Origin: Paracoccaceae bacterium
GTDB taxonomy: Bacteria; Pseudomonadota; Alphaproteobacteria; Rhodobacterales; Rhodobacteraceae
DNA length: 48,033 bases
Reading direction: 5' to 3'
NCBI GenBank assembly: GCA_902534325.1
Contig: CACAPQ010000017.1
Location: 1 to 48,033, forward strand
The notes beneath the pieces are model-generated. The model did no database searches. It saw nothing but the letters and a program-made list of their open reading frames with translations, and had not been told where the DNA came from. The translations under genes were made by a program, and so were the position numbers. The number at the start of each line of letters is the position of its first letter. Positions within the stretch are counted from its first letter, which is position 1. Below are positions 1 to 48,033 of this stretch, piece by piece.

Positions 1-588
1 ATTGTCTACGTATTCAGCGTAAGCTCCATCTAAAACTAACAGTGCCTGCTTCGGTATTTTCATTGCAAGCTCTTGAACTTGTTTTAAATTTATCATTGTC
101 CCAGTTGGGTTATTTGGGTTTGCAATGAAAATTAATTTAGTATTTTCATTGCACTTATTCAGTATATTACAAATATCAGTAGTACGATTTTTCTCTTTAA
201 CAATGATTGGATTAGCGCCTGCAGCGAGTGCTGATATTTTATACATGGCAAAACCGTGCTCTGTATAAATAACTTCATCGCCCTGACCAGAAAATGTTTG
301 ACACAACAGAGAAATAATCTCATCGCTTCCAACACCACAAATTATGTTGCCCGATGGTAAATCCAGAATTCTAGATATCGCTTGTCGTAACTGCTCATGT
401 GATGTGGATGGATATCTGTGAAGAGCTTTTCCAGACTTTAAATAAGCATCAACCGCTTTAGGACTAGGACCAAACGGATTTTCGTTCGAAGATAACTTTA
501 TAGCTTCAACCTGTCCCTCTAAATGAGATGCACCCCCTTCATAGAGGTCTATTTTCATAATGCCTGGCTGAGGTTTTATATTTACCAT
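1..588 (-). CDS. hisC: Histidinol-phosphate aminotransferase, N-terminal part (cut by window edge)
   Basis: This is a PLP-dependent fold-type I aminotransferase that makes L-histidinol phosphate from imidazole-acetol phosphate and glutamate in histidine synthesis; related enzymes also transaminate aromatic acids. The 196 visible residues begin [19 protein letters not shown] and include the family signatures [11 protein letters not shown] near residue 32, GVGSDEII near 86 and the cofactor-site stretch ANPNNPTGT near 158. The reading frame runs off the left edge, so the Schiff-base lysine and C-terminal half are not seen. The start is the ATG at 588. It lies downstream of rpsD on the same strand, but a good terminator sits between them, so it probably has its own promoter. 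The N-terminal wording resembles Rhodobacterales HisC. Confidence 0.9.
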
Positions 589-645
589 GCAAGATCTCCA
601 AAAAAGATATAAATCTTTGTATAAGCCCTTTAAATTTCTTTCCAG

Positions 646-679
646 AAAAAAAAAGCTGCTCCGGAACCCCGTCGCAGCC
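646..679 (-). terminator. Rho-independent terminator of rpsD
   Basis: Read on the minus strand, GCTGC-GA-CGG-GGTT-CCG-GA-GCAGC forms a hairpin (655-678). It has two stacked helices, a GA/GA internal loop and a GGTT tetraloop, and is followed at once by nine T residues (646-654). It starts 23 bases after the rpsD stop codon and separates rpsD from hisC. Confidence 0.85.
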
Positions 680-701
680 TTCTTTTTGAAATTAATTTCT
701 T

Positions 702-1322
702 TTAATTTTGGGCATAATATTCGATGACGAGATTTGGTTCCATTATCACTGGATAAGGAACATCCCCTAAATTGGGTGTTCTGATAAATTTTGCAGACAT
801 TTTTGAATGGTCAGCCTCAATATATTCTGGCACATCTCTCTCTGGCAATTGAGTAGCCTCAAGTAGAGCAGCGATTTGTCTAGACTTTTCTCTAACTTCG
901 ATCACATCGCCTTCTTTCACGCGGAAAGATGGAATGTTTACACGCTTACCGTTCACTAGAACATGGCCGTGATTTACAAACTGACGAGCTGCAAACATAG
1001 TAGCTACAAATTTAGCCCTATAAATCACAGCATCCAACCGTTTTTCTAACAACCCAATTAAATTCTCACCAGTGTCACCCTTAACACGTTCAGCCTCAGA
1101 ATATATTCGTCTGAACTGTTTCTCGGTCAAGTCTCCATAGTAGCCTTTTAGTTTCTGTTTTGCACGCAATTGCAAACCAAAATCTGAAAGCTTAGCTTTC
1201 CTTCTTTGACCATGTTGCCCTGGTCCGTACTCTCTACGATTTACCGGTGACTTTGGTCGACCCCATATGTTCTCTCCCATACGCCGGTCTATTTTATATT
1301 TGGCAGCAGTTCTCTTTGTCAT
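702..1322 (-). CDS. rpsD: 30S ribosomal protein S4
   Basis: S4 is a primary 16S rRNA-binding protein that nucleates assembly of the small subunit. The protein is 206 residues, the usual alphaproteobacterial length, beginning [20 protein letters not shown]. It has the basic N-terminal domain and an S4 RNA-binding domain at about 95-160 ([22 protein letters not shown] is the core, quoted here only in part as [14 protein letters not shown]). The start is the ATG at 1322. An in-frame ATG at 1340 would add MEGDQQ, but those codons contain the AAGGAG ribosome-binding site, which is well placed for 1322. The gene is monocistronic, with a promoter, a leader of about 120 nt and a strong terminator. 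S4 represses its own mRNA in several bacteria, which makes the leader interesting. Confidence 0.98.
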
Positions 1323-1444
1323 CTGCTGGTCTCCTTCCATTTAAATGGCTTTAAGCCGTTTCGAAGGGCGTTGTCCTCTTGCTTAAACATATCAAAGCTT
1401 TAGCATGACAGGCATCTCCTCGCGGAGGCCACCAACACCAATAG
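1323..1444 (-). promoter_or_regulatory. Structured 5' leader of rpsD mRNA (candidate)
   Basis: If transcription starts about seven bases after the -10 box at 1451-1456, the rpsD mRNA has an untranslated leader of roughly 120 nt. The distal part is much richer in G and C than the surrounding intergenic DNA. It can fold an apical hairpin CCTC-CGC-GAGG (1418-1428), enclosed by GGC/GCC (1411-1413 with 1428-1430). The proximal end carries the AAGGAG ribosome-binding site. This could be an autogenous S4-binding element; I recognise no named Rfam family. The rest of the 347-base gap up to phaA holds the two promoters, the phaA-side palindrome and no gene. Confidence 0.4.
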
Positions 1445-1450
1445 CTGGGC

Positions 1451-1478
1451 GGTATAAGCTTTTACTTTAAAGAGTCAA
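1451..1478 (-). promoter_or_regulatory. Sigma-70-type promoter of rpsD
   Basis: On the minus strand the -35 element TTGACT (1473-1478) is followed after 16 bases by the -10 element TATACC (1451-1456). It points at rpsD. The -35 box matches the consensus at five of six positions, as expected for a ribosomal protein gene. Confidence 0.65.
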
Positions 1479-1513
1479 CGCATAAATTTTTAAAATTATG
1501 AAAGTATCACTGC

Positions 1514-1542
1514 TTGCTTAAGTTTATCAAAAGGTTTAAATT
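1514..1542 (+). promoter_or_regulatory. Possible promoter of phaA
   Basis: TTGCTT (1514-1519) and TAAATT (1537-1542) are separated by 17 bases and point at phaA. Both are moderate matches in AT-rich DNA, so this is only a candidate. Confidence 0.35.
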
Positions 1543-1601
1543 AATAATTTAGCAATTCAGTAGCCATTTTCCGGTCGACTGACTTAAGTTCGAAGATCAG
1601 G

Positions 1602-1618
1602 TTGCCGCGGCGCAGCAA
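1602..1618 (+). promoter_or_regulatory. GC-rich imperfect palindrome in the phaA leader (possible PhaR-type site)
   Basis: A 17-base imperfect palindrome, TTGCCGCGGCGCAGCAA, lies 51 bases before the phaA start in otherwise AT-rich DNA. Fourteen of its seventeen positions agree with its own reverse complement. PhaR of Paracoccus and Rhodobacter binds TGC/GCA-rich inverted repeats near polyhydroxybutyrate genes, and this site has that flavour. No PhaR gene is in the window, so the assignment is inference. Confidence 0.35.
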
Positions 1619-1669
1619 AACATTTAATAACTTCTAGAAAATATTTGTTAATTATTAAGGATTCGACTG

Positions 1670-2842
1670 ATGACTGATATTGTAATTGCTTCTGCTGCTA
1701 GGACTGCCGTAGGTTCCTTTGGTGGATCATTTGCCAAAATTCCAGCACACGATCTAGGCTCTACTGTGCTTTCAGCGCTAGTTGAGCGCGCTGGCGTAAA
1801 AAAAGAAGAGGTTTCAGAAACTATCCTAGGACAAGTTCTACCCAGTGGACAAGGCCAAAACCCAGCAAGGCAAGCTCATGTAAATGCAGGATTGCCAATT
1901 GAAAGTGCAGCCTGGGGTATTAATCAAGTTTGTGGTTCAGGCCTAAGGGCTGTAGCCTTAGCAGCGCAACACGTTATGCTTGGAGATGCGGATATTGTTG
2001 CCGCCGGAGGTCAGGAAAATATGACTTTGTCACCTCACGTATCACATTTGCGCTCCGGCCAAAAAATGGGTGATGTTAATTATATCGATAGTATGATCAA
2101 AGATGGTCTCTGGGATGCTTTTAATGGTTATCACATGGGCCAAACTGCTGAAAATGTTGCAGAAAAATGGCAAATTAGCCGAGAAATGCAAGATGAATTC
2201 GCTGTAGCTTCGCAAAATAAAGCCGAAAATGCCCAAAAGCTAGATAAGTTTGAAGATGAAATCGTTCCTTTTGTAGTCAAACATCGCAAAGGTGATATTG
2301 TAGTCGATAAAGATGAGTATATCCGACATGGGGTAACCATTGAAGGTATGCAAAAGCTTCGGCCCGCTTTCACGAAAGAAGGAACTGTAACTGCTGCAAA
2401 CGCATCAGGAATAAATGATGGTGCGGCGGGTGTTCTTGTCATGTCAAAAGATCAGTCCGAAAAAAAAGGTATTGAGCCACTCGCAACTATAAAATCTTAT
2501 GCAACAGCGGCTTTGGATCCTGCAATAATGGGCGTAGGACCTGTCAATGCTTCTTGGAAGGCTCTAGATAAAGCAGGCTGGAATGTTAAAGATTTGGACC
2601 TCGTTGAAGCCAACGAAGCATTTGCTGCGCAAGCTCTAGCGGTTAATCAGGATATGGGATGGGACCCTGAAATAGTAAATGTAAATGGTGGGGCAATCGC
2701 TATTGGTCATCCAATTGGTGCTTCAGGTGCGCGAATTCTAAACACATTATTATTCGAAATGAAGAGACGTGATGTAAAGCGAGGTCTAGCAACACTTTGT
2801 ATAGGTGGCGGTATGGGTGTAGCAATGTGTCTTGAGCGTTAA
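1670..2842 (+). CDS. phaA: Acetyl-CoA C-acetyltransferase (beta-ketothiolase)
   Basis: This enzyme condenses two acetyl-CoA into acetoacetyl-CoA, the first step of polyhydroxybutyrate synthesis, and also runs in reverse. The 390-residue length is standard. Nucleophile Cys88 lies in [11 protein letters not shown], the catalytic His in [19 protein letters not shown] and the second Cys at about 377 in [11 protein letters not shown]. An AAGGA ribosome-binding site precedes the ATG. phaB follows after 85 bases on the same strand, the usual phaAB arrangement. No PHA synthase lies in the window, so use in ketone-body or amino-acid metabolism remains possible. The protein family is certain; the physiological role is less so. 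Confidence 0.93.
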
Positions 2843-2927
2843 ATTTTGAATGGGTTTGTAAAGTAATATAATTGCTTATATATAGCCAATTTGGACAATT
2901 TATTACTTAATGATTGAAGGAGTGTTT

Positions 2928-3650
2928 ATGGAACGTATAGCATTAGTAACTGGCGGATCTAGAGGCATTGGAGCTGCAATTTCTTTAGCTTTAAAAAGCG
3001 AAGGCTATAAAGTAGCTGCAACTTATGCTGGTAATGATGAAGCAGCTTCAAAATTCTCTGATGAAACTGGAATCCCTACATACAAATGGAATGTTGCTAG
3101 CTATGAAGAAAGCGCTGAGGGATTAAAAAAAGTTCAAGCTGATATTGGCTCCATCGATACAGTAGTTGCCAATGCTGGCATTACACGAGATGCTCCTTTT
3201 CATAAAATGACCCCCGAACAATGGAACCAGGTAGTTGATACAAATCTTACTGGTGTTTTCAATACGGTTCACCCTTTGTGGCCTTCAATGAGGGATCAAA
3301 AATTTGGTAGGGTAATTGTGATTTCTTCCATAAATGGCCAAAAAGGACAATTCGCTCAGGTTAATTATGCTGCAACAAAAGCTGGTGATTTAGGTATAGT
3401 TAAATCACTTGCGCATGAAGGTGCACGAAACGGCATAACCGCCAACGCTATCTGCCCAGGTTACATCGCTACAGATATGGTAATGTCTATGCCTGAAAAA
3501 GCTATTGAAGCAACTATTTCGCAGATACCTGCCGGCCGCCTTGGAGAGCCTGAAGAAATTGCTAGATGTGTAGTTTTTCTTGCATCCAAGGACTCTGGGT
3601 TCATTAATGGTTCGACTATTTCTGCAAATGGCGCTCAATTTTTTATCTAA
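2928..3650 (+). CDS. phaB: Acetoacetyl-CoA reductase
   Basis: This is an NADPH-dependent short-chain dehydrogenase that reduces acetoacetyl-CoA to (R)-3-hydroxybutyryl-CoA for polyhydroxybutyrate. It has 240 residues, exactly the usual PhaB length, with the Rossmann motif TGGSRGIG near the N-terminus, NAG at about 85, and the catalytic Ser (VISSINGQKGQ) and YxxxK (YAATK). The start at 2928 is chosen because AAGGAG lies six bases upstream; an ATG 18 bases earlier would place that site inside the coding sequence. It directly follows phaA. A FabG role is less likely because of the pairing and the PhaB-like substrate loop. Confidence 0.92.
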   Translation: MERIALVTGGSRGIGAAISLALKSEGYKVAATYAGNDEAASKFSDETGIPTYKWNVASYEESAEGLKKVQADIGSIDTVVANAGITRDAPFHKMTPEQWNQVVDTNLTGVFNTVHPLWPSMRDQKFGRVIVISSINGQKGQFAQVNYAATKAGDLGIVKSLAHEGARNGITANAICPGYIATDMVMSMPEKAIEATISQIPAGRLGEPEEIARCVVFLASKDSGFINGSTISANGAQFFI

Positions 3651-3820
3651 TTTTTACAAAATATGGTTTTTTTTGGACAATAGGCACTTTCAGGATTCCG
3701 ATGCTTATTACTAAAACATTCATGATGATAATTACTGTCTCGTGCTTTTCAAATACTTAAATAAATGTCAAAGTAGATATAATTAACTTCGTTCAAAAAT
3801 GTTTGTTGGGAGAAATCCTT

Positions 3821-4324
3821 GTGTCAAAAATTGTTCTGATTTTTACATTCGCATCAATCATTTTTGTACCTTGTCAGGGGTTTTCCAAAGAAAGCCAACG
3901 GGGGCAGGTCACTAATCTTCCTATTCCAAGATATGTCTCGCTAAAAGCTCAAGAGGCTAATGCACGAAGGGGACCTTCACTATCTCACAAGATTGACTGG
4001 ATTTATAAGAGGAAAAACATACCTTTGGAAATATATGCCGAATATGAAAATTGGCGCAAAGTGCGTGATTTTGAAGGCCTTGGGGGATGGATTCACTACA
4101 CTCTTCTATCCGGAATTCGCTATGTTGTGGTAAAAGATGAGCTTTTAGAAATGAGGCTGTTGCCTTCAATTGATGCACAAGTTATCGCCAGAGTGCCCCA
4201 GCACAACATCGCTACCTTGGACAAATGTAACATAGACTGGTGTAAAATTGTTGATGACGGCTACAAAGGTTGGGTTCTAAAAAGTGGGATTTGGGGTGTA
4301 TACGAAAATGAAATCAAAGACTGA
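3821..4324 (+). CDS. Exported protein with two bacterial SH3-like domains
   Basis: The protein is about 167 residues. It begins with a signal peptide (SKIVLIFTFASIIFVPC, ending near residue 20). Two SH3b-like repeats follow: one at roughly 35-95 (ANARRGPSLSHKIDWIY ... GGWIH) and a second at roughly 100-155 (LLPSIDAQVIARV ... KGWVLKSGIWGV). Such domains usually bind peptidoglycan or other envelope polymers, and alphaproteobacteria widely carry proteins of this size with unknown function. The GTG at 3821 is preferred: GGGAGA lies about seven bases upstream, whereas the in-frame TTG at 3803 has no ribosome-binding site. A TATAAT at 3778-3783 could be its -10 box. Confidence 0.7.
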   Translation: MSKIVLIFTFASIIFVPCQGFSKESQRGQVTNLPIPRYVSLKAQEANARRGPSLSHKIDWIYKRKNIPLEIYAEYENWRKVRDFEGLGGWIHYTLLSGIRYVVVKDELLEMRLLPSIDAQVIARVPQHNIATLDKCNIDWCKIVDDGYKGWVLKSGIWGVYENEIKD

Positions 4325-4335
4325 CAGTTTTTCTA

Positions 4336-4362
4336 ATAAAGCTAATCTAAATTTAGGCTTTT
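4336..4362. terminator. Possible bidirectional terminator between convergent genes
   Basis: AAAGC (4338-4342) pairs with GCTTT (4357-4361) around an inner CTAA-AT-TTAG helix (4347-4356), with TAAT bulged on the left. It sits between the SH3 gene and the convergent methyltransferase gene, overlapping the latter's stop codon. The helix is AT-rich and the flanking T runs are short. Confidence 0.35.
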
Positions 4363-5042
4363 ATAATATACCAAGCCGAATTTTCTTTATTATCACTTAA
4401 TTTTATTTTTTCTGGTTTACCGGAGAGAAACTCATCAACTGCTTTTGTGGCACCTGGCCAAGGTTTTTTGTCATAATCATCAAATACTACACAACCTCCC
4501 TTAGACATTCTCTGATAAACATAATTTAGGCAATCTAAGTGGGATGTGTATGCGTCGCAGTCCACATGGGCAAAACAGTACTTAGTAGTATTATCAATTG
4601 TATTAAGTGATTGATTAAAATATCCCTTTATACACAAACCATCTAAATCAAAACACTTGAAAAATTCATCAAGCTTATCAGGAACATCACTGGCAGCAGT
4701 AAATTTTTTCTTCAATCTACTCGCCGGCCTAAATAGTGAAGTATCTTGCGACGTAATTACTTCGTCGCCAAAACCTTCAAAACTATCACACGCATATAAC
4801 TTTTTTTTTGCACCCGCATTTTTAGCTACTGCCGCCATTCTTTTAGTCGTGTGGCCACGCCAAACACCGAACTCAATTATATCGCCCTCTAAAAAAATAC
4901 TTTTCAGCAATAGATCAATTAAATCATAATTTTGTGATTCAGCCAAAAGGCTATGCCAGTAAAACTCTCTGCCTTCTTTTGTTTTCAATTGCTCAGATAT
5001 TTTTTCATCCAGTTGGACGAGGGTTTCATATTGTTTTTTCAT
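4353..5042 (-). CDS. TylF/MycF-family SAM-dependent O-methyltransferase
   Basis: This is a class I methyltransferase of about 229 residues resembling the macrocin O-methyltransferase (TylF) family. Members methylate sugar hydroxyls in antibiotics and in surface polysaccharides. Visible features are IIEFGVWRGHTTKRM (the SAM-binding glycine loop), YACDSFEGFGD, HVDCDAYTSHLDCLNYVYQRM with the acidic metal-binding residues, and GGCVVFDDYDKKPWPGATKAV. The ATG at 5042 is chosen; an in-frame TTG at 5054 would add four residues, and neither has a clear ribosome-binding site. It lies beside the lipid A/Kdo genes, so a role in surface glycan modification is a reasonable inference. The substrate is unknown. 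Confidence 0.75.
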   Translation of the reverse strand: MKKQYETLVQLDEKISEQLKTKEGREFYWHSLLAESQNYDLIDLLLKSIFLEGDIIEFGVWRGHTTKRMAAVAKNAGAKKKLYACDSFEGFGDEVITSQDTSLFRPASRLKKKFTAASDVPDKLDEFFKCFDLDGLCIKGYFNQSLNTIDNTTKYCFAHVDCDAYTSHLDCLNYVYQRMSKGGCVVFDDYDKKPWPGATKAVDEFLSGKPEKIKLSDNKENSAWYIIKA

Positions 5043-5146
5043 TAGGAAATCCAAATGCTTAAAATTATTATTAATTATTTAAATGATTGAACCCGCTTAA
5101 GTTTGTGAAGTAGATAAAGTAATAACTGAGGTAGGTCAGTATTAAA

Positions 5147-6037
5147 TTGAAAAACAATACGCAACAAAAATTGAAAAATATATTAGATATCAGCTCAACT
5201 CTTCTTTTCAGATTGATGCTTTGGCTCTTATCGTTTTTACCTTACAAAAACCGAATTAAGTTCGGCTCCAGTTTTTTTTCAATATTCGTGTCTCCACTTC
5301 TCGGAAATTCGAAAAGAATTAGTGAGAACTTTTCTTTTGTTATGCCTGATTTAACTAACCAAGAAAAAAAGAAGTTAATCCGTTCAATCAATAAAAACAT
5401 TGGGCGAACTATCTTTGAATTATTTTCGCCCAATGATTTTTCAGAATTTGCAAAAAAAGCAAAAATAACAGGGCCAGGTTTTAAAACATTTAAATCAGCA
5501 GTTGATTTAAACCAACCCATCATACTGGTTTCCGGCCACTATGGTAATTATGATGTTGTAAGAGCTAAATTGCGATATGAGAACATTGAAGTTGGCGCCT
5601 TATACAAGCCTATGCAGAATAGTTATTTTAATAAATTATATTTAGAAAAAATCTCAAAAATTGGGCAACCACTTTTTCCAAGAGGCCGAAGCGGAATGAG
5701 TGAGATGGTGAAATTTCTTAAAACAGGAAATTGTATCGCTGTTTTGTTTGACCAAGTTATGGGTCGTGGCGAGCCATTATCTTTTTTTGGGAAAACAGCC
5801 TATACAGCCACCTCTGTCGCCCAAATGGCTATGAAGTACGATGCGTTACTCATTCCGTTCTTTGCCGAGAGGCAATCTGATGGCTTTAATTTTGATTTAC
5901 ACTTTGATAAACCAATTGTTCATAGCAAACCTGAAAAAATGACCCAGCAACTAAACGATTTATTGGAACAGCGGGTTAGAACCAAAATGGATCAATGGCT
6001 ATGGACTCATAAACGTTGGAAAAAGCCCAAAAATTGA
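5147..6037 (+). CDS. LpxL/HtrB-type lipid A acyltransferase
   Basis: This inner-membrane lysophospholipid acyltransferase adds a secondary acyl chain to Kdo-lipid IVA. It has 296 residues, a hydrophobic N-terminal helix (LLFRLMLWLLSFL) and the catalytic HX4D motif His131-Asp136 in SGHYGNYDVV. Further family stretches are LYKPMQNSYFNKL, GNCIAVLFDQVMGRGEP with FFG, and the terminal QWLWTHKRWKK. It starts at a TTG with GAGGTAG about 12 bases upstream; no better start is near. waaA lies convergently only 11 bases away, which supports the lipid A assignment. Which acyl position it modifies cannot be told. Confidence 0.83.
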   Translation: MKNNTQQKLKNILDISSTLLFRLMLWLLSFLPYKNRIKFGSSFFSIFVSPLLGNSKRISENFSFVMPDLTNQEKKKLIRSINKNIGRTIFELFSPNDFSEFAKKAKITGPGFKTFKSAVDLNQPIILVSGHYGNYDVVRAKLRYENIEVGALYKPMQNSYFNKLYLEKISKIGQPLFPRGRSGMSEMVKFLKTGNCIAVLFDQVMGRGEPLSFFGKTAYTATSVAQMAMKYDALLIPFFAERQSDGFNFDLHFDKPIVHSKPEKMTQQLNDLLEQRVRTKMDQWLWTHKRWKKPKN

Positions 6038-6048
6038 ACAGTTTTAAC

Positions 6049-7311
6049 TTATAACCTGTGTTTTAATGCAAAATTAATTGCGGAAAGAGCCTCTTTCAAA
6101 GCTGTTTGGGTGTCTATTAATGCATTGAGTTTAAGACGAAGTTTTTTGTTTGAGCCCTGTAAACGTAAAATTTGTTGAATGATATCCTTTTCTCCAGAGA
6201 CCTGAAAACAAAGCCCAACTTCTTGGAGTTTATCATACTTCTCTTCAGAATTGTATATGTGCGGGCCATGTAAAATAAATGTATTCAATTGCACAGCCTC
6301 AACTGGATTATGGCCGCCTTTGTCAACCAATGATCCGCCAATGAAAGCTGCTCTGGATAATGAATACCATATCCCCATTTCTCCCATGGTATCGGCAACG
6401 TAAACAGCCGTTTCTGCTCTAATATTGGTAGCTTTAGACCGCAATTGAGTTGAAAATCCCATCGAGCGGCTTAAGCTTGCGATCTGCTTTCCTCGTTCTA
6501 TGTGCCTTGGGGCTATTATTAAAATGCCACCAATCTTTTTATGAGCGTTCAAAACAATTTCATCCTCACCCGGATGAGTACATGCAGCTAACCAAATTTT
6601 TTGCTCACCAATCACTGTTTGAAATTTTTTGATGATGTCTTCATCAACCGGTAATATCTCGCGACTATCTTTTAAACTTCCCGTTACCTTTATTTTTTGA
6701 TTCTCAACTCCAACCTTAATTAGTGTTTCTTTAGTTGATTTTTCTTGCACATGGATGCGATCAAAAAGCGAAAATAAAAAAGACGCAGATTCAGCCTGCT
6801 TTTCAATTCTCTTTATAGATTTCTTCGAGAACCTAGCATTTAGTAGAAAATTTGGAATTTTATTTTTTTTCAGCTCCAAAAGAATTCTAGGCCAAATTTC
6901 ACTCTCTACTCTTACGGCAAGATCTGGCTCCCAATACTTAAGAAATCTTTTTGAAACGAAAAATGTATCATAAGGAGCCATTCGATGAATTATCTGAGGT
7001 TCTGAAATTTTTTCTAAAATTTCAGCTGATGTTTTAGTTGTTGAGGTAATTAAAATATTAATCTTGGAATTATCAGCTATAATTTTTTCGATAAGTGGCA
7101 AAAGTGACAAACTTTCCCCAACACTTGCAGCATGTAACCAAATTAATTTACCTGAAGGCCTTTTAATTTGCTTAGTAACCCAACGCTCCCATAACCGTTT
7201 TGGGTTCTCTTTTCCTCTCAAAACAGAAATTAATTGATAAATAAAATAAATAGGATCCAATAAAAAACTAAGAAACAAATAAAGTCTTAAACCATAAGAA
7301 ATTTTCTTCAC
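6049..7311 (-). CDS. waaA: 3-deoxy-D-manno-octulosonic acid (Kdo) transferase
   Basis: WaaA (KdtA) is a membrane-anchored glycosyltransferase that moves Kdo from CMP-Kdo onto the lipid A precursor. The 420 residues are the normal size. An N-terminal membrane helix (LRLYLFLSFLLDPIYFIYQL) is followed by LIWLHAASVGESLSLLPL, which carries the catalytic Glu66. The C-terminal half has VADTMGEMGIWYSLSRAAFIGGSL and GGHNPVEAVQLNT, the CMP-Kdo binding region. The start is a GTG at 7311 without a clear ribosome-binding site. It converges with the lpxL-like gene. The product could add one or two Kdo units. Confidence 0.93.
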   Translation of the reverse strand: MKKISYGLRLYLFLSFLLDPIYFIYQLISVLRGKENPKRLWERWVTKQIKRPSGKLIWLHAASVGESLSLLPLIEKIIADNSKINILITSTTKTSAEILEKISEPQIIHRMAPYDTFFVSKRFLKYWEPDLAVRVESEIWPRILLELKKNKIPNFLLNARFSKKSIKRIEKQAESASFLFSLFDRIHVQEKSTKETLIKVGVENQKIKVTGSLKDSREILPVDEDIIKKFQTVIGEQKIWLAACTHPGEDEIVLNAHKKIGGILIIAPRHIERGKQIASLSRSMGFSTQLRSKATNIRAETAVYVADTMGEMGIWYSLSRAAFIGGSLVDKGGHNPVEAVQLNTFILHGPHIYNSEEKYDKLQEVGLCFQVSGEKDIIQQILRLQGSNKKLRLKLNALIDTQTALKEALSAINFALKHRL

Positions 7312-7490
7312 TAAATTAGAACCATCTTTGAATAACTATAAATGCGATCTTTATATCGCTTTTGTTAATACAGGAAACAGCATTTTTCTTAATTACGACA
7401 AATTCATTGGCGCTAACAGAAAAGAAATTCGATAGAATTGCAACTTTGTCTAAATTGAGACTAAATTTAAGTTTGAAAAAAGATATTTAA

Positions 7491-8501
7491 TTGAAATTTA
7501 AAAATCACATAGATAAGACGCCAGTGGTTATATTTTTATTGGCATTCGGTATGTCAATAATACCACTCAATGATGCTCTAATAAAGCTTTTAAGTGACCG
7601 CTTTCCCCTGGCTGAGATTGTTGCAATTAGAGCTATCCTATGTATCTTAATCGTCTCTTTTTTTGGAGCAGGTATTCGCGAGGCTATTAAATTACCTCGA
7701 AGAGTAATTCTCCTGTTTTCGCTCCGTGGTATGTGCTTGGTAATTGCGATGTATCTGTACTTTATCTCATTGGGTAGCCTACCTCTTTCCGAGGTTGTTT
7801 CTATATTTTTCGTATCGCCACTACTAATCACTTTACTATCGTCAATTATACTCAAGGAAAAAATAGGCATTCACCGTATTAGCTCCGTCCTGATAGCCTT
7901 GGTTGGGGTAATTCTAATAATGCGCCCTGGATCGGAAAATTTTAAACCAGAAATGTTGTTAGCATTGGGAGCAGCATTAAGCTACGCTATTTTTCAGATT
8001 TTCACCCGAAGCTTGAAGTCTGAGGGAAATTTATATGCGCTCGTGACTATTCAAAATTTTTGCTACCTAATCTCAGCGATTCCGTTACTTTTTATAAATT
8101 GGTTCAATCCACTGGAACCAACAGGTAATTTATCAATGGACTTCCTTCTCAGAGGCCCCACTTATCCCACTTTTCAAGATATGACTTTTATAATTATCTG
8201 TGCATTTTCGGTTTTGATGCTATCGATAACATCTTCTCATGCATACCGCACAGTCGAAGCCTCATTGCTAGCACCATTTGAGTACGTAGCAATTCCGTTT
8301 AGTATTTTTTGGGGAATTGCGATATTCGGTGACTGGCCTTCTAGTCTTTCATGGATTGGAATGAGTTTAATTTTGTTCGGAGGAATTTATGCTATCTACC
8401 GTGAAAGAGTCAGAGAAATTGAGATAATTTCAAAAGTTCCGATGCCAGCTTCAGCTGCTATGTACCAAAGGCCAAATTTAGAAGACGAAAAGGATGAATA
8501 G
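7491..8501 (+). CDS. DMT-superfamily (EamA) permease
   Basis: This integral membrane protein has 336 residues with about ten predicted helices in two EamA repeats. The first repeat ends near LIALVGVILIMRPG; the second ends near WIGMSLILFGGIYAIY. The first helix begins right after the start (TPVVIFLLAFGMSIIPLND). This, with the absence of a better start, supports the TTG at 7491. The C-terminal tail is polar. Members export amino acids, nucleosides or other metabolites; nothing here fixes the substrate. It ends one base before the convergent permease gene. Confidence 0.82.
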   Translation: MKFKNHIDKTPVVIFLLAFGMSIIPLNDALIKLLSDRFPLAEIVAIRAILCILIVSFFGAGIREAIKLPRRVILLFSLRGMCLVIAMYLYFISLGSLPLSEVVSIFFVSPLLITLLSSIILKEKIGIHRISSVLIALVGVILIMRPGSENFKPEMLLALGAALSYAIFQIFTRSLKSEGNLYALVTIQNFCYLISAIPLLFINWFNPLEPTGNLSMDFLLRGPTYPTFQDMTFIIICAFSVLMLSITSSHAYRTVEASLLAPFEYVAIPFSIFWGIAIFGDWPSSLSWIGMSLILFGGIYAIYRERVREIEIISKVPMPASAAMYQRPNLEDEKDE

Positions 8502-8502
8502 T

Positions 8503-9402
8503 TTAATTTTGAGAGTGCGCTTTTTCTCTGATAAGAATGTAATAATTCGACGCTACTATTATTAGAGCTCCTAATATAAATTTAACTGTGATTGTTTCAT
8601 TAAATAATATTACCCCAAAAGCTACGCCCATAGGTATAGCAAGGTAGTGAAAAGGAGCTAACGCTGATGCATCGGCATATCTATGACTTTCAGCTAGGCA
8701 AAATTGTTGAAAACTAGCTAGTAAGCCAAGAGCCAATAAATAACTCCATGGAAGATCTTTGTGAATGAGACTAATAGAATTATTGTTTAAATAGTATTCG
8801 CTGAAAAATAAAATCATCCCTGAAACGACAACACCAAAAGAGTTATACCATATCGCTGTCGGTATAGAGGCATTTGTCTTACCAAGCATCCTGATAAAAA
8901 CAAACATCAGCCCAGCAAAAATGGCACCAAATAGCGCGTATACTACGCCAGCAAAATTAAAAGATGCATTTATAGGTAGAATTATAAAAACTACACCAAA
9001 AAACCCTACAATCACAGCGACTGACCTTCGCAAGCCAACACTCTCCCTTGCAATTATTACCGATAAAATTGTAATAAAAAGCGGCATAGTATTCAGAAGT
9101 ACGGTAGCTAAACTAATGTCAATTTTAGCAACCGCTAAGAACCACATTGCTAAGCCCAAAAAACCACAAACAATTCGAAGTAGCAGAAGCCTAATGTTGT
9201 TAACTTTAACTATTTTGAGCCCATATTTTGCAAATCCATAGATCATCAGCAAAGGTAAACTTAACAAATATCTATAAAAAAGGATTTGAAATATGGGAAT
9301 ATTCGGCTCAAGTAGCTTAACAATACTTGCAATAAAAAACGATAAAACAAGTTCAATTATTAAGTAAATTACACCAACCGGAAGGCTCTGTTTTATTTCC
9401 AA
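8503..9402 (-). CDS. DMT-superfamily (EamA) permease
   Basis: This membrane protein of 299 residues has ten likely helices and the two-repeat EamA layout, with SHRYADASALAPFHYLAIPMG near the repeat 2 signature (SHRYADASALAPFHYL). It starts from a TTG at 9402, with AGG about 11 bases upstream. It lies 27 bases after the MocR regulator gene on the same strand and is probably co-transcribed with it. The pairing suggests the regulator responds to a PLP-related or amino-acid ligand that the permease moves, which is inference only. Confidence 0.82.
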   Translation of the reverse strand: MEIKQSLPVGVIYLIIELVLSFFIASIVKLLEPNIPIFQILFYRYLLSLPLLMIYGFAKYGLKIVKVNNIRLLLLRIVCGFLGLAMWFLAVAKIDISLATVLLNTMPLFITILSVIIARESVGLRRSVAVIVGFFGVVFIILPINASFNFAGVVYALFGAIFAGLMFVFIRMLGKTNASIPTAIWYNSFGVVVSGMILFFSEYYLNNNSISLIHKDLPWSYLLALGLLASFQQFCLAESHRYADASALAPFHYLAIPMGVAFGVILFNETITVKFILGALIIVASNYYILIREKAHSQN

Positions 9403-9429
9403 ATTTTACCGACCTTTCAGGGGTACAAA

Positions 9430-10920
9430 TTACTTATTAGTACTCAAAGAATTAAGGGCAGCACCCATCTTGCTAACTAGCTGTGGAATAACTCTTTTTT
9501 GCACACCCGAAAAACCCAAGACCAGCGCTTTTCTTTCAGCAGGACCTTCATAGTAGATTGATAAGGGCAGTGAATCTATACCCGATTTTAGGAGTTCCAA
9601 ATGTGCCAACCGATCACTTATACCATTCTTAATATCAGCAAGAATGTGCATTCCCGCATCTGTTTGCTGCGGTATCAAAATATTAGAACAATTTTCTTGT
9701 AGTGCATTTATTAGAATATCTCGTCTATCACGATATAGACGGCGCATTTTTCGTATGTGCTCTGCAAAGCCACCATCATCCATAAAATTTGAAAGGGCCT
9801 CTTCTGTAATGGCTGACGAAGTTTGTCCAAAAATATTACGCATCTTAGCAAATGCATCCATAAGAATTTCCGGCACTACGACATAACCAATTCGAACTGA
9901 TGGGAAAAGTGACTTAGAAAAGGTTCCAACATACAAGACGCGACCGACATTATCTAATGCCGCAAGTGCAGGAAGTGGCCGACCCCGATAACGAAATTCA
10001 CTATCATAGTCATCCTCAATTACCCAAGAGGCATTTTCATGAGCATATTTTAAAAGAGCGAGCCTTCTCTGCAGGGACATTGTTATACCCAGTGGCTGCT
10101 GATGAGATGGTGTTGAAAATATCAGTTTCGGTTTTGGAAAATTTGAAATCGCAAAAGGCAAATTTAAGCCTTCATTATCAATAGGGATTGGTGAAACGTC
10201 ACCACCAACAATTTTTATCAAATCTCGACCAGCAATATGACCTGGATTTTCATACCAAACGGTATCATTTTTATTCATTAATATATAAGAAATAAGAACA
10301 AAAGCTTGCTGAGCTCCGGAGGTTACTAAAATTTGTTTTGGATCAATCTTCATGCCTCTTGAGTCTGCCAAGTGGTGAGCAATCGATGACCGCAGTTTTT
10401 TAGATCCCAGTAAGTCACCATAACTAAAATTTGTAATGTCAGATTTAATCGTCGCCCGGCTTAGGTATTTATTCCATCTTTTAATTGGGAATTTATCCAA
10501 AGCAGGCACACCAGGGCGGAAAGGTAAGATTGACCCATACCGTACACTTGCTTTTGAAAACGAAATATGCTCGGCGGTTTGAGAAAAATTTCCATCAAAA
10601 TAGTCTTTTTTTACTGCTTCAAGGGAAGGCACTACCGGTGTCTCACCGTCTAATCCTTCAGAAACAAATGTGCCAGCACCAGTTTTTCCTTGAACATAAC
10701 CTTCAGAAATTAATTGTTCGTACACCGATTTAATTGTGATCCTAGATACCCCCAATTCTAATGCCAGTTCACGCGTTGAAGGTAATTTTTGACTAGGTGG
10801 AAGTGCTCCGTTAAGTATCATCCGACGTAAAAAATCTTCGATTTGGCGATAAATTGGTGCACCAGAGTTTCTATCGATTTCCAACGTTGCTAATAGTGCA
10901 CCTTTTGCAGCTTTAACCAT
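9430..10920 (-). CDS. MocR/PdxR-type GntR regulator with aminotransferase domain
   Basis: This is a fusion of an N-terminal GntR winged helix (about residues 18-88; LPSTRELALELGVSRITIK is the recognition region) with a fold-type I aminotransferase-like domain. The PLP lysine is in VGTFSKSLFPSVRIGY (about residue 336). Such MocR proteins sense PLP or an amino-acid aldimine and control vitamin B6, taurine, GABA or other amine genes. Full length is 496 residues. The ATG at 10920 is preferred over an in-frame TTG at 10932 because GGGAAAG is well spaced for it. The likely co-transcribed DMT permease downstream is the nearest target candidate. Confidence 0.88.
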   Translation of the reverse strand: MVKAAKGALLATLEIDRNSGAPIYRQIEDFLRRMILNGALPPSQKLPSTRELALELGVSRITIKSVYEQLISEGYVQGKTGAGTFVSEGLDGETPVVPSLEAVKKDYFDGNFSQTAEHISFSKASVRYGSILPFRPGVPALDKFPIKRWNKYLSRATIKSDITNFSYGDLLGSKKLRSSIAHHLADSRGMKIDPKQILVTSGAQQAFVLISYILMNKNDTVWYENPGHIAGRDLIKIVGGDVSPIPIDNEGLNLPFAISNFPKPKLIFSTPSHQQPLGITMSLQRRLALLKYAHENASWVIEDDYDSEFRYRGRPLPALAALDNVGRVLYVGTFSKSLFPSVRIGYVVVPEILMDAFAKMRNIFGQTSSAITEEALSNFMDDGGFAEHIRKMRRLYRDRRDILINALQENCSNILIPQQTDAGMHILADIKNGISDRLAHLELLKSGIDSLPLSIYYEGPAERKALVLGFSGVQKRVIPQLVSKMGAALNSLSTNK

Positions 10921-11019
10921 AATCTTTCCCAATGGGCCTATATTTATTGCAAAATTGGGTATAGACGAGATTCCATTATAACTCTAGTGAGTTTAGAAAC
11001 AACATTTTCGATAAACCCC

Positions 11020-11036
11020 TGCTGCATAGGGCAGCA
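11020..11036 (+). promoter_or_regulatory. Perfect inverted repeat upstream of the phosphate uptake genes
   Basis: TGCTGC-N5-GCAGCA is a perfect six-base inverted repeat located 23 bases before the DUF47 start codon and between it and the divergent mocR. It may be an operator or an mRNA hairpin. It is not a Pho box. It shares the end GCAGCAA with the palindrome before phaA. Confidence 0.4.
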
Positions 11037-11058
11037 AACATTTAAAATAGGTTAGCAA

Positions 11059-11715
11059 GTGGCACTCAATTTAAGACTTTTTCAAAAAACCAGTGATCTC
11101 GAAAATAAAGTAGATAGCTTCTTTATTAAACTGGCAGAAGCTAGTGTAATTTATCGATTGGCAATACGCAATTATTTAAAAGAAGGTTTGTCGGAAGAGT
11201 ACACAACTCATTTTGAAAAGGTATGCGATATTGAAACCAATGCAGATACTCTACGAAGCGAAATTAAACTAGCAATTTATTCCGAAATGCTAATCCCAGA
11301 TTCTAGAGGTGATGTTCTTGGTCTGATCGAAACAGCAGATGAGGTTTTTTCATTGATGAAAAAATCACTATGGGCTTTTTCAATCGAAGCCCCGGTTATT
11401 GACGAAGAATTAGTCCCCGGTTATCGGAAACTAACGAATATGGTGGTAAAAGCTGTAGATGAATTAGCAACAGGCGCGCAGGTTTTTTTTCAATCACCAC
11501 ATTTAGTTTCGAGCTATGTAGCGAAAATAAATCTCTATGAAAAAGAGGCTGACAAATTAAGTACTAATCTTAAGAAACAAATCTTTTCTTCAAAAATGGA
11601 GTTGGCATTAAAACTTCATCTCAGAGAATTTGTTGACCAAATTGACTCAATCGCAGATCACGCGGAAGATGTGGCTGACAGATTAACAATCTATGCCATA
11701 AAAAGGCAGTCTTAG
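11059..11715 (+). CDS. DUF47 (PhoU-like) accessory protein of Pit transporter
   Basis: This is a 218-residue, all-helical, cytoplasmic protein of the DUF47/UPF0111 family, distantly like PhoU, which carries metal-binding acidic patches (here EVCDIETNADTLRSEIK-like, at about 54-70, and QIDSIADHAEDVADRL near the end). Its partner is the low-affinity phosphate transporter encoded immediately downstream; the genes overlap by one base (TAGTG), which implies translational coupling. It starts at a GTG with a modest TAGG site. The family is thought to modulate Pit activity, though the mechanism is unclear. Confidence 0.85.
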   Translation: MALNLRLFQKTSDLENKVDSFFIKLAEASVIYRLAIRNYLKEGLSEEYTTHFEKVCDIETNADTLRSEIKLAIYSEMLIPDSRGDVLGLIETADEVFSLMKKSLWAFSIEAPVIDEELVPGYRKLTNMVVKAVDELATGAQVFFQSPHLVSSYVAKINLYEKEADKLSTNLKKQIFSSKMELALKLHLREFVDQIDSIADHAEDVADRLTIYAIKRQS

Positions 11716-12767
11716 TGGCTATTGACCCTCTGGTATTGGTATTTTTATCCAGCGGCCTTTTTCTAGGCTGGGCTCTAGGAGCAAACGATGCCGCTAATGT
11801 TTTTGGCACCGCTGTTGGAACAAAAATGGTTTCGTGGCGGACTGCTGCCATAATTTGCTCTATTTGTGTTTTATTGGGCGCTGTATTTTCTGGGGCTGGA
11901 ACGACAGAAACCTTGGGAAAACTAGGGGCCATTTCGGCACTTCCCGGCGCTTTTATGACTGCTCTTTCTGCAGGGTTTTCAGTTTTTATTATGACAAAAG
12001 GCGGCTTACCTGTTTCAACATCTCAGGCTATAGTTGGGGCAATCATTGGTTGGAATTTCTTTTCTCAAAAACCCACCGATACAACTATTTTACTGAAAAT
12101 TCTGAGTACTTGGATCTTATGCCCTTTACTGGCAGGCATCATTGCCGTTTTAATTGTGCAATTAATAAAATTTATTTCTCGGCGTATGGCTATCCATATG
12201 ATTACATTGGACGCAATAAAAAGAATTGCTCTAATAGTCGCGGGTGGATTGGGTGCTTACGCTCTTGGGGCAAATAATATAGCAAACGTTGTTGGAGTTT
12301 TTATACCAGTCCAACCCTTCCCAACTCTTGAACTTGGGAATTTCAACATAAGTTCAGCGCAACAGCTTTTGCTATTGGGTGGTTTATCAATCGGTCTAGG
12401 CGTCTTCACATATTCTCGAAAAGTTATGGACACAGTGGGATCCCAACTTGGCAGTCTTTCTGCGACGACAGCTTTGATAGCGGTAATCTCACACTCAATT
12501 GTTTTGTTTATGTTCGCATCACGTGGTCTTGAAACGTTTTTATTAAATCTGGGTTTACCAACTATACCATTAGTACCAGTTTCCAGTTCCCAAGCTGTGG
12601 TTGGTGCTATTATTGGCATATCAATTTTAAGGGGTGTCGCCAGTATAAATTGGGCGGTTTTGGGAAAAATCTTAATAGGATGGGTTTTAGCGCCAGCCGT
12701 CGCTTTTATTATATGTTTTATAGGTCTCTTTTTTCTACAAAATGTTTTTGCCCTGCGAGTTGTTTAA
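11715..12767 (+). CDS. pit: Inorganic phosphate transporter, PiT family
   Basis: This is a proton- or cation-coupled low-affinity phosphate permease of 350 residues with about ten membrane helices. It contains the two family repeats: GANDAANVFGTAVGTKMVSW near the N-terminus and GANNIANVVGVFIP in the middle. Each is followed by a GLPVSTSQAIVGAIIG-type segment (the second as PLVPVSSSQAVVGAIIG). It is coupled to the DUF47 gene, starts at GTG, and is followed by an AT-rich inverted repeat that may end transcription. Metal-phosphate complexes may be the true substrate. Confidence 0.92.
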   Translation: MAIDPLVLVFLSSGLFLGWALGANDAANVFGTAVGTKMVSWRTAAIICSICVLLGAVFSGAGTTETLGKLGAISALPGAFMTALSAGFSVFIMTKGGLPVSTSQAIVGAIIGWNFFSQKPTDTTILLKILSTWILCPLLAGIIAVLIVQLIKFISRRMAIHMITLDAIKRIALIVAGGLGAYALGANNIANVVGVFIPVQPFPTLELGNFNISSAQQLLLLGGLSIGLGVFTYSRKVMDTVGSQLGSLSATTALIAVISHSIVLFMFASRGLETFLLNLGLPTIPLVPVSSSQAVVGAIIGISILRGVASINWAVLGKILIGWVLAPAVAFIICFIGLFFLQNVFALRVV

Positions 12768-12803
12768 AAATTTTTAATTCTTAATGGGCTTATTAAAAAT
12801 TTT
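12767..12803 (+). terminator. AT-rich inverted repeat after pit
   Basis: AAAATTTTTAAT (12767-12778) and ATTAAAAATTTT (12792-12803) are a perfect 12-base inverted repeat with a 13-base loop, starting at the pit stop codon. There are no G-C pairs, so as a terminator it would be weak. Confidence 0.4.
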
Positions 12804-12807
12804 ATAA

Positions 12808-12828
12808 TGGATCTATATTATAAATCCA
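12808..12828 (+). promoter_or_regulatory. Palindrome 1 upstream of the URO-D-like gene
   Basis: TGGATCTATA-T-TATAAATCCA is a 21-base palindrome with nine of ten arm positions matching. It lies 81 bases before the start of the URO-D-like gene and is probably a regulator site. Confidence 0.4.
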
Positions 12829-12863
12829 ATTTATTGTGTATACGGCCCAATTAATCATTAGAT

Positions 12864-12885
12864 TTTGTAATAAATCTATTACAAA
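12864..12885 (+). promoter_or_regulatory. Palindrome 2 upstream of the URO-D-like gene
   Basis: TTTGTAATA-N4-TATTACAAA is a perfect nine-base inverted repeat, ending 23 bases before the start codon. The symmetry and position fit an operator for a dimeric helix-turn-helix repressor. It does not match the GTTC-N6-GAAC operator of the neighbouring operon. Confidence 0.5.
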
Positions 12886-12908
12886 TTAAATTTAAATTTG
12901 GGTTTAAG

Positions 12909-14210
12909 ATGATCAATTTAGCAACCTACTCCTATCCTAAAGGTCTTCACCTTTTAAAATCATGGCAAGCTGGTAGCGAAGACGCAAAAGCAGAGATCAA
13001 ATCTGTATTCGACGCAGCAATTGCTGGTAATTTTGATGAAAACTTTTCTATTCTTGCTCCAGCTGATGAGGTCCATTCAACAGCCTCTGTGCATATGTTA
13101 GCTCTCGCCATCTTGAATGACTTGTATGGTGTCACTTCCGCTGAATACTATAAAACTGATCCCTATAGGTATGTTCGCGCAAACCTTACTGTTGGTAGGC
13201 TATTAGGTGTAAAAAAATTGTACATGACTTGGGCCCTCTATGCTTTTTCTTGCGAAGTATTAGGCCAAAAAATGATGTATCCAGATAAATTCCCTCCTGG
13301 ATCTGACCCTGATGAAGCTTTGATCAACAAAGAAAATTGCTTTGAATTAGAAACGCCAGATTTTAGTACAGGCATTGCTAAAATAATTGATGATATATTA
13401 CGCGTAACAGAAGAATTAACTGGCATGGAGCCTTTGCTCCAGATTTCAGCGCCTTACAGCCTTGCGGCCGATATATACGGTCAGGAACCACTTCTAGCAG
13501 ATGTTGTAAACGATCCAGATCATGTAAACGCTTTACTTGATCACCTGGCAGACAAAGTCATAATACCTTGGATTGAACATCATTTGACCGTTTTCCCTAA
13601 TGGATGGGTAGAGCTTTCAGATGCTTCAGGCTCTCCTTTTTTTATTGGGCCAGAAAATTGTAAAACGATGTCTATAAGGTCAATTCAACGGATGGATGGC
13701 GGAAACCTGTGGAACGGAAGAGTTTTTGACTGCAATTATAGAGGTGACTACGTAGCAAATGTACAAGGTAAAAATAGACGCTCCCGTAGGAGTTCAAAAA
13801 ATACCAGTGCACCCACTAAAGTAGACTTAAATGAGTTGACTGATATAAAATTTAGTGTCTGTCAAAAATTTATGATGCGTCTAGAGGCGGACAAAGTTGA
13901 TGTTGCTTTTTATCGCGACCAATCGTTGGAGAGAAATATACCTTTAACAGCCGGCATAGGGTCTGGTGAGGTTGATAGAAACAGTATAGAAGACCTTGAG
14001 ATAGCAAGACATCAGTTAGGCACAGCAGCAAGTGATTATGTAAGAGCAATTAAAGAAGTCTGTGAAAAAATTGACTTACCAGCAAACAATTTTGTAAATG
14101 AACCTTGGCCAAGCCATCTTTATTTTGAAGATCTGAATGGCGAGTCAGAGTTCGGCCTCGTAGAGCTTATTTTAAAGCAAGTATACGACTGTCCTAAAAT
14201 AGTCAGATAG
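12909..14210 (+). CDS. URO-D superfamily protein, possible methyltransferase
   Basis: This 433-residue protein has the uroporphyrinogen decarboxylase superfamily fold signs. These are YVRANLTVGRLLGVKKLYM near 84, an insertion-rich centre with LQISAPYSLAADIYGQEPL near 178, DPDHVNALLDHLADKV, and ELSDASGSPFFIGPENC near 234. It lacks the N-terminal RQAGRY motif of true HemE, so haem synthesis is unlikely. It also lacks the H-x-C zinc site of MtaA/CmuA-type corrinoid methyltransferases. A basic, serine-rich insert (KNRRSRRSSKNTS) follows residue 285. The C-terminal third is not recognisable. Two palindromes precede the gene and a hairpin follows it. Function unknown; methyl transfer is only a family-level guess. 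Confidence 0.6.
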   Translation: MINLATYSYPKGLHLLKSWQAGSEDAKAEIKSVFDAAIAGNFDENFSILAPADEVHSTASVHMLALAILNDLYGVTSAEYYKTDPYRYVRANLTVGRLLGVKKLYMTWALYAFSCEVLGQKMMYPDKFPPGSDPDEALINKENCFELETPDFSTGIAKIIDDILRVTEELTGMEPLLQISAPYSLAADIYGQEPLLADVVNDPDHVNALLDHLADKVIIPWIEHHLTVFPNGWVELSDASGSPFFIGPENCKTMSIRSIQRMDGGNLWNGRVFDCNYRGDYVANVQGKNRRSRRSSKNTSAPTKVDLNELTDIKFSVCQKFMMRLEADKVDVAFYRDQSLERNIPLTAGIGSGEVDRNSIEDLEIARHQLGTAASDYVRAIKEVCEKIDLPANNFVNEPWPSHLYFEDLNGESEFGLVELILKQVYDCPKIVR

Positions 14211-14213
14211 ACC

Positions 14214-14249
14214 TTCAAGAAAATACGTTTAAAAAACGTCAATCTTGAA
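14214..14249 (+). other. Two-step hairpin after the URO-D-like gene
   Basis: TTCAAG (14214-14219) pairs with CTTGAA (14244-14249), and inside it ACGTTT (14225-14230) pairs with AAACGT (14234-14239) around a three-base loop. No T run follows, so it may be an mRNA end-stabiliser, a Rho-assisted terminator or a DNA site rather than a classic terminator. Confidence 0.4.
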
Positions 14250-14320
14250 ATACCATAGGGTCTAAATTTGTTTTAGAGTAACTATGTCGTAAATTTATAA
14301 ATTCTTCGGGTTGTTATTTA

Positions 14321-16546
14321 ATGGGAAATAAATCTTCAAAAATAACCACAAGTCATTGGGGGGCATTCAACGTATTTGTCGAAAATGGCAGAATAATTAA
14401 TACTGAACCTTTCCACGCCGACCCTGCACCTCCAAACATTTCACAGCTTGTGCCAAGTGCTGTCCATCATTCAAAGCGGATTGACCAACCCTACGTTAGA
14501 AAGGGTTGGTTGGAAAAAACAACATCTACCAAAAGGGGAAATGATGAATACGTTCCTCTCGCCTGGGAAGATGCGATCGACCTTGCCGCCAAGGAGTTAA
14601 TTCGAGTAAAAAGTAATTTTGGTAATGAGGCTATATTTGGTGGATCTTACGGTTGGGCAAGTGCCGGTCGATTTCATCACTCACAGAGCCAGTTGCACCG
14701 GTTTCTTAATTCTATGGGCGGCTATATTAGCTCATATGCCAGTTATAGCACTGGCGCGGCACAAGCGATTATACCCCACGTTTTAGGACTAAATTTCCAT
14801 AAAGTAACTTGGGGAGAAATAAATAGCTGGTCGTTGATAGAAAAACATACTGATAACCTGATTATTTTTGGGGGCATCAATCCCAAAAATTCTCAAGTTA
14901 GCATGGGTGGATCCACAGAGCATGATGTATCCAGTCAGTTCAAAAAATTTGGTTATGCGGGCAAGAAGATGGTTTCAATTAGCCCACAAAAAGATGATAG
15001 CCCCAACGAGACTAGATGGCTTCCGATAAACCCAGGCACAGATGTCGCTTTAATGCTAGCTATAGCCCATGTTTTAGAAACTGAGGAACTAGCAGACCAG
15101 TTATTTTTGAGTAAGTATTGCTCTGGTTACGAATTATTTAAGAAATATTTTTTAGGAAGAGATGGGCATTTTGCCAAAACACCTGAATGGGCTTCCGAAG
15201 AAACAGGTATTGACGCTTCTGAAATCATAAAACTCGCTAGAAATATGGCATCAGGTCGTACCTTAATAAGTGTTTCATGGTCTTTACAAAGAGCGCGTTA
15301 CGGAGAGCATCCTTTCTGGATGGCTTGTGTTTTAGCCGCCATGCTAGGTCAAATTGGCCTACCTGGAGGAGGCATTGGCTTTGGTTACGGGGCAATTGGA
15401 AATATCGGCAAAACCGCAAAAAGAATGCAAGGCCCTCTTTTTGAACAAGGCACAAACCCGATCTCTGATTTTATACCCGTCTCGCGCATCGCAGACATGC
15501 TATTAAATCCGGGTAGACCCTACAATTTCAACGGTGAAAAACGGATTTATCCAGATATAAAACTTGTTTACTGGTGCGGCGGAAATCCATTCCATCATCA
15601 TCAAGATCTGAACCGCCTTGCCAAAGCTTGGCAATATCCCGAGACTGTAATCGTCCATGAACCTTGGTGGACAGCTACAGCCAAGCGAGCCGATATAGTT
15701 CTTCCAGCCACCACACAATTTGAGCGATCAGATATAGGTTGGGCGAAAGGTGATCCATACATATTTTATATGCCTCAGATGATCCCACCCGTAGGGCTCG
15801 CAAAGGATGATTATGATATTTTTGCTGAACTATCTAAAAAGCTTAATTGCGAGGAAAATTTTACAGAAAATCAATCATCCGAGGAATGGATTCAGAGCAT
15901 CTATGATAAGTTTTATATGCAGTCTAAAAGTCAAGGAATTAATGTTGCGGACCTAGAGACACTTAAAGAAAAAAATTTCGAGAGAATGACGATTGATCTG
16001 GATGGAGAGAACTACGTACCTTTCAAAGCTTTCCGGGATGACCCCTTAAAGAGTCCACTTGCCACACCAACCGGAAAAATTGAGATATATTCAGAAAAAA
16101 TCGCAAAATTTAATTACCCAGAAATTCCTGGTCATCCTATTTTTAATAAACCTCTTTTGGACCAGAAGTTTCCTCTTCGTTTACTATCCCCACAACCTCA
16201 TGATAAGTTACATAGCCAACTACAAGCAGCTGCTGAGGACATAACTAAACATGCAGTTTTAGTTATGAACCCTCACGATGCAGGAAAAAGAGGTATTTCA
16301 AAAGGTGATTTAATTAAAATCTGGAATTCTAGAGGGTCTTGTCTCGCCACTTTAGAGATCAAGGAAACAATTATACCTGGAGTCATCTCACTGGCAACGG
16401 GTGCATGGTTTTCACCGACCAAAGAAGGTTTAGACATTTCTGGCAACCCTAATGTGCTAACAGCAGATACAGGTACGTCAGATTTGGGACAAGGCGCTGC
16501 AGCACATAACATCGAAGTGGAAGTCGAAAAATACCAAGAAAACTAG
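14321..16546 (+). CDS. Cytoplasmic molybdopterin oxidoreductase, DMSO/biotin-sulfoxide reductase family
   Basis: This 741-residue bis-MGD enzyme is of the BisC/TorA/DorA group, which reduces S-oxides or N-oxides. The molybdenum serine ligand is Ser143 in SYSTGAAQAIIPHVLG. Other family stretches are HTDNLIIFGGINPKNSQ, LPINPGTDVALMLA, WCGGNPFHHHQDLNRL and ADIVLPATTQFERSDIG, plus a C-terminal cofactor-binding domain (LLSPQPHDKLHSQ ... ATGAWFSP). There is no Tat signal and no N-terminal iron-sulfur cysteine motif, so it should act in the cytoplasm like BisC or a methionine sulfoxide reductase. Its stop codon shares the bases CTAG with the stop of the convergent marR. Substrates could be DMSO, TMAO, biotin or methionine sulfoxide. 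Confidence 0.85.
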   Translation: MGNKSSKITTSHWGAFNVFVENGRIINTEPFHADPAPPNISQLVPSAVHHSKRIDQPYVRKGWLEKTTSTKRGNDEYVPLAWEDAIDLAAKELIRVKSNFGNEAIFGGSYGWASAGRFHHSQSQLHRFLNSMGGYISSYASYSTGAAQAIIPHVLGLNFHKVTWGEINSWSLIEKHTDNLIIFGGINPKNSQVSMGGSTEHDVSSQFKKFGYAGKKMVSISPQKDDSPNETRWLPINPGTDVALMLAIAHVLETEELADQLFLSKYCSGYELFKKYFLGRDGHFAKTPEWASEETGIDASEIIKLARNMASGRTLISVSWSLQRARYGEHPFWMACVLAAMLGQIGLPGGGIGFGYGAIGNIGKTAKRMQGPLFEQGTNPISDFIPVSRIADMLLNPGRPYNFNGEKRIYPDIKLVYWCGGNPFHHHQDLNRLAKAWQYPETVIVHEPWWTATAKRADIVLPATTQFERSDIGWAKGDPYIFYMPQMIPPVGLAKDDYDIFAELSKKLNCEENFTENQSSEEWIQSIYDKFYMQSKSQGINVADLETLKEKNFERMTIDLDGENYVPFKAFRDDPLKSPLATPTGKIEIYSEKIAKFNYPEIPGHPIFNKPLLDQKFPLRLLSPQPHDKLHSQLQAAAEDITKHAVLVMNPHDAGKRGISKGDLIKIWNSRGSCLATLEIKETIIPGVISLATGAWFSPTKEGLDISGNPNVLTADTGTSDLGQGAAAHNIEVEVEKYQEN

Positions 16547-17019
16547 CGTTTTAGCGTTGATGCAAAATTTGCTAACTTTCTAATCAATTCTCTAAAATTC
16601 TCACGCTCCCTGTCAGAAAGGATACTAAAAATTTCAGCTTCACGTTCCACTAAATATGCTGAAATCTTCTTATGCATAATTTTACCTTCCTTAGTGATCT
16701 GTAGTTTAGCTTGTCTTGCATCACTTGGATCAGGCACTCTCTTCAAAAAACCTAAATCCAGCATTCTATGGACAGCTCGGGAAATTGAATTCCGGGGTCT
16801 CCTTGTAATTCGAGCCACCTCCTGTGCCGTCAATTCAGGATAATGTGCCAAGCATAGCAATAAATGATACTCTGCCCTCACTAAGCCAAAATCTTTTCTA
16901 ACGTCCTCATATGTTGGAAATACGATCGCATTCGCCAGATACGAAACCTTATATGCATCAGGGAACTCTACAGCCTCAAAAATATTTGAATAATCGAGAT
17001 CCCCTTTCTTTTTGACCAT
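16543..17019 (-). CDS. MarR-family transcriptional regulator
   Basis: This 158-residue winged-helix dimeric regulator has VRAEYHLLLCLAHYPELTAQEVARI leading into the recognition helix (RPRNSISRAVHRMLDLGFLKR) and the beta-wing DPSDARQAKLQITKEGK, the MarR hallmark. It starts at an ATG with AGGA four bases upstream. It is divergent from the six-gene PanB-like/Rieske operon, and the shared 104-base gap contains a perfect palindrome over that operon's start site. MarR proteins usually repress such a divergent operon and release DNA on binding a small phenolic, acyl or CoA ligand. The same palindrome occurs at the TRAP operon. Confidence 0.92.
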   Translation of the reverse strand: MVKKKGDLDYSNIFEAVEFPDAYKVSYLANAIVFPTYEDVRKDFGLVRAEYHLLLCLAHYPELTAQEVARITRRPRNSISRAVHRMLDLGFLKRVPDPSDARQAKLQITKEGKIMHKKISAYLVEREAEIFSILSDRERENFRELIRKLANFASTLKR

Positions 17020-17062
17020 ATTTCCTAGTCCAAAAACTTTAAAATTACTTAAAATTTATCAC

Positions 17063-17091
17063 TTGTCAGTGCGTAAACAAATAATTAATTA
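17063..17091 (+). promoter_or_regulatory. Promoter of the six-gene catabolic operon
   Basis: TTGTCA (17063-17068) and TAATTA (17086-17091) are 17 bases apart and direct transcription into the PanB-like gene. The palindromic operator begins at the next base and would cover the transcription start near 17098. Confidence 0.55.
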
Positions 17092-17109
17092 TTGTTCCAT
17101 ATAGAACAA
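17092..17109 (+). promoter_or_regulatory. MarR operator, copy 1 (perfect palindrome)
   Basis: TTGTTC-CATATA-GAACAA is a perfect six-base inverted repeat with a six-base spacer. It sits directly after the -10 box and 14 bases before the PanB-like start codon. Its place between marR and the operon, and its recurrence at 29906, make it the likely binding site of the MarR protein. Confidence 0.7.
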
Positions 17110-17123
17110 CATTGTGAGTTACA

Positions 17124-17978
17124 ATGCGAGAAAGCAAACTTACTATACCCGAATTAAATGATAAAAAAGCTCAAGGTGAAAGATTAGCTATGGTGGCTGT
17201 TGGCGAAGCCATGTCAGCTGCTTGGGCGGAGCGAGCCGGGGTGGATATAATTGGAGTTGGAGACAGCTTAGGTATGACTCTGCATGGTCATCAAAATACG
17301 TTGCAAATCACCGTCGACCAAATGATTATGCACATCCTCGCAGTCCGTAATGGTGCACCAAACACAATGACGATCGCATCTATGCCATATGGTTCCTATG
17401 CAACTGAAAAAAAAGCCGTGGAAAATGCTATAAAAATAATGAAAGAAAGTGGCGTAGATGCCCTCAAGCTACAGCTCGGTAGCGAAGGAGCCAACATCAT
17501 AAAAGCCGTTGCAGATGCAGGGGTTCCCATAATGAGCCATGTTGGACTTCTTCCCCACAAAGTACATCTTCTTGGTGGCTTTAAAATGCAGGGTCGAACG
17601 GCTGATGCAGCCATTGAAATTATTGAGAATGCTGAAGCAATCGAAGACGCTGGCGCCATTGGTTTGGAAATAGAGGCCATGCCCTATGAAGTGGGCAAAG
17701 CTGTGGATGACGCCGTTTCTATTTTCACCTTCTCGATTGGCGCAGGGTCAGCCGGAACATGCCAATTGTTAAATGGTTATGATTTGCTCGGAGCTTTTGA
17801 TACTTTCAAGCCTAAATTTGCAAAGCGTTATGCTAATTTGAGTGAAATTGCCACCAAAGCCTTTTCGGATTACGTCCAGGAGGTTCAAACAGGTAAATTT
17901 CCAGATGAAGATCATAGCTACAAAATGAACGAAGAAGAAATAAAAAAGCTCAATAAAGTGCTATCGAAGAGGAACTGA
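17124..17978 (+). CDS. PanB-like aldolase (ketopantoate hydroxymethyltransferase family)
   Basis: This 284-residue TIM-barrel protein aligns along its whole length with PanB, which transfers a C1 unit from methylene-tetrahydrofolate to 2-oxoisovalerate. Conserved are GVGDSLGMTLHGH (Asp47, equal to E. coli Asp45), Lys115, SHVGLLP (His139), GGFKMQGR and Glu184, equal to the catalytic Glu181. Two acidic residues of E. coli PanB are changed: the metal ligand Asp84 is Ser86 (ASMPYGSY) and Glu114 is Gln117 (LKLQLGS). The usual TAYDY start is also missing. It is the first gene of a MarR-controlled catabolic operon, not beside panC. I infer a related aldol or C1 reaction on a different oxo acid. Confidence 0.8.
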   Translation: MRESKLTIPELNDKKAQGERLAMVAVGEAMSAAWAERAGVDIIGVGDSLGMTLHGHQNTLQITVDQMIMHILAVRNGAPNTMTIASMPYGSYATEKKAVENAIKIMKESGVDALKLQLGSEGANIIKAVADAGVPIMSHVGLLPHKVHLLGGFKMQGRTADAAIEIIENAEAIEDAGAIGLEIEAMPYEVGKAVDDAVSIFTFSIGAGSAGTCQLLNGYDLLGAFDTFKPKFAKRYANLSEIATKAFSDYVQEVQTGKFPDEDHSYKMNEEEIKKLNKVLSKRN

Positions 17979-17980
17979 AA

Positions 17981-19066
17981 ATGAATATGCAAGGGAAAAA
18001 CCCTACGGGTCAACGAATACCGAATGGTATGTTAGTGGATAACTACCCCCGTAATATGTGGTGGGTTGCTGCCTACAGTGAAGAGGTAACCACTAAACCA
18101 ATAACACGATGGTTGTTGGAAACACCTGTTGTGCTTTACAGGTTGGAGGATGGAACACCCGCAGCCTTATACGACCGCTGTCCACACAGGTGGGCGCCTT
18201 TATCTGAAGGACACGTAAGTGGTTCGAAAATCATATGCCCATACCATGGTATGGAGTTTGATACACAGGGGAACTGTACTAAAGCACCCACCCAAACCAT
18301 GATGCCCAAAACGGCACAAATTCCCTCCTATCCTGTGAAAGAAGCTGGCGCATTTGTTTGGATATGGATGGGTGATCCAGAGGCAATTGATCGAGAGCCT
18401 CCTGATGTTGCATATCAGGTAGATAAAGATTGGAGCTTTATTACGGGTTACATGGAAGTGGCCGCAAATTGGATTTTAATCCGAGAAAATGTCATGGATT
18501 TAACTCATATTGCTTTTTTACATAAAAATACTTTCAAGCAAGATGATTGGATTACTGCTCCAGATACTTACTGGGAGGGCGAGTCAATTTGTTACGAGCA
18601 AGAGTTCGATCTCGCACCCCTTTCTCCATTATTTTGTGCGGGCATGGGATTACCTGAAGACAAGCCTATCAAGCGAATTCAGAAAGGAACAATGCCTTCA
18701 CTTGCAATCTCATTTTCTGATTGGAAGGTTCATGATCCAAAGCCTGAAAATGGTCGCCGTTCAGATTACATTATGCGAGGTTGCCACATCGTAACCCCAT
18801 CTACTAAAGGCAAAACCCATTATTTTTGGGGGGCCGCTTTTGATGTCCCAGAAATAACTCAAGAGGTTGCAGACAAAACCAAGGCTAGTGTGGTAGCTGC
18901 ATTTAATGAGGATAAAGATCTCCTTCAAAAACTTCAGAAAAACGTTGATAATGACCCACGTGGACTTGACTATTTGGAAGTAACGCTTAGTGCTGACGGA
19001 GCAGGTGTAAAGGTTCGCCAGTTGTTAAATAAAAAACTTGCGGCCGAGGGCCGCTTATTAAGCTGA
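17981..19066 (+). CDS. Rieske non-haem iron oxygenase, VanA/O-demethylase type
   Basis: This is the oxygenase component of a Rieske monooxygenase, 361 residues. The Rieske centre uses Cys67-x-His69 (CPHR) and Cys86-x2-His89 (CPYHGM). The mononuclear iron site is ENVMDLTHIAFLH, with bridging Asp173 and ligands His176 and His181. Overall order and size match vanillate O-demethylase, dicamba demethylase and toluenesulfonate methyl-monooxygenase, which hydroxylate methyl groups and often release formaldehyde. It starts two bases after the PanB-like gene with GAGGAAC as ribosome-binding site. A ferredoxin lies three genes downstream; no reductase is present. Substrate unknown. Confidence 0.88.
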   Translation: MNMQGKNPTGQRIPNGMLVDNYPRNMWWVAAYSEEVTTKPITRWLLETPVVLYRLEDGTPAALYDRCPHRWAPLSEGHVSGSKIICPYHGMEFDTQGNCTKAPTQTMMPKTAQIPSYPVKEAGAFVWIWMGDPEAIDREPPDVAYQVDKDWSFITGYMEVAANWILIRENVMDLTHIAFLHKNTFKQDDWITAPDTYWEGESICYEQEFDLAPLSPLFCAGMGLPEDKPIKRIQKGTMPSLAISFSDWKVHDPKPENGRRSDYIMRGCHIVTPSTKGKTHYFWGAAFDVPEITQEVADKTKASVVAAFNEDKDLLQKLQKNVDNDPRGLDYLEVTLSADGAGVKVRQLLNKKLAAEGRLLS

Positions 19067-19080
19067 AAATTGAAGAAACT

Positions 19081-19938
19081 ATGACCATCAAAAATCAACG
19101 TCCTAGAAGAAGTTTCATTTTTACTCCGGGGCTTAAACCTGAAATGTATCCAAAAGCTCTGGCCAGTGGAGCAGACATTGTGTGTGTAGAATTGGAAGAT
19201 GGAATTGCTCCAAAAGATAAAGCGGAAGCCCGAAAAAATGCTCTTGCTTTATTTGAACAGCCACAAGCCGATGACGGCGTGGAAAGGATGGTAAGGATCA
19301 ATTCCATGCGAGAGCGTTTTGGTATTGAGGATGTGAACGCTATTCTTGCCACAAAAACACCACCTCCAGCTTTGATGATGCCAAAAGTTCGAACTCCAGA
19401 TGAGGTTGTAATACTGGATCAATTACTGACCGAGGCTGGGCATAATTCACGACTTCACGTCATTATTGAAACTAATGAGGGACTTGAGGCAGCGTATGCT
19501 ATAGCAAAGTGCTCAGAAAGAATAGATGCTCTGTTTTTTGGGGGAGTTGATATGGCTGCTGAATTACGATGTCCAAACAAATTTGAGACATTATTTTACG
19601 CCCGATCACGTGTGGCCCATGCATCTGCATTAGCCGGTCTGGATGTTTTGGATGTGCCCTATCTTGATTTGGATGATCCGGAAGGGATGCGAATAGAAGC
19701 GCAGCGAGTTCGTGATTTAGGTTTCACCGGAAAAGGCTCTATTCATCCAAAGCAAATTGCCGCATTAAATGAAGTCTTCACACCAACAAAAGACCAAATT
19801 TCCCGTGCGCGAAGAATTATAAATGAATTTGAGGCTGCCGATACAGGACTTGTGGTTATTGATGGTAAGTTAATAGAGAAACCAGTTATGCGAGAGATGT
19901 ACCGAATTATTTCAATCGCAGACCGATTGGGAGAATAA
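19081..19938 (+). CDS. HpcH/HpaI-CitE-family aldolase/lyase
   Basis: This 285-residue TIM-barrel lyase is of the citrate lyase beta/malyl-CoA lyase type, which cleaves or forms beta-hydroxyacyl-CoA esters or related hydroxy acids. Visible are VELEDGIAPKDKAEAR at 37-51, Arg72 in VRINSM, Glu130 in IIETNEG and Asp157 in GGVDMAAELRC (the two magnesium ligands), and GKGSIHPKQI at the end. Spacing to the Rieske gene is 14 bases, and the SBP56 gene follows after three. In this operon it may split the product built or modified by the PanB-like enzyme, for example into pyruvate or acetyl-CoA plus an aldehyde or acid. Citramalyl-CoA lyase is another option. Confidence 0.82.
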   Translation: MTIKNQRPRRSFIFTPGLKPEMYPKALASGADIVCVELEDGIAPKDKAEARKNALALFEQPQADDGVERMVRINSMRERFGIEDVNAILATKTPPPALMMPKVRTPDEVVILDQLLTEAGHNSRLHVIIETNEGLEAAYAIAKCSERIDALFFGGVDMAAELRCPNKFETLFYARSRVAHASALAGLDVLDVPYLDLDDPEGMRIEAQRVRDLGFTGKGSIHPKQIAALNEVFTPTKDQISRARRIINEFEAADTGLVVIDGKLIEKPVMREMYRIISIADRLGE

Positions 19939-19941
19939 TTA

Positions 19942-21291
19942 ATGGAGTGTTGCGGACCAGGCTATTCAAGCCCACAAGAGGCGATCAAGGCCCCTAATGA
20001 AAAATTACTTTACACAATAGCAATCTATACCGGGACAGGCATTCAGAAACCAGATTATCTGGCAACTGTAGATGTCGACCCTAAAAGCCCTACTTATAGC
20101 CAGGTTATTCACAGACTTGAGATGCCAGGTATAGGCGATGAGTTACACCACATGGGATGGAATGCTTGTTCAAGCTGCCACGATGATAGTTCAATGTCTC
20201 GAAAATTTCTTATTCTTCCTGGTGTCCGATCAAACAATCTACACATTGTGGATACGGCGACAGATCCGCGGGCCCCACGTCTTCACAAAATTATAGATGG
20301 AGCAGAGATAAAAGGGAAAGCTGATTTATCTGGACCTCACACTGTTCACTGCCTAGGATCAGAAATCATCATCTCTTTCCTTGGTAATGCCAAGGGTGAG
20401 GCCCCGGGCGGATACCTACAGCTCGACAAAGACTTTAATATTGTCGGCCGATGGGAAAACTCAATGGGCGACATTAAGTTTGGCTATGACTTCTGGTATC
20501 AACCTCGACATAACATTATGGTGAGTTCTGAATGGGCGGCGCCTAATACATTTATGCCTGGATTTGATTTAGAAGAAGTGGGCCACCTCAAATATGGTCG
20601 CGAACTACATTTCTGGGATTTTGAGAACAAAAAACCCATTGAAAGTTTCTACCTGGGCGAAGATGGTCTCCTTCCTCTAGAGGTAAAATTTCATCATAAC
20701 CCGGACAGCACCCATGGGTTTTGTGGAGCTGCACTTTCAACCAACGTTATTCACTGGTGGAAAGATGATACCGGTAATTGGAAATGGGAAAAGGTAATTG
20801 ATGTAGAAAATGAAATGCATCCCGATTGGCCGATACCACTCCCCGGTGTTATGTCGGCAATTCTTATTTCAATGGATGACAAATATCTTTACCTCAATAA
20901 TTGGTTACATGGTGATATGCGCCAGTATGACATTTCTGATCCTCACAAGCCTGTTCTGACTGGCCAAGTTTTCATGGGTGGTCTGCTCGGCAAGGCGCCA
21001 AAGGTCAATGGTGTTGAAGTTGCAGGGGGCCCACAAATGTTTCAGTTAAGTCTTGATGGAAAGCGCCTTTATGTGACGACTTCACTTTTTTCGACTTGGG
21101 ATAATCAATTCTACCCAGAAATAAGAGAGAAAGGTGGCATAATGGTTCAAATTGATTGCGACCCAATCAACGGCGGAATGAAGATTAACCCAGACTTTAT
21201 GGTAAATTTTGGTGAGGAACCGAATGGTCCAAGCAGGTGTCATGAAGCAAGATACCCCGGTGGCGATTGTACGAGTGATATCTGGTTATGA
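19942..21291 (+). CDS. mtoX: Selenium-binding protein 56 family, probable methanethiol oxidase
   Basis: The 449 residues match the SBP56/SELENBP1 beta-propeller family along the full length: CCGPGYSSPQEAI at the start, DYLATVDVDPKSPTYSQVIH, DELHHMGWNACSSCH (His69, His70, Cys76, Cys79), HTVHCLGSE, HHNPDSTHGFCGAAL, NNWLHGDMRQYDISDP and RCHEARYPGGDCTSDIW. Bacterial MtoX and human SELENBP1 convert methanethiol to formaldehyde, sulfide and hydrogen peroxide using copper. Unlike the MtoX of Hyphomicrobium there is no signal peptide, so it should be cytoplasmic. It overlaps the ferredoxin gene by four bases. The methanethiol substrate is family knowledge, not shown here. Confidence 0.82.
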   Translation: MECCGPGYSSPQEAIKAPNEKLLYTIAIYTGTGIQKPDYLATVDVDPKSPTYSQVIHRLEMPGIGDELHHMGWNACSSCHDDSSMSRKFLILPGVRSNNLHIVDTATDPRAPRLHKIIDGAEIKGKADLSGPHTVHCLGSEIIISFLGNAKGEAPGGYLQLDKDFNIVGRWENSMGDIKFGYDFWYQPRHNIMVSSEWAAPNTFMPGFDLEEVGHLKYGRELHFWDFENKKPIESFYLGEDGLLPLEVKFHHNPDSTHGFCGAALSTNVIHWWKDDTGNWKWEKVIDVENEMHPDWPIPLPGVMSAILISMDDKYLYLNNWLHGDMRQYDISDPHKPVLTGQVFMGGLLGKAPKVNGVEVAGGPQMFQLSLDGKRLYVTTSLFSTWDNQFYPEIREKGGIMVQIDCDPINGGMKINPDFMVNFGEEPNGPSRCHEARYPGGDCTSDIWL

Positions 21292-21653
21292 CAGAGCATA
21301 GAGTAACCCTTTCTAACAGAGATGGTGCAATATATACTGTTAATGGACGGCGTCCGTTACTAGAACAACTCAGAGATCAAGGCGTCGATCTTCCTTATGG
21401 CTGTGAATATGGTGGTTGTATCACCTGTGCTGCGAAGCTCGTGAAGGGCAATATTGATCAGCGTCGCCAGGTCGCGCTCAATAACAGACAGATAGAAAAT
21501 GGATATGTAATATTATGTGTGGCGCGCGCGACATCAGATATTACATTAGAGATCGGCGTAGAAAGTCACGATAAGCTGTACCGTAATCCTTTCTTGGATC
21601 CCCTGAAGCCGCATGAATTGAAAGCAGATATTGCCACGTCGGAAGAAGTTTAA
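21288..21653 (+). CDS. Plant-type [2Fe-2S] ferredoxin
   Basis: This 121-residue ferredoxin has the cluster ligands Cys39, Cys44 and Cys47 (YGCEYGGCITCAAKL) and Cys77 (ILCVAR), a standard beta-grasp fold and an acidic C-terminal tail. It overlaps mtoX by four bases (ATGA) and the next gene by one base (TAATG), so translation is coupled. It is the natural electron donor for the Rieske oxygenase of the same operon. VanA-type partners normally get electrons from a fused flavin-ferredoxin reductase (VanB); here the ferredoxin is free-standing and the reductase must be encoded elsewhere. Confidence 0.88.
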   Translation: MTEHRVTLSNRDGAIYTVNGRRPLLEQLRDQGVDLPYGCEYGGCITCAAKLVKGNIDQRRQVALNNRQIENGYVILCVARATSDITLEIGVESHDKLYRNPFLDPLKPHELKADIATSEEV

Positions 21654-22117
21654 TGCCTGAAGCTGATATTGACCGCCTTTACGATTATGACCCCAAATAT
21701 CTTGCTGATATATTAAGATCAGTGAAGACCATAGCAATGGTTGGTGCAAGTGGTGATAAAACAAAGTTTAGTTATGGCGTGCTTCGTCAACTAAATGAAA
21801 TTGGCTATGATATTTTGCCTGTAAACCCAAACCCAAATGTAAAAGAGATACGAGGCTTAAAAGTCTATCACTCACTCGAAGAGATAGAAAAACCAATAGA
21901 TATGGTAGATGTTTTCCGTCCAAAAGAAGAGCTTTATGCCATCGCTGAAAAAGCAATATCTGTTGGTGCAAAAGTATTATGGGGTCAGATAGGCGTTTTT
22001 GACGATAAGGCTGCAAAGCTAGCAGAAGATGCAGGCCTTCAAGTTGTCATGAACCGTTGTCCAAAAATTGAGCTCTTCAGACCTTTTTGGAAACCGCGTC
22101 TTGATTTAAAAATCTAG
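21653..22117 (+). CDS. CoA-binding domain protein (YccU-type)
   Basis: This is a single Rossmann-fold CoA-binding domain of 154 residues with TIAMVGASGDKTKFSYGVLR at 25-44, YDILPVNPNPNVKEIRGLKVY, and a C-terminal GLQVVMNRCPKIE. Proteins of this kind resemble the CoA-binding part of succinyl-CoA synthetase alone and have no established reaction; some may bind or sense CoA thioesters. It closes the six-gene operon, overlapping the ferredoxin gene by one base. That a CoA-binding protein is so tightly tied to the CitE-like lyase suggests a CoA-thioester intermediate in the pathway, which is inference. Confidence 0.85.
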   Translation: MPEADIDRLYDYDPKYLADILRSVKTIAMVGASGDKTKFSYGVLRQLNEIGYDILPVNPNPNVKEIRGLKVYHSLEEIEKPIDMVDVFRPKEELYAIAEKAISVGAKVLWGQIGVFDDKAAKLAEDAGLQVVMNRCPKIELFRPFWKPRLDLKI

Positions 22118-22138
22118 TCAATACAAACATGAATTGAT

Positions 22139-23068
22139 TTAGCTAGAATTGATTTCTGCCTTCCAAATTCCCTCTTCAACCATATTTTCTATTTCATTTG
22201 TTATAATTTGTAATGCAGATCGCGCGGCCCGTGTGTTTTTTCTATCGGGTGCCATTGCTAAAATAAGTTGCCGTTTTATCCTTGGGGAAATGAAAGTTCT
22301 TGCTTCGAGCGTGCCCTCACTCAAATCCTCGTTTATAGCTGAAAGAGGAATAAACGCATGATAATTTCCAGTTTTAACAAGCGACTTTAATACTTCAAAA
22401 GCATCCCCGCTTATTGCGACATTCAATTTGACCCCAGCCTTAGATATTGCATTATCGACAAGTAATCGTATCCCGTGAGGGCGACTGGGCAACACAATTG
22501 GTAAATGCGCAATATCGTTGAGTTTTATTTCTTTGCCTAAGTCTTGCATTGTCCCAGGGGCACTTATTAGCGCAATATCTTCATAGAGAAGTTCTTTGCA
22601 ACGCAAATGCAAATCATGGGTAGGTCCATAAAGAAACGAAATATCTAAATCTCCACGATGTAACCACTCAATTAAATGTCCAGAATAACCCTCGACTATT
22701 CTCAGTGTTACATGTGGAAGCTCATTTTTTACCTTTTCGATCAAGCGTACTGCTAGAACTGAATTTATGCTCGGCATTAATCCTATCGCAACATTACCCG
22801 TAATACTTTCTGCGCTTGAACGCACTTCATCCACTGCCTGCTCGAGCTGCCTAATAATTCCTGAAACTCTCGAAAGAAGCTTTTCACCACTTTCGGTAAG
22901 CGCCATTCCCTTAACAGAACGATGGAATAATTGGGCACCCGATTTATGTTCTAAAAGCTTAATTTGTCTTGAAAGTGCAGGCTGAGCCAATCTTAATCGA
23001 TCGGAAGCGGCACTAAGTGAGCCTGTCTCTGCGACACAGATAAAAGTTTTTAATTGTTTAATATCCAA
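22139..23068 (-). CDS. LysR-family transcriptional regulator
   Basis: This 309-residue LTTR has an N-terminal helix-turn-helix (MDIKQLKTFICVAETGSLS... RLAQPALSRQIKLLEHKSG) and a two-lobed effector-binding domain from about residue 90. It starts at a TTG with GAAGG nine bases upstream; no better start exists. It is divergent from the first MmgE/PrpD gene and therefore probably activates the MmgE-MmgE-CaiB-ADH-ALDH genes in response to a pathway intermediate. An inverted repeat lies just upstream of its start. It converges with the end of the six-gene operon, 21 bases apart. Confidence 0.9.
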   Translation of the reverse strand: MDIKQLKTFICVAETGSLSAASDRLRLAQPALSRQIKLLEHKSGAQLFHRSVKGMALTESGEKLLSRVSGIIRQLEQAVDEVRSSAESITGNVAIGLMPSINSVLAVRLIEKVKNELPHVTLRIVEGYSGHLIEWLHRGDLDISFLYGPTHDLHLRCKELLYEDIALISAPGTMQDLGKEIKLNDIAHLPIVLPSRPHGIRLLVDNAISKAGVKLNVAISGDAFEVLKSLVKTGNYHAFIPLSAINEDLSEGTLEARTFISPRIKRQLILAMAPDRKNTRAARSALQIITNEIENMVEEGIWKAEINSS

Positions 23069-23078
23069 GTCTAAAGCC

Positions 23079-23097
23079 TTCGAAAATTGTTATCGAA
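23079..23097 (-). promoter_or_regulatory. Inverted repeat in the lysR/mmgE gap
   Basis: TTCGA-N9-TCGAA lies 11 bases upstream of the lysR start in the 115-base divergent gap. LTTRs bind interrupted inverted repeats close to their own promoters, so this is a candidate autoregulatory and activating site. The spacing is not the textbook T-N11-A. Confidence 0.4.
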
Positions 23098-23183
23098 CCT
23101 ATATAAAGTTTTACTTTTTGTTATACTATGTCAATGGAATATAATTTATTATAATCACTTTTAGAAAAAATTTTTGGCGCAAA

Positions 23184-24539
23184 ATGAAACATAAAAAGTC
23201 CGATAACTTTAAAACCAAAAGCGTTTCTTCATCATTGGTTAGGTTCGCTCTAGATTTTGAACCTGAATTTGCTACAGACGAATTAAAACAGGTCGCTCAG
23301 CTTTCACTATTTGATTGGTTTGTAGTATCGATTGCAGGTCAAGCGGAACCGGTAAGCCATATTGTTAGGGGGCAAATTAGCAGCGAGGGCGGCAATGAAG
23401 ATTGTACAGTAATCGGAGCAACAAAACGGTTCCCAGCGAGAGCTTCAGCTCTCGCAAATGGAACAATAAGCCATGCACTAGACTATGACGATACACACTT
23501 TGCTTATTTGGGGCATCCAAGCGTGGCTATAATTCCTGCTGCAATAGCCATTGGAGAAAAAACGAATACGAAACCTGAAAAGTTTTGGAATGCAGTAATT
23601 TTAGGCTTAGAGATCGTAACACGAATTGGAGCTTGGTTAGGGCGCGACCATCATTTGACCGGATATCATTCAACAGCAACGGCAGGTGCTTTTGGAGCAA
23701 CAATAGCATCCTCCAAATTACTAGATCTCGATGAAAAAGCTACTAATTATGCCCTCGGTTTAGTTTCTTCTATGGCATCGGGCGTAAGAGCTCAGTTCGG
23801 CACTATGGCAAAACCTTTACATGCAGGAATGGCAGCCGCGAATGGCGTAGAAGCTGCACTATTTGCACAGGCAGGCCTTATTTCAAATCCTGACGCACTT
23901 GAGGCGGAACATGGTTTCGCCGATACGCATACTACCCAAAATCGTGATACAACAAAAGCTTTAAACGGCTTAGGTGAATATTGGATGCTCAAAGAGGTTC
24001 TACATAAATATCATGCCTGTTGCCATGGACTACATCCAGCACTTGAAGCCTTACTTCAAGTACGAGAAAAAAATAATCTTATTACTACAAATATTGAGAA
24101 TGTTTCTATCGCAGTGCCACCAAGATATCTCAAAATTTGTCATATCCTCAGCCCTAATACTGGATTAGAGGCAAAGTTCAGTTTTCGCTTATCTGCAGCA
24201 ATGGTTCTTAACGGACAAGATACAGCGGCGCTTTCTACATTCTCAAGTAACGCTTGTAAGAACCCAGACTTAATTTCTTTGAGAGATCGAGTTTCTGTTA
24301 CGCCAAATACAAACCTAGGTGAAACCGAAGCCTTTGTTCAAGTGCAAACAACCAATGGTGAAATATTAAGTGCAAAATACGATATTAATAGAAGTCTGCC
24401 TTATAAATTTCGAAAAGAAAAAATAATGAATAAAGCTTTTGCTTTACTGGGGGAAAGTAGCGCCCTTGAACTATGGGATTTAGTGGCCAAAGGTGATCCT
24501 ATGGAATTCTATAAAGTGAATAAAATTGGGCTCAATTAA
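23184..24539 (+). CDS. MmgE/PrpD-family protein, paralogue 1
   Basis: This 451-residue protein belongs to the MmgE/PrpD family, which includes 2-methylcitrate dehydratase, cis-aconitate decarboxylase and iminodisuccinate epimerase. Typical stretches are ALANGTISHALDYDDTHFAYLGHPSVAIIPAAIAI near residue 90 (core HALDYDDTHFAYLGHPS), GYHSTATAGAFGATIASSKL, MAKPLHAGMAAANGVEAAL and YHACCHGLHPALEALL. It starts at an ATG with no evident ribosome-binding site. It is divergent from lysR and 122 bases before a second paralogue. Which small di- or tricarboxylate it acts on is not readable; the family covers dehydration, isomerisation and decarboxylation. Confidence 0.85.
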   Translation: MKHKKSDNFKTKSVSSSLVRFALDFEPEFATDELKQVAQLSLFDWFVVSIAGQAEPVSHIVRGQISSEGGNEDCTVIGATKRFPARASALANGTISHALDYDDTHFAYLGHPSVAIIPAAIAIGEKTNTKPEKFWNAVILGLEIVTRIGAWLGRDHHLTGYHSTATAGAFGATIASSKLLDLDEKATNYALGLVSSMASGVRAQFGTMAKPLHAGMAAANGVEAALFAQAGLISNPDALEAEHGFADTHTTQNRDTTKALNGLGEYWMLKEVLHKYHACCHGLHPALEALLQVREKNNLITTNIENVSIAVPPRYLKICHILSPNTGLEAKFSFRLSAAMVLNGQDTAALSTFSSNACKNPDLISLRDRVSVTPNTNLGETEAFVQVQTTNGEILSAKYDINRSLPYKFRKEKIMNKAFALLGESSALELWDLVAKGDPMEFYKVNKIGLN

Positions 24540-24558
24540 AAATCTACTTCGAATATTT

Positions 24559-24581
24559 TTATATAAAAATCTTTTATATAA
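24559..24581 (+). repeat. AT-only perfect inverted repeat between the two mmgE/prpD genes
   Basis: TTATATAAAA-ATC-TTTTATATAA is a perfect ten-base inverted repeat with a three-base centre, 19 bases after the first stop codon. It could be a weak terminator, a promoter element or an operator for separate expression of the downstream genes. Confidence 0.4.
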
Positions 24582-24661
24582 TGTATTCTAGCAATCGAAT
24601 TTTTAAATGAACAATATCCTATAAACTGAGAGTGTATAACTCTGATTGAAATTTAAAAAGA

Positions 24662-26047
24662 ATGGAGAACCTTTTGGGCCATCAACAAAACGAAGCAATA
24701 ACTGAAAAACTCTCGGAATTTGCCTTTAATTTCAGCTACGCCAATCTACCCCGTGAAGTTATAGAGCAGGCAAAATTATTTATCCTCGATACTGTTGGCT
24801 GTGCTCTTGGGGGTAGAACGCAAGCCAAAGAAGAAGTGTCTTGGATAACAATGTTTACAGACACTCAGAATTCAAAAGGTAGCTCAACTATTTTTGGAGA
24901 AAAAGGAAAAACCAGCGCCGCAATAGCAGCTCTGGCTAATGGTGCAATTGCGCACACTATCGATTTTGATGATACACATATGCCTTCAATCTCCCATCTG
25001 GGCTCTTCGTTGGTGGCGACAACATTTGCTATAGGTGAAGAACTTAATTCTAGCGGTGAAGAAATAATTGAAGCTTTCGTGCTAGGCTTTGATGTGGCAG
25101 GTCGCGTAGGACGATGCGCTATGCCCAGCCATTATAAATACTGGCATCCAACAGCTACTTTTGGAGGTATTGGGGCAGCAGTGGCAGCAGCAAAACTTCT
25201 AAAGCTAGAGAGTAAGCAGATAGAGATGACAATAGGCCTTGCCGCCGATGCAGCCGGAGGGCTACGATATGGTGTCGACAACGGCGATTTTTCCAAAAGT
25301 TTACATCCAGCTATGGCCGCAATGAAAGCGGTATTGTTTGCCCAGTTAATTAAAAATGGAGCGACGGGCCCATTAGGAATCCTTGAATATTCCTCAGGGT
25401 TCTTCAATGCCTTTTCAGAAGAACCAAATTTCGAGCCGTTGCTTGATCGATTGGGCGAGTATTACGAAATAAGTGTTGGTGGGCTAAAATCTTTTCCGAC
25501 TATTCAGTGTAGCCACACGGCAATTTCAAAAACACTAGAGCTGGTTAAAGAAAATAGCTTGAAAAAAGATGATATTGCGGAGGTTAGTATCATTCAGTCT
25601 GAGACAATGCCTGGTCAAGGTATGAATTATACTCCCAATAGTCCTTTAGCGGCCCGCCTGAGCACACCCTTTGCCGTTTCACTAGGTCTCCAAGACGGTG
25701 CCGTATCGCTTGAAAGATTTACGGAAGACACTCTAGCTGACCCTGAAATAAACGAAATAATGTCGCGCATTAAAATTGACTCTAGCACTCAGCTGGCTGA
25801 AGAGCACCCAAATACCGTTGCATCGGTAGTAGATATTAAAACTCTGGATGGCAGAAAATTCTCTGGTAAGCAAATCTTTGCAAAAGGAGATCCAAATAAT
25901 CGGATGACTTCAGGGGAGATAGAAGAAAAATTTCATAAATTAAGTTTACCTGTTCTTGGAGTTGATAAAGCAGGGCAAGTTGCTAAAAAAATAATTAACT
26001 TGGAAGCGATCAGAGACCTCGATGAAATTACCCAAATGTTGCGATAA
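24662..26047 (+). CDS. MmgE/PrpD-family protein, paralogue 2
   Basis: This 461-residue family member is clearly related to, but not a recent copy of, the preceding gene. The shared signatures are ALANGAIAHTIDFDDTHMPSISHLGSS (core HTIDFDDTHMPSISHLG), YWHPTATFGGIGAAVAAAKL, DFSKSLHPAMAAMKAVL and a longer C-terminal domain ending in a KGDPNNRMTSGEIEEKF-type segment. This last motif is closer to methylcitrate dehydratase/MmgE than in paralogue 1. The CaiB gene follows after 27 bases. Two divergent paralogues in one cluster suggest two stereospecific or consecutive steps, or a heteromer. Confidence 0.85.
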   Translation: MENLLGHQQNEAITEKLSEFAFNFSYANLPREVIEQAKLFILDTVGCALGGRTQAKEEVSWITMFTDTQNSKGSSTIFGEKGKTSAAIAALANGAIAHTIDFDDTHMPSISHLGSSLVATTFAIGEELNSSGEEIIEAFVLGFDVAGRVGRCAMPSHYKYWHPTATFGGIGAAVAAAKLLKLESKQIEMTIGLAADAAGGLRYGVDNGDFSKSLHPAMAAMKAVLFAQLIKNGATGPLGILEYSSGFFNAFSEEPNFEPLLDRLGEYYEISVGGLKSFPTIQCSHTAISKTLELVKENSLKKDDIAEVSIIQSETMPGQGMNYTPNSPLAARLSTPFAVSLGLQDGAVSLERFTEDTLADPEINEIMSRIKIDSSTQLAEEHPNTVASVVDIKTLDGRKFSGKQIFAKGDPNNRMTSGEIEEKFHKLSLPVLGVDKAGQVAKKIINLEAIRDLDEITQMLR

Positions 26048-26074
26048 CGAATAGGGAATAAAAAGGATAAAGCC

Positions 26075-27205
26075 TTGAGCAACCCATTTTCTGATTTGCT
26101 TGTTGTTTCTCTAGAACAGGCCCTGGCAGCACCTTTATGCACGTCAAGGCTAGTTGATATGGGTGCTAGGGTGATAAAAATTGAACGTGCTGAAGGAGAT
26201 TTCGCCCGAGGTTATGATTCAGCGGCCAATGGTGATAGTTCTTATTTCTTGTGGACCAATCATGGAAAGGAATCTGTTGTCTTAGATTTGAGATCTGAAA
26301 AAGGCACAAAACTTATGCACCAACTGATCAAAAAAGCAGATGTCTTCGTTCAAAATCTAGCTCCAGGAGCAACAAAAAGATTAGGCTTTGGTTCAGAAAA
26401 AATGCGGAATGAAAATTCAAAACTAATTACATGCGATATTTCTGGCTACGGCGAAACTGGCCCTGCAAGCGCATTAAAAGCTTATGATTTTTTAGTCCAA
26501 GCTGAAAGTGGCCTCGTTGATATTTCAGGAGGGCCAAACGAGCTTGGTCGTATTGGGGTATCAATATGTGACATCGGTGCTGGCATGACTGCGCATGCGG
26601 CAATTGTTGAGGCTCTTTTTTATAGAGAACGCACTGGTGAAGGTTATGGTGTCAACATATCTTTATTTGGTGTTGCATCAGATTGGATGAATGTGCCCCT
26701 ACTGCAGTATAAATATGGTGGTAAAAGTCCAAAAAGAGTGGGGTTAATGCATCCGTCTATTCAGCCTTATGCAGCGTTCTCTGCTAAAGACGGATCCAAA
26801 GTAATTATAGCTATTCAGAATGAACGTGAGTGGGCTCGATTTTGCACACAAGTTCTTAAACAACCTGAACTTGCTACCGATCCCCGTTTCAATAGTAATA
26901 ATGAAAGGGTAAAAAATGTGGAAGCTCTGCATAAAACAATAAATAACACTTCAAATCAGCTGTCAGTCAGCGAATTTACTACCTTACTAACTGAAGCTGA
27001 TATTGCGTTTGGTTCAGTCAATTCAGTCAGTGCGCTTTCCAATCATATCGGGCTTAATTTGATTAACGTAAAAACTACCAAGGGAGACGAAGTAACAATG
27101 GCAGCCCCACCCATTAATCGGACTATAGACACAAATAAGAGTTTACCATCACCACCCAAATTGGGAGAACATACCGCAAAGATTTTCAAAGAATTTGAAA
27201 TGTAA
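26075..27205 (+). CDS. CaiB/BaiF-family (type III) CoA-transferase
   Basis: This 376-residue family III CoA-transferase moves CoA between carboxylic acids through a mixed-anhydride on an aspartate. Family features are VVSLEQALAAPLCTSRLVDMGARVIKIER near the N-terminus, LRSEKGTKL, VQNLAPGATKRLGFG, CDISGYGETGPASALKAYDFLVQAESGL with the catalytic Asp in YDFL, and GYGVNISLF. It starts at a TTG with AAGGAT nine bases upstream. Its place after the MmgE/PrpD genes suggests CoA activation of an unsaturated or branched dicarboxylate such as itaconate, mesaconate or a homologue. Acceptor and donor are unknown. Confidence 0.87.
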   Translation: MSNPFSDLLVVSLEQALAAPLCTSRLVDMGARVIKIERAEGDFARGYDSAANGDSSYFLWTNHGKESVVLDLRSEKGTKLMHQLIKKADVFVQNLAPGATKRLGFGSEKMRNENSKLITCDISGYGETGPASALKAYDFLVQAESGLVDISGGPNELGRIGVSICDIGAGMTAHAAIVEALFYRERTGEGYGVNISLFGVASDWMNVPLLQYKYGGKSPKRVGLMHPSIQPYAAFSAKDGSKVIIAIQNEREWARFCTQVLKQPELATDPRFNSNNERVKNVEALHKTINNTSNQLSVSEFTTLLTEADIAFGSVNSVSALSNHIGLNLINVKTTKGDEVTMAAPPINRTIDTNKSLPSPPKLGEHTAKIFKEFEM

Positions 27206-27232
27206 ATGATAAAATTGGATTAGTATTTAAAT

Positions 27233-28306
27233 ATGACACATTATACCAGCTATGACCTTATTGAATGGGCTAAGCCATTCGAGAAGCGAAAAAACGCACT
27301 GCCGAAACCTAAGGGCTCAGAAGTTTTAATTCGCGTTACTGCCGCAGGCTTATGTCATTCAGATCTACATGTCCAAAAAGGTTATATGGACTTAGGTAAC
27401 GAGGGCCGATTAACCTTTGCAGAACGCGGCGCTCAATTACCAATGACATTTGGACATGAAATTGCAGGGGTCGTTGAAAATACTGGAGCTGATGCCAACT
27501 CGTTCAAAAAAGGCCAACAAGTACTAGTTTTTCCCTGGATTGGTTGTGGAGAATGTGCAGCATGTAAGGAAGAGCGTGAAAGCGATTGCGCGTCAATGCG
27601 GATCATTGGACTGAAACAAAAGGGAGGCTTTGCTACGCACTGCCTTGTTGAACACGAAAAATTTTTAGTAGATATCGATGGGCTTGATCCTGCAGATGTT
27701 GTACCTCATGCGTGCTCCGGGATTACGGTTTACAATGCTTTAGAAAAACTTGGTGAACTACGTACCGATGAATGGATGGCCATTTTAGGATGCGGCGGGC
27801 TTGGATTGAATGCTATTGCTATAGCGCGGGCCCTTGGATTTGAAAATATTATAGCCGTCGATGTTGATGATAAGAAATTAACTACCGCCCAAGAAATGGG
27901 CGCAAAGCTCGTTTTAAACAGCCAAGATAAAGAAGCCGTGTCAAAACTGCAAAATTTGGCGAATAATAAACTTATGGGAGTACTTGATACATTCGGCGGA
28001 TCAGCAACAGCGCAGCTTGCAATCCGGGCATTGGCTAAATCAGGCCGTTATTTAATCGTAGGTCAGGCAGGGGGAGACTTTAATATGCCTCAAGTTTGGT
28101 TGCCACAAAAAGCGATGACCGTTCGAGGGAGCCACGTAGGAAATTCACCGCAACTGCGCAAAATAATTGATATGGTGCGCGCCGGTAAGATTAAACAAAT
28201 GCCAATAGATAGGCGCCCACTGTCCGAGATCAATCAAGCTGTACATGATCTTGAAAACGGTAATGTCACTGGACGCGTTGTGTTTCAACCTGAAGAAAAT
28301 GACTAG
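27233..28306 (+). CDS. Zinc-dependent alcohol dehydrogenase (MDR family)
   Basis: This 357-residue medium-chain dehydrogenase has catalytic zinc residues Cys41 and His75-Glu76 (LCHSDLHV, FGHEIAGVV). Structural zinc cysteines are 105, 108, 111 and 119 (CGECAACKEERESDC), and the NAD site is ILGCGGLGLNAIAIARALG, followed by VDVDDKK, whose acidic residue favours NAD over NADP. It has an unusually long segment between residues 50 and 70 near the substrate channel. It sits between the CoA-transferase and aldehyde dehydrogenase genes with short gaps, so an alcohol to aldehyde to acid sequence is likely. Substrate unknown. Confidence 0.87.
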   Translation: MTHYTSYDLIEWAKPFEKRKNALPKPKGSEVLIRVTAAGLCHSDLHVQKGYMDLGNEGRLTFAERGAQLPMTFGHEIAGVVENTGADANSFKKGQQVLVFPWIGCGECAACKEERESDCASMRIIGLKQKGGFATHCLVEHEKFLVDIDGLDPADVVPHACSGITVYNALEKLGELRTDEWMAILGCGGLGLNAIAIARALGFENIIAVDVDDKKLTTAQEMGAKLVLNSQDKEAVSKLQNLANNKLMGVLDTFGGSATAQLAIRALAKSGRYLIVGQAGGDFNMPQVWLPQKAMTVRGSHVGNSPQLRKIIDMVRAGKIKQMPIDRRPLSEINQAVHDLENGNVTGRVVFQPEEND

Positions 28307-28322
28307 GGAGGTCGGTTCGATA

Positions 28323-29801
28323 ATGAAAACTTATAATCACTTCATTAATGGAGAATGGGTTGAGCCAATTAAAAATAAATATTTTGATACTGAAAACCCC
28401 TTTACTGGGGAGGTTTGGGCAAAAGTTGCCCGTGGGTGTGAGAAAGACGCTGATCAAGCAGTAAAAGCAGCAAAAGCAGCATTTGACAGTGGTACCTGGG
28501 CGGACATGCGACCAACGCAAAGAGGTAAGCTTCTGGTAAGACTAGCTGAAATTATTGAGCGGGAAGCCGATAAATTGGCCAATATAGAAGTCCGTGACAA
28601 TGGTAAGCTCATCACTGAAATGAGTGCTCAGACGAAATATCTGGCAGAATGGTACCGCTATTTTGGAGGCCTTGCAGATAAAATAGAAGGGGCCGTACTA
28701 CCAGCTGACCGTCCAGGTATATTTAACTATACGCGATATGAACCTTTGGGTGTAATTGGAATGATTACAGCCTGGAATTCTCCTCTTTTATTATTAGCCT
28801 GGAAGCTAGCCCCTGCCCTTGCTGCGGGAAATACAGCCGTAATTAAACCCTCTGAGTTTACTTCTGCTTCATCTTTGGAATTCATGGAACTTGTAAACGA
28901 AGCGGGTTTTCCCAAAGGAGTTGTGAACTGCATTACTGGATACGGGTTGGAAATAGGTGCTGCTATGGTAGAGCACTCCGATGTAGATAAAGTTGCCTTT
29001 ACAGGATCTGATTTTGCGGGCCAAAAAATATATGAAACAGCTGCAAAAAAAATTATGCCTGTTACCCTAGAACTAGGCGGGAAGTCACCGAATATTGTTT
29101 TTGAGGACGCTGATTTTGAAGCTGCGGTCATGGGCGCAATATCAGGCATATTTGCCGCAACCGGCCAAACCTGCATAGCAGGCTCACGATTACTGGTCCA
29201 AAGAACTATTCATGACAAGTTTGTTAAGCGTTTAGTTGAAGTAGCAAGTGAAGCAAAAATTGGAGATCCAATGTCAGTGGACACACATGTTGGACCCGTC
29301 ACTACCGCGCCTCAATACGAAAAAATTCTTCAATATATAGAAGTTGCAAAAGAAGATGGGGCTACTTGTGTTCTAGGAGGCAAACCTTATACCGGTGATG
29401 GCATTCAAGGTGATCGCTTTGTTGAACCAACAATATTCACGGGTGTAAAAAATAATATGCGAATTGCCCAAGAAGAGGTGTTCGGGCCTATTTTGTCAGT
29501 CATTCCTTTTGACACAGAAGAGGACGCCATCCGTATTGGAAACGATATTGTGTTTGGCCTCGCAGCAGGCGTATGGACTTCTGATTTAGGTCGGGCTTTC
29601 CGAATGTCTGAAAAGCTCAAAGCTGGCACGGTTTGGGTAAATACATATCGAGCCGTAAGTTTTATGACGCCATTCGGGGGTTACAAACGATCGGGCCAGG
29701 GCAGAGAAAGCGGTCAGGAGTCAATTAAAGAATTCATGCAAGTAAAGTCGGTTTGGATCGCTCAGCAGACAACGAGCTCAAATCCTTTTATAATGCAATA
29801 A
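28323..29801 (+). CDS. NAD(P)-dependent aldehyde dehydrogenase
   Basis: This 492-residue aldehyde dehydrogenase oxidises an aldehyde to the acid. Catalytic Cys284 lies in GQTCIAGSR, general base Glu250 in TLELGGKSPNIVF and Asn152 in TAWNSPLL; FGGYKRSGQGRESGQE is the C-terminal motif. The ATG at 28323 is taken because GGGAGG lies upstream and the protein then begins MKTYNHFINGEWVEP, as family members do. An open frame further upstream overlaps the preceding gene and lacks family similarity. It ends the LysR-linked cluster and may use the product of the adjacent alcohol dehydrogenase. Confidence 0.9.
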   Translation: MKTYNHFINGEWVEPIKNKYFDTENPFTGEVWAKVARGCEKDADQAVKAAKAAFDSGTWADMRPTQRGKLLVRLAEIIEREADKLANIEVRDNGKLITEMSAQTKYLAEWYRYFGGLADKIEGAVLPADRPGIFNYTRYEPLGVIGMITAWNSPLLLLAWKLAPALAAGNTAVIKPSEFTSASSLEFMELVNEAGFPKGVVNCITGYGLEIGAAMVEHSDVDKVAFTGSDFAGQKIYETAAKKIMPVTLELGGKSPNIVFEDADFEAAVMGAISGIFAATGQTCIAGSRLLVQRTIHDKFVKRLVEVASEAKIGDPMSVDTHVGPVTTAPQYEKILQYIEVAKEDGATCVLGGKPYTGDGIQGDRFVEPTIFTGVKNNMRIAQEEVFGPILSVIPFDTEEDAIRIGNDIVFGLAAGVWTSDLGRAFRMSEKLKAGTVWVNTYRAVSFMTPFGGYKRSGQGRESGQESIKEFMQVKSVWIAQQTTSSNPFIMQ

Positions 29802-29863
29802 TTTCGAAAGTGCTTTTTAAAAAGTTAAAATCTATAATGCTTAAATTTTATCTATAGACCTGC

Positions 29864-29886
29864 CATAAATATAAAAAATATTTATG
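29864..29886 (+). terminator. Inverted repeat ending the aldehyde dehydrogenase transcript
   Basis: CATAAATAT-AAAAA-ATATTTATG is a perfect nine-base inverted repeat followed 10 bases later by a run of T residues. It could be a terminator or, being 19 bases before the MarR-type operator, part of the TRAP operon control region. Confidence 0.45.
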
Positions 29887-29905
29887 AACGTATAAATTTT
29901 TTTTA

Positions 29906-29923
29906 TTGTTCTACCTGGAACAT
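29906..29923 (+). promoter_or_regulatory. MarR operator, copy 2, over the TRAP operon promoter
   Basis: TTGTTC-TACCTG-GAACAT repeats the palindrome found at 17092, with perfect TGTTC/GAACA half-sites. A perfect -10 box TATAAT lies at 29932-29937, and the matching -35 position (TTCTAC, 29909-29914, 17-base spacer) is inside the operator. Repressor binding here would block polymerase. Confidence 0.65.
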
Positions 29924-29937
29924 TTCATTGCTATAAT
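29909..29937 (+). promoter_or_regulatory. Promoter of the TRAP operon
   Basis: TATAAT (29932-29937) matches the -10 consensus exactly; TTCTAC (29909-29914) is a poor -35 at 17 bases. A poor -35 overlapped by an operator suits a regulated promoter. The leader to dctP would be about 94 bases. Confidence 0.5.
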
Positions 29938-30037
29938 TCACAAAACTGTTACCGTTAACTCACATAAAGCCAATTGTATCAAAGAGTTTGGTGCAGTTTT
30001 TATGAAACTTTATTAGTGATGTAGGGAGGACATCTCG

Positions 30038-31129
30038 ATGAGACACTACTTAATCAAACAAGCTATGAAAGCGGTTAAAGCTTCCGTGGTTATGTTAACA
30101 TTCTTCGGCTTAGCTGGAACTGCTATGGCTGATAAAAAAATTACTTTTAAAACACCTTCAGCTTTTGGCACAAATTTACCAATAACAGGTTCTACTTCTG
30201 TGTATTTTGCTGATGTTCTAGAAAGAGTTTCTGGCGGAAACATGAAAATCAAAATGTTTGAGCCAGGGGAACTTATGCCAGCATTTGATATCCACCAAGC
30301 GGTATCAGACGGACAAGTACAGGCAGGCTACACCTGTGGCGCCTATCTTGGAGGTTCTTTGAAAGAAGCTATTCCATACTGTACTATGCCATTTGGACCA
30401 GAACCACACGTCATGCTAGGTTGGTTATACGAAGGCAACGGCACAAAACTTTGGGAAAAGTTTTATAGTGACGCTGGATATAACGTAAAGGTATGGCCTC
30501 TAGCGATCTATGCAAATGAAGGCGCGGGTTGGTTTACCAAGAGAATTGAGAAAGTTGAAGACTGGAAGGGAACAAAAATCCGAATTGGTGGTTTTGCAGG
30601 CGGTACTGTAACTAAACTAGGCGCTGTTCCTACTCTTATTCCTTTCGGCGAAATTTTCCCAGGTCTTGAGAAAGGTGTGATCGACGCTGCTGAAATGGGT
30701 CTCCCAGCAAACGACTTAGAAGCTGGATTGCATAAAGTTGCTAAGTTTTACCATATGCCAAGCTGGCACCAGCCTTACACAATCATCGAAATTGTGATGA
30801 ATATGGATGTTTGGAATGGTATGAGTGATGCTCAGCAAGCCCAATGGGAAGCCTCAGTGAGACAAGCAAATGTTTGGTCAATGACACACTCAAATGCTAT
30901 TCAAAATGCTGCACTTAAGACACTACAAGAAGAAAAAGGTGTCGAAATTGTTAAATTTGATGACGAGATGCTCAAGGCAATGAGAGCGGCATTCAACGAG
31001 ACAATGGATGAGCTTATGGCAACCGATCCAGAGGTCAAAATGTTGATGGATGATCTTACAGCGTTCATGGAAGACTATAAGGCCTGGGAGAACATTGGTT
31101 CTATTGGTCGCAATAGTTTGTGGGACTAG
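30038..31129 (+). CDS. dctP: TRAP transporter solute-binding protein, DctP family
   Basis: This is the periplasmic receptor of a TRAP transporter, 363 residues. The signal peptide has a basic start and hydrophobic core and is cut after AMA at about residue 31. Mature features include KIKMFEPGELMPAFDIHQAVSDGQ, the carboxylate-binding Arg182 in TKIRIGGFAGG, and FPGLEKGVIDAAEMG. The RIGG arginine predicts an organic acid ligand; the sequence resembles the 2-oxoacid-binding TakP group more than C4-dicarboxylate DctP. An AGGGAGGA ribosome-binding site precedes the ATG. The gene is preceded by a MarR-type operator and followed by a second operator-like site and a stable hairpin. Confidence 0.9.
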   Translation: MRHYLIKQAMKAVKASVVMLTFFGLAGTAMADKKITFKTPSAFGTNLPITGSTSVYFADVLERVSGGNMKIKMFEPGELMPAFDIHQAVSDGQVQAGYTCGAYLGGSLKEAIPYCTMPFGPEPHVMLGWLYEGNGTKLWEKFYSDAGYNVKVWPLAIYANEGAGWFTKRIEKVEDWKGTKIRIGGFAGGTVTKLGAVPTLIPFGEIFPGLEKGVIDAAEMGLPANDLEAGLHKVAKFYHMPSWHQPYTIIEIVMNMDVWNGMSDAQQAQWEASVRQANVWSMTHSNAIQNAALKTLQEEKGVEIVKFDDEMLKAMRAAFNETMDELMATDPEVKMLMDDLTAFMEDYKAWENIGSIGRNSLWD

Positions 31130-31147
31130 TAGTTCTACTTTGAACAA
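31130..31147 (+). promoter_or_regulatory. MarR operator-like site, copy 3, after dctP
   Basis: TAGTTC-TACTTT-GAACAA begins one base after the dctP stop codon. It keeps the GTTC-N6-GAAC core and matches the copy at 29906 at 13 of 15 central positions, spacer included. No promoter is evident after it, so it may be an auxiliary operator or a chance or RNA structure. Confidence 0.45.
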
Positions 31148-31148
31148 T

Positions 31149-31179
31149 TAGCAATGCAGGCAGACAGCTTGCATTGCTA
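31149..31179 (+). other. Intercistronic hairpin between dctP and dctQ
   Basis: TAGCAATGCA (31149-31158) and TGCATTGCTA (31170-31179) form a perfect ten-base-pair stem with an 11-base loop, and no T run follows. Such hairpins after binding-protein genes commonly protect the upstream mRNA, so that more receptor than membrane subunit is made. Confidence 0.65.
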
Positions 31180-31220
31180 GAACAAAATAATAGACTTAAA
31201 CAAAACAGGTAAATCTCAAA

Positions 31221-31730
31221 GTGAATTTTGTTCAGAATATTGAAAAACAAATTATTGCGCTGGGTCATGCAATAAGCTGGCTCGCGCTGTTTCTTGTTGC
31301 TATTGTGTGTTTATCAGTTTTCCTGCGGTATGTACTCGGTCTTTCCAGCCTGGGTTTTGATGAGCTGCAGTGGCACATATACTCTTTCGGATTTATGATG
31401 GGGTTTTCATATTGTACATCTATGGAAACACATGTTCGCAACGATCTATTTTATAGTAAGTTTTCAGAAAAAACAAAGCTTTGGATAGATCTTGTCAGTC
31501 ACCTTGTCGTACTACTGCCATTTATTATCGTCATTATATATCACGCATGGTTTTTTATGATGCGAGCTTATGTGACTGCAGAGGGCTCGATTGATCCTGG
31601 TGGGCTACCTCACCGATGGATTATTAAATCAGTTCTGGTGCTTTCATTTGTGTTATTTGGAATTGCAACGGTGGCTAGATCAATCGCAATTGTTGCAAAA
31701 CTAAGAAAATTAACAGGAGATGCAAACTAA
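31221..31730 (+). CDS. dctQ: TRAP transporter small permease, DctQ family
   Basis: This 169-residue membrane protein has four helices, as usual for the small TRAP subunit that stabilises DctM. Helix 1 is ISWLALFLVAIVCLSVFLRYVL, here cited as LALFLVAIVCLSVFLRYV. It also has GFDELQWHIYSFGFMMGFSY and a conserved Glu in SMETHVRND. It begins at a GTG 91 bases after dctP, beyond an intercistronic hairpin, and overlaps dctM by one base (TAATG). Confidence 0.9.
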   Translation: MNFVQNIEKQIIALGHAISWLALFLVAIVCLSVFLRYVLGLSSLGFDELQWHIYSFGFMMGFSYCTSMETHVRNDLFYSKFSEKTKLWIDLVSHLVVLLPFIIVIIYHAWFFMMRAYVTAEGSIDPGGLPHRWIIKSVLVLSFVLFGIATVARSIAIVAKLRKLTGDAN

Positions 31731-33115
31731 TGTTTGTTGAAACCATTCTGCTGACAGCTCTTTTTGTAACCTTTTGTGCAATGCTTCTTGTGGGTTTTCA
31801 TATTTCCTACACACTCTTTGGCGTTTCAATTTTATTCACCTTGGTGGCAATGATCTCCGATCAATATTTTGATACGGCTACTGGTCTTGACTTCTATTAC
31901 TTCGGCATTGTTGTAAAGCGCATCTACGCTGTTATGACAAATTGGATTCTAATAGCGGCTACCCTGTTTATTTTTATGGGCTTTATGCTCGAAAAGTCTG
32001 GGATAGCTGAGCGGTTACTTACTTCAACTCAAGAATTGTTTGGTAATGTCAGGGGTGGAATGGCCATAACGGTGGCTTTGATAGGAACCTTGCTTGCTGC
32101 CAGTACTGGAATTGTTGGAGCCTCTGTTGTGCTATTAGGTGTATTAAGTCTCCCAATAATGATTAAACAAGGCTATTCAAAAGAACTGGCAACGGGAACA
32201 GTAGCCGCATCCGGCTGTCTTGGAATTATAATACCACCATCTATTATGTTGGTTTTCATGGCAGACCAACTCAATCTACCAGCTGGTGATTTATTTATGG
32301 GAGCCTTTATCCCAGGCTTAATGCTAGCAGCACTCTATGTAATTTACATACTTGGTTTTTCATTCCTGAAGCCTTCGGCAGCACCTTTGGCAGAAGATCG
32401 ACAACCGGTAGGATTTAAAACTCTTTTTAGGGTGCTATTGGATGCAATACCCATTCTGGCTCTTATGTTTTTGGTTTTAGGATCAATCATAGCCGGTATT
32501 GCTACGGTAACTGAAGCCAGTGGAGTTGGCGCCTTGAGCGCAATGATCTTGGCAGCATTTTATCGGAAACTAAATTTATCAATGTTGAAAGAGGCTCTTT
32601 ACGGCACTTTCAATACCATGGGCTATATATTTTGCATCATAATAGGTGCAACTGTTTTTGCTTTTGTTGTTCGCGCTTTAGGTGGAGATGAAATCATAGA
32701 GGACGCCCTGACTTCATTACCGTTCAACGATAATGGTATTATTCTCTTTGTACTATTTTGTGTATTTTTACTTGGCTTTTTCCTCGACTGGATTGAAATA
32801 ACTTTTATTGTATTGCCACTGCTCGTGCCAGTTATTGGGGCCATGGACTTAGCAATAAGCGGTTATGGTGTGGTAGACAAACCAGTGCTCGTTTGGTTTA
32901 CGATTTTAGTTGCTGTCACATTACAAACATCATTTTTGACGCCACCGGTTGGGTATGCTCTTTTTTATATGAGAGGAATCAGCCCACCTGGTGTGGCAAT
33001 GAAAGATATTTATAAAGGCATAATTCCTTTTGTTATCCTTCAGATCATTGCTATTTATTTGGTTTTTCAATGGCCTGCGCTAGCCACTTGGCTGCCAGCT
33101 TATGTTTACGGTTAA
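31730..33115 (+). CDS. dctM: TRAP transporter large permease, DctM family
   Basis: This is the 461-residue sodium-coupled membrane subunit of the TRAP system, with about twelve helices. Characteristic stretches are FIFMGFMLEKSGIAERLL, GTLLAASTGIVGASVVLLGVLSLP, TVAASGCLGIIIPPSIMLVFMADQLN and TLQTSFLTPPVGYALFYMRG. The first GIVGASVV and the SGCLGIIIPPS segments form the substrate and sodium sites. It is translationally coupled to dctQ. The aminotransferase gene follows after 26 bases on the same strand, which suggests that the imported acid is metabolised by the following genes or those under the same operator. Confidence 0.93.
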   Translation: MFVETILLTALFVTFCAMLLVGFHISYTLFGVSILFTLVAMISDQYFDTATGLDFYYFGIVVKRIYAVMTNWILIAATLFIFMGFMLEKSGIAERLLTSTQELFGNVRGGMAITVALIGTLLAASTGIVGASVVLLGVLSLPIMIKQGYSKELATGTVAASGCLGIIIPPSIMLVFMADQLNLPAGDLFMGAFIPGLMLAALYVIYILGFSFLKPSAAPLAEDRQPVGFKTLFRVLLDAIPILALMFLVLGSIIAGIATVTEASGVGALSAMILAAFYRKLNLSMLKEALYGTFNTMGYIFCIIIGATVFAFVVRALGGDEIIEDALTSLPFNDNGIILFVLFCVFLLGFFLDWIEITFIVLPLLVPVIGAMDLAISGYGVVDKPVLVWFTILVAVTLQTSFLTPPVGYALFYMRGISPPGVAMKDIYKGIIPFVILQIIAIYLVFQWPALATWLPAYVYG

Positions 33116-33141
33116 GATCGTATGAACGGGGATGATGATCA

Positions 33142-34428
33142 ATGGCAACAAATAAGGAATTTGAATTAAGACGCGATGACTCTGTAGCTAAAGCAATCGC
33201 TTACTCTTCTACCTTTATCGCTGATCGAGCAGAAAATACAGAGATATGGGACGTCGAAGGCAAACGATACATAGACTTTTGTGGTGGGATTGGCTGTCAA
33301 AACACGGGTCACCGTAATCACAGAGTAGTAGACGCTATAAAAAGCCAGCTGGATACGCTCACTCATACTTGCTTCCAAGTAACACCATATGAAAGCTACA
33401 TAGAATTAGCCGAGCGCTTAAATGACATTTATCCTGGCAATTTTAAAAAGAAATCGATGTTTTTTTCAGCCGGTGGAGAAGCCGTCGAAAATGCAGTCAA
33501 AGTTGCCAGATATTATACAAAACGCCCAGCAATCATTACCTTTACAAATGGATATCATGGACGTTCCTACATGGGGATGGCACTGAGTGCGAGGATGATT
33601 CCATTCAAACAAGGATTTGGTCCTTTCCCTGGCGATATTTATAGACTGCCTTTTCCAGATGAATTCCGAGGTATTACTTTGGAGGACACCAAAAAGGCCT
33701 TCGCAACTTTATTTAGAAGCGACTGCCCACCTGATCAAATTGCTGCTATATTTTTTGAACCCGTCCAAGGAGAAGGTGGATATAATATAGCGACACAAGA
33801 TTTTGTATCATATCTACGAGAGTTGTGTGATGAGCATGGGATTGTCATGGTCGCTGACGAAATTCAATCGGGAATTGGACGTACCGGTAAGATGTTTGCC
33901 ATGGAACACTTTGGGATTGATCCTGATTTAACCTGCGTAGGAAAAAGTATAGGCGGCGGGTTACCTATATCTGGAGTAGTCGGTAAAGCCAGCATTATCG
34001 ATACCGTTCCACCTGGGGGTCTAGGCGGCACATTTGGTGGCAACCCAATGGCCTGTGCAGCCGCTCTAGCAGTATTAGAGACAATTGAAAAAGATGGTTT
34101 ACTGGCAAAAGGCTTAGAAATCGGCGAGCTTATCGATAAGCGTCTTCGAGAAATGTCATTAAAAAATTCTATGCAAAATATTGGTGATGTTCGTGGTCTA
34201 GGATGCATGAATGCAATTGAGCTCGTTAAAGACCGTGATACTTTGGAACCAGACGGTGATATGGCTGCCAAAGTAGCCCAAATAGCGCTTAAAAAAGGCC
34301 TTATCCTTGTAACAGCAGGCCCAACGCGAAATGTTATAAGAATTTTAGTTCCTCTATCAGCTGACCTGAAAGTTATAGAAGAAGGCTTGGATATTCTGGA
34401 GGCTTCATTGGAGGAAGCGGCAGCCTAA
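33142..34428 (+). CDS. Class III aminotransferase, GabT-like
   Basis: This is a PLP-dependent omega-aminotransferase of 428 residues. The Schiff-base lysine is Lys268 (VGKSIGGGLP), the cofactor aspartate is Asp239 (VADEIQSG), and Glu211 lies in EPVQGEGGY. These positions, and Ile50 in CGGIGCQNTGH, coincide with residue numbers I recall for E. coli GabT, which converts 4-aminobutyrate to succinic semialdehyde. 4-Aminobutyrate, 5-aminovalerate or another omega-amino acid are the likely substrates. It follows the TRAP genes and precedes an alcohol dehydrogenase, so the semialdehyde may be reduced or the reverse amination used. Confidence 0.83.
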   Translation: MATNKEFELRRDDSVAKAIAYSSTFIADRAENTEIWDVEGKRYIDFCGGIGCQNTGHRNHRVVDAIKSQLDTLTHTCFQVTPYESYIELAERLNDIYPGNFKKKSMFFSAGGEAVENAVKVARYYTKRPAIITFTNGYHGRSYMGMALSARMIPFKQGFGPFPGDIYRLPFPDEFRGITLEDTKKAFATLFRSDCPPDQIAAIFFEPVQGEGGYNIATQDFVSYLRELCDEHGIVMVADEIQSGIGRTGKMFAMEHFGIDPDLTCVGKSIGGGLPISGVVGKASIIDTVPPGGLGGTFGGNPMACAAALAVLETIEKDGLLAKGLEIGELIDKRLREMSLKNSMQNIGDVRGLGCMNAIELVKDRDTLEPDGDMAAKVAQIALKKGLILVTAGPTRNVIRILVPLSADLKVIEEGLDILEASLEEAAA

Positions 34429-34464
34429 AACCTCAAATTTATTAATTTTATTGTAGGTGACATT

Positions 34465-35589
34465 ATGAAAATAAAGGCAGCAGTTTTACGTGAATCTGGA
34501 CTACCCAGACCTTACACTGAAAGCAAACCTCTCTCTGTTGAAGAAGTTGAGCTAGACCCACCTAAATCAAACGAAGTGATGATAAAGGTCAAAGCAGTTG
34601 GTCTTTGTCATTCAGATCTTGTCGCAATTAGTGGCGAGCGCGGAAAGCCTATGCCAATCGTACTCGGGCATGAAGCCGCTGGTATAATCACCGAAATGGG
34701 TGACAACGTTGAAGGTTTCGAAATTGGCGATCACGTGGTGCCCTCTTATGTTGCGAGCTGTGGCCTCTGTGAAATGTGTAGCTCCGGCCGACCAGCACTC
34801 TGCGAACCTGCTACAGTTGCAAATGCGAAAGCAGTTTTGAGAGACGGGACAACAAGGCTTAGCCAAAATGGTACATCTATCCATCACCATTCCGGTGTTG
34901 CTGGGTTCGCGGAATACTCGGTGTTGTCAAAAGAAGCATTGGTTAAAATTGACAAATCTATCCCGTTCGAGCAAGCAGCACTTTTTGGTTGTGGAGTGGT
35001 AACTGGCGTAGGCTCCGTGATTAATACTGCTGACGCCAAAGCCGGTCAGTTCATTGGTGTCGTTGGACTTGGTGGAGTTGGGCTCAGTGCGGTTTTGGCA
35101 TCTTTAGCTTTGGGAGCAGGGAAAGTAATAGCAATAGATTTAAGTGACGAAAAACTTGAATTTGCAAAAGAGCTTGGAGTTCACCATGCTGTAAATGCAG
35201 CTGACAAAAAGGCTGTTGATCAAGTGCACAAAATTACTAATGGAGGAGTGCATATTGCCATTGAAACAGCAGGTTCGGGCCGCGCGCTACAGACAGCATA
35301 CGAAATAACTAGACGGGGTGGAACAACTGTTGCAGCAGGCATGCCAGGACCTGAGGCTGAAATAAATTTATCACATCTCAAAATAGCTGCAGAAGAAAGA
35401 TGCCTTCGAGGTTCATATATGGGGAGTTGCGTCGCCAAACGCGACATACCTCGCTATTTAAATATGTTTCAAACAGGTGTTTTGCCAGTCGATAAACTCA
35501 TGTCTCGTAAAATTAACTTTGGTGACCTAAATGAGGCGATGGACCGTCTTGATGATGCAAAAACAATCCGGGAAGTACTAATACCCTAA
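34465..35589 (+). CDS. Zinc-dependent alcohol dehydrogenase, class III-like
   Basis: This 374-residue MDR enzyme has catalytic zinc residues Cys48 and His69-Glu70 (GLCHSDLVAI, LGHEAAGII) and structural cysteines 99, 102, 105 and 113 (CGLCEMCSSGRPALC). The NAD site is GVVGLGGVGLSAVLASLALG with VIAIDLSDEK. The long insert after the structural zinc loop is typical of class III/long-chain alcohol dehydrogenases. Family members oxidise S-hydroxymethylglutathione or primary alcohols. It lies 36 bases after the aminotransferase and 21 before the isomerase-like gene. A role in formaldehyde disposal is possible but not shown. Confidence 0.86.
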   Translation: MKIKAAVLRESGLPRPYTESKPLSVEEVELDPPKSNEVMIKVKAVGLCHSDLVAISGERGKPMPIVLGHEAAGIITEMGDNVEGFEIGDHVVPSYVASCGLCEMCSSGRPALCEPATVANAKAVLRDGTTRLSQNGTSIHHHSGVAGFAEYSVLSKEALVKIDKSIPFEQAALFGCGVVTGVGSVINTADAKAGQFIGVVGLGGVGLSAVLASLALGAGKVIAIDLSDEKLEFAKELGVHHAVNAADKKAVDQVHKITNGGVHIAIETAGSGRALQTAYEITRRGGTTVAAGMPGPEAEINLSHLKIAAEERCLRGSYMGSCVAKRDIPRYLNMFQTGVLPVDKLMSRKINFGDLNEAMDRLDDAKTIREVLIP

Positions 35590-35610
35590 ACTGAGAGATT
35601 AATAATCATT

Positions 35611-36381
35611 TTGGAGTTTAACTTTTCAGCCAATACCGGTTATTTGTGGAAGGAAATGCCATTTATTGACCGAATAAAAATGGCAAAGCTCCATAGTTTC
35701 AACTCTTTGGAGTTTCATGACGAACCTCATGGAGTAAATTTAGCTGAGTTAAAAAAACTACTTTTAGACTCAGAGTTAAATGTGAACGGAATGAATGTCC
35801 GGATGGGAAATACGTTTGGGTGTGCAGCAATTCCTGATCAATCAGACAAAGCTCAAAATGAAATTAAAGACGCTATAACAATAGCAGAAGATCTTGGAGC
35901 AAAAGCCCTCCATATCTTGTCTGGCGTTACAGAGCGTAATCAAAACTCGATAAATACATTTATCTCAAATTTGAAATTCGCACTGGATAATTCAAAAATT
36001 TTAATTTTGATTGAACCCGTCTGTGAGGAACAGTTGCCTGGTTACTTTCTAAGGACAATTAATCAAGCAGCAGCCATTATAGATAAAATTGATCACCCGA
36101 GATTAAAAATAATGTTTGATTGCTACCATATCTACAAAGAAAGTGGCGACTTAGTTAAAAATTTTACAAATCATGCCCATAAAGTTGGGCATATTCAAAT
36201 TGCTGCAGCGGAAAATCGAGCCGAGCCGTTCCCGGGGCTTCTTGACTTTAGTCATATTTTACCGGAATTTAAACGGCTTGGGTATCAAGGGGCTTTTGGC
36301 TGTGAATACCGCCCCTCTGGTTCAACGGAAAGTGGTTTAAATTGGCGTGATCCCTTTTTTGAGATGGAAAACCGAGAATGA
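35611..36381 (+). CDS. Hydroxypyruvate isomerase-like TIM-barrel protein
   Basis: This 256-residue xylose-isomerase-like TIM barrel most resembles Hyi, which interconverts hydroxypyruvate and tartronate semialdehyde. It has FSANTGYLWKEMPFIDRI at the start, metal residues Glu135 (LIEPV), Asp170 (IMFDCYHIY), Gln196 (VGHIQIA) and Glu232 (FGCEYRPSGSTESGLNW). The start is a TTG with only a weak upstream site. Its last four bases overlap the start of the PbfA-like gene, so the two are translationally coupled. The real substrate may be another small hydroxy-oxo acid. Confidence 0.8.
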   Translation: MEFNFSANTGYLWKEMPFIDRIKMAKLHSFNSLEFHDEPHGVNLAELKKLLLDSELNVNGMNVRMGNTFGCAAIPDQSDKAQNEIKDAITIAEDLGAKALHILSGVTERNQNSINTFISNLKFALDNSKILILIEPVCEEQLPGYFLRTINQAAAIIDKIDHPRLKIMFDCYHIYKESGDLVKNFTNHAHKVGHIQIAAAENRAEPFPGLLDFSHILPEFKRLGYQGAFGCEYRPSGSTESGLNWRDPFFEMENRE

Positions 36382-37736
36382 GAAAAAAATTTGATAATAA
36401 ATCACAGGCAGGTTTTACAGAAGGGGATGTAAATTTTTCTCCACAAAGAAAAGAATGGGCTAAAACTCACATAGACCCAAAGACACAGAAACTCTTAGAA
36501 GACGACGCACAATTATTTTTGCATCAATCTCTATCAAGCCCATGCTTAAATGTTATAAATAAAAGTGAAGGTATTTATATCGAGGATACACAGGGTCGTA
36601 AAATTATGGATTTCCACGGCAACAGTGTTCACCAAGTGGGACATGGACATCCAAGAGTAGTCAACGCGATCAAGGACCAGTTAGACCAATTACCTTTTTG
36701 TCCGCGTAGATATACAAACCAAACGGCGATAGATCTGGCTAGTAAACTAGCTGAATTGGCTCCCGGCAACCTAAATAAAATGCTATTCGCACCCGGGGGT
36801 ACAAATGCTATCGGGATGGCATTGAAACTTGCACGTTATGCTACAGGTCGACACAAAACAATTTCAATGTGGGATAGTTTCCATGGTGCATCTCTAGATG
36901 CAATTTCAATTGGTGGCGAAAGTCTATTTCGAAAAGATGTAGGGCCACTAATGCCAGGATCAGAGCATATTCCTCCCCCTAAGCGTGGGAAATGCCACTT
37001 CAATTGCCCTGATGAAAATCATGACGGCTGTATTGACTACTTGAAATATGTCGTCGAAATGGAGGGAGATATTGGGGCGTTAATTGCAGAGCCAATGAGA
37101 TGGACGACTGTTGAGCTCCCACCAAAAAATTATTGGAAACGGGTAAGAAGTATTTGTGATGATAACGATATCTTGTTGATATTTGATGAAATCCCGTCAG
37201 CGATGGGTCGTACGGGCAAAATGTTTGTTTGTGAACACTTCGACGTTGTGCCTGACATGCTGGTTGTTGGAAAAGGTCTGGGTGGAGGCATCTTTCCTAT
37301 GGCCGCTCTCATAGTCCGGGAAGACCTTGATATTGTTGGGGATAGAGCTCTTGGTCACTATACACATGAAAAGAGTTCTGTTGGATGTGCAGCTGCACTT
37401 GCAACAATAGAATGTCTTTTAGAAGATAACTTAATCGATAACTCGGTGACACTTGGGGAAAAAGGCCTGACACGCTTAGAAGAAATGAAATCAAAATATC
37501 CAATCATTTCTGACGTAAGAGGTTTAGGTTTATTTTTTGGTGTAGAACTTACAAAAAATGGCAAACCTGCGCAAAAAGAAGCTGAAGAAGTTCTCTATCA
37601 TTCTCTTTCTAATGGATTGAGTTATAAAGTTGGTGGGGGCAGTATCCTCACTCTTTGCCCACCAATGACGATTACCGAGGAAGAACTAAACGACGCTTTT
37701 AACGTAATAGAGGCTGGTATCAAAGAAGTGTCTTGA
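36378..37736 (+). CDS. pbfA: PLP-dependent lyase of class III aminotransferase fold, probable PbfA
   Basis: This 452-residue class III PLP protein has Lys299 (VGKGLGGGIFP) and Asp270 (IFDEIPSAMGRTGKMF). Where true omega-transaminases have EPVQGEGG it has EPMRWTTVELP. PbfA, a phospholyase-like enzyme related to ethanolamine-phosphate lyases, removes ammonia from (R)-1-hydroxy-2-aminoethylphosphonate to give phosphonoacetaldehyde. It is known from phnWAY-type clusters. The convergent phnY-phnA-phnW operon starts its 3' end six bases away, which strongly supports this reading. It is, however, co-transcribed with the TRAP/aminotransferase genes (ATGA overlap with the isomerase-like gene). A simple transaminase is the alternative. 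Confidence 0.68.
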   Translation: MRKKFDNKSQAGFTEGDVNFSPQRKEWAKTHIDPKTQKLLEDDAQLFLHQSLSSPCLNVINKSEGIYIEDTQGRKIMDFHGNSVHQVGHGHPRVVNAIKDQLDQLPFCPRRYTNQTAIDLASKLAELAPGNLNKMLFAPGGTNAIGMALKLARYATGRHKTISMWDSFHGASLDAISIGGESLFRKDVGPLMPGSEHIPPPKRGKCHFNCPDENHDGCIDYLKYVVEMEGDIGALIAEPMRWTTVELPPKNYWKRVRSICDDNDILLIFDEIPSAMGRTGKMFVCEHFDVVPDMLVVGKGLGGGIFPMAALIVREDLDIVGDRALGHYTHEKSSVGCAAALATIECLLEDNLIDNSVTLGEKGLTRLEEMKSKYPIISDVRGLGLFFGVELTKNGKPAQKEAEEVLYHSLSNGLSYKVGGGSILTLCPPMTITEEELNDAFNVIEAGIKEVS

Positions 37737-37742
37737 TCTGAT

Positions 37743-38576
37743 TTAAAGAGTTAAAAAAATAATGCCACAGAAGACTATACTTGCGGCACCAATACGATAA
37801 CCAATTGGTTTTTCTTTAAACCAAAGCACCCCAATTAGAGTGGCAATAATAACCGAAGTTTCACGTAATGCTGTAACAATTCCAAGTGGGGCAAGGCTTT
37901 TTGCATATAACGCTAATCCATAAGCAACAGTAGAAATAACTCCAGCAAAAAAGCCCAGCATTATTTCAGAAAATGACGATTTTAGTAATCTCAACCTAAA
38001 CCTGCCAAAAATATAAAATACAACAAAGCCTTCCGCAATAAATAGCCAGACTATATAGGAAAGTGGATTTTCCGTGAGGCGCACACCAAACCCGTCGGTT
38101 ACAGAATAAGCCGCAATTAAAATTCCTGTTGTCAAAGCAAAGACTAAAGCAGGAATGGACTTTTCATTAGATAATGACCTCAAACCTAAAAATAAAATTC
38201 CACTTGAAATCAATAGCACACCACCCATTTCCACCCAGCTCAAACGCTCATCAATCCAGAAAAAAGCAAAGAAGGTCACTATGACAGGGCTTATTCCCCT
38301 CGCGATTGGATAAATCAGAGACAAGTCTCCAAACTTATAGGCCGTGGTTAAGCCATAATAATAACCCCAGTGTATCAAAGTAGAGGCTATTATAAATGGA
38401 ATAACTTTAATATCGGGAAGCGGCAAAATCGCAGCGCCGATTAACCCCAAGACCATATGGCCCAAAGCAACCAAACCAATGGCGATTGTCTTATCACCAG
38501 TGCCCTTGATAACAGCATTCCAAATCGCGTGAAGAGCAGCAGCAAGTAAAACCAGACTGAAGACCGAAACGGTCAT
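37743..38576 (-). CDS. DMT-superfamily (EamA) permease of the phosphonate operon
   Basis: This ten-helix membrane protein has 277 residues in two EamA repeats, with SLIYPIARGISPVIVTFFAFFW (core YPIARGISPVIV) and APLGIVTALRETSVIIATLIGVLWF (core GIVTALRETSVIIA). It is the last gene of the phnW-phnA-phnY operon, 31 bases after phnY. Similar permeases accompany phosphonate genes in some marine bacteria; whether it imports 2-aminoethylphosphonate or exports a product is not established. It is the third DMT permease in the window. Confidence 0.8.
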   Translation of the reverse strand: MTVSVFSLVLLAAALHAIWNAVIKGTGDKTIAIGLVALGHMVLGLIGAAILPLPDIKVIPFIIASTLIHWGYYYGLTTAYKFGDLSLIYPIARGISPVIVTFFAFFWIDERLSWVEMGGVLLISSGILFLGLRSLSNEKSIPALVFALTTGILIAAYSVTDGFGVRLTENPLSYIVWLFIAEGFVVFYIFGRFRLRLLKSSFSEIMLGFFAGVISTVAYGLALYAKSLAPLGIVTALRETSVIIATLIGVLWFKEKPIGYRIGAASIVFCGIIFLTL

Positions 38577-38607
38577 CTAATTTTCTCTAGCAAGAACTTT
38601 TTGACTT

Positions 38608-40056
38608 TCAGCTCGGCCAAGGAAGCGAATAAGTCTTAACATTTGTGAAGAATTTCATTGCTTCCAGCACACCTTCTTTTACGCCGTTACCAGAATCTTT
38701 TATACCACCAAAAGGAGACATTTCTATTCGATATCCTGGTTGCTCCCAAATATTGACTGTTCCAACGTCAAGTCCCTCAATGTAGTTCGTTGCCCGGATT
38801 AAATCGTTTGTACACACTCCAGATGAGAGGCCAAACTCAGTGCTATTTGAAATAGCCATAACTTTTAGATCGTCGTCAGGGACTCGAACTATTGGTACAA
38901 TTGGACCAAATGTTTCCTCCATGACTAAATCACATTCATGAGGCACTTGGTCTATCACTATTGGGGGCATTAAAGCGCCATCACGACCTGGATGATATAA
39001 AATTTTTGCACCCTTAGCTTCTGCCTCAAAAACTCTTTTCTCAAAAAGCTCAGCTGCTTTAGCATTTATAACGCATCCAAGTTGAGTGTCTGGATCCATT
39101 GGATCTCCAAATTTGATAGCCTGAGCTTTTTCGAGTATCAATGGAACAACTTGATCCGCGATACTTTCCTGAATTAATATTCTCTTTACAGCAGTACAGC
39201 GCTGACCAGAGTTCCCAGTTGCACCTGCTACTGCAATAGTGGCAGCTTTGTCAAAATCACCTTCCTTGAGATCATTCAAGATTATCAAAGGATCATTGCC
39301 TCCCAATTCTAAGGCAGTCCTTTTATAACCTGCCTTTTCAGCAATCATTTTCCCCACTGGGACACCACCAGTAAAAGTAATTATATCAATATTAGGATTT
39401 GTTATCATTTCATCTCCAATATCTTGGGGCAGACCCGTTACAATTTGAAACATTTCTGGGGGTAAACCAGCATCATACAAGATATCAGCCAAGGTTATAG
39501 CCGTAAGGGGCGTCTGTTCCGTAGGTTTGCAAACGACACAATTATTTGTCGCAATGGCAGGAGCTATTTTATGGGCAACCATATTCAGTGGGTGGTTGAA
39601 AGGAGTAATCGCTGAAATACTACGGACAGGTTCTCTCTTCGTGAAAATTTTTCGGCTTTTGCCATGAGGTGTTAAATCACACGAAAAAATTTCGCCATCA
39701 TCTTGGATAGCGAGTTGCCCTGCTAAAGTAAAAACATCGTAAGACCGTCCTGTTTCGTATAAAGCGTGTTGTTTACAAATGCCTAACTCCAAAGTTAACC
39801 AATGGGCAATATCTTCACGTCTATCCCTGATAATTTCTGCAGCACGAAATAGTATTTGTTGTCTTTCGTAACGTGTTAGAGAGGACTTGTAATTTGCTGC
39901 AATTTCAAATGCCTTCTTTGCATGTTCTGCTGTGCCAGCAGGCACCTTGGCTATTACTTCTTCAGTATAAGGATAAGTTACATCGACAGTTTTATCAGTG
40001 AAGATTTTTTCACCGCCAATACGCATTGCTTCGTTACGAATAGTTTGTTTTGACAT
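38608..40056 (-). CDS. phnY: Phosphonoacetaldehyde dehydrogenase
   Basis: This aldehyde dehydrogenase oxidises phosphonoacetaldehyde to phosphonoacetate. The 482 residues carry catalytic Cys287 ([12 protein letters not shown]), Glu250 ([11 protein letters not shown]) and Asn154 (PFNHPLN). Residues said to hold the phosphonate in the Sinorhizobium enzyme (Arg108, His159, Arg290) have counterparts Arg104, His155 and Arg286, at the same offset of four as the catalytic cysteine. GGAGACC precedes the ATG. It lies between phnA and the permease gene in one operon. The neighbours and the substrate residues make the assignment firm. Confidence 0.93.
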
Positions 40057-40108
40057 AATAAGTGGTCTCCTTATTTGGGACTAAATTCGTTTATTGAAAG
40101 TTACTGCA

Positions 40109-41353
40109 TCAGGTATTTGCTGCAATACTTGCATAAAAGAAAGCATCGTAATTTCTTAAATTTGGCACCTCAGGCAAATCAATTTTACGATTTACTATAA
40201 AAGGGACTTCCTGTTCAGTTAGACCCCCATGACTTCTTAAAGGCTCTTTCAAAGCTTCAAGATCATGGCGATCGACTGAAGTTCCCAATGTCATATTCTC
40301 TGTGGAAATAATGACTATGTCCCCTATCCTATCCGGGGGAAGGTCAAATCTTTTAACCGCTTCTGATTTATTAATTACTAATAAAATTCCCTCAATATTG
40401 GATAACTTTTCAGTTATTTCTGTAATGTCTACTTCGGCAGGCAAATACGCAGTTGCAAACGATCCAAGTGCGCCATGATGAACAACATAAGGATCGGTAA
40501 TTGGTAAAATTACTCTTGCTTTAGCTTCGCCCAACCATTGATCCAAAAGATCTTGAACATAAACAACTGATGGTTCTCCACTAGCGTCGTGTTTTGGCTT
40601 CATCCCGTGATCAGCTGTTACTACCAATGCTGCGCCCAAGTCATCAAGTTCGCCAATATAAGCATCCGCCATAGAATAAAAATCTTTGGCACCCTTTTGA
40701 TTGGGGGCAAATTTGTGTTGAATGTAATCAGTGGTTGAAAGGTACATAACATTTGGTGACCACTCTTTTAAAATTTTTACACCAGCGGCCAAGACAAATT
40801 CTGAAAGATCAGCTGAATATACTTCGGGAACTGGCCGACCGAGCCAGTCACTGGCATTTTGTATACCATTATCACCTTTTGTCGCCTGGTCAGCCTTCTC
40901 GGAAGAGAAACAAATAGCCCGACCTTCATCAAACTTCAGGCCATCTCCTAGTAACGCTCTAAGTTTGTCCTTTGCGGTAATTACAGCAACTCTCGATCCA
41001 GCTTCATAATATTTAGAAAATAAAGTTGGTGCACGTAAGAAACGCACATCGTTCATCATAACTTCTTCGCCAGTATCAGGATCAAATAAGAAATTACCAC
41101 AGATTCCGTGAACTGCGGGAGGACGCCCAGTAGCGATAGACATGTTATTTGGATTTGTAAAAGATGGAATAACTGAATGAGCGAGTGCATCTGTACCCTC
41201 TGCTCGGATACGTTTTAAATTGGGCATTAAACCTTCGGATATTGCTACATCAAGGTATTCTGGTTCACATCCATCAAGGCAAATTACGACCGCACAATTT
41301 GAGGCCGGATTATATGTTCGCCCATTTGCTTCAACCTCATTTTCAGTTCTCAT
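40109..41353 (-). CDS. phnA: Phosphonoacetate hydrolase
   Basis: This alkaline-phosphatase-superfamily, di-zinc enzyme splits the C-P bond of phosphonoacetate into acetate and phosphate. In 414 residues it shows Asp27 (VICLDGCEP), nucleophile Thr66 (PSFTNPNNM), Asp and His in STTDYIQHK, the pair in VTADHGM and the last His in LRSHGGL. The start is an ATG with GAAGGGA upstream. It is 12 bases after phnW. This is the phosphate-releasing step of the operon, distinct from the unrelated alkylphosphonate PhnA protein of E. coli. Confidence 0.94.
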   Translation of the reverse strand: MRTENEVEANGRTYNPASNCAVVICLDGCEPEYLDVAISEGLMPNLKRIRAEGTDALAHSVIPSFTNPNNMSIATGRPPAVHGICGNFLFDPDTGEEVMMNDVRFLRAPTLFSKYYEAGSRVAVITAKDKLRALLGDGLKFDEGRAICFSSEKADQATKGDNGIQNASDWLGRPVPEVYSADLSEFVLAAGVKILKEWSPNVMYLSTTDYIQHKFAPNQKGAKDFYSMADAYIGELDDLGAALVVTADHGMKPKHDASGEPSVVYVQDLLDQWLGEAKARVILPITDPYVVHHGALGSFATAYLPAEVDITEITEKLSNIEGILLVINKSEAVKRFDLPPDRIGDIVIISTENMTLGTSVDRHDLEALKEPLRSHGGLTEQEVPFIVNRKIDLPEVPNLRNYDAFFYASIAANT

Positions 41354-41365
41354 TAAGAATTCCCT

Positions 41366-42562
41366 TCATTCTTGTAATTCTGATAGTCTTTGTCTTTCCA
41401 GGAATGCAGCCTCAGGTGGAGCTGCGCTTTCTACACCCATCATTTCAAGTGCTTTTTTTGCTGCAGATACAACACCTTTCATGACGTAGGCGTCCATTCT
41501 ACCAATGCAACCAATGCGAAAGCTATCAACAACCGTTAACTTGCCTGGATAAATAATATAACCTTCACTCTTCATAAGATCATAAAATTTTGCAAACTCA
41601 AATGCTTGATCTGCAGGACAAAAAAACGTCACTATAATTGGCGACAGCCACCTTTTATCCAGTAGAGTTTCGAAACCTAAATCTCGCATGCCACTGACCA
41701 TCACATCGCGATTATTAGCATATCTAGCTCCACGTCCAGCAACGCCACCCTCCTCTTCATGTATTTCTAAAGCAGTTAAAAATGCAGCAACAACATGAGT
41801 CGGCGGAGTAAAGCGCCACTGGCCAGATTTCTCCATAGCAGTCCATTGTGCTTCAACGTCGAGACTAAGAGAATGGCAATTACCCTTTGCAGCTTCCAGT
41901 GCCGAAAGCTTTGCAAAAACAAATCCAAAACCTGGAACGCCTTCAATACATTTGTTTGCAGAAGAGACCATGGCTTCAAAATCAATCTTTTCTGGATCTA
42001 TTGGTACCGCTCCAAAAGCTGACATACTATCAATCAAAAGTTTACGACCAGCAGATTTAACGACTGCGCCTATTTCTTCTAATGGGTTTAAAATACCAGA
42101 GCTTGTTTCACAATGAATAACCAAAACGTGAGTTATTGCTTTATCATTTTCTAAAATATCAGCCACTTCACTGCCTCTAGGAGGTAAATAATCTCCTTTA
42201 TCAAGCAGATGATAATCCCGATTTAAATAATCCATAGTTTGAGCAGCGCGAAGACCATAAGCACCGTTTGCTAATACCAAAAGCTTTCCATCTTTAGGAA
42301 TAAAAGTGCCCAACATTGATTCAACAGCGAAAGTTCCAGATCCTTGAATTGGAACACAATCATATAAATTTTTTCTTGGCCCAAGTAGAGAAAGAAGGTT
42401 TTTTCGTAATTTTTTTGTTAGATCTCGAAAGTCCTTGTCCCAACTACCCCAATCTTTTAACATCGCCTCTTTTACTTCATAAGCAGTGGTCAATGGGCCC
42501 GGCGTTAGAAGATAAGGCTCGCCAAATTTTGGCGGAGGAAATTTTTCGTCAGACAAAGACAT
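41366..42562 (-). CDS. phnW: 2-aminoethylphosphonate-pyruvate aminotransferase
   Basis: PhnW transfers the amino group of 2-aminoethylphosphonate to pyruvate, giving phosphonoacetaldehyde and alanine. The 398-residue class V aminotransferase has LLTPGPLTTAYEVKEAM, GSGTFAVESML, LLIDSMSAFGAVPID (Asp178) and the PLP lysine Lys204 in SSANKCIEGVPGFGF. The ATG at 42562 is chosen, with GGGTGA five bases upstream; an in-frame GTG at 42571 overlaps that site. It heads the operon phnW-phnA-phnY-permease and is divergent from a LysR gene, an arrangement seen in other phnWAY clusters. Confidence 0.93.
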   Translation of the reverse strand: MSLSDEKFPPPKFGEPYLLTPGPLTTAYEVKEAMLKDWGSWDKDFRDLTKKLRKNLLSLLGPRKNLYDCVPIQGSGTFAVESMLGTFIPKDGKLLVLANGAYGLRAAQTMDYLNRDYHLLDKGDYLPPRGSEVADILENDKAITHVLVIHCETSSGILNPLEEIGAVVKSAGRKLLIDSMSAFGAVPIDPEKIDFEAMVSSANKCIEGVPGFGFVFAKLSALEAAKGNCHSLSLDVEAQWTAMEKSGQWRFTPPTHVVAAFLTALEIHEEEGGVAGRGARYANNRDVMVSGMRDLGFETLLDKRWLSPIIVTFFCPADQAFEFAKFYDLMKSEGYIIYPGKLTVVDSFRIGCIGRMDAYVMKGVVSAAKKALEMMGVESAAPPEAAFLERQRLSELQE

Positions 42563-42666
42563 TTCAATCACCCAAAAACGATTTTTTCTTTATATAAAAT
42601 TAAAAATCACCCATAAGTAAAATCGTTAGTTCTTATATCTTTAATCATTTTTTTTATAGGTTGAAA
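42563..42666. promoter_or_regulatory. Divergent control region of phnW and lysR
   Basis: This 104-base gap contains ACGATTTT (42578-42585) facing AAAATCGT (42619-42626), a perfect eight-base inverted repeat 33 bases apart. It also has a nine-base direct repeat AATCACCCA (42566 and 42605) and ATAAG-N14-CTTAT (42613-42636). Paired and spaced half-sites of this kind suit a LysR tetramer that bends DNA. Confidence 0.5.
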
Positions 42667-43527
42667 ATGACATATTCACAACTTAGAGCGTTTCATTGCG
42701 TGGCGACTTATGGCGGTTTTTCCAAAGCAGCCGAAAAAACACAACATTCTCAACCAGTTCTAAGTGGCCACGTCAAACAACTTGAGGAATTCCATGATAA
42801 TTTACTTTTCAAAAGGGAAAAAAAAAGAATTTCTCTCACCTCAGCTGGTAAAGAATTATTTGTCCTTACGAAGCAATTTTTTGAAGTAGAGGAGCAAATA
42901 AACAACCACCTGACCAAATCAAGTGCATCTGTCTCCGGGAAAATAAGAATTGTTGCTGACTCAGCAATCCACATTATAAAAATATTGAAAAACTTCCGAA
43001 AAATTTATCCAGATGTAATGGTTCATCTTACTATAGGAAACTCCAGAGAAGTTACTAACGCCATCAGAAACTATGAAGCTGAAATTGGGGTCATCGGTAG
43101 TCCAGTTGAAGGTCCAGATTTGCGAACCGTTACTTTAGGTACATCAAAAATAAAGGCAATCGCCTCAAAAAACTTTTTTAAACCTATTCCGAAGTCTCTT
43201 TCATTCCAAGATTTGAAAAAACTACCTTTGATTTTTCGAGAAAATGGCTCTCATACGCGCGAAACGTTAGTTTCTGAGGCATCAGAAAAGAAAATAGATC
43301 TATCACCGATTATCGAAGTTACAGGGCGAGAAGCACTTCATGAGTTGGTCGCCAATGGGTTGGGAATAGGTTTTGTATCACATGCTGAAATTGGGCAAGA
43401 TCCCCGTTTGATCAACCTGGATATTGATACTGGTAATGCAGAGATGACCGAAACACTTATGTTTCTGACAACCAGAAAAGAGGTGCCTGTGATAAGAGCA
43501 TTTTTAAAGGCAGCTGAAAAACCTTGA
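42667..43527 (+). CDS. LysR-family regulator of the phosphonate operon
   Basis: This 286-residue LTTR has an N-terminal helix-turn-helix (TYSQLRAFHCVATYGGFSKAA, core GGFSKAAEKTQHSQPVLSGH) and an effector domain from about residue 90. The ATG at 42667 is preferred to a TTG six bases earlier, since AGG lies seven bases before it. It is divergent from phnW, as in known phnWAY clusters whose LysR partner activates on 2-aminoethylphosphonate. Such control makes phosphonate breakdown substrate-inducible even when phosphate is plentiful. Its own site probably lies in the 104-base gap. Confidence 0.9.
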   Translation: MTYSQLRAFHCVATYGGFSKAAEKTQHSQPVLSGHVKQLEEFHDNLLFKREKKRISLTSAGKELFVLTKQFFEVEEQINNHLTKSSASVSGKIRIVADSAIHIIKILKNFRKIYPDVMVHLTIGNSREVTNAIRNYEAEIGVIGSPVEGPDLRTVTLGTSKIKAIASKNFFKPIPKSLSFQDLKKLPLIFRENGSHTRETLVSEASEKKIDLSPIIEVTGREALHELVANGLGIGFVSHAEIGQDPRLINLDIDTGNAEMTETLMFLTTRKEVPVIRAFLKAAEKP

Positions 43528-43543
43528 TCACCTCTGAAAGTTT

Positions 43544-44848
43544 TTATGGTGAAGTGTGAACTAATTCACTCTGCCACCACTTAAAACTATCCTTTTTTGT
43601 TCTTCGTTGTGTTTTATAATCAACATGCACAATACCAAACCGTTTTTTGTAACCCAAAGCCCATTCAAAGTTGTCTAGGAGAGACCACGCAAAATAGCCC
43701 TTTATTGGTAAATTTCGTGCAGCCTTTGCAACTTCATGAAGATGACCCTTATAATATTCAATACGATCCTCATCAGTAATAGTATTACCAGAAGCCATTC
43801 CATTTTCGGTTATGTAAAGCGGCAAATCCGGTGCGTAACGAGATACGAGATTTATAGCGTCTGTCAGCCCACTAGGCTCTATTTCCCATCCCATATCAGT
43901 TTTAGGTAAATTTCGATCAATAGTTTTAACAAAAGGGAAATCTTGAGCTCCAGCCTCTAACATAACCGTTGTGTAGTAGTTGATCCCAATAAAATCTATT
44001 GGATCTTTAATTATGTTCATATCATCTTGCCAATTTTGTGGAAGAAGAGGGGATAGACTGCGCAACGCAGCATCAGGATATTCGCCTTTAGTTATGGCAG
44101 ATAGATACCAGGTATTTGTTATAGCTTCATACTGCTCTAAGGCGGAAATATTACTGTCACTATCATTTGCCATACGGCCAGGAGTAAAATTCAAGACAAC
44201 TCCAATAGGCTTTTTTGTTTCTGCACGCGCCGCTTGAACGCCCAGTCCGTGACCTAGGCAAACAAAGTGACTGGCTTTTGCTGCTCTATTTAAATCTCTT
44301 AGACCAGGCGCATGCTCTCCTAAGTAATGCGACAACCAAGCAACACACCAAGGTTCATTTATAGAAACTAGATTTTCAAGATCTTCGCCAAAATTTCGCG
44401 CTAGAAAACCCATATATTCTCCAAAGCGCTCTGCATTGTCCCGAATGGTCCAACCTCCTAAAGCACCAAGTGCTTGAGGCATATCCCAGTGATATGCTGT
44501 ACCAAAGGGACGCAGGCCACGAGAATTGATTGCATCTAAAAGTTGTTTATAGAAATCTAATCCTTTGATATTCAGGTTTTTTCCGTCTGGGAAAAGACGT
44601 GACCAAGAAAATGAAAACCTATAAGCATCAAAACCTGCATCAACTAAAAGATCAAGATCCTCCGCAAATCGATGAAAATGGTCACAGGCAACCGCTCCGT
44701 CTTCACCACCCTTTGTCCCACCATTTTTAGCAAAATGATCCCAAATGCTTTCACCGCAACCACCAAATTTACTACCTTCAATTTGATACGCAGCTGTAGC
44801 TGCCCCAAAAACAAAATCATCACTAAATTTAGAACGGATACTCGGCAT
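43544..44848 (-). CDS. Glycoside hydrolase family 1 beta-glucosidase
   Basis: This is a 434-residue GH1 TIM barrel that hydrolyses beta-glucosides or galactosides. FVFGAATAAYQIEG opens the fold, the acid/base Glu165 is in SINEPWCVAW and the nucleophile Glu348 in YITENGMAS; WSLLDNFEWALGYKKRFG marks the aglycone side. There is no signal peptide, so it acts in the cytoplasm on imported disaccharides or small glucosides. It converges with the LysR gene 16 bases away and lies 97 bases after the aconitase X genes on the same strand. No sugar transporter is in the window. Confidence 0.93.
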   Translation of the reverse strand: MPSIRSKFSDDFVFGAATAAYQIEGSKFGGCGESIWDHFAKNGGTKGGEDGAVACDHFHRFAEDLDLLVDAGFDAYRFSFSWSRLFPDGKNLNIKGLDFYKQLLDAINSRGLRPFGTAYHWDMPQALGALGGWTIRDNAERFGEYMGFLARNFGEDLENLVSINEPWCVAWLSHYLGEHAPGLRDLNRAAKASHFVCLGHGLGVQAARAETKKPIGVVLNFTPGRMANDSDSNISALEQYEAITNTWYLSAITKGEYPDAALRSLSPLLPQNWQDDMNIIKDPIDFIGINYYTTVMLEAGAQDFPFVKTIDRNLPKTDMGWEIEPSGLTDAINLVSRYAPDLPLYITENGMASGNTITDEDRIEYYKGHLHEVAKAARNLPIKGYFAWSLLDNFEWALGYKKRFGIVHVDYKTQRRTKKDSFKWWQSELVHTSP

Positions 44849-44945
44849 AAACCATTCTGTTTCACCAATTTATCTAAAAATAAAGTGTTATTAATTTTTT
44901 AGTGAGTTCTTTTAAAGGTAACTTCAAGAATTTACTTTCGATCAG

Positions 44946-45353
44946 TTAACAAATAACAACTTTACCTTCATCTGGACAAACTATAAGATGATCGGCAGTT
45001 TTTATTAACTTTGTTACATCACCGTCTTCAAATCGATCGACCATTGCCATCTTAGCTAAGGCAGCTCCTTGGGCTAATATTGTATTCGCATTGTTAAATA
45101 AAATAGCCTTTGGCGCTATTTTCCTTGAAGCCATTTCATAAAGCATCCACGCCGTTGCAACACCTCCCTTGGCAGTATTCAAAACGAGAATGACATCTTT
45201 GTAACTTTTGCCATACAATTTATGCTGCGGTCTGCTAAAAACCCCATTTATACGATCTAAATCATAACGCGCTGAAAAATTATCATCAGCAACAAGAGCA
45301 ACGCCTTTAACTTCGGGGCCTATTCCAACATGACATTTTAATTCTTTTTTCAT
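44946..45353 (-). CDS. Aconitase X small subunit (DUF126/AcnX-swivel)
   Basis: This 135-residue swivel domain of the aconitase X family is made as a separate subunit. It has ARYDLDRINGVFSRPQHKLYGKSYKDVILVL (core NGVFSRPQHKLYGKS) and a KGGVATAWMLYEM segment, ending in VCPDEGKVVIC. The gene overlaps the large-subunit gene by one base (TAATG), so the two are coupled. Bacterial two-subunit AcnX proteins with known function dehydrate cis-3-hydroxy-L-proline, while archaeal ones dehydrate mevalonate 5-phosphate. Which reaction applies here cannot be told. The gene context gives no proline-pathway neighbours. Confidence 0.82.
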   Translation of the reverse strand: MKKELKCHVGIGPEVKGVALVADDNFSARYDLDRINGVFSRPQHKLYGKSYKDVILVLNTAKGGVATAWMLYEMASRKIAPKAILFNNANTILAQGAALAKMAMVDRFEDGDVTKLIKTADHLIVCPDEGKVVIC

Positions 45354-46585
45354 TAAACAATTCTACCTTTTTCAGCAGATGCAATACAGGCTTCCATACT
45401 CGACAAAGCTGGTTGATAACCATATCCACCCAGAATATTTACAATCTTAGCTGAATTGCTCAAAAGGCGTTTCCAACCATTCGCCTCACCAATTTCACGC
45501 GCATATTGCTGGTAAAAACATGTACCCACCAAAATTCGCCCCCCAAACGCTTCAATTTTATCTACGTAACCCATTGCAACAGCATCTCCATAAACCTGCG
45601 CCGAAGTGCAAACAATAACATCTGTTGCATCAGAACGATGCCTGCCACTACAAAGAGCAGCAAGCTCTGCCATCTCAATAATGCTAAGCTGGGGAGCAGC
45701 GAAAACCACCACATCGACAATTTCGCCTGCAGCGGTAAAGGGTTTTTTCAAATCAGATGTGGCCTCTACATCAACACTTGTAATTTCTAGATCTATAAAA
45801 TCCATGTCATCTAATTTTTGGCATTCGGGTGTTACGCCCACAATATGAAACAAGGGAACTGACCCATAGCTGGCCATTGCAGCACCAAAGTGCTTCAACT
45901 GATCTGAAGAAGGTGTTTTTTCTAATCCTTCTATTAGTGGGACTTCCCAATAGCTACCAGCCATTCGCCCGATAGTTGCTCCCAACACACCCCAGTCCAT
46001 AAGATCCTGAGGTTCTTCTGCAACCTGATATCTTTTTGTTGACCTTCGATTTTTATCGAGATGCAAACCATATCTTGGAGTTCGCCCAGTCAATCCAGCT
46101 GCTAAAGCTGAAGGGCCCCCTTCGAAATTAGACCGCGCTCCACACACAGAATTAGAGTAAATTACTACTCCTGTATCACCGAATGCAACATGATCTCCAA
46201 AAACAGGTGGCATGATCGTTTGATAATTTATGCATGTATTGGTCATAGTTATACCCATTTTTTTACATGCGGCGATGAACCGCCTTTCTAATTCGGCCAT
46301 TATCTCAGTTTGACCAATGGGCTCATAGCATTCTAAGTCAACACCACGCGGATCCGTAATCATAGGTATGCGAACGCGAGTATCATTTTCAGCTAATTTC
46401 TCTGTAAAAGCTACACCAGCCTCTCCGAGTGACTCCGGGTCGGCCATCATGTGTGCCTGACTAACAGCAACCATATCTTTAGCATCAAACATGCGACCAA
46501 CTTGTAGTTGATGCTCCATTGCCCATTTAACTGCGGGTCCAAAATCACCAGCGAGCATGGCCTTTTCTTCATCGTTTAATTGCAT
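45353..46585 (-). CDS. Aconitase X large (catalytic) subunit (DUF521)
   Basis: This 410-residue catalytic chain has three cysteines at the places expected for the iron-sulfur cluster or metal: Cys118 (TNTCINYQT), Cys148 (NSVCGARSN) and Cys356 (LVGTCFYQ). GARSNFEGGPSALAAGLTGRTP (core NFEGGPSALAAGLTGRTP) is the substrate loop. The C-terminal end reads SNSAKIVNILGGYGYQPALSS, whereas known hydroxyproline dehydratases as I recall them have a YAP-type motif there, so the substrate may differ. The family start MQLNDEEKAML supports the ATG at 46585 although no ribosome-binding site is seen. A -35-like TTGACA lies upstream. Confidence 0.85.
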   Translation of the reverse strand: MQLNDEEKAMLAGDFGPAVKWAMEHQLQVGRMFDAKDMVAVSQAHMMADPESLGEAGVAFTEKLAENDTRVRIPMITDPRGVDLECYEPIGQTEIMAELERRFIAACKKMGITMTNTCINYQTIMPPVFGDHVAFGDTGVVIYSNSVCGARSNFEGGPSALAAGLTGRTPRYGLHLDKNRRSTKRYQVAEEPQDLMDWGVLGATIGRMAGSYWEVPLIEGLEKTPSSDQLKHFGAAMASYGSVPLFHIVGVTPECQKLDDMDFIDLEITSVDVEATSDLKKPFTAAGEIVDVVVFAAPQLSIIEMAELAALCSGRHRSDATDVIVCTSAQVYGDAVAMGYVDKIEAFGGRILVGTCFYQQYAREIGEANGWKRLLSNSAKIVNILGGYGYQPALSSMEACIASAEKGRIV

Positions 46586-46606
46586 GGGTAGAAAGACTTT
46601 AAAGCT

Positions 46607-46652
46607 AGGCTAAACACAAAGTTTATAGTAACTAGCCTCAAAAAGCTGTCAA
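46607..46652 (-). promoter_or_regulatory. Promoter and operator-like repeat of the aconitase X genes
   Basis: On the minus strand a perfect -35 box TTGACA (46647-46652) is followed after 19 bases by TATAAA (46622-46627). The -10 region lies inside an inverted repeat AGGCTA (46607-46612) / TAGCCT (46633-46638) with a 20-base spacer. This could be a regulated promoter; the 19-base spacing is long. Confidence 0.42.
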
Positions 46653-46721
46653 TCATCCACAGCGCTTATATCTAAAAATAATTTTTTAAAATTAAAAATA
46701 GAGGAGAATAGCCAGTTTATT

Positions 46722-47966
46722 CTACAAAGCCCACTCTCCAGTCCGAAAAACTGGCGTAGCCTTGCCATCTTTATCTAACCCGTCAATATTTATGGCATCA
46801 GAACCAATCATCCAATCTACATGGATCATACTACTATTTCCACCGTTCTTAATGATATCATGTTTAGAAAGTGTATCACCATTTTTAAAGCATTTTGAGT
46901 AGCATTGACCCAAAGCAATGTGGCAAGCAGCGTTTTCATCGAAAAGAGTATTATAAAAGAGTAGATTACTTTGAGATATTGGAGAGCTATGCGGAACAAG
47001 CGCCACCTCTCCCAGTCTTCGCGCTCCCTCATCCGTATCAATTAACTTTAAAAACACCTCTTCCCCTTTGGATGCTTTAGCTTCCGTGATCTTTCCATTC
47101 TCAAAAACTACGGAAATATCCTCTATTAAAGTGCCTTGGTGCGAAAGCGGCTTTGTCGATTTAACATATCCATTTACTTTTAAAGCATGAGGGGTGGTAA
47201 AAACCTCCTCAGAAGGTATGTTCGGATTACAAACAACTCCATTTCGCGCCTTTGATGCACCCCCCATCCATTCATGCCCATCGGCAAGACCAACTTTAAG
47301 ATCAGTTCCATCACCATAGAAATGAAGTGCGGAAAAATTCTTTGCATTAAGCCAGTTGGTTCGCTCCCTGAGATTTTTGTTATGTAAATTCCAGTTCTCT
47401 ATGGGATCTTTTCCTTCTAATCTAGATGCTTGGAAAATTGCTTTAGCAAGTTGCCTCTGAGCTTCTCCCTCTTCTAAATTTGGGAACACTCTTTTTGCCC
47501 ACTGCGTTCCAGGCCAAGCTATAATGTTCCAGTTTACGTCAAAACGTGTAATTCTTTCTCGAACTGGAGAAGAAGCTTTCGAAACAGCCTGGTTAGCACG
47601 GCCAATATCATCTGCATTTTGCCCAGAAAGCAGCATCGGGTCTTCGCCTACAACAGCTAGACGCGCAGTGTTTTGATCGAATGCCGCTCCCATGGCGTCA
47701 AACAACCAATCCGTGGATTTATCAAAAGACTCTTTACTGGCGTTTTTATATCTTAAGAGTGTTACTTCTGGATCTGTGTAAAGAGGCGTAACTATTCCAC
47801 AACCTTGTTGATAAGCATGAAAAGTTAAACGACGGACCAATGGAGCTGCCTCTAAAGGTGCGGTAATCAGAAGATCTTGGCCCTGCTGAAGTGCTACTCC
47901 CGTTTTAATTGACAGTTCTGCCAACTTGTCCAGTTCAGTCGATTCATCCCAAAAGTTTTTATTCAT
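46722..47966 (-). CDS. M29-family (AMPS-type) metallo-aminopeptidase
   Basis: This cytoplasmic leucyl-type aminopeptidase of the thermophilic M29 family uses two divalent metals. About 414 residues carry the family residues in CNPNIPSEEVFTTP, RLGEVALVPHSSPI, LFYNTLFDENAACHIALG and SMIHVDWMIGSDAI. The ATG at 47966 is chosen, with AGGTGA seven bases upstream; ATG 47972 and GTG 47975 are in frame but lie on that site. It lies upstream of the aconitase X genes on the same strand but 136 bases away, so probably a separate transcript. The 58 bases beyond its start to the window end hold only AT-rich promoter-like DNA. Confidence 0.9.
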   Translation of the reverse strand: MNKNFWDESTELDKLAELSIKTGVALQQGQDLLITAPLEAAPLVRRLTFHAYQQGCGIVTPLYTDPEVTLLRYKNASKESFDKSTDWLFDAMGAAFDQNTARLAVVGEDPMLLSGQNADDIGRANQAVSKASSPVRERITRFDVNWNIIAWPGTQWAKRVFPNLEEGEAQRQLAKAIFQASRLEGKDPIENWNLHNKNLRERTNWLNAKNFSALHFYGDGTDLKVGLADGHEWMGGASKARNGVVCNPNIPSEEVFTTPHALKVNGYVKSTKPLSHQGTLIEDISVVFENGKITEAKASKGEEVFLKLIDTDEGARRLGEVALVPHSSPISQSNLLFYNTLFDENAACHIALGQCYSKCFKNGDTLSKHDIIKNGGNSSMIHVDWMIGSDAINIDGLDKDGKATPVFRTGEWAL

Positions 47967-48033
47967 ATTCATCACCTATAAAATTAATTAAAAATAAAAA
48001 GAGCGGCTTTAACTAGAATAGATGATTTTAAGA

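Follow-up and report, generated by a model that had tools for sequence, protein, structure and literature searches.

The window, by which we mean the whole 48,033-nucleotide stretch of Paracoccaceae DNA analysed here, contains a compact run of six forward-strand genes bounded by a regulator gene on either side and followed by further enzyme genes and a transporter. The Pfam matches of all six operon genes lie above the cut-off.

16543..17019, reverse strand: MarR-family regulator (Pfam), divergent from the operon, upstream boundary
17124..17978, forward strand: gene A, PanB-like protein; ATG start; PF02548 ketopantoate hydroxymethyltransferase, 286 bits (Pfam)
17981..19066, forward strand: gene B, Rieske oxygenase of the VanA_C type; ATG start; Pfam Rieske and VanA_C
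19081..19938, forward strand: gene C, CitE/RipC-like lyase; ATG start; Pfam HpcH_HpaI
19942..21291, forward strand: gene D, SBP56 protein; ATG start; Pfam SBP56, 683 bits
21288..21653, forward strand: gene E, [2Fe-2S] ferredoxin; ATG start; Pfam Fer2
21653..22117, forward strand: gene F, CoA-binding protein; ATG start; Pfam CoA_binding_2
22139..23068, reverse strand: LysR regulator (Pfam), convergent, downstream boundary
23184..29801, forward strand: two MmgE/PrpD proteins, class III CoA-transferase, zinc alcohol dehydrogenase and betaine-aldehyde-dehydrogenase-like enzyme
30038..33115, forward strand: TRAP transporter DctP-DctQ-DctM

The open reading frame coordinates place gaps of 2, 14 and 3 bases and then overlaps of 4 and 1 along genes A to F; together with the Pfam families, they bear out the gene content and spacing given in a first-pass annotation of this DNA. 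The same annotation called the genes surely one unit, which agrees with the tight run in the window but not with the sister species G122, where the six genes are split into two operons on separate contigs. Promoter-like matches (10, against a shuffle mean of 11.5) and terminator-like matches (7, against 5.4, sd 2.4) were close to those of shuffled sequence and thus neither back nor break the operon.

The MarR protein is probably the local regulator of the operon, and a gene matching it was present in 28 of 73 related loci. The LysR gene, at 93% identity, also adjoins the separate CitE-SBP56-ferredoxin-CoA-binding unit of the sister species. The enzyme genes at 23184..29801 possibly belong to the same pathway; upstream of the operon in locus L087 there is a comparable group, made up of CoA-transferase, aldehyde dehydrogenase, acyl-CoA dehydrogenase, MmgE and TRAP genes. 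Likewise, the TRAP transporter is a possible uptake system for the pathway. One of the solved chains nearest to its binding protein is named as a ketoacid-binding protein, and in L042 a DctP gene of 91% identity starts 351 bases after genes A and B.

Two modules joined through a CitE-like gene

We compared the window with 73 related loci, some on short contigs and one of them (L110) with a canonical-looking PanB. The six genes fall into two separable modules that here share a single run: module 1 consists of the PanB-like gene and the VanA-type Rieske gene, module 2 of the SBP56, ferredoxin and CoA-binding genes, and the CitE-like gene is the connector. All six genes occurred together in two of the 73 loci (L045 and L087), with PhyH and DmdA genes inserted between the second and third operon gene. 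CitE orthologues of 76–84% identity were present in 9 of the 73. Close CitE and SBP56 relatives stood together with a PanB-like gene (73–77% identical to that of the window) in four records, L045, L056, L073 and L087, and five further loci carried CitE with the PanB-like gene in the absence of a close SBP56.

The co-occurrence that the first-pass annotation suggested looking for among marine alphaproteobacteria was found in part: pieces of the gene order recur in many other genomes, which argues that the arrangement is more than chance, but of all loci examined this window alone had the six genes in unbroken order. Since the modules are separate in the sister species, co-function of all six genes is not required. 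Viral contigs gave 26 pattern matches, none of which was confirmed as a relative by tblastn. In a literature search that covered few subscription journals, none of the papers listed had this gene combination, apart from one Filomicrobium fragment discussed below.

Pairing of the PanB-like and Rieske genes

Among 292 Rhodobacterales genomes, the PanB-like gene and the Rieske gene were each present in seven, the same seven, and were adjacent in all of them. In the 73 loci, which are of wider origin, the gene directly downstream of the PanB-like gene encoded a Rieske oxygenase in 38 cases and a PhyH protein in five. The divergence of the two partners was correlated (r = 0.64 over 38 gene pairs, i.e. 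37 loci and the window; the highest value reached in 500 permutations was 0.30). Neither Rieske nor PhyH was found near the PanB-like gene in 26 of the 73 loci, a count that includes the canonical-looking L110, short contigs and L074 with a Rieske fragment at its contig end; the pair is thus not universal outside the Rhodobacterales. Records carrying the PanB-like family are titled SAR116, HIMB11 and Planktomarina, among others, and many are single-cell genomes.

The Rieske protein carries CPH...CPYH at position 67, DLTHIAFLH at 173 and a VanA_C domain, the features of the VanA type; we take CxH..CxxH to be the cluster motif and DxxHxxxxH the iron site. Its best match of solved structure, by sequence, was DdmC, the oxygenase of dicamba O-demethylase (E 4e-47). 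We infer from these sequence features that it is a candidate VanA-type demethylase, which shares the VanA_C domain with DdmC/VanA-type enzymes and differs from them in its PanB-like partner.

A PanB-like clade with two substituted acidic residues

Curated models assign the PanB-like protein to PanB: it scored 247.2 bits against the NCBIfam panB equivalog TIGR00222 (cut-off 207.55) and also exceeded the PRK00311 cut-off. It resembles PanB (EC 2.1.2.11) in fold, length and most aligned active-site positions. Specifically, the positions of E. coli D45, K112 and E181 were retained in all 72 aligned PanB-like rows, and that of H136 in 70. The positions of D84 and E114, however, are S86 and Q117 in the window, where D45 is kept. 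We take D45 and D84, with E114, to be acidic residues of the enolising-metal site. D84 was replaced by S or A and E114 by Q in 71 of the 72 rows, whereas canonical PanB controls retained D and E in 26 of 26. In the tree, 71 rows formed a separate clade with support of 100/100. The exception in the alignment, L110, keeps both residues and scores like canonical PanBs (361 bits); its place in the tree is intermediate between the two groups, on a long branch. Loci L064 and L109, where no PanB-like open reading frame was found, are absent from the alignment and tree; a tblastn recount placed a PanB-like gene in all 73 loci, these two included. The predicted model of the PanB-like protein had a mean pLDDT of 78.9, and because three stretches (49–59, 143–154 and 223–236) fell below 50, no pocket was read from it.

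The survey of PF02548 and PanC covered 50 of the 73 genomes from which the loci come. PanC was present in 14 of the 16 genomes with a PF02548 match above 310 bits, and in 9 of the 34 without one (G000 included). It was not found in the window's own genome, which is 78% complete, nor in any of 15 incomplete drafts from a single clade, each of which has the PanB-like gene as its sole full-length PF02548 member. In G131, G140, G143 and G144, PanC accompanied the PanB-like gene as sole PF02548 match, so a ketopantoate role is conceivable there. Given its own clade, the loss of two residues and its persistence where PanC was not found, the PanB-like protein is probably not the pantothenate enzyme, as judged from sequence comparison; on the same grounds, canonical PanB function was rejected as the main reading. 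Carbon-skeleton aldol chemistry, the role first proposed for it, also became less likely in its plain form with the loss of two presumed metal-site residues.

The SBP56, ferredoxin and CoA-binding trio

The SBP56 protein contains GWNACS (position 72), HTVHC (133) and GGDCT (440), i.e. all three cysteine motifs (GWNACS, HTV/IHC and GGDCS/T) of the Rhodobacteraceae cluster 1 methanethiol oxidases. Assayed cluster 1 proteins with these motifs oxidise methanethiol, according to the accessible part of PMC10936201. The motifs thus support the methanethiol handling that had been suggested for this gene, even though its NCBIfam MtoX equivalog score was 155 bits against a cut-off of 650. The window protein has the three motifs in common with RdMTO and RlMTO of that source and differs, as far as they are described in that part, in being set in a trio with ferredoxin and a CoA-binding protein. 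The SCO1/SenC and MauG genes that accompany MtoX of the Hyphomicrobium type do not lie beside it in the window, its neighbours being the CitE-like, ferredoxin and CoA-binding genes.

All 21 close orthologues of SBP56 had this trio intact; one of these loci had a Rieske gene, and 20 lacked PanB-Rieske in the stretch covered. Ferredoxin followed SBP56 in all 23 SBP56 loci fetched (one with a Rieske gene) but occurred in only 2 of 39 Rieske-bearing loci, some of which end at contig ends. Both the ferredoxin and the CoA-binding protein therefore travel with SBP56. Serving the Rieske enzyme is probably not the ferredoxin's main role, and a function as dedicated Rieske partner was rejected on these counts. 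The earlier suggestion of demethylation by a Rieske enzyme and its ferredoxin accordingly survives for the demethylation and falls for the ferredoxin. A DmdA-like gene was present in 6 of the 23 SBP56 loci and an acyl-CoA ligase of one group in 6; enoyl-CoA hydratase genes also lay beside the trio in some other genomes.

CitE-like lyase and one-carbon neighbours

The CitE-like protein shares the HpcH_HpaI family with RipC citramalyl-CoA lyase and CitE and scored below the cut-offs of both: RipC, its best NCBIfam match, gave 250.2 bits (cut-off 375) and the CitE equivalog 171.9 (cut-off 443.4). CitE occurred in 6 of the 8 loci of (DmdA) group 2 but in 1 of the 22 of group 1 (p = 3e-4 by Fisher's test, uncorrected for relatedness). 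In the sister species, a gene of the GFA (glutathione-dependent formaldehyde-activating) family ends 17 bases before CitE-SBP56.

DmdA/GcvT-type genes were present in 34 of the 73 loci, not counting DmdA-like genes below the threshold (one in L042 and an additional copy in L107). MttB methyltransferase genes occurred in 11 other loci, never with Rieske or PhyH. Against the NCBI DMSP-demethylase cut-off of 410 bits, the DmdA proteins of L045 and L087 scored 453 and 483; the four of eight group 2 genes that were scored (L045, L048, L068 and L087) ranged from 448 to 483. The operon in the window holds neither DmdA nor PhyH (open reading frames and Pfam), and the two genes of the host genome that exceed the DmdA cut-off, at 559 and 550 bits, lie on other contigs. 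The first-pass annotation had allowed an O-methyl, S-methyl or sulfonium substrate; because both related six-gene operons hold a DmdA above the cut-off, the S-methyl and sulfonium options gain support.

Relative to the DMSP pathway DmdA-DmdB-DmdC-DmdD, DmdA-type genes are found in the fuller operons and the trio lies beside DmdA-like, ligase and hydratase genes in some other genomes, whereas Rieske, PanB-like and CitE genes, and PhyH in the fuller operons, are added and the window operon is without any Dmd gene. In Filomicrobium sp. Y, GcvT and 3-methyl-2-oxobutanoate hydroxymethyltransferase genes share a 20.3 kb fragment with a Rieske methanesulfonate monooxygenase cluster; in the portion of PMC4433239 consulted, the likeness to PanB is one of gene name, and the table places GcvT and PanB some 7 kb away from the closest msm gene.

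A tentative pathway and its alternatives

From the observed families, modules, pairing, residue changes and co-occurrence we infer the PanB-like and CitE reactions, the order of steps and the substrate. We tentatively propose, at somewhat less than even chances, an oxidative demethylation with PanB-like hydroxymethyl transfer to tetrahydrofolate, joined to methanethiol oxidation. The Rieske enzyme would hydroxylate a methyl group carried on the sulfur or nitrogen of its substrate, and the PanB-like protein, as a relative of an enzyme that transfers hydroxymethyl groups with tetrahydrofolate, would pass the resulting hydroxymethyl group, or formaldehyde derived from it, to tetrahydrofolate to give 5,10-methylene-tetrahydrofolate, which would spare the cell free formaldehyde. 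The CitE-like lyase might split a hydroxy acid, bound to CoA, that stems from the carbon skeleton, and module 2 would oxidise the methanethiol released further down to formaldehyde and sulfane sulfur. As substrate class, dimethylsulfonio or methylthio acids of the DMSP type would be likeliest. In the fuller operons, the DmdA-type methyltransferase could first take the onium methyl group, with no need for oxygen, and leave the oxygenase with the non-activated methyl group. To our knowledge, activity of a PanB relative on an X-CH2OH group would be without precedent.

It is rather doubtful that a new tetrahydrofolate-dependent hydroxymethyl-transfer family serves Rieske and PhyH enzymes in taking off unactivated methyl groups with no release of formaldehyde, and that at this locus, together with the methanethiol oxidase trio and a CoA lyase, it makes up an undescribed aerobic dimethylsulfonio-osmolyte route. 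Candidate osmolytes for such a route are gonyol, dimethylsulfonioacetate and DMSP-derived methylthio acids. Gonyol may fit the CoA-transferase, CitE-like cleavage, aldehyde dehydrogenase, DmdA-type demethylation and methanethiol oxidase; known CitE-type lyases, however, release 2-oxo acids or glyoxylate, and gonyol would yield neither. Double demethylation of DMSP to 3-mercaptopropionate, a conversion from older physiology, was a further candidate; none of the papers listed in our literature search named genes for it. Bacteria consume such dimethylsulfonio compounds by unidentified pathways, as reported in the accessible part of PMC7221440. For homarine as a substrate, the papers listed gave no link.

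The modules may instead share a run while serving different substrates, having been joined by deletion or rearrangement: PanB-Rieske would demethylate an N or O compound, and CitE with module 2 would handle DMSP-derived methanethiol. The two separate units of the sister species are in keeping with this, as are the 37 of 39 Rieske loci whose covered stretch holds no close SBP56 (all but L045 and L087; in L066 only a 39% SBP56 relative lies 7 kb off, and in L054 only a fragment of SBP56 next to CitE), the 20 of 21 close SBP56 loci without PanB-Rieske and the host's own dmdA genes elsewhere. However, CitE, SBP56 and PanB-like genes joined in four records, and CitE with PanB-like in five, are more than one chance fusion would give, and we regard separate substrates as unlikely, if a serious contender.

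Less probable again is that the PanB-like protein acts as a carbon-carbon lyase or aldolase, with its metal site changed or absent, on a Rieske product that is either a 2-oxo acid or branched by a hydroxymethyl group, a role close to the one first proposed for it. The PanB fold and the retained D45, K112, E181 and H136 positions would suit such an enzyme, and GlcD/2-hydroxy-acid-type FAD-linked oxidases lie beside the PanB-like gene in L077 and L078 and two genes off in L063. A gene of the D-2-hydroxyacid dehydrogenase family lies approximately 3.5 kb from the pair in L032, and the TRAP binding protein is near ketoacid binders. Yet the changed positions belong to the presumed metal site, and enol formation in PanB needs the metal, according to the part of PMC7770189 consulted. 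Finally, the protein could still be a ketopantoate hydroxymethyltransferase whose operon supplies CoA precursors for CoA-dependent catabolism. Both family cut-offs are passed, and in four genomes it is the sole PF02548 match alongside PanC; but the separate clade, the changed residues, the failure to find PanC either in its own, 78% complete genome or in any of one clade's 15 genomes, and a constant Rhodobacterales neighbour that is a Rieske oxygenase make this very improbable.

Collectively, the gene set looks like an undescribed route for the breakdown of methylated sulfur or nitrogen compounds. If hydroxymethyl transfer to tetrahydrofolate is indeed the reaction, a family scored by curated models as a vitamin B5 enzyme would be a catabolic one-carbon transfer enzyme, and its annotation would mislead predictions of auxotrophy. 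The operon would then also supply candidates for the genes with which bacteria degrade algal dimethylsulfonio compounds besides DMSP.

The operon and its surroundings

Six open reading frames make up the operon at 17124-22117 (+), and they lie where the first-pass annotation had placed them, separated by 2, 14 and 3 bases and then overlapping by 4 and 1. Each scored above the cut-off of its Pfam family: PF02548 (PanB-like), Rieske and VanA_C (Rieske), HpcH_HpaI (CitE-like), SBP56, Fer2 (ferredoxin) and CoA_binding_2 (CoA-binding). A divergent MarR gene flanks the operon upstream and a convergent LysR gene downstream. The source genome is a draft of 2.09 Mb in 74 contigs (77.8% complete), and it is close to three records titled Rhodobacteraceae bacterium (loci L038, L039, L040), with 89-93% identity in the PanB-like protein. 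Further features of the window are:

12909-16546 (+): uroporphyrinogen-decarboxylase-family protein (weak) and BisC-family S/N-oxide reductase, by profile scores, upstream of the MarR gene
23184-33115 (+): two MmgE/PrpD genes, class III CoA-transferase, alcohol and aldehyde dehydrogenases, then a TRAP transporter
36378-37736 (+): class III aminotransferase-fold protein, passing the NCBIfam PbfA cut-off

In the first pair, the decarboxylase-family score was 24.1 bits (cut-off 23.9) and the reductase score 857, below its cut-off of 1017.55; both genes keep their place upstream of MarR in L038, L039 and L040 (82-95% identity). A set resembling that at 23184-33115 was found upstream of the operon in the related locus L087. 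The protein at 36378-37736 reached 683 bits against a cut-off of 525 for (R)-1-hydroxy-2-aminoethylphosphonate ammonia-lyase PbfA, a profile match that suggests phosphonate use.

The PanB-like and Rieske genes are one module

Among 292 evenly drawn Rhodobacterales genomes, seven carried the PanB-like gene (E up to 1e-70) and seven carried the Rieske gene (E up to 1e-60); these were the same seven (the window's own genome G000, and G031, G049, G232, G265, G279 and G284), and the two genes were neighbours in every one. Divergence of the two proteins was correlated over 38 pairs (r = 0.64 versus a maximum of 0.30 in 500 permutations). The Rieske protein carries the cluster and iron-site motifs, and dicamba O-demethylase is the solved structure closest to it in sequence.

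Four aligned PanB-like proteins, used to scan GTDB genomes, yielded 73 loci, mostly with alphaproteobacterial titles; six are titled as Gammaproteobacteria (L053, L057, L068, L074, L104, L107) and three as other groups (L076, L097, L110). Recounting by tblastn, we found the PanB-like gene in 73/73 loci, Rieske in 39 (immediately downstream in 38), MarR in 28, and PhyH, another iron oxygenase family, in 16 (immediately downstream of the PanB-like gene in five). DmdA/GcvT-type genes occurred in 34 loci and fell into three groups without overlap (group 1, 22; group 2, 8; group 3, 4). MttB was present in 11, never together with Rieske or PhyH; CitE was present in nine, and SBP56, ferredoxin and CoA-binding genes in the same four. 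In 26/73 loci, some of them short stretches, no Rieske or PhyH gene was detected; L074, counted as lacking Rieske, has a Rieske fragment at a contig end. Two loci showed unusual content. L107 brings together two different GcvT/DmdA-type genes, Rieske, PhyH and the PanB-like gene, the others lying on the strand opposite to the last. L061 carries a third oxygenase type, a TauD-type dioxygenase gene (11939-12760, +), after the PanB-like and Rieske genes, with PhyH two genes further.

A PanB fold with two changed acidic residues

The PanB-like protein scores above the NCBIfam panB cut-off, and its predicted model (pLDDT 78.9) has the PanB fold (best Foldseek match 3vav, TM 0.77/0.84). Nevertheless, a clade of 71 rows, the window plus 70 loci, split from 26 canonical PanBs with support 100/100; L110 branched off between these groups, on a long branch. 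In an alignment with E. coli PanB (1m3u), the window protein has D84 replaced by S and E114 by Q. Of 72 rows, 46 have S, 25 have A and one (L110) has D at position 84, and 71 have Q and one has E at position 114, whereas both D84 and E114 are present in 26/26 canonical PanBs tested. D45, S46, K112 and E181 are conserved in 72/72 rows and H136 in 70/72. This change was not selected for by the choice of loci, because the scan used other stretches as patterns. D45, D84 and E114 presumably belong to the metal site of PanB. The PanB metal is described as driving enol formation (PMC7770189).

PanC was sought in 50 of the genomes behind the loci (G000 and G100-G148), all with a PF02548 match; these are drafts, in which single absences prove little. 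PanC was found in 14 of the 16 genomes with a PF02548 match >310 bits (the exceptions being G121 and G138) versus 9 of the 34 without one, and in two of these nine (G126, G145) PanB fragments adjoin PanC. It was not found in the drafts of G000 or of any of the 15 members of clade G100-G114. In G131, G140, G143 and G144, PanC is present and the PanB-like gene is the sole PF02548 match, which speaks against a clean separation. On balance, pantothenate synthesis is probably not the role of the PanB-like protein. The clade in which PanC was undetected in 15/15 (loci L085, L088-L096, L098-L100, L102 and L106), mostly single-cell genomes, has the PanB-like gene among apparent housekeeping genes, lacks Rieske or PhyH nearby, and has it as the only full-length PF02548 gene found.

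The SBP56 trio is a second module

In the 292-genome draw, SBP56 orthologues occurred in 21 further genomes at 85-92% identity and in two more at 67-68%, and the neighbourhoods of all 23 were examined. Ferredoxin and CoA-binding genes follow SBP56 immediately in 21/23 loci, that is, in all 21 close orthologues; the two distant loci have ferredoxin only. Other neighbours were an IclR-type gene (18), enoyl-CoA hydratase (7), one group of DmdA-like genes (6), acyl-CoA ligase (6) and rhodanese (3). PanB-like, Rieske and CitE genes were found in a single locus, L156, which is the same genome place as L087.

The window SBP56 has all three cysteine motifs of cluster 1 methanethiol oxidases. Two of these oxidases gave sulfane sulfur in assays, and a formaldehyde measurement is reported for a cluster 2 enzyme (PMC10936201). 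The rhodanese-type gene adjoins the trio in L158, L162 and L167, as a sulfane sulfur product would lead one to expect. The window protein scored below the NCBIfam MtoX cut-off, and its gene has neither SCO1 nor MauG, the neighbours described for MtoX (PMC5739008), beside it.

The window operon joins two units

The window operon is a joined form of two units, which are separate in the sister species G122 (record AG-461-P07). G122 has the PanB-like-Rieske pair on one contig (C2, locus L039) and, on another (C42), a unit of CitE, SBP56, ferredoxin and CoA-binding genes followed by LysR. Ferredoxin in this unit is 76% identical to that of the window, and the other three genes are 94-96% identical. 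There, a glutathione-dependent formaldehyde-activating (GFA) family gene ends 17 bases ahead of CitE. Elsewhere the modules meet in L045 and L087 (MarR, then PanB-like, Rieske, PhyH, DmdA, CitE, SBP56, ferredoxin, CoA-binding), with CitE but without Rieske in L073, and with CitE over two strands in L056. PanB-like, Rieske, DmdA and CitE genes occur with no complete trio within the stretch examined in L041, L048, L054, L058 and L068; L054 has only an SBP56 fragment beside CitE (7082-7347, -; two short matches, 55-59% identity). In L066, an SBP56 relative at 39% identity lies about 7 kb from the pair.

The window CitE is nearest to RipC (NCBIfam), yet below its cut-off. CitE accompanies 6/8 group 2 versus 1/22 group 1 loci (Fisher p = 3e-4, not corrected for shared ancestry). 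Against the DMSP demethylase (DmdA) cut-off of 410 bits, four group 2 proteins (L045, L048, L068, L087) scored above, at 448-483, and two of group 1 (L032, L058; 360-364) and two beside the SBP56 trio (366 and 379) scored below. The two best scores in the window's genome were 559 and 550.

A putative demethylation route

Onium methyl groups can pass to tetrahydrofolate or cobalamin without oxygen, as with DmdA and MttB; for methyl groups of neutral methylthio compounds or amines, oxidation is generally required. Many loci fit this division, having DmdA- or MttB-type genes near the PanB-like gene; Rieske or PhyH is present in 47/73. The PanB-like protein could pass on the hydroxymethyl group so formed, or formaldehyde, with tetrahydrofolate as acceptor, and the SBP56 trio would then deal with methanethiol. 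Such a transfer would use the donor-acceptor pair known for PanB. It would also account for the possible loss of the enolising-metal site and for the constant company of an oxygenase in Rhodobacterales.

A dimethylsulfonio or methylthio acid is the likeliest substrate. Among the solved chains near the TRAP binding protein at 30038 is one, 7ug8, named ketoacid-binding, and a relative of that TRAP protein with 91% identity lies 351 bases after the PanB-like-Rieske pair in L042; together these point to an acid. An S-oxide reductase next to the operon would fit a sulfur substrate. Gonyol and dimethylsulfonioacetate are reported to be consumed by bacteria via unidentified pathways (PMC7221440).

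The literature searched held no prior description of the six-gene set beyond Filomicrobium sp. Y, a published one-carbon context in which GcvT and '3-methyl-2-oxobutanoate hydroxymethyltransferase' genes share a 20.3 kb fragment with those for methanesulfonate monooxygenase and lie about 7 kb from msmH (PMC4433239). Judged from sequence, the operon may be a new form of the known type of demethylation cluster, one in which a PanB has been repurposed.
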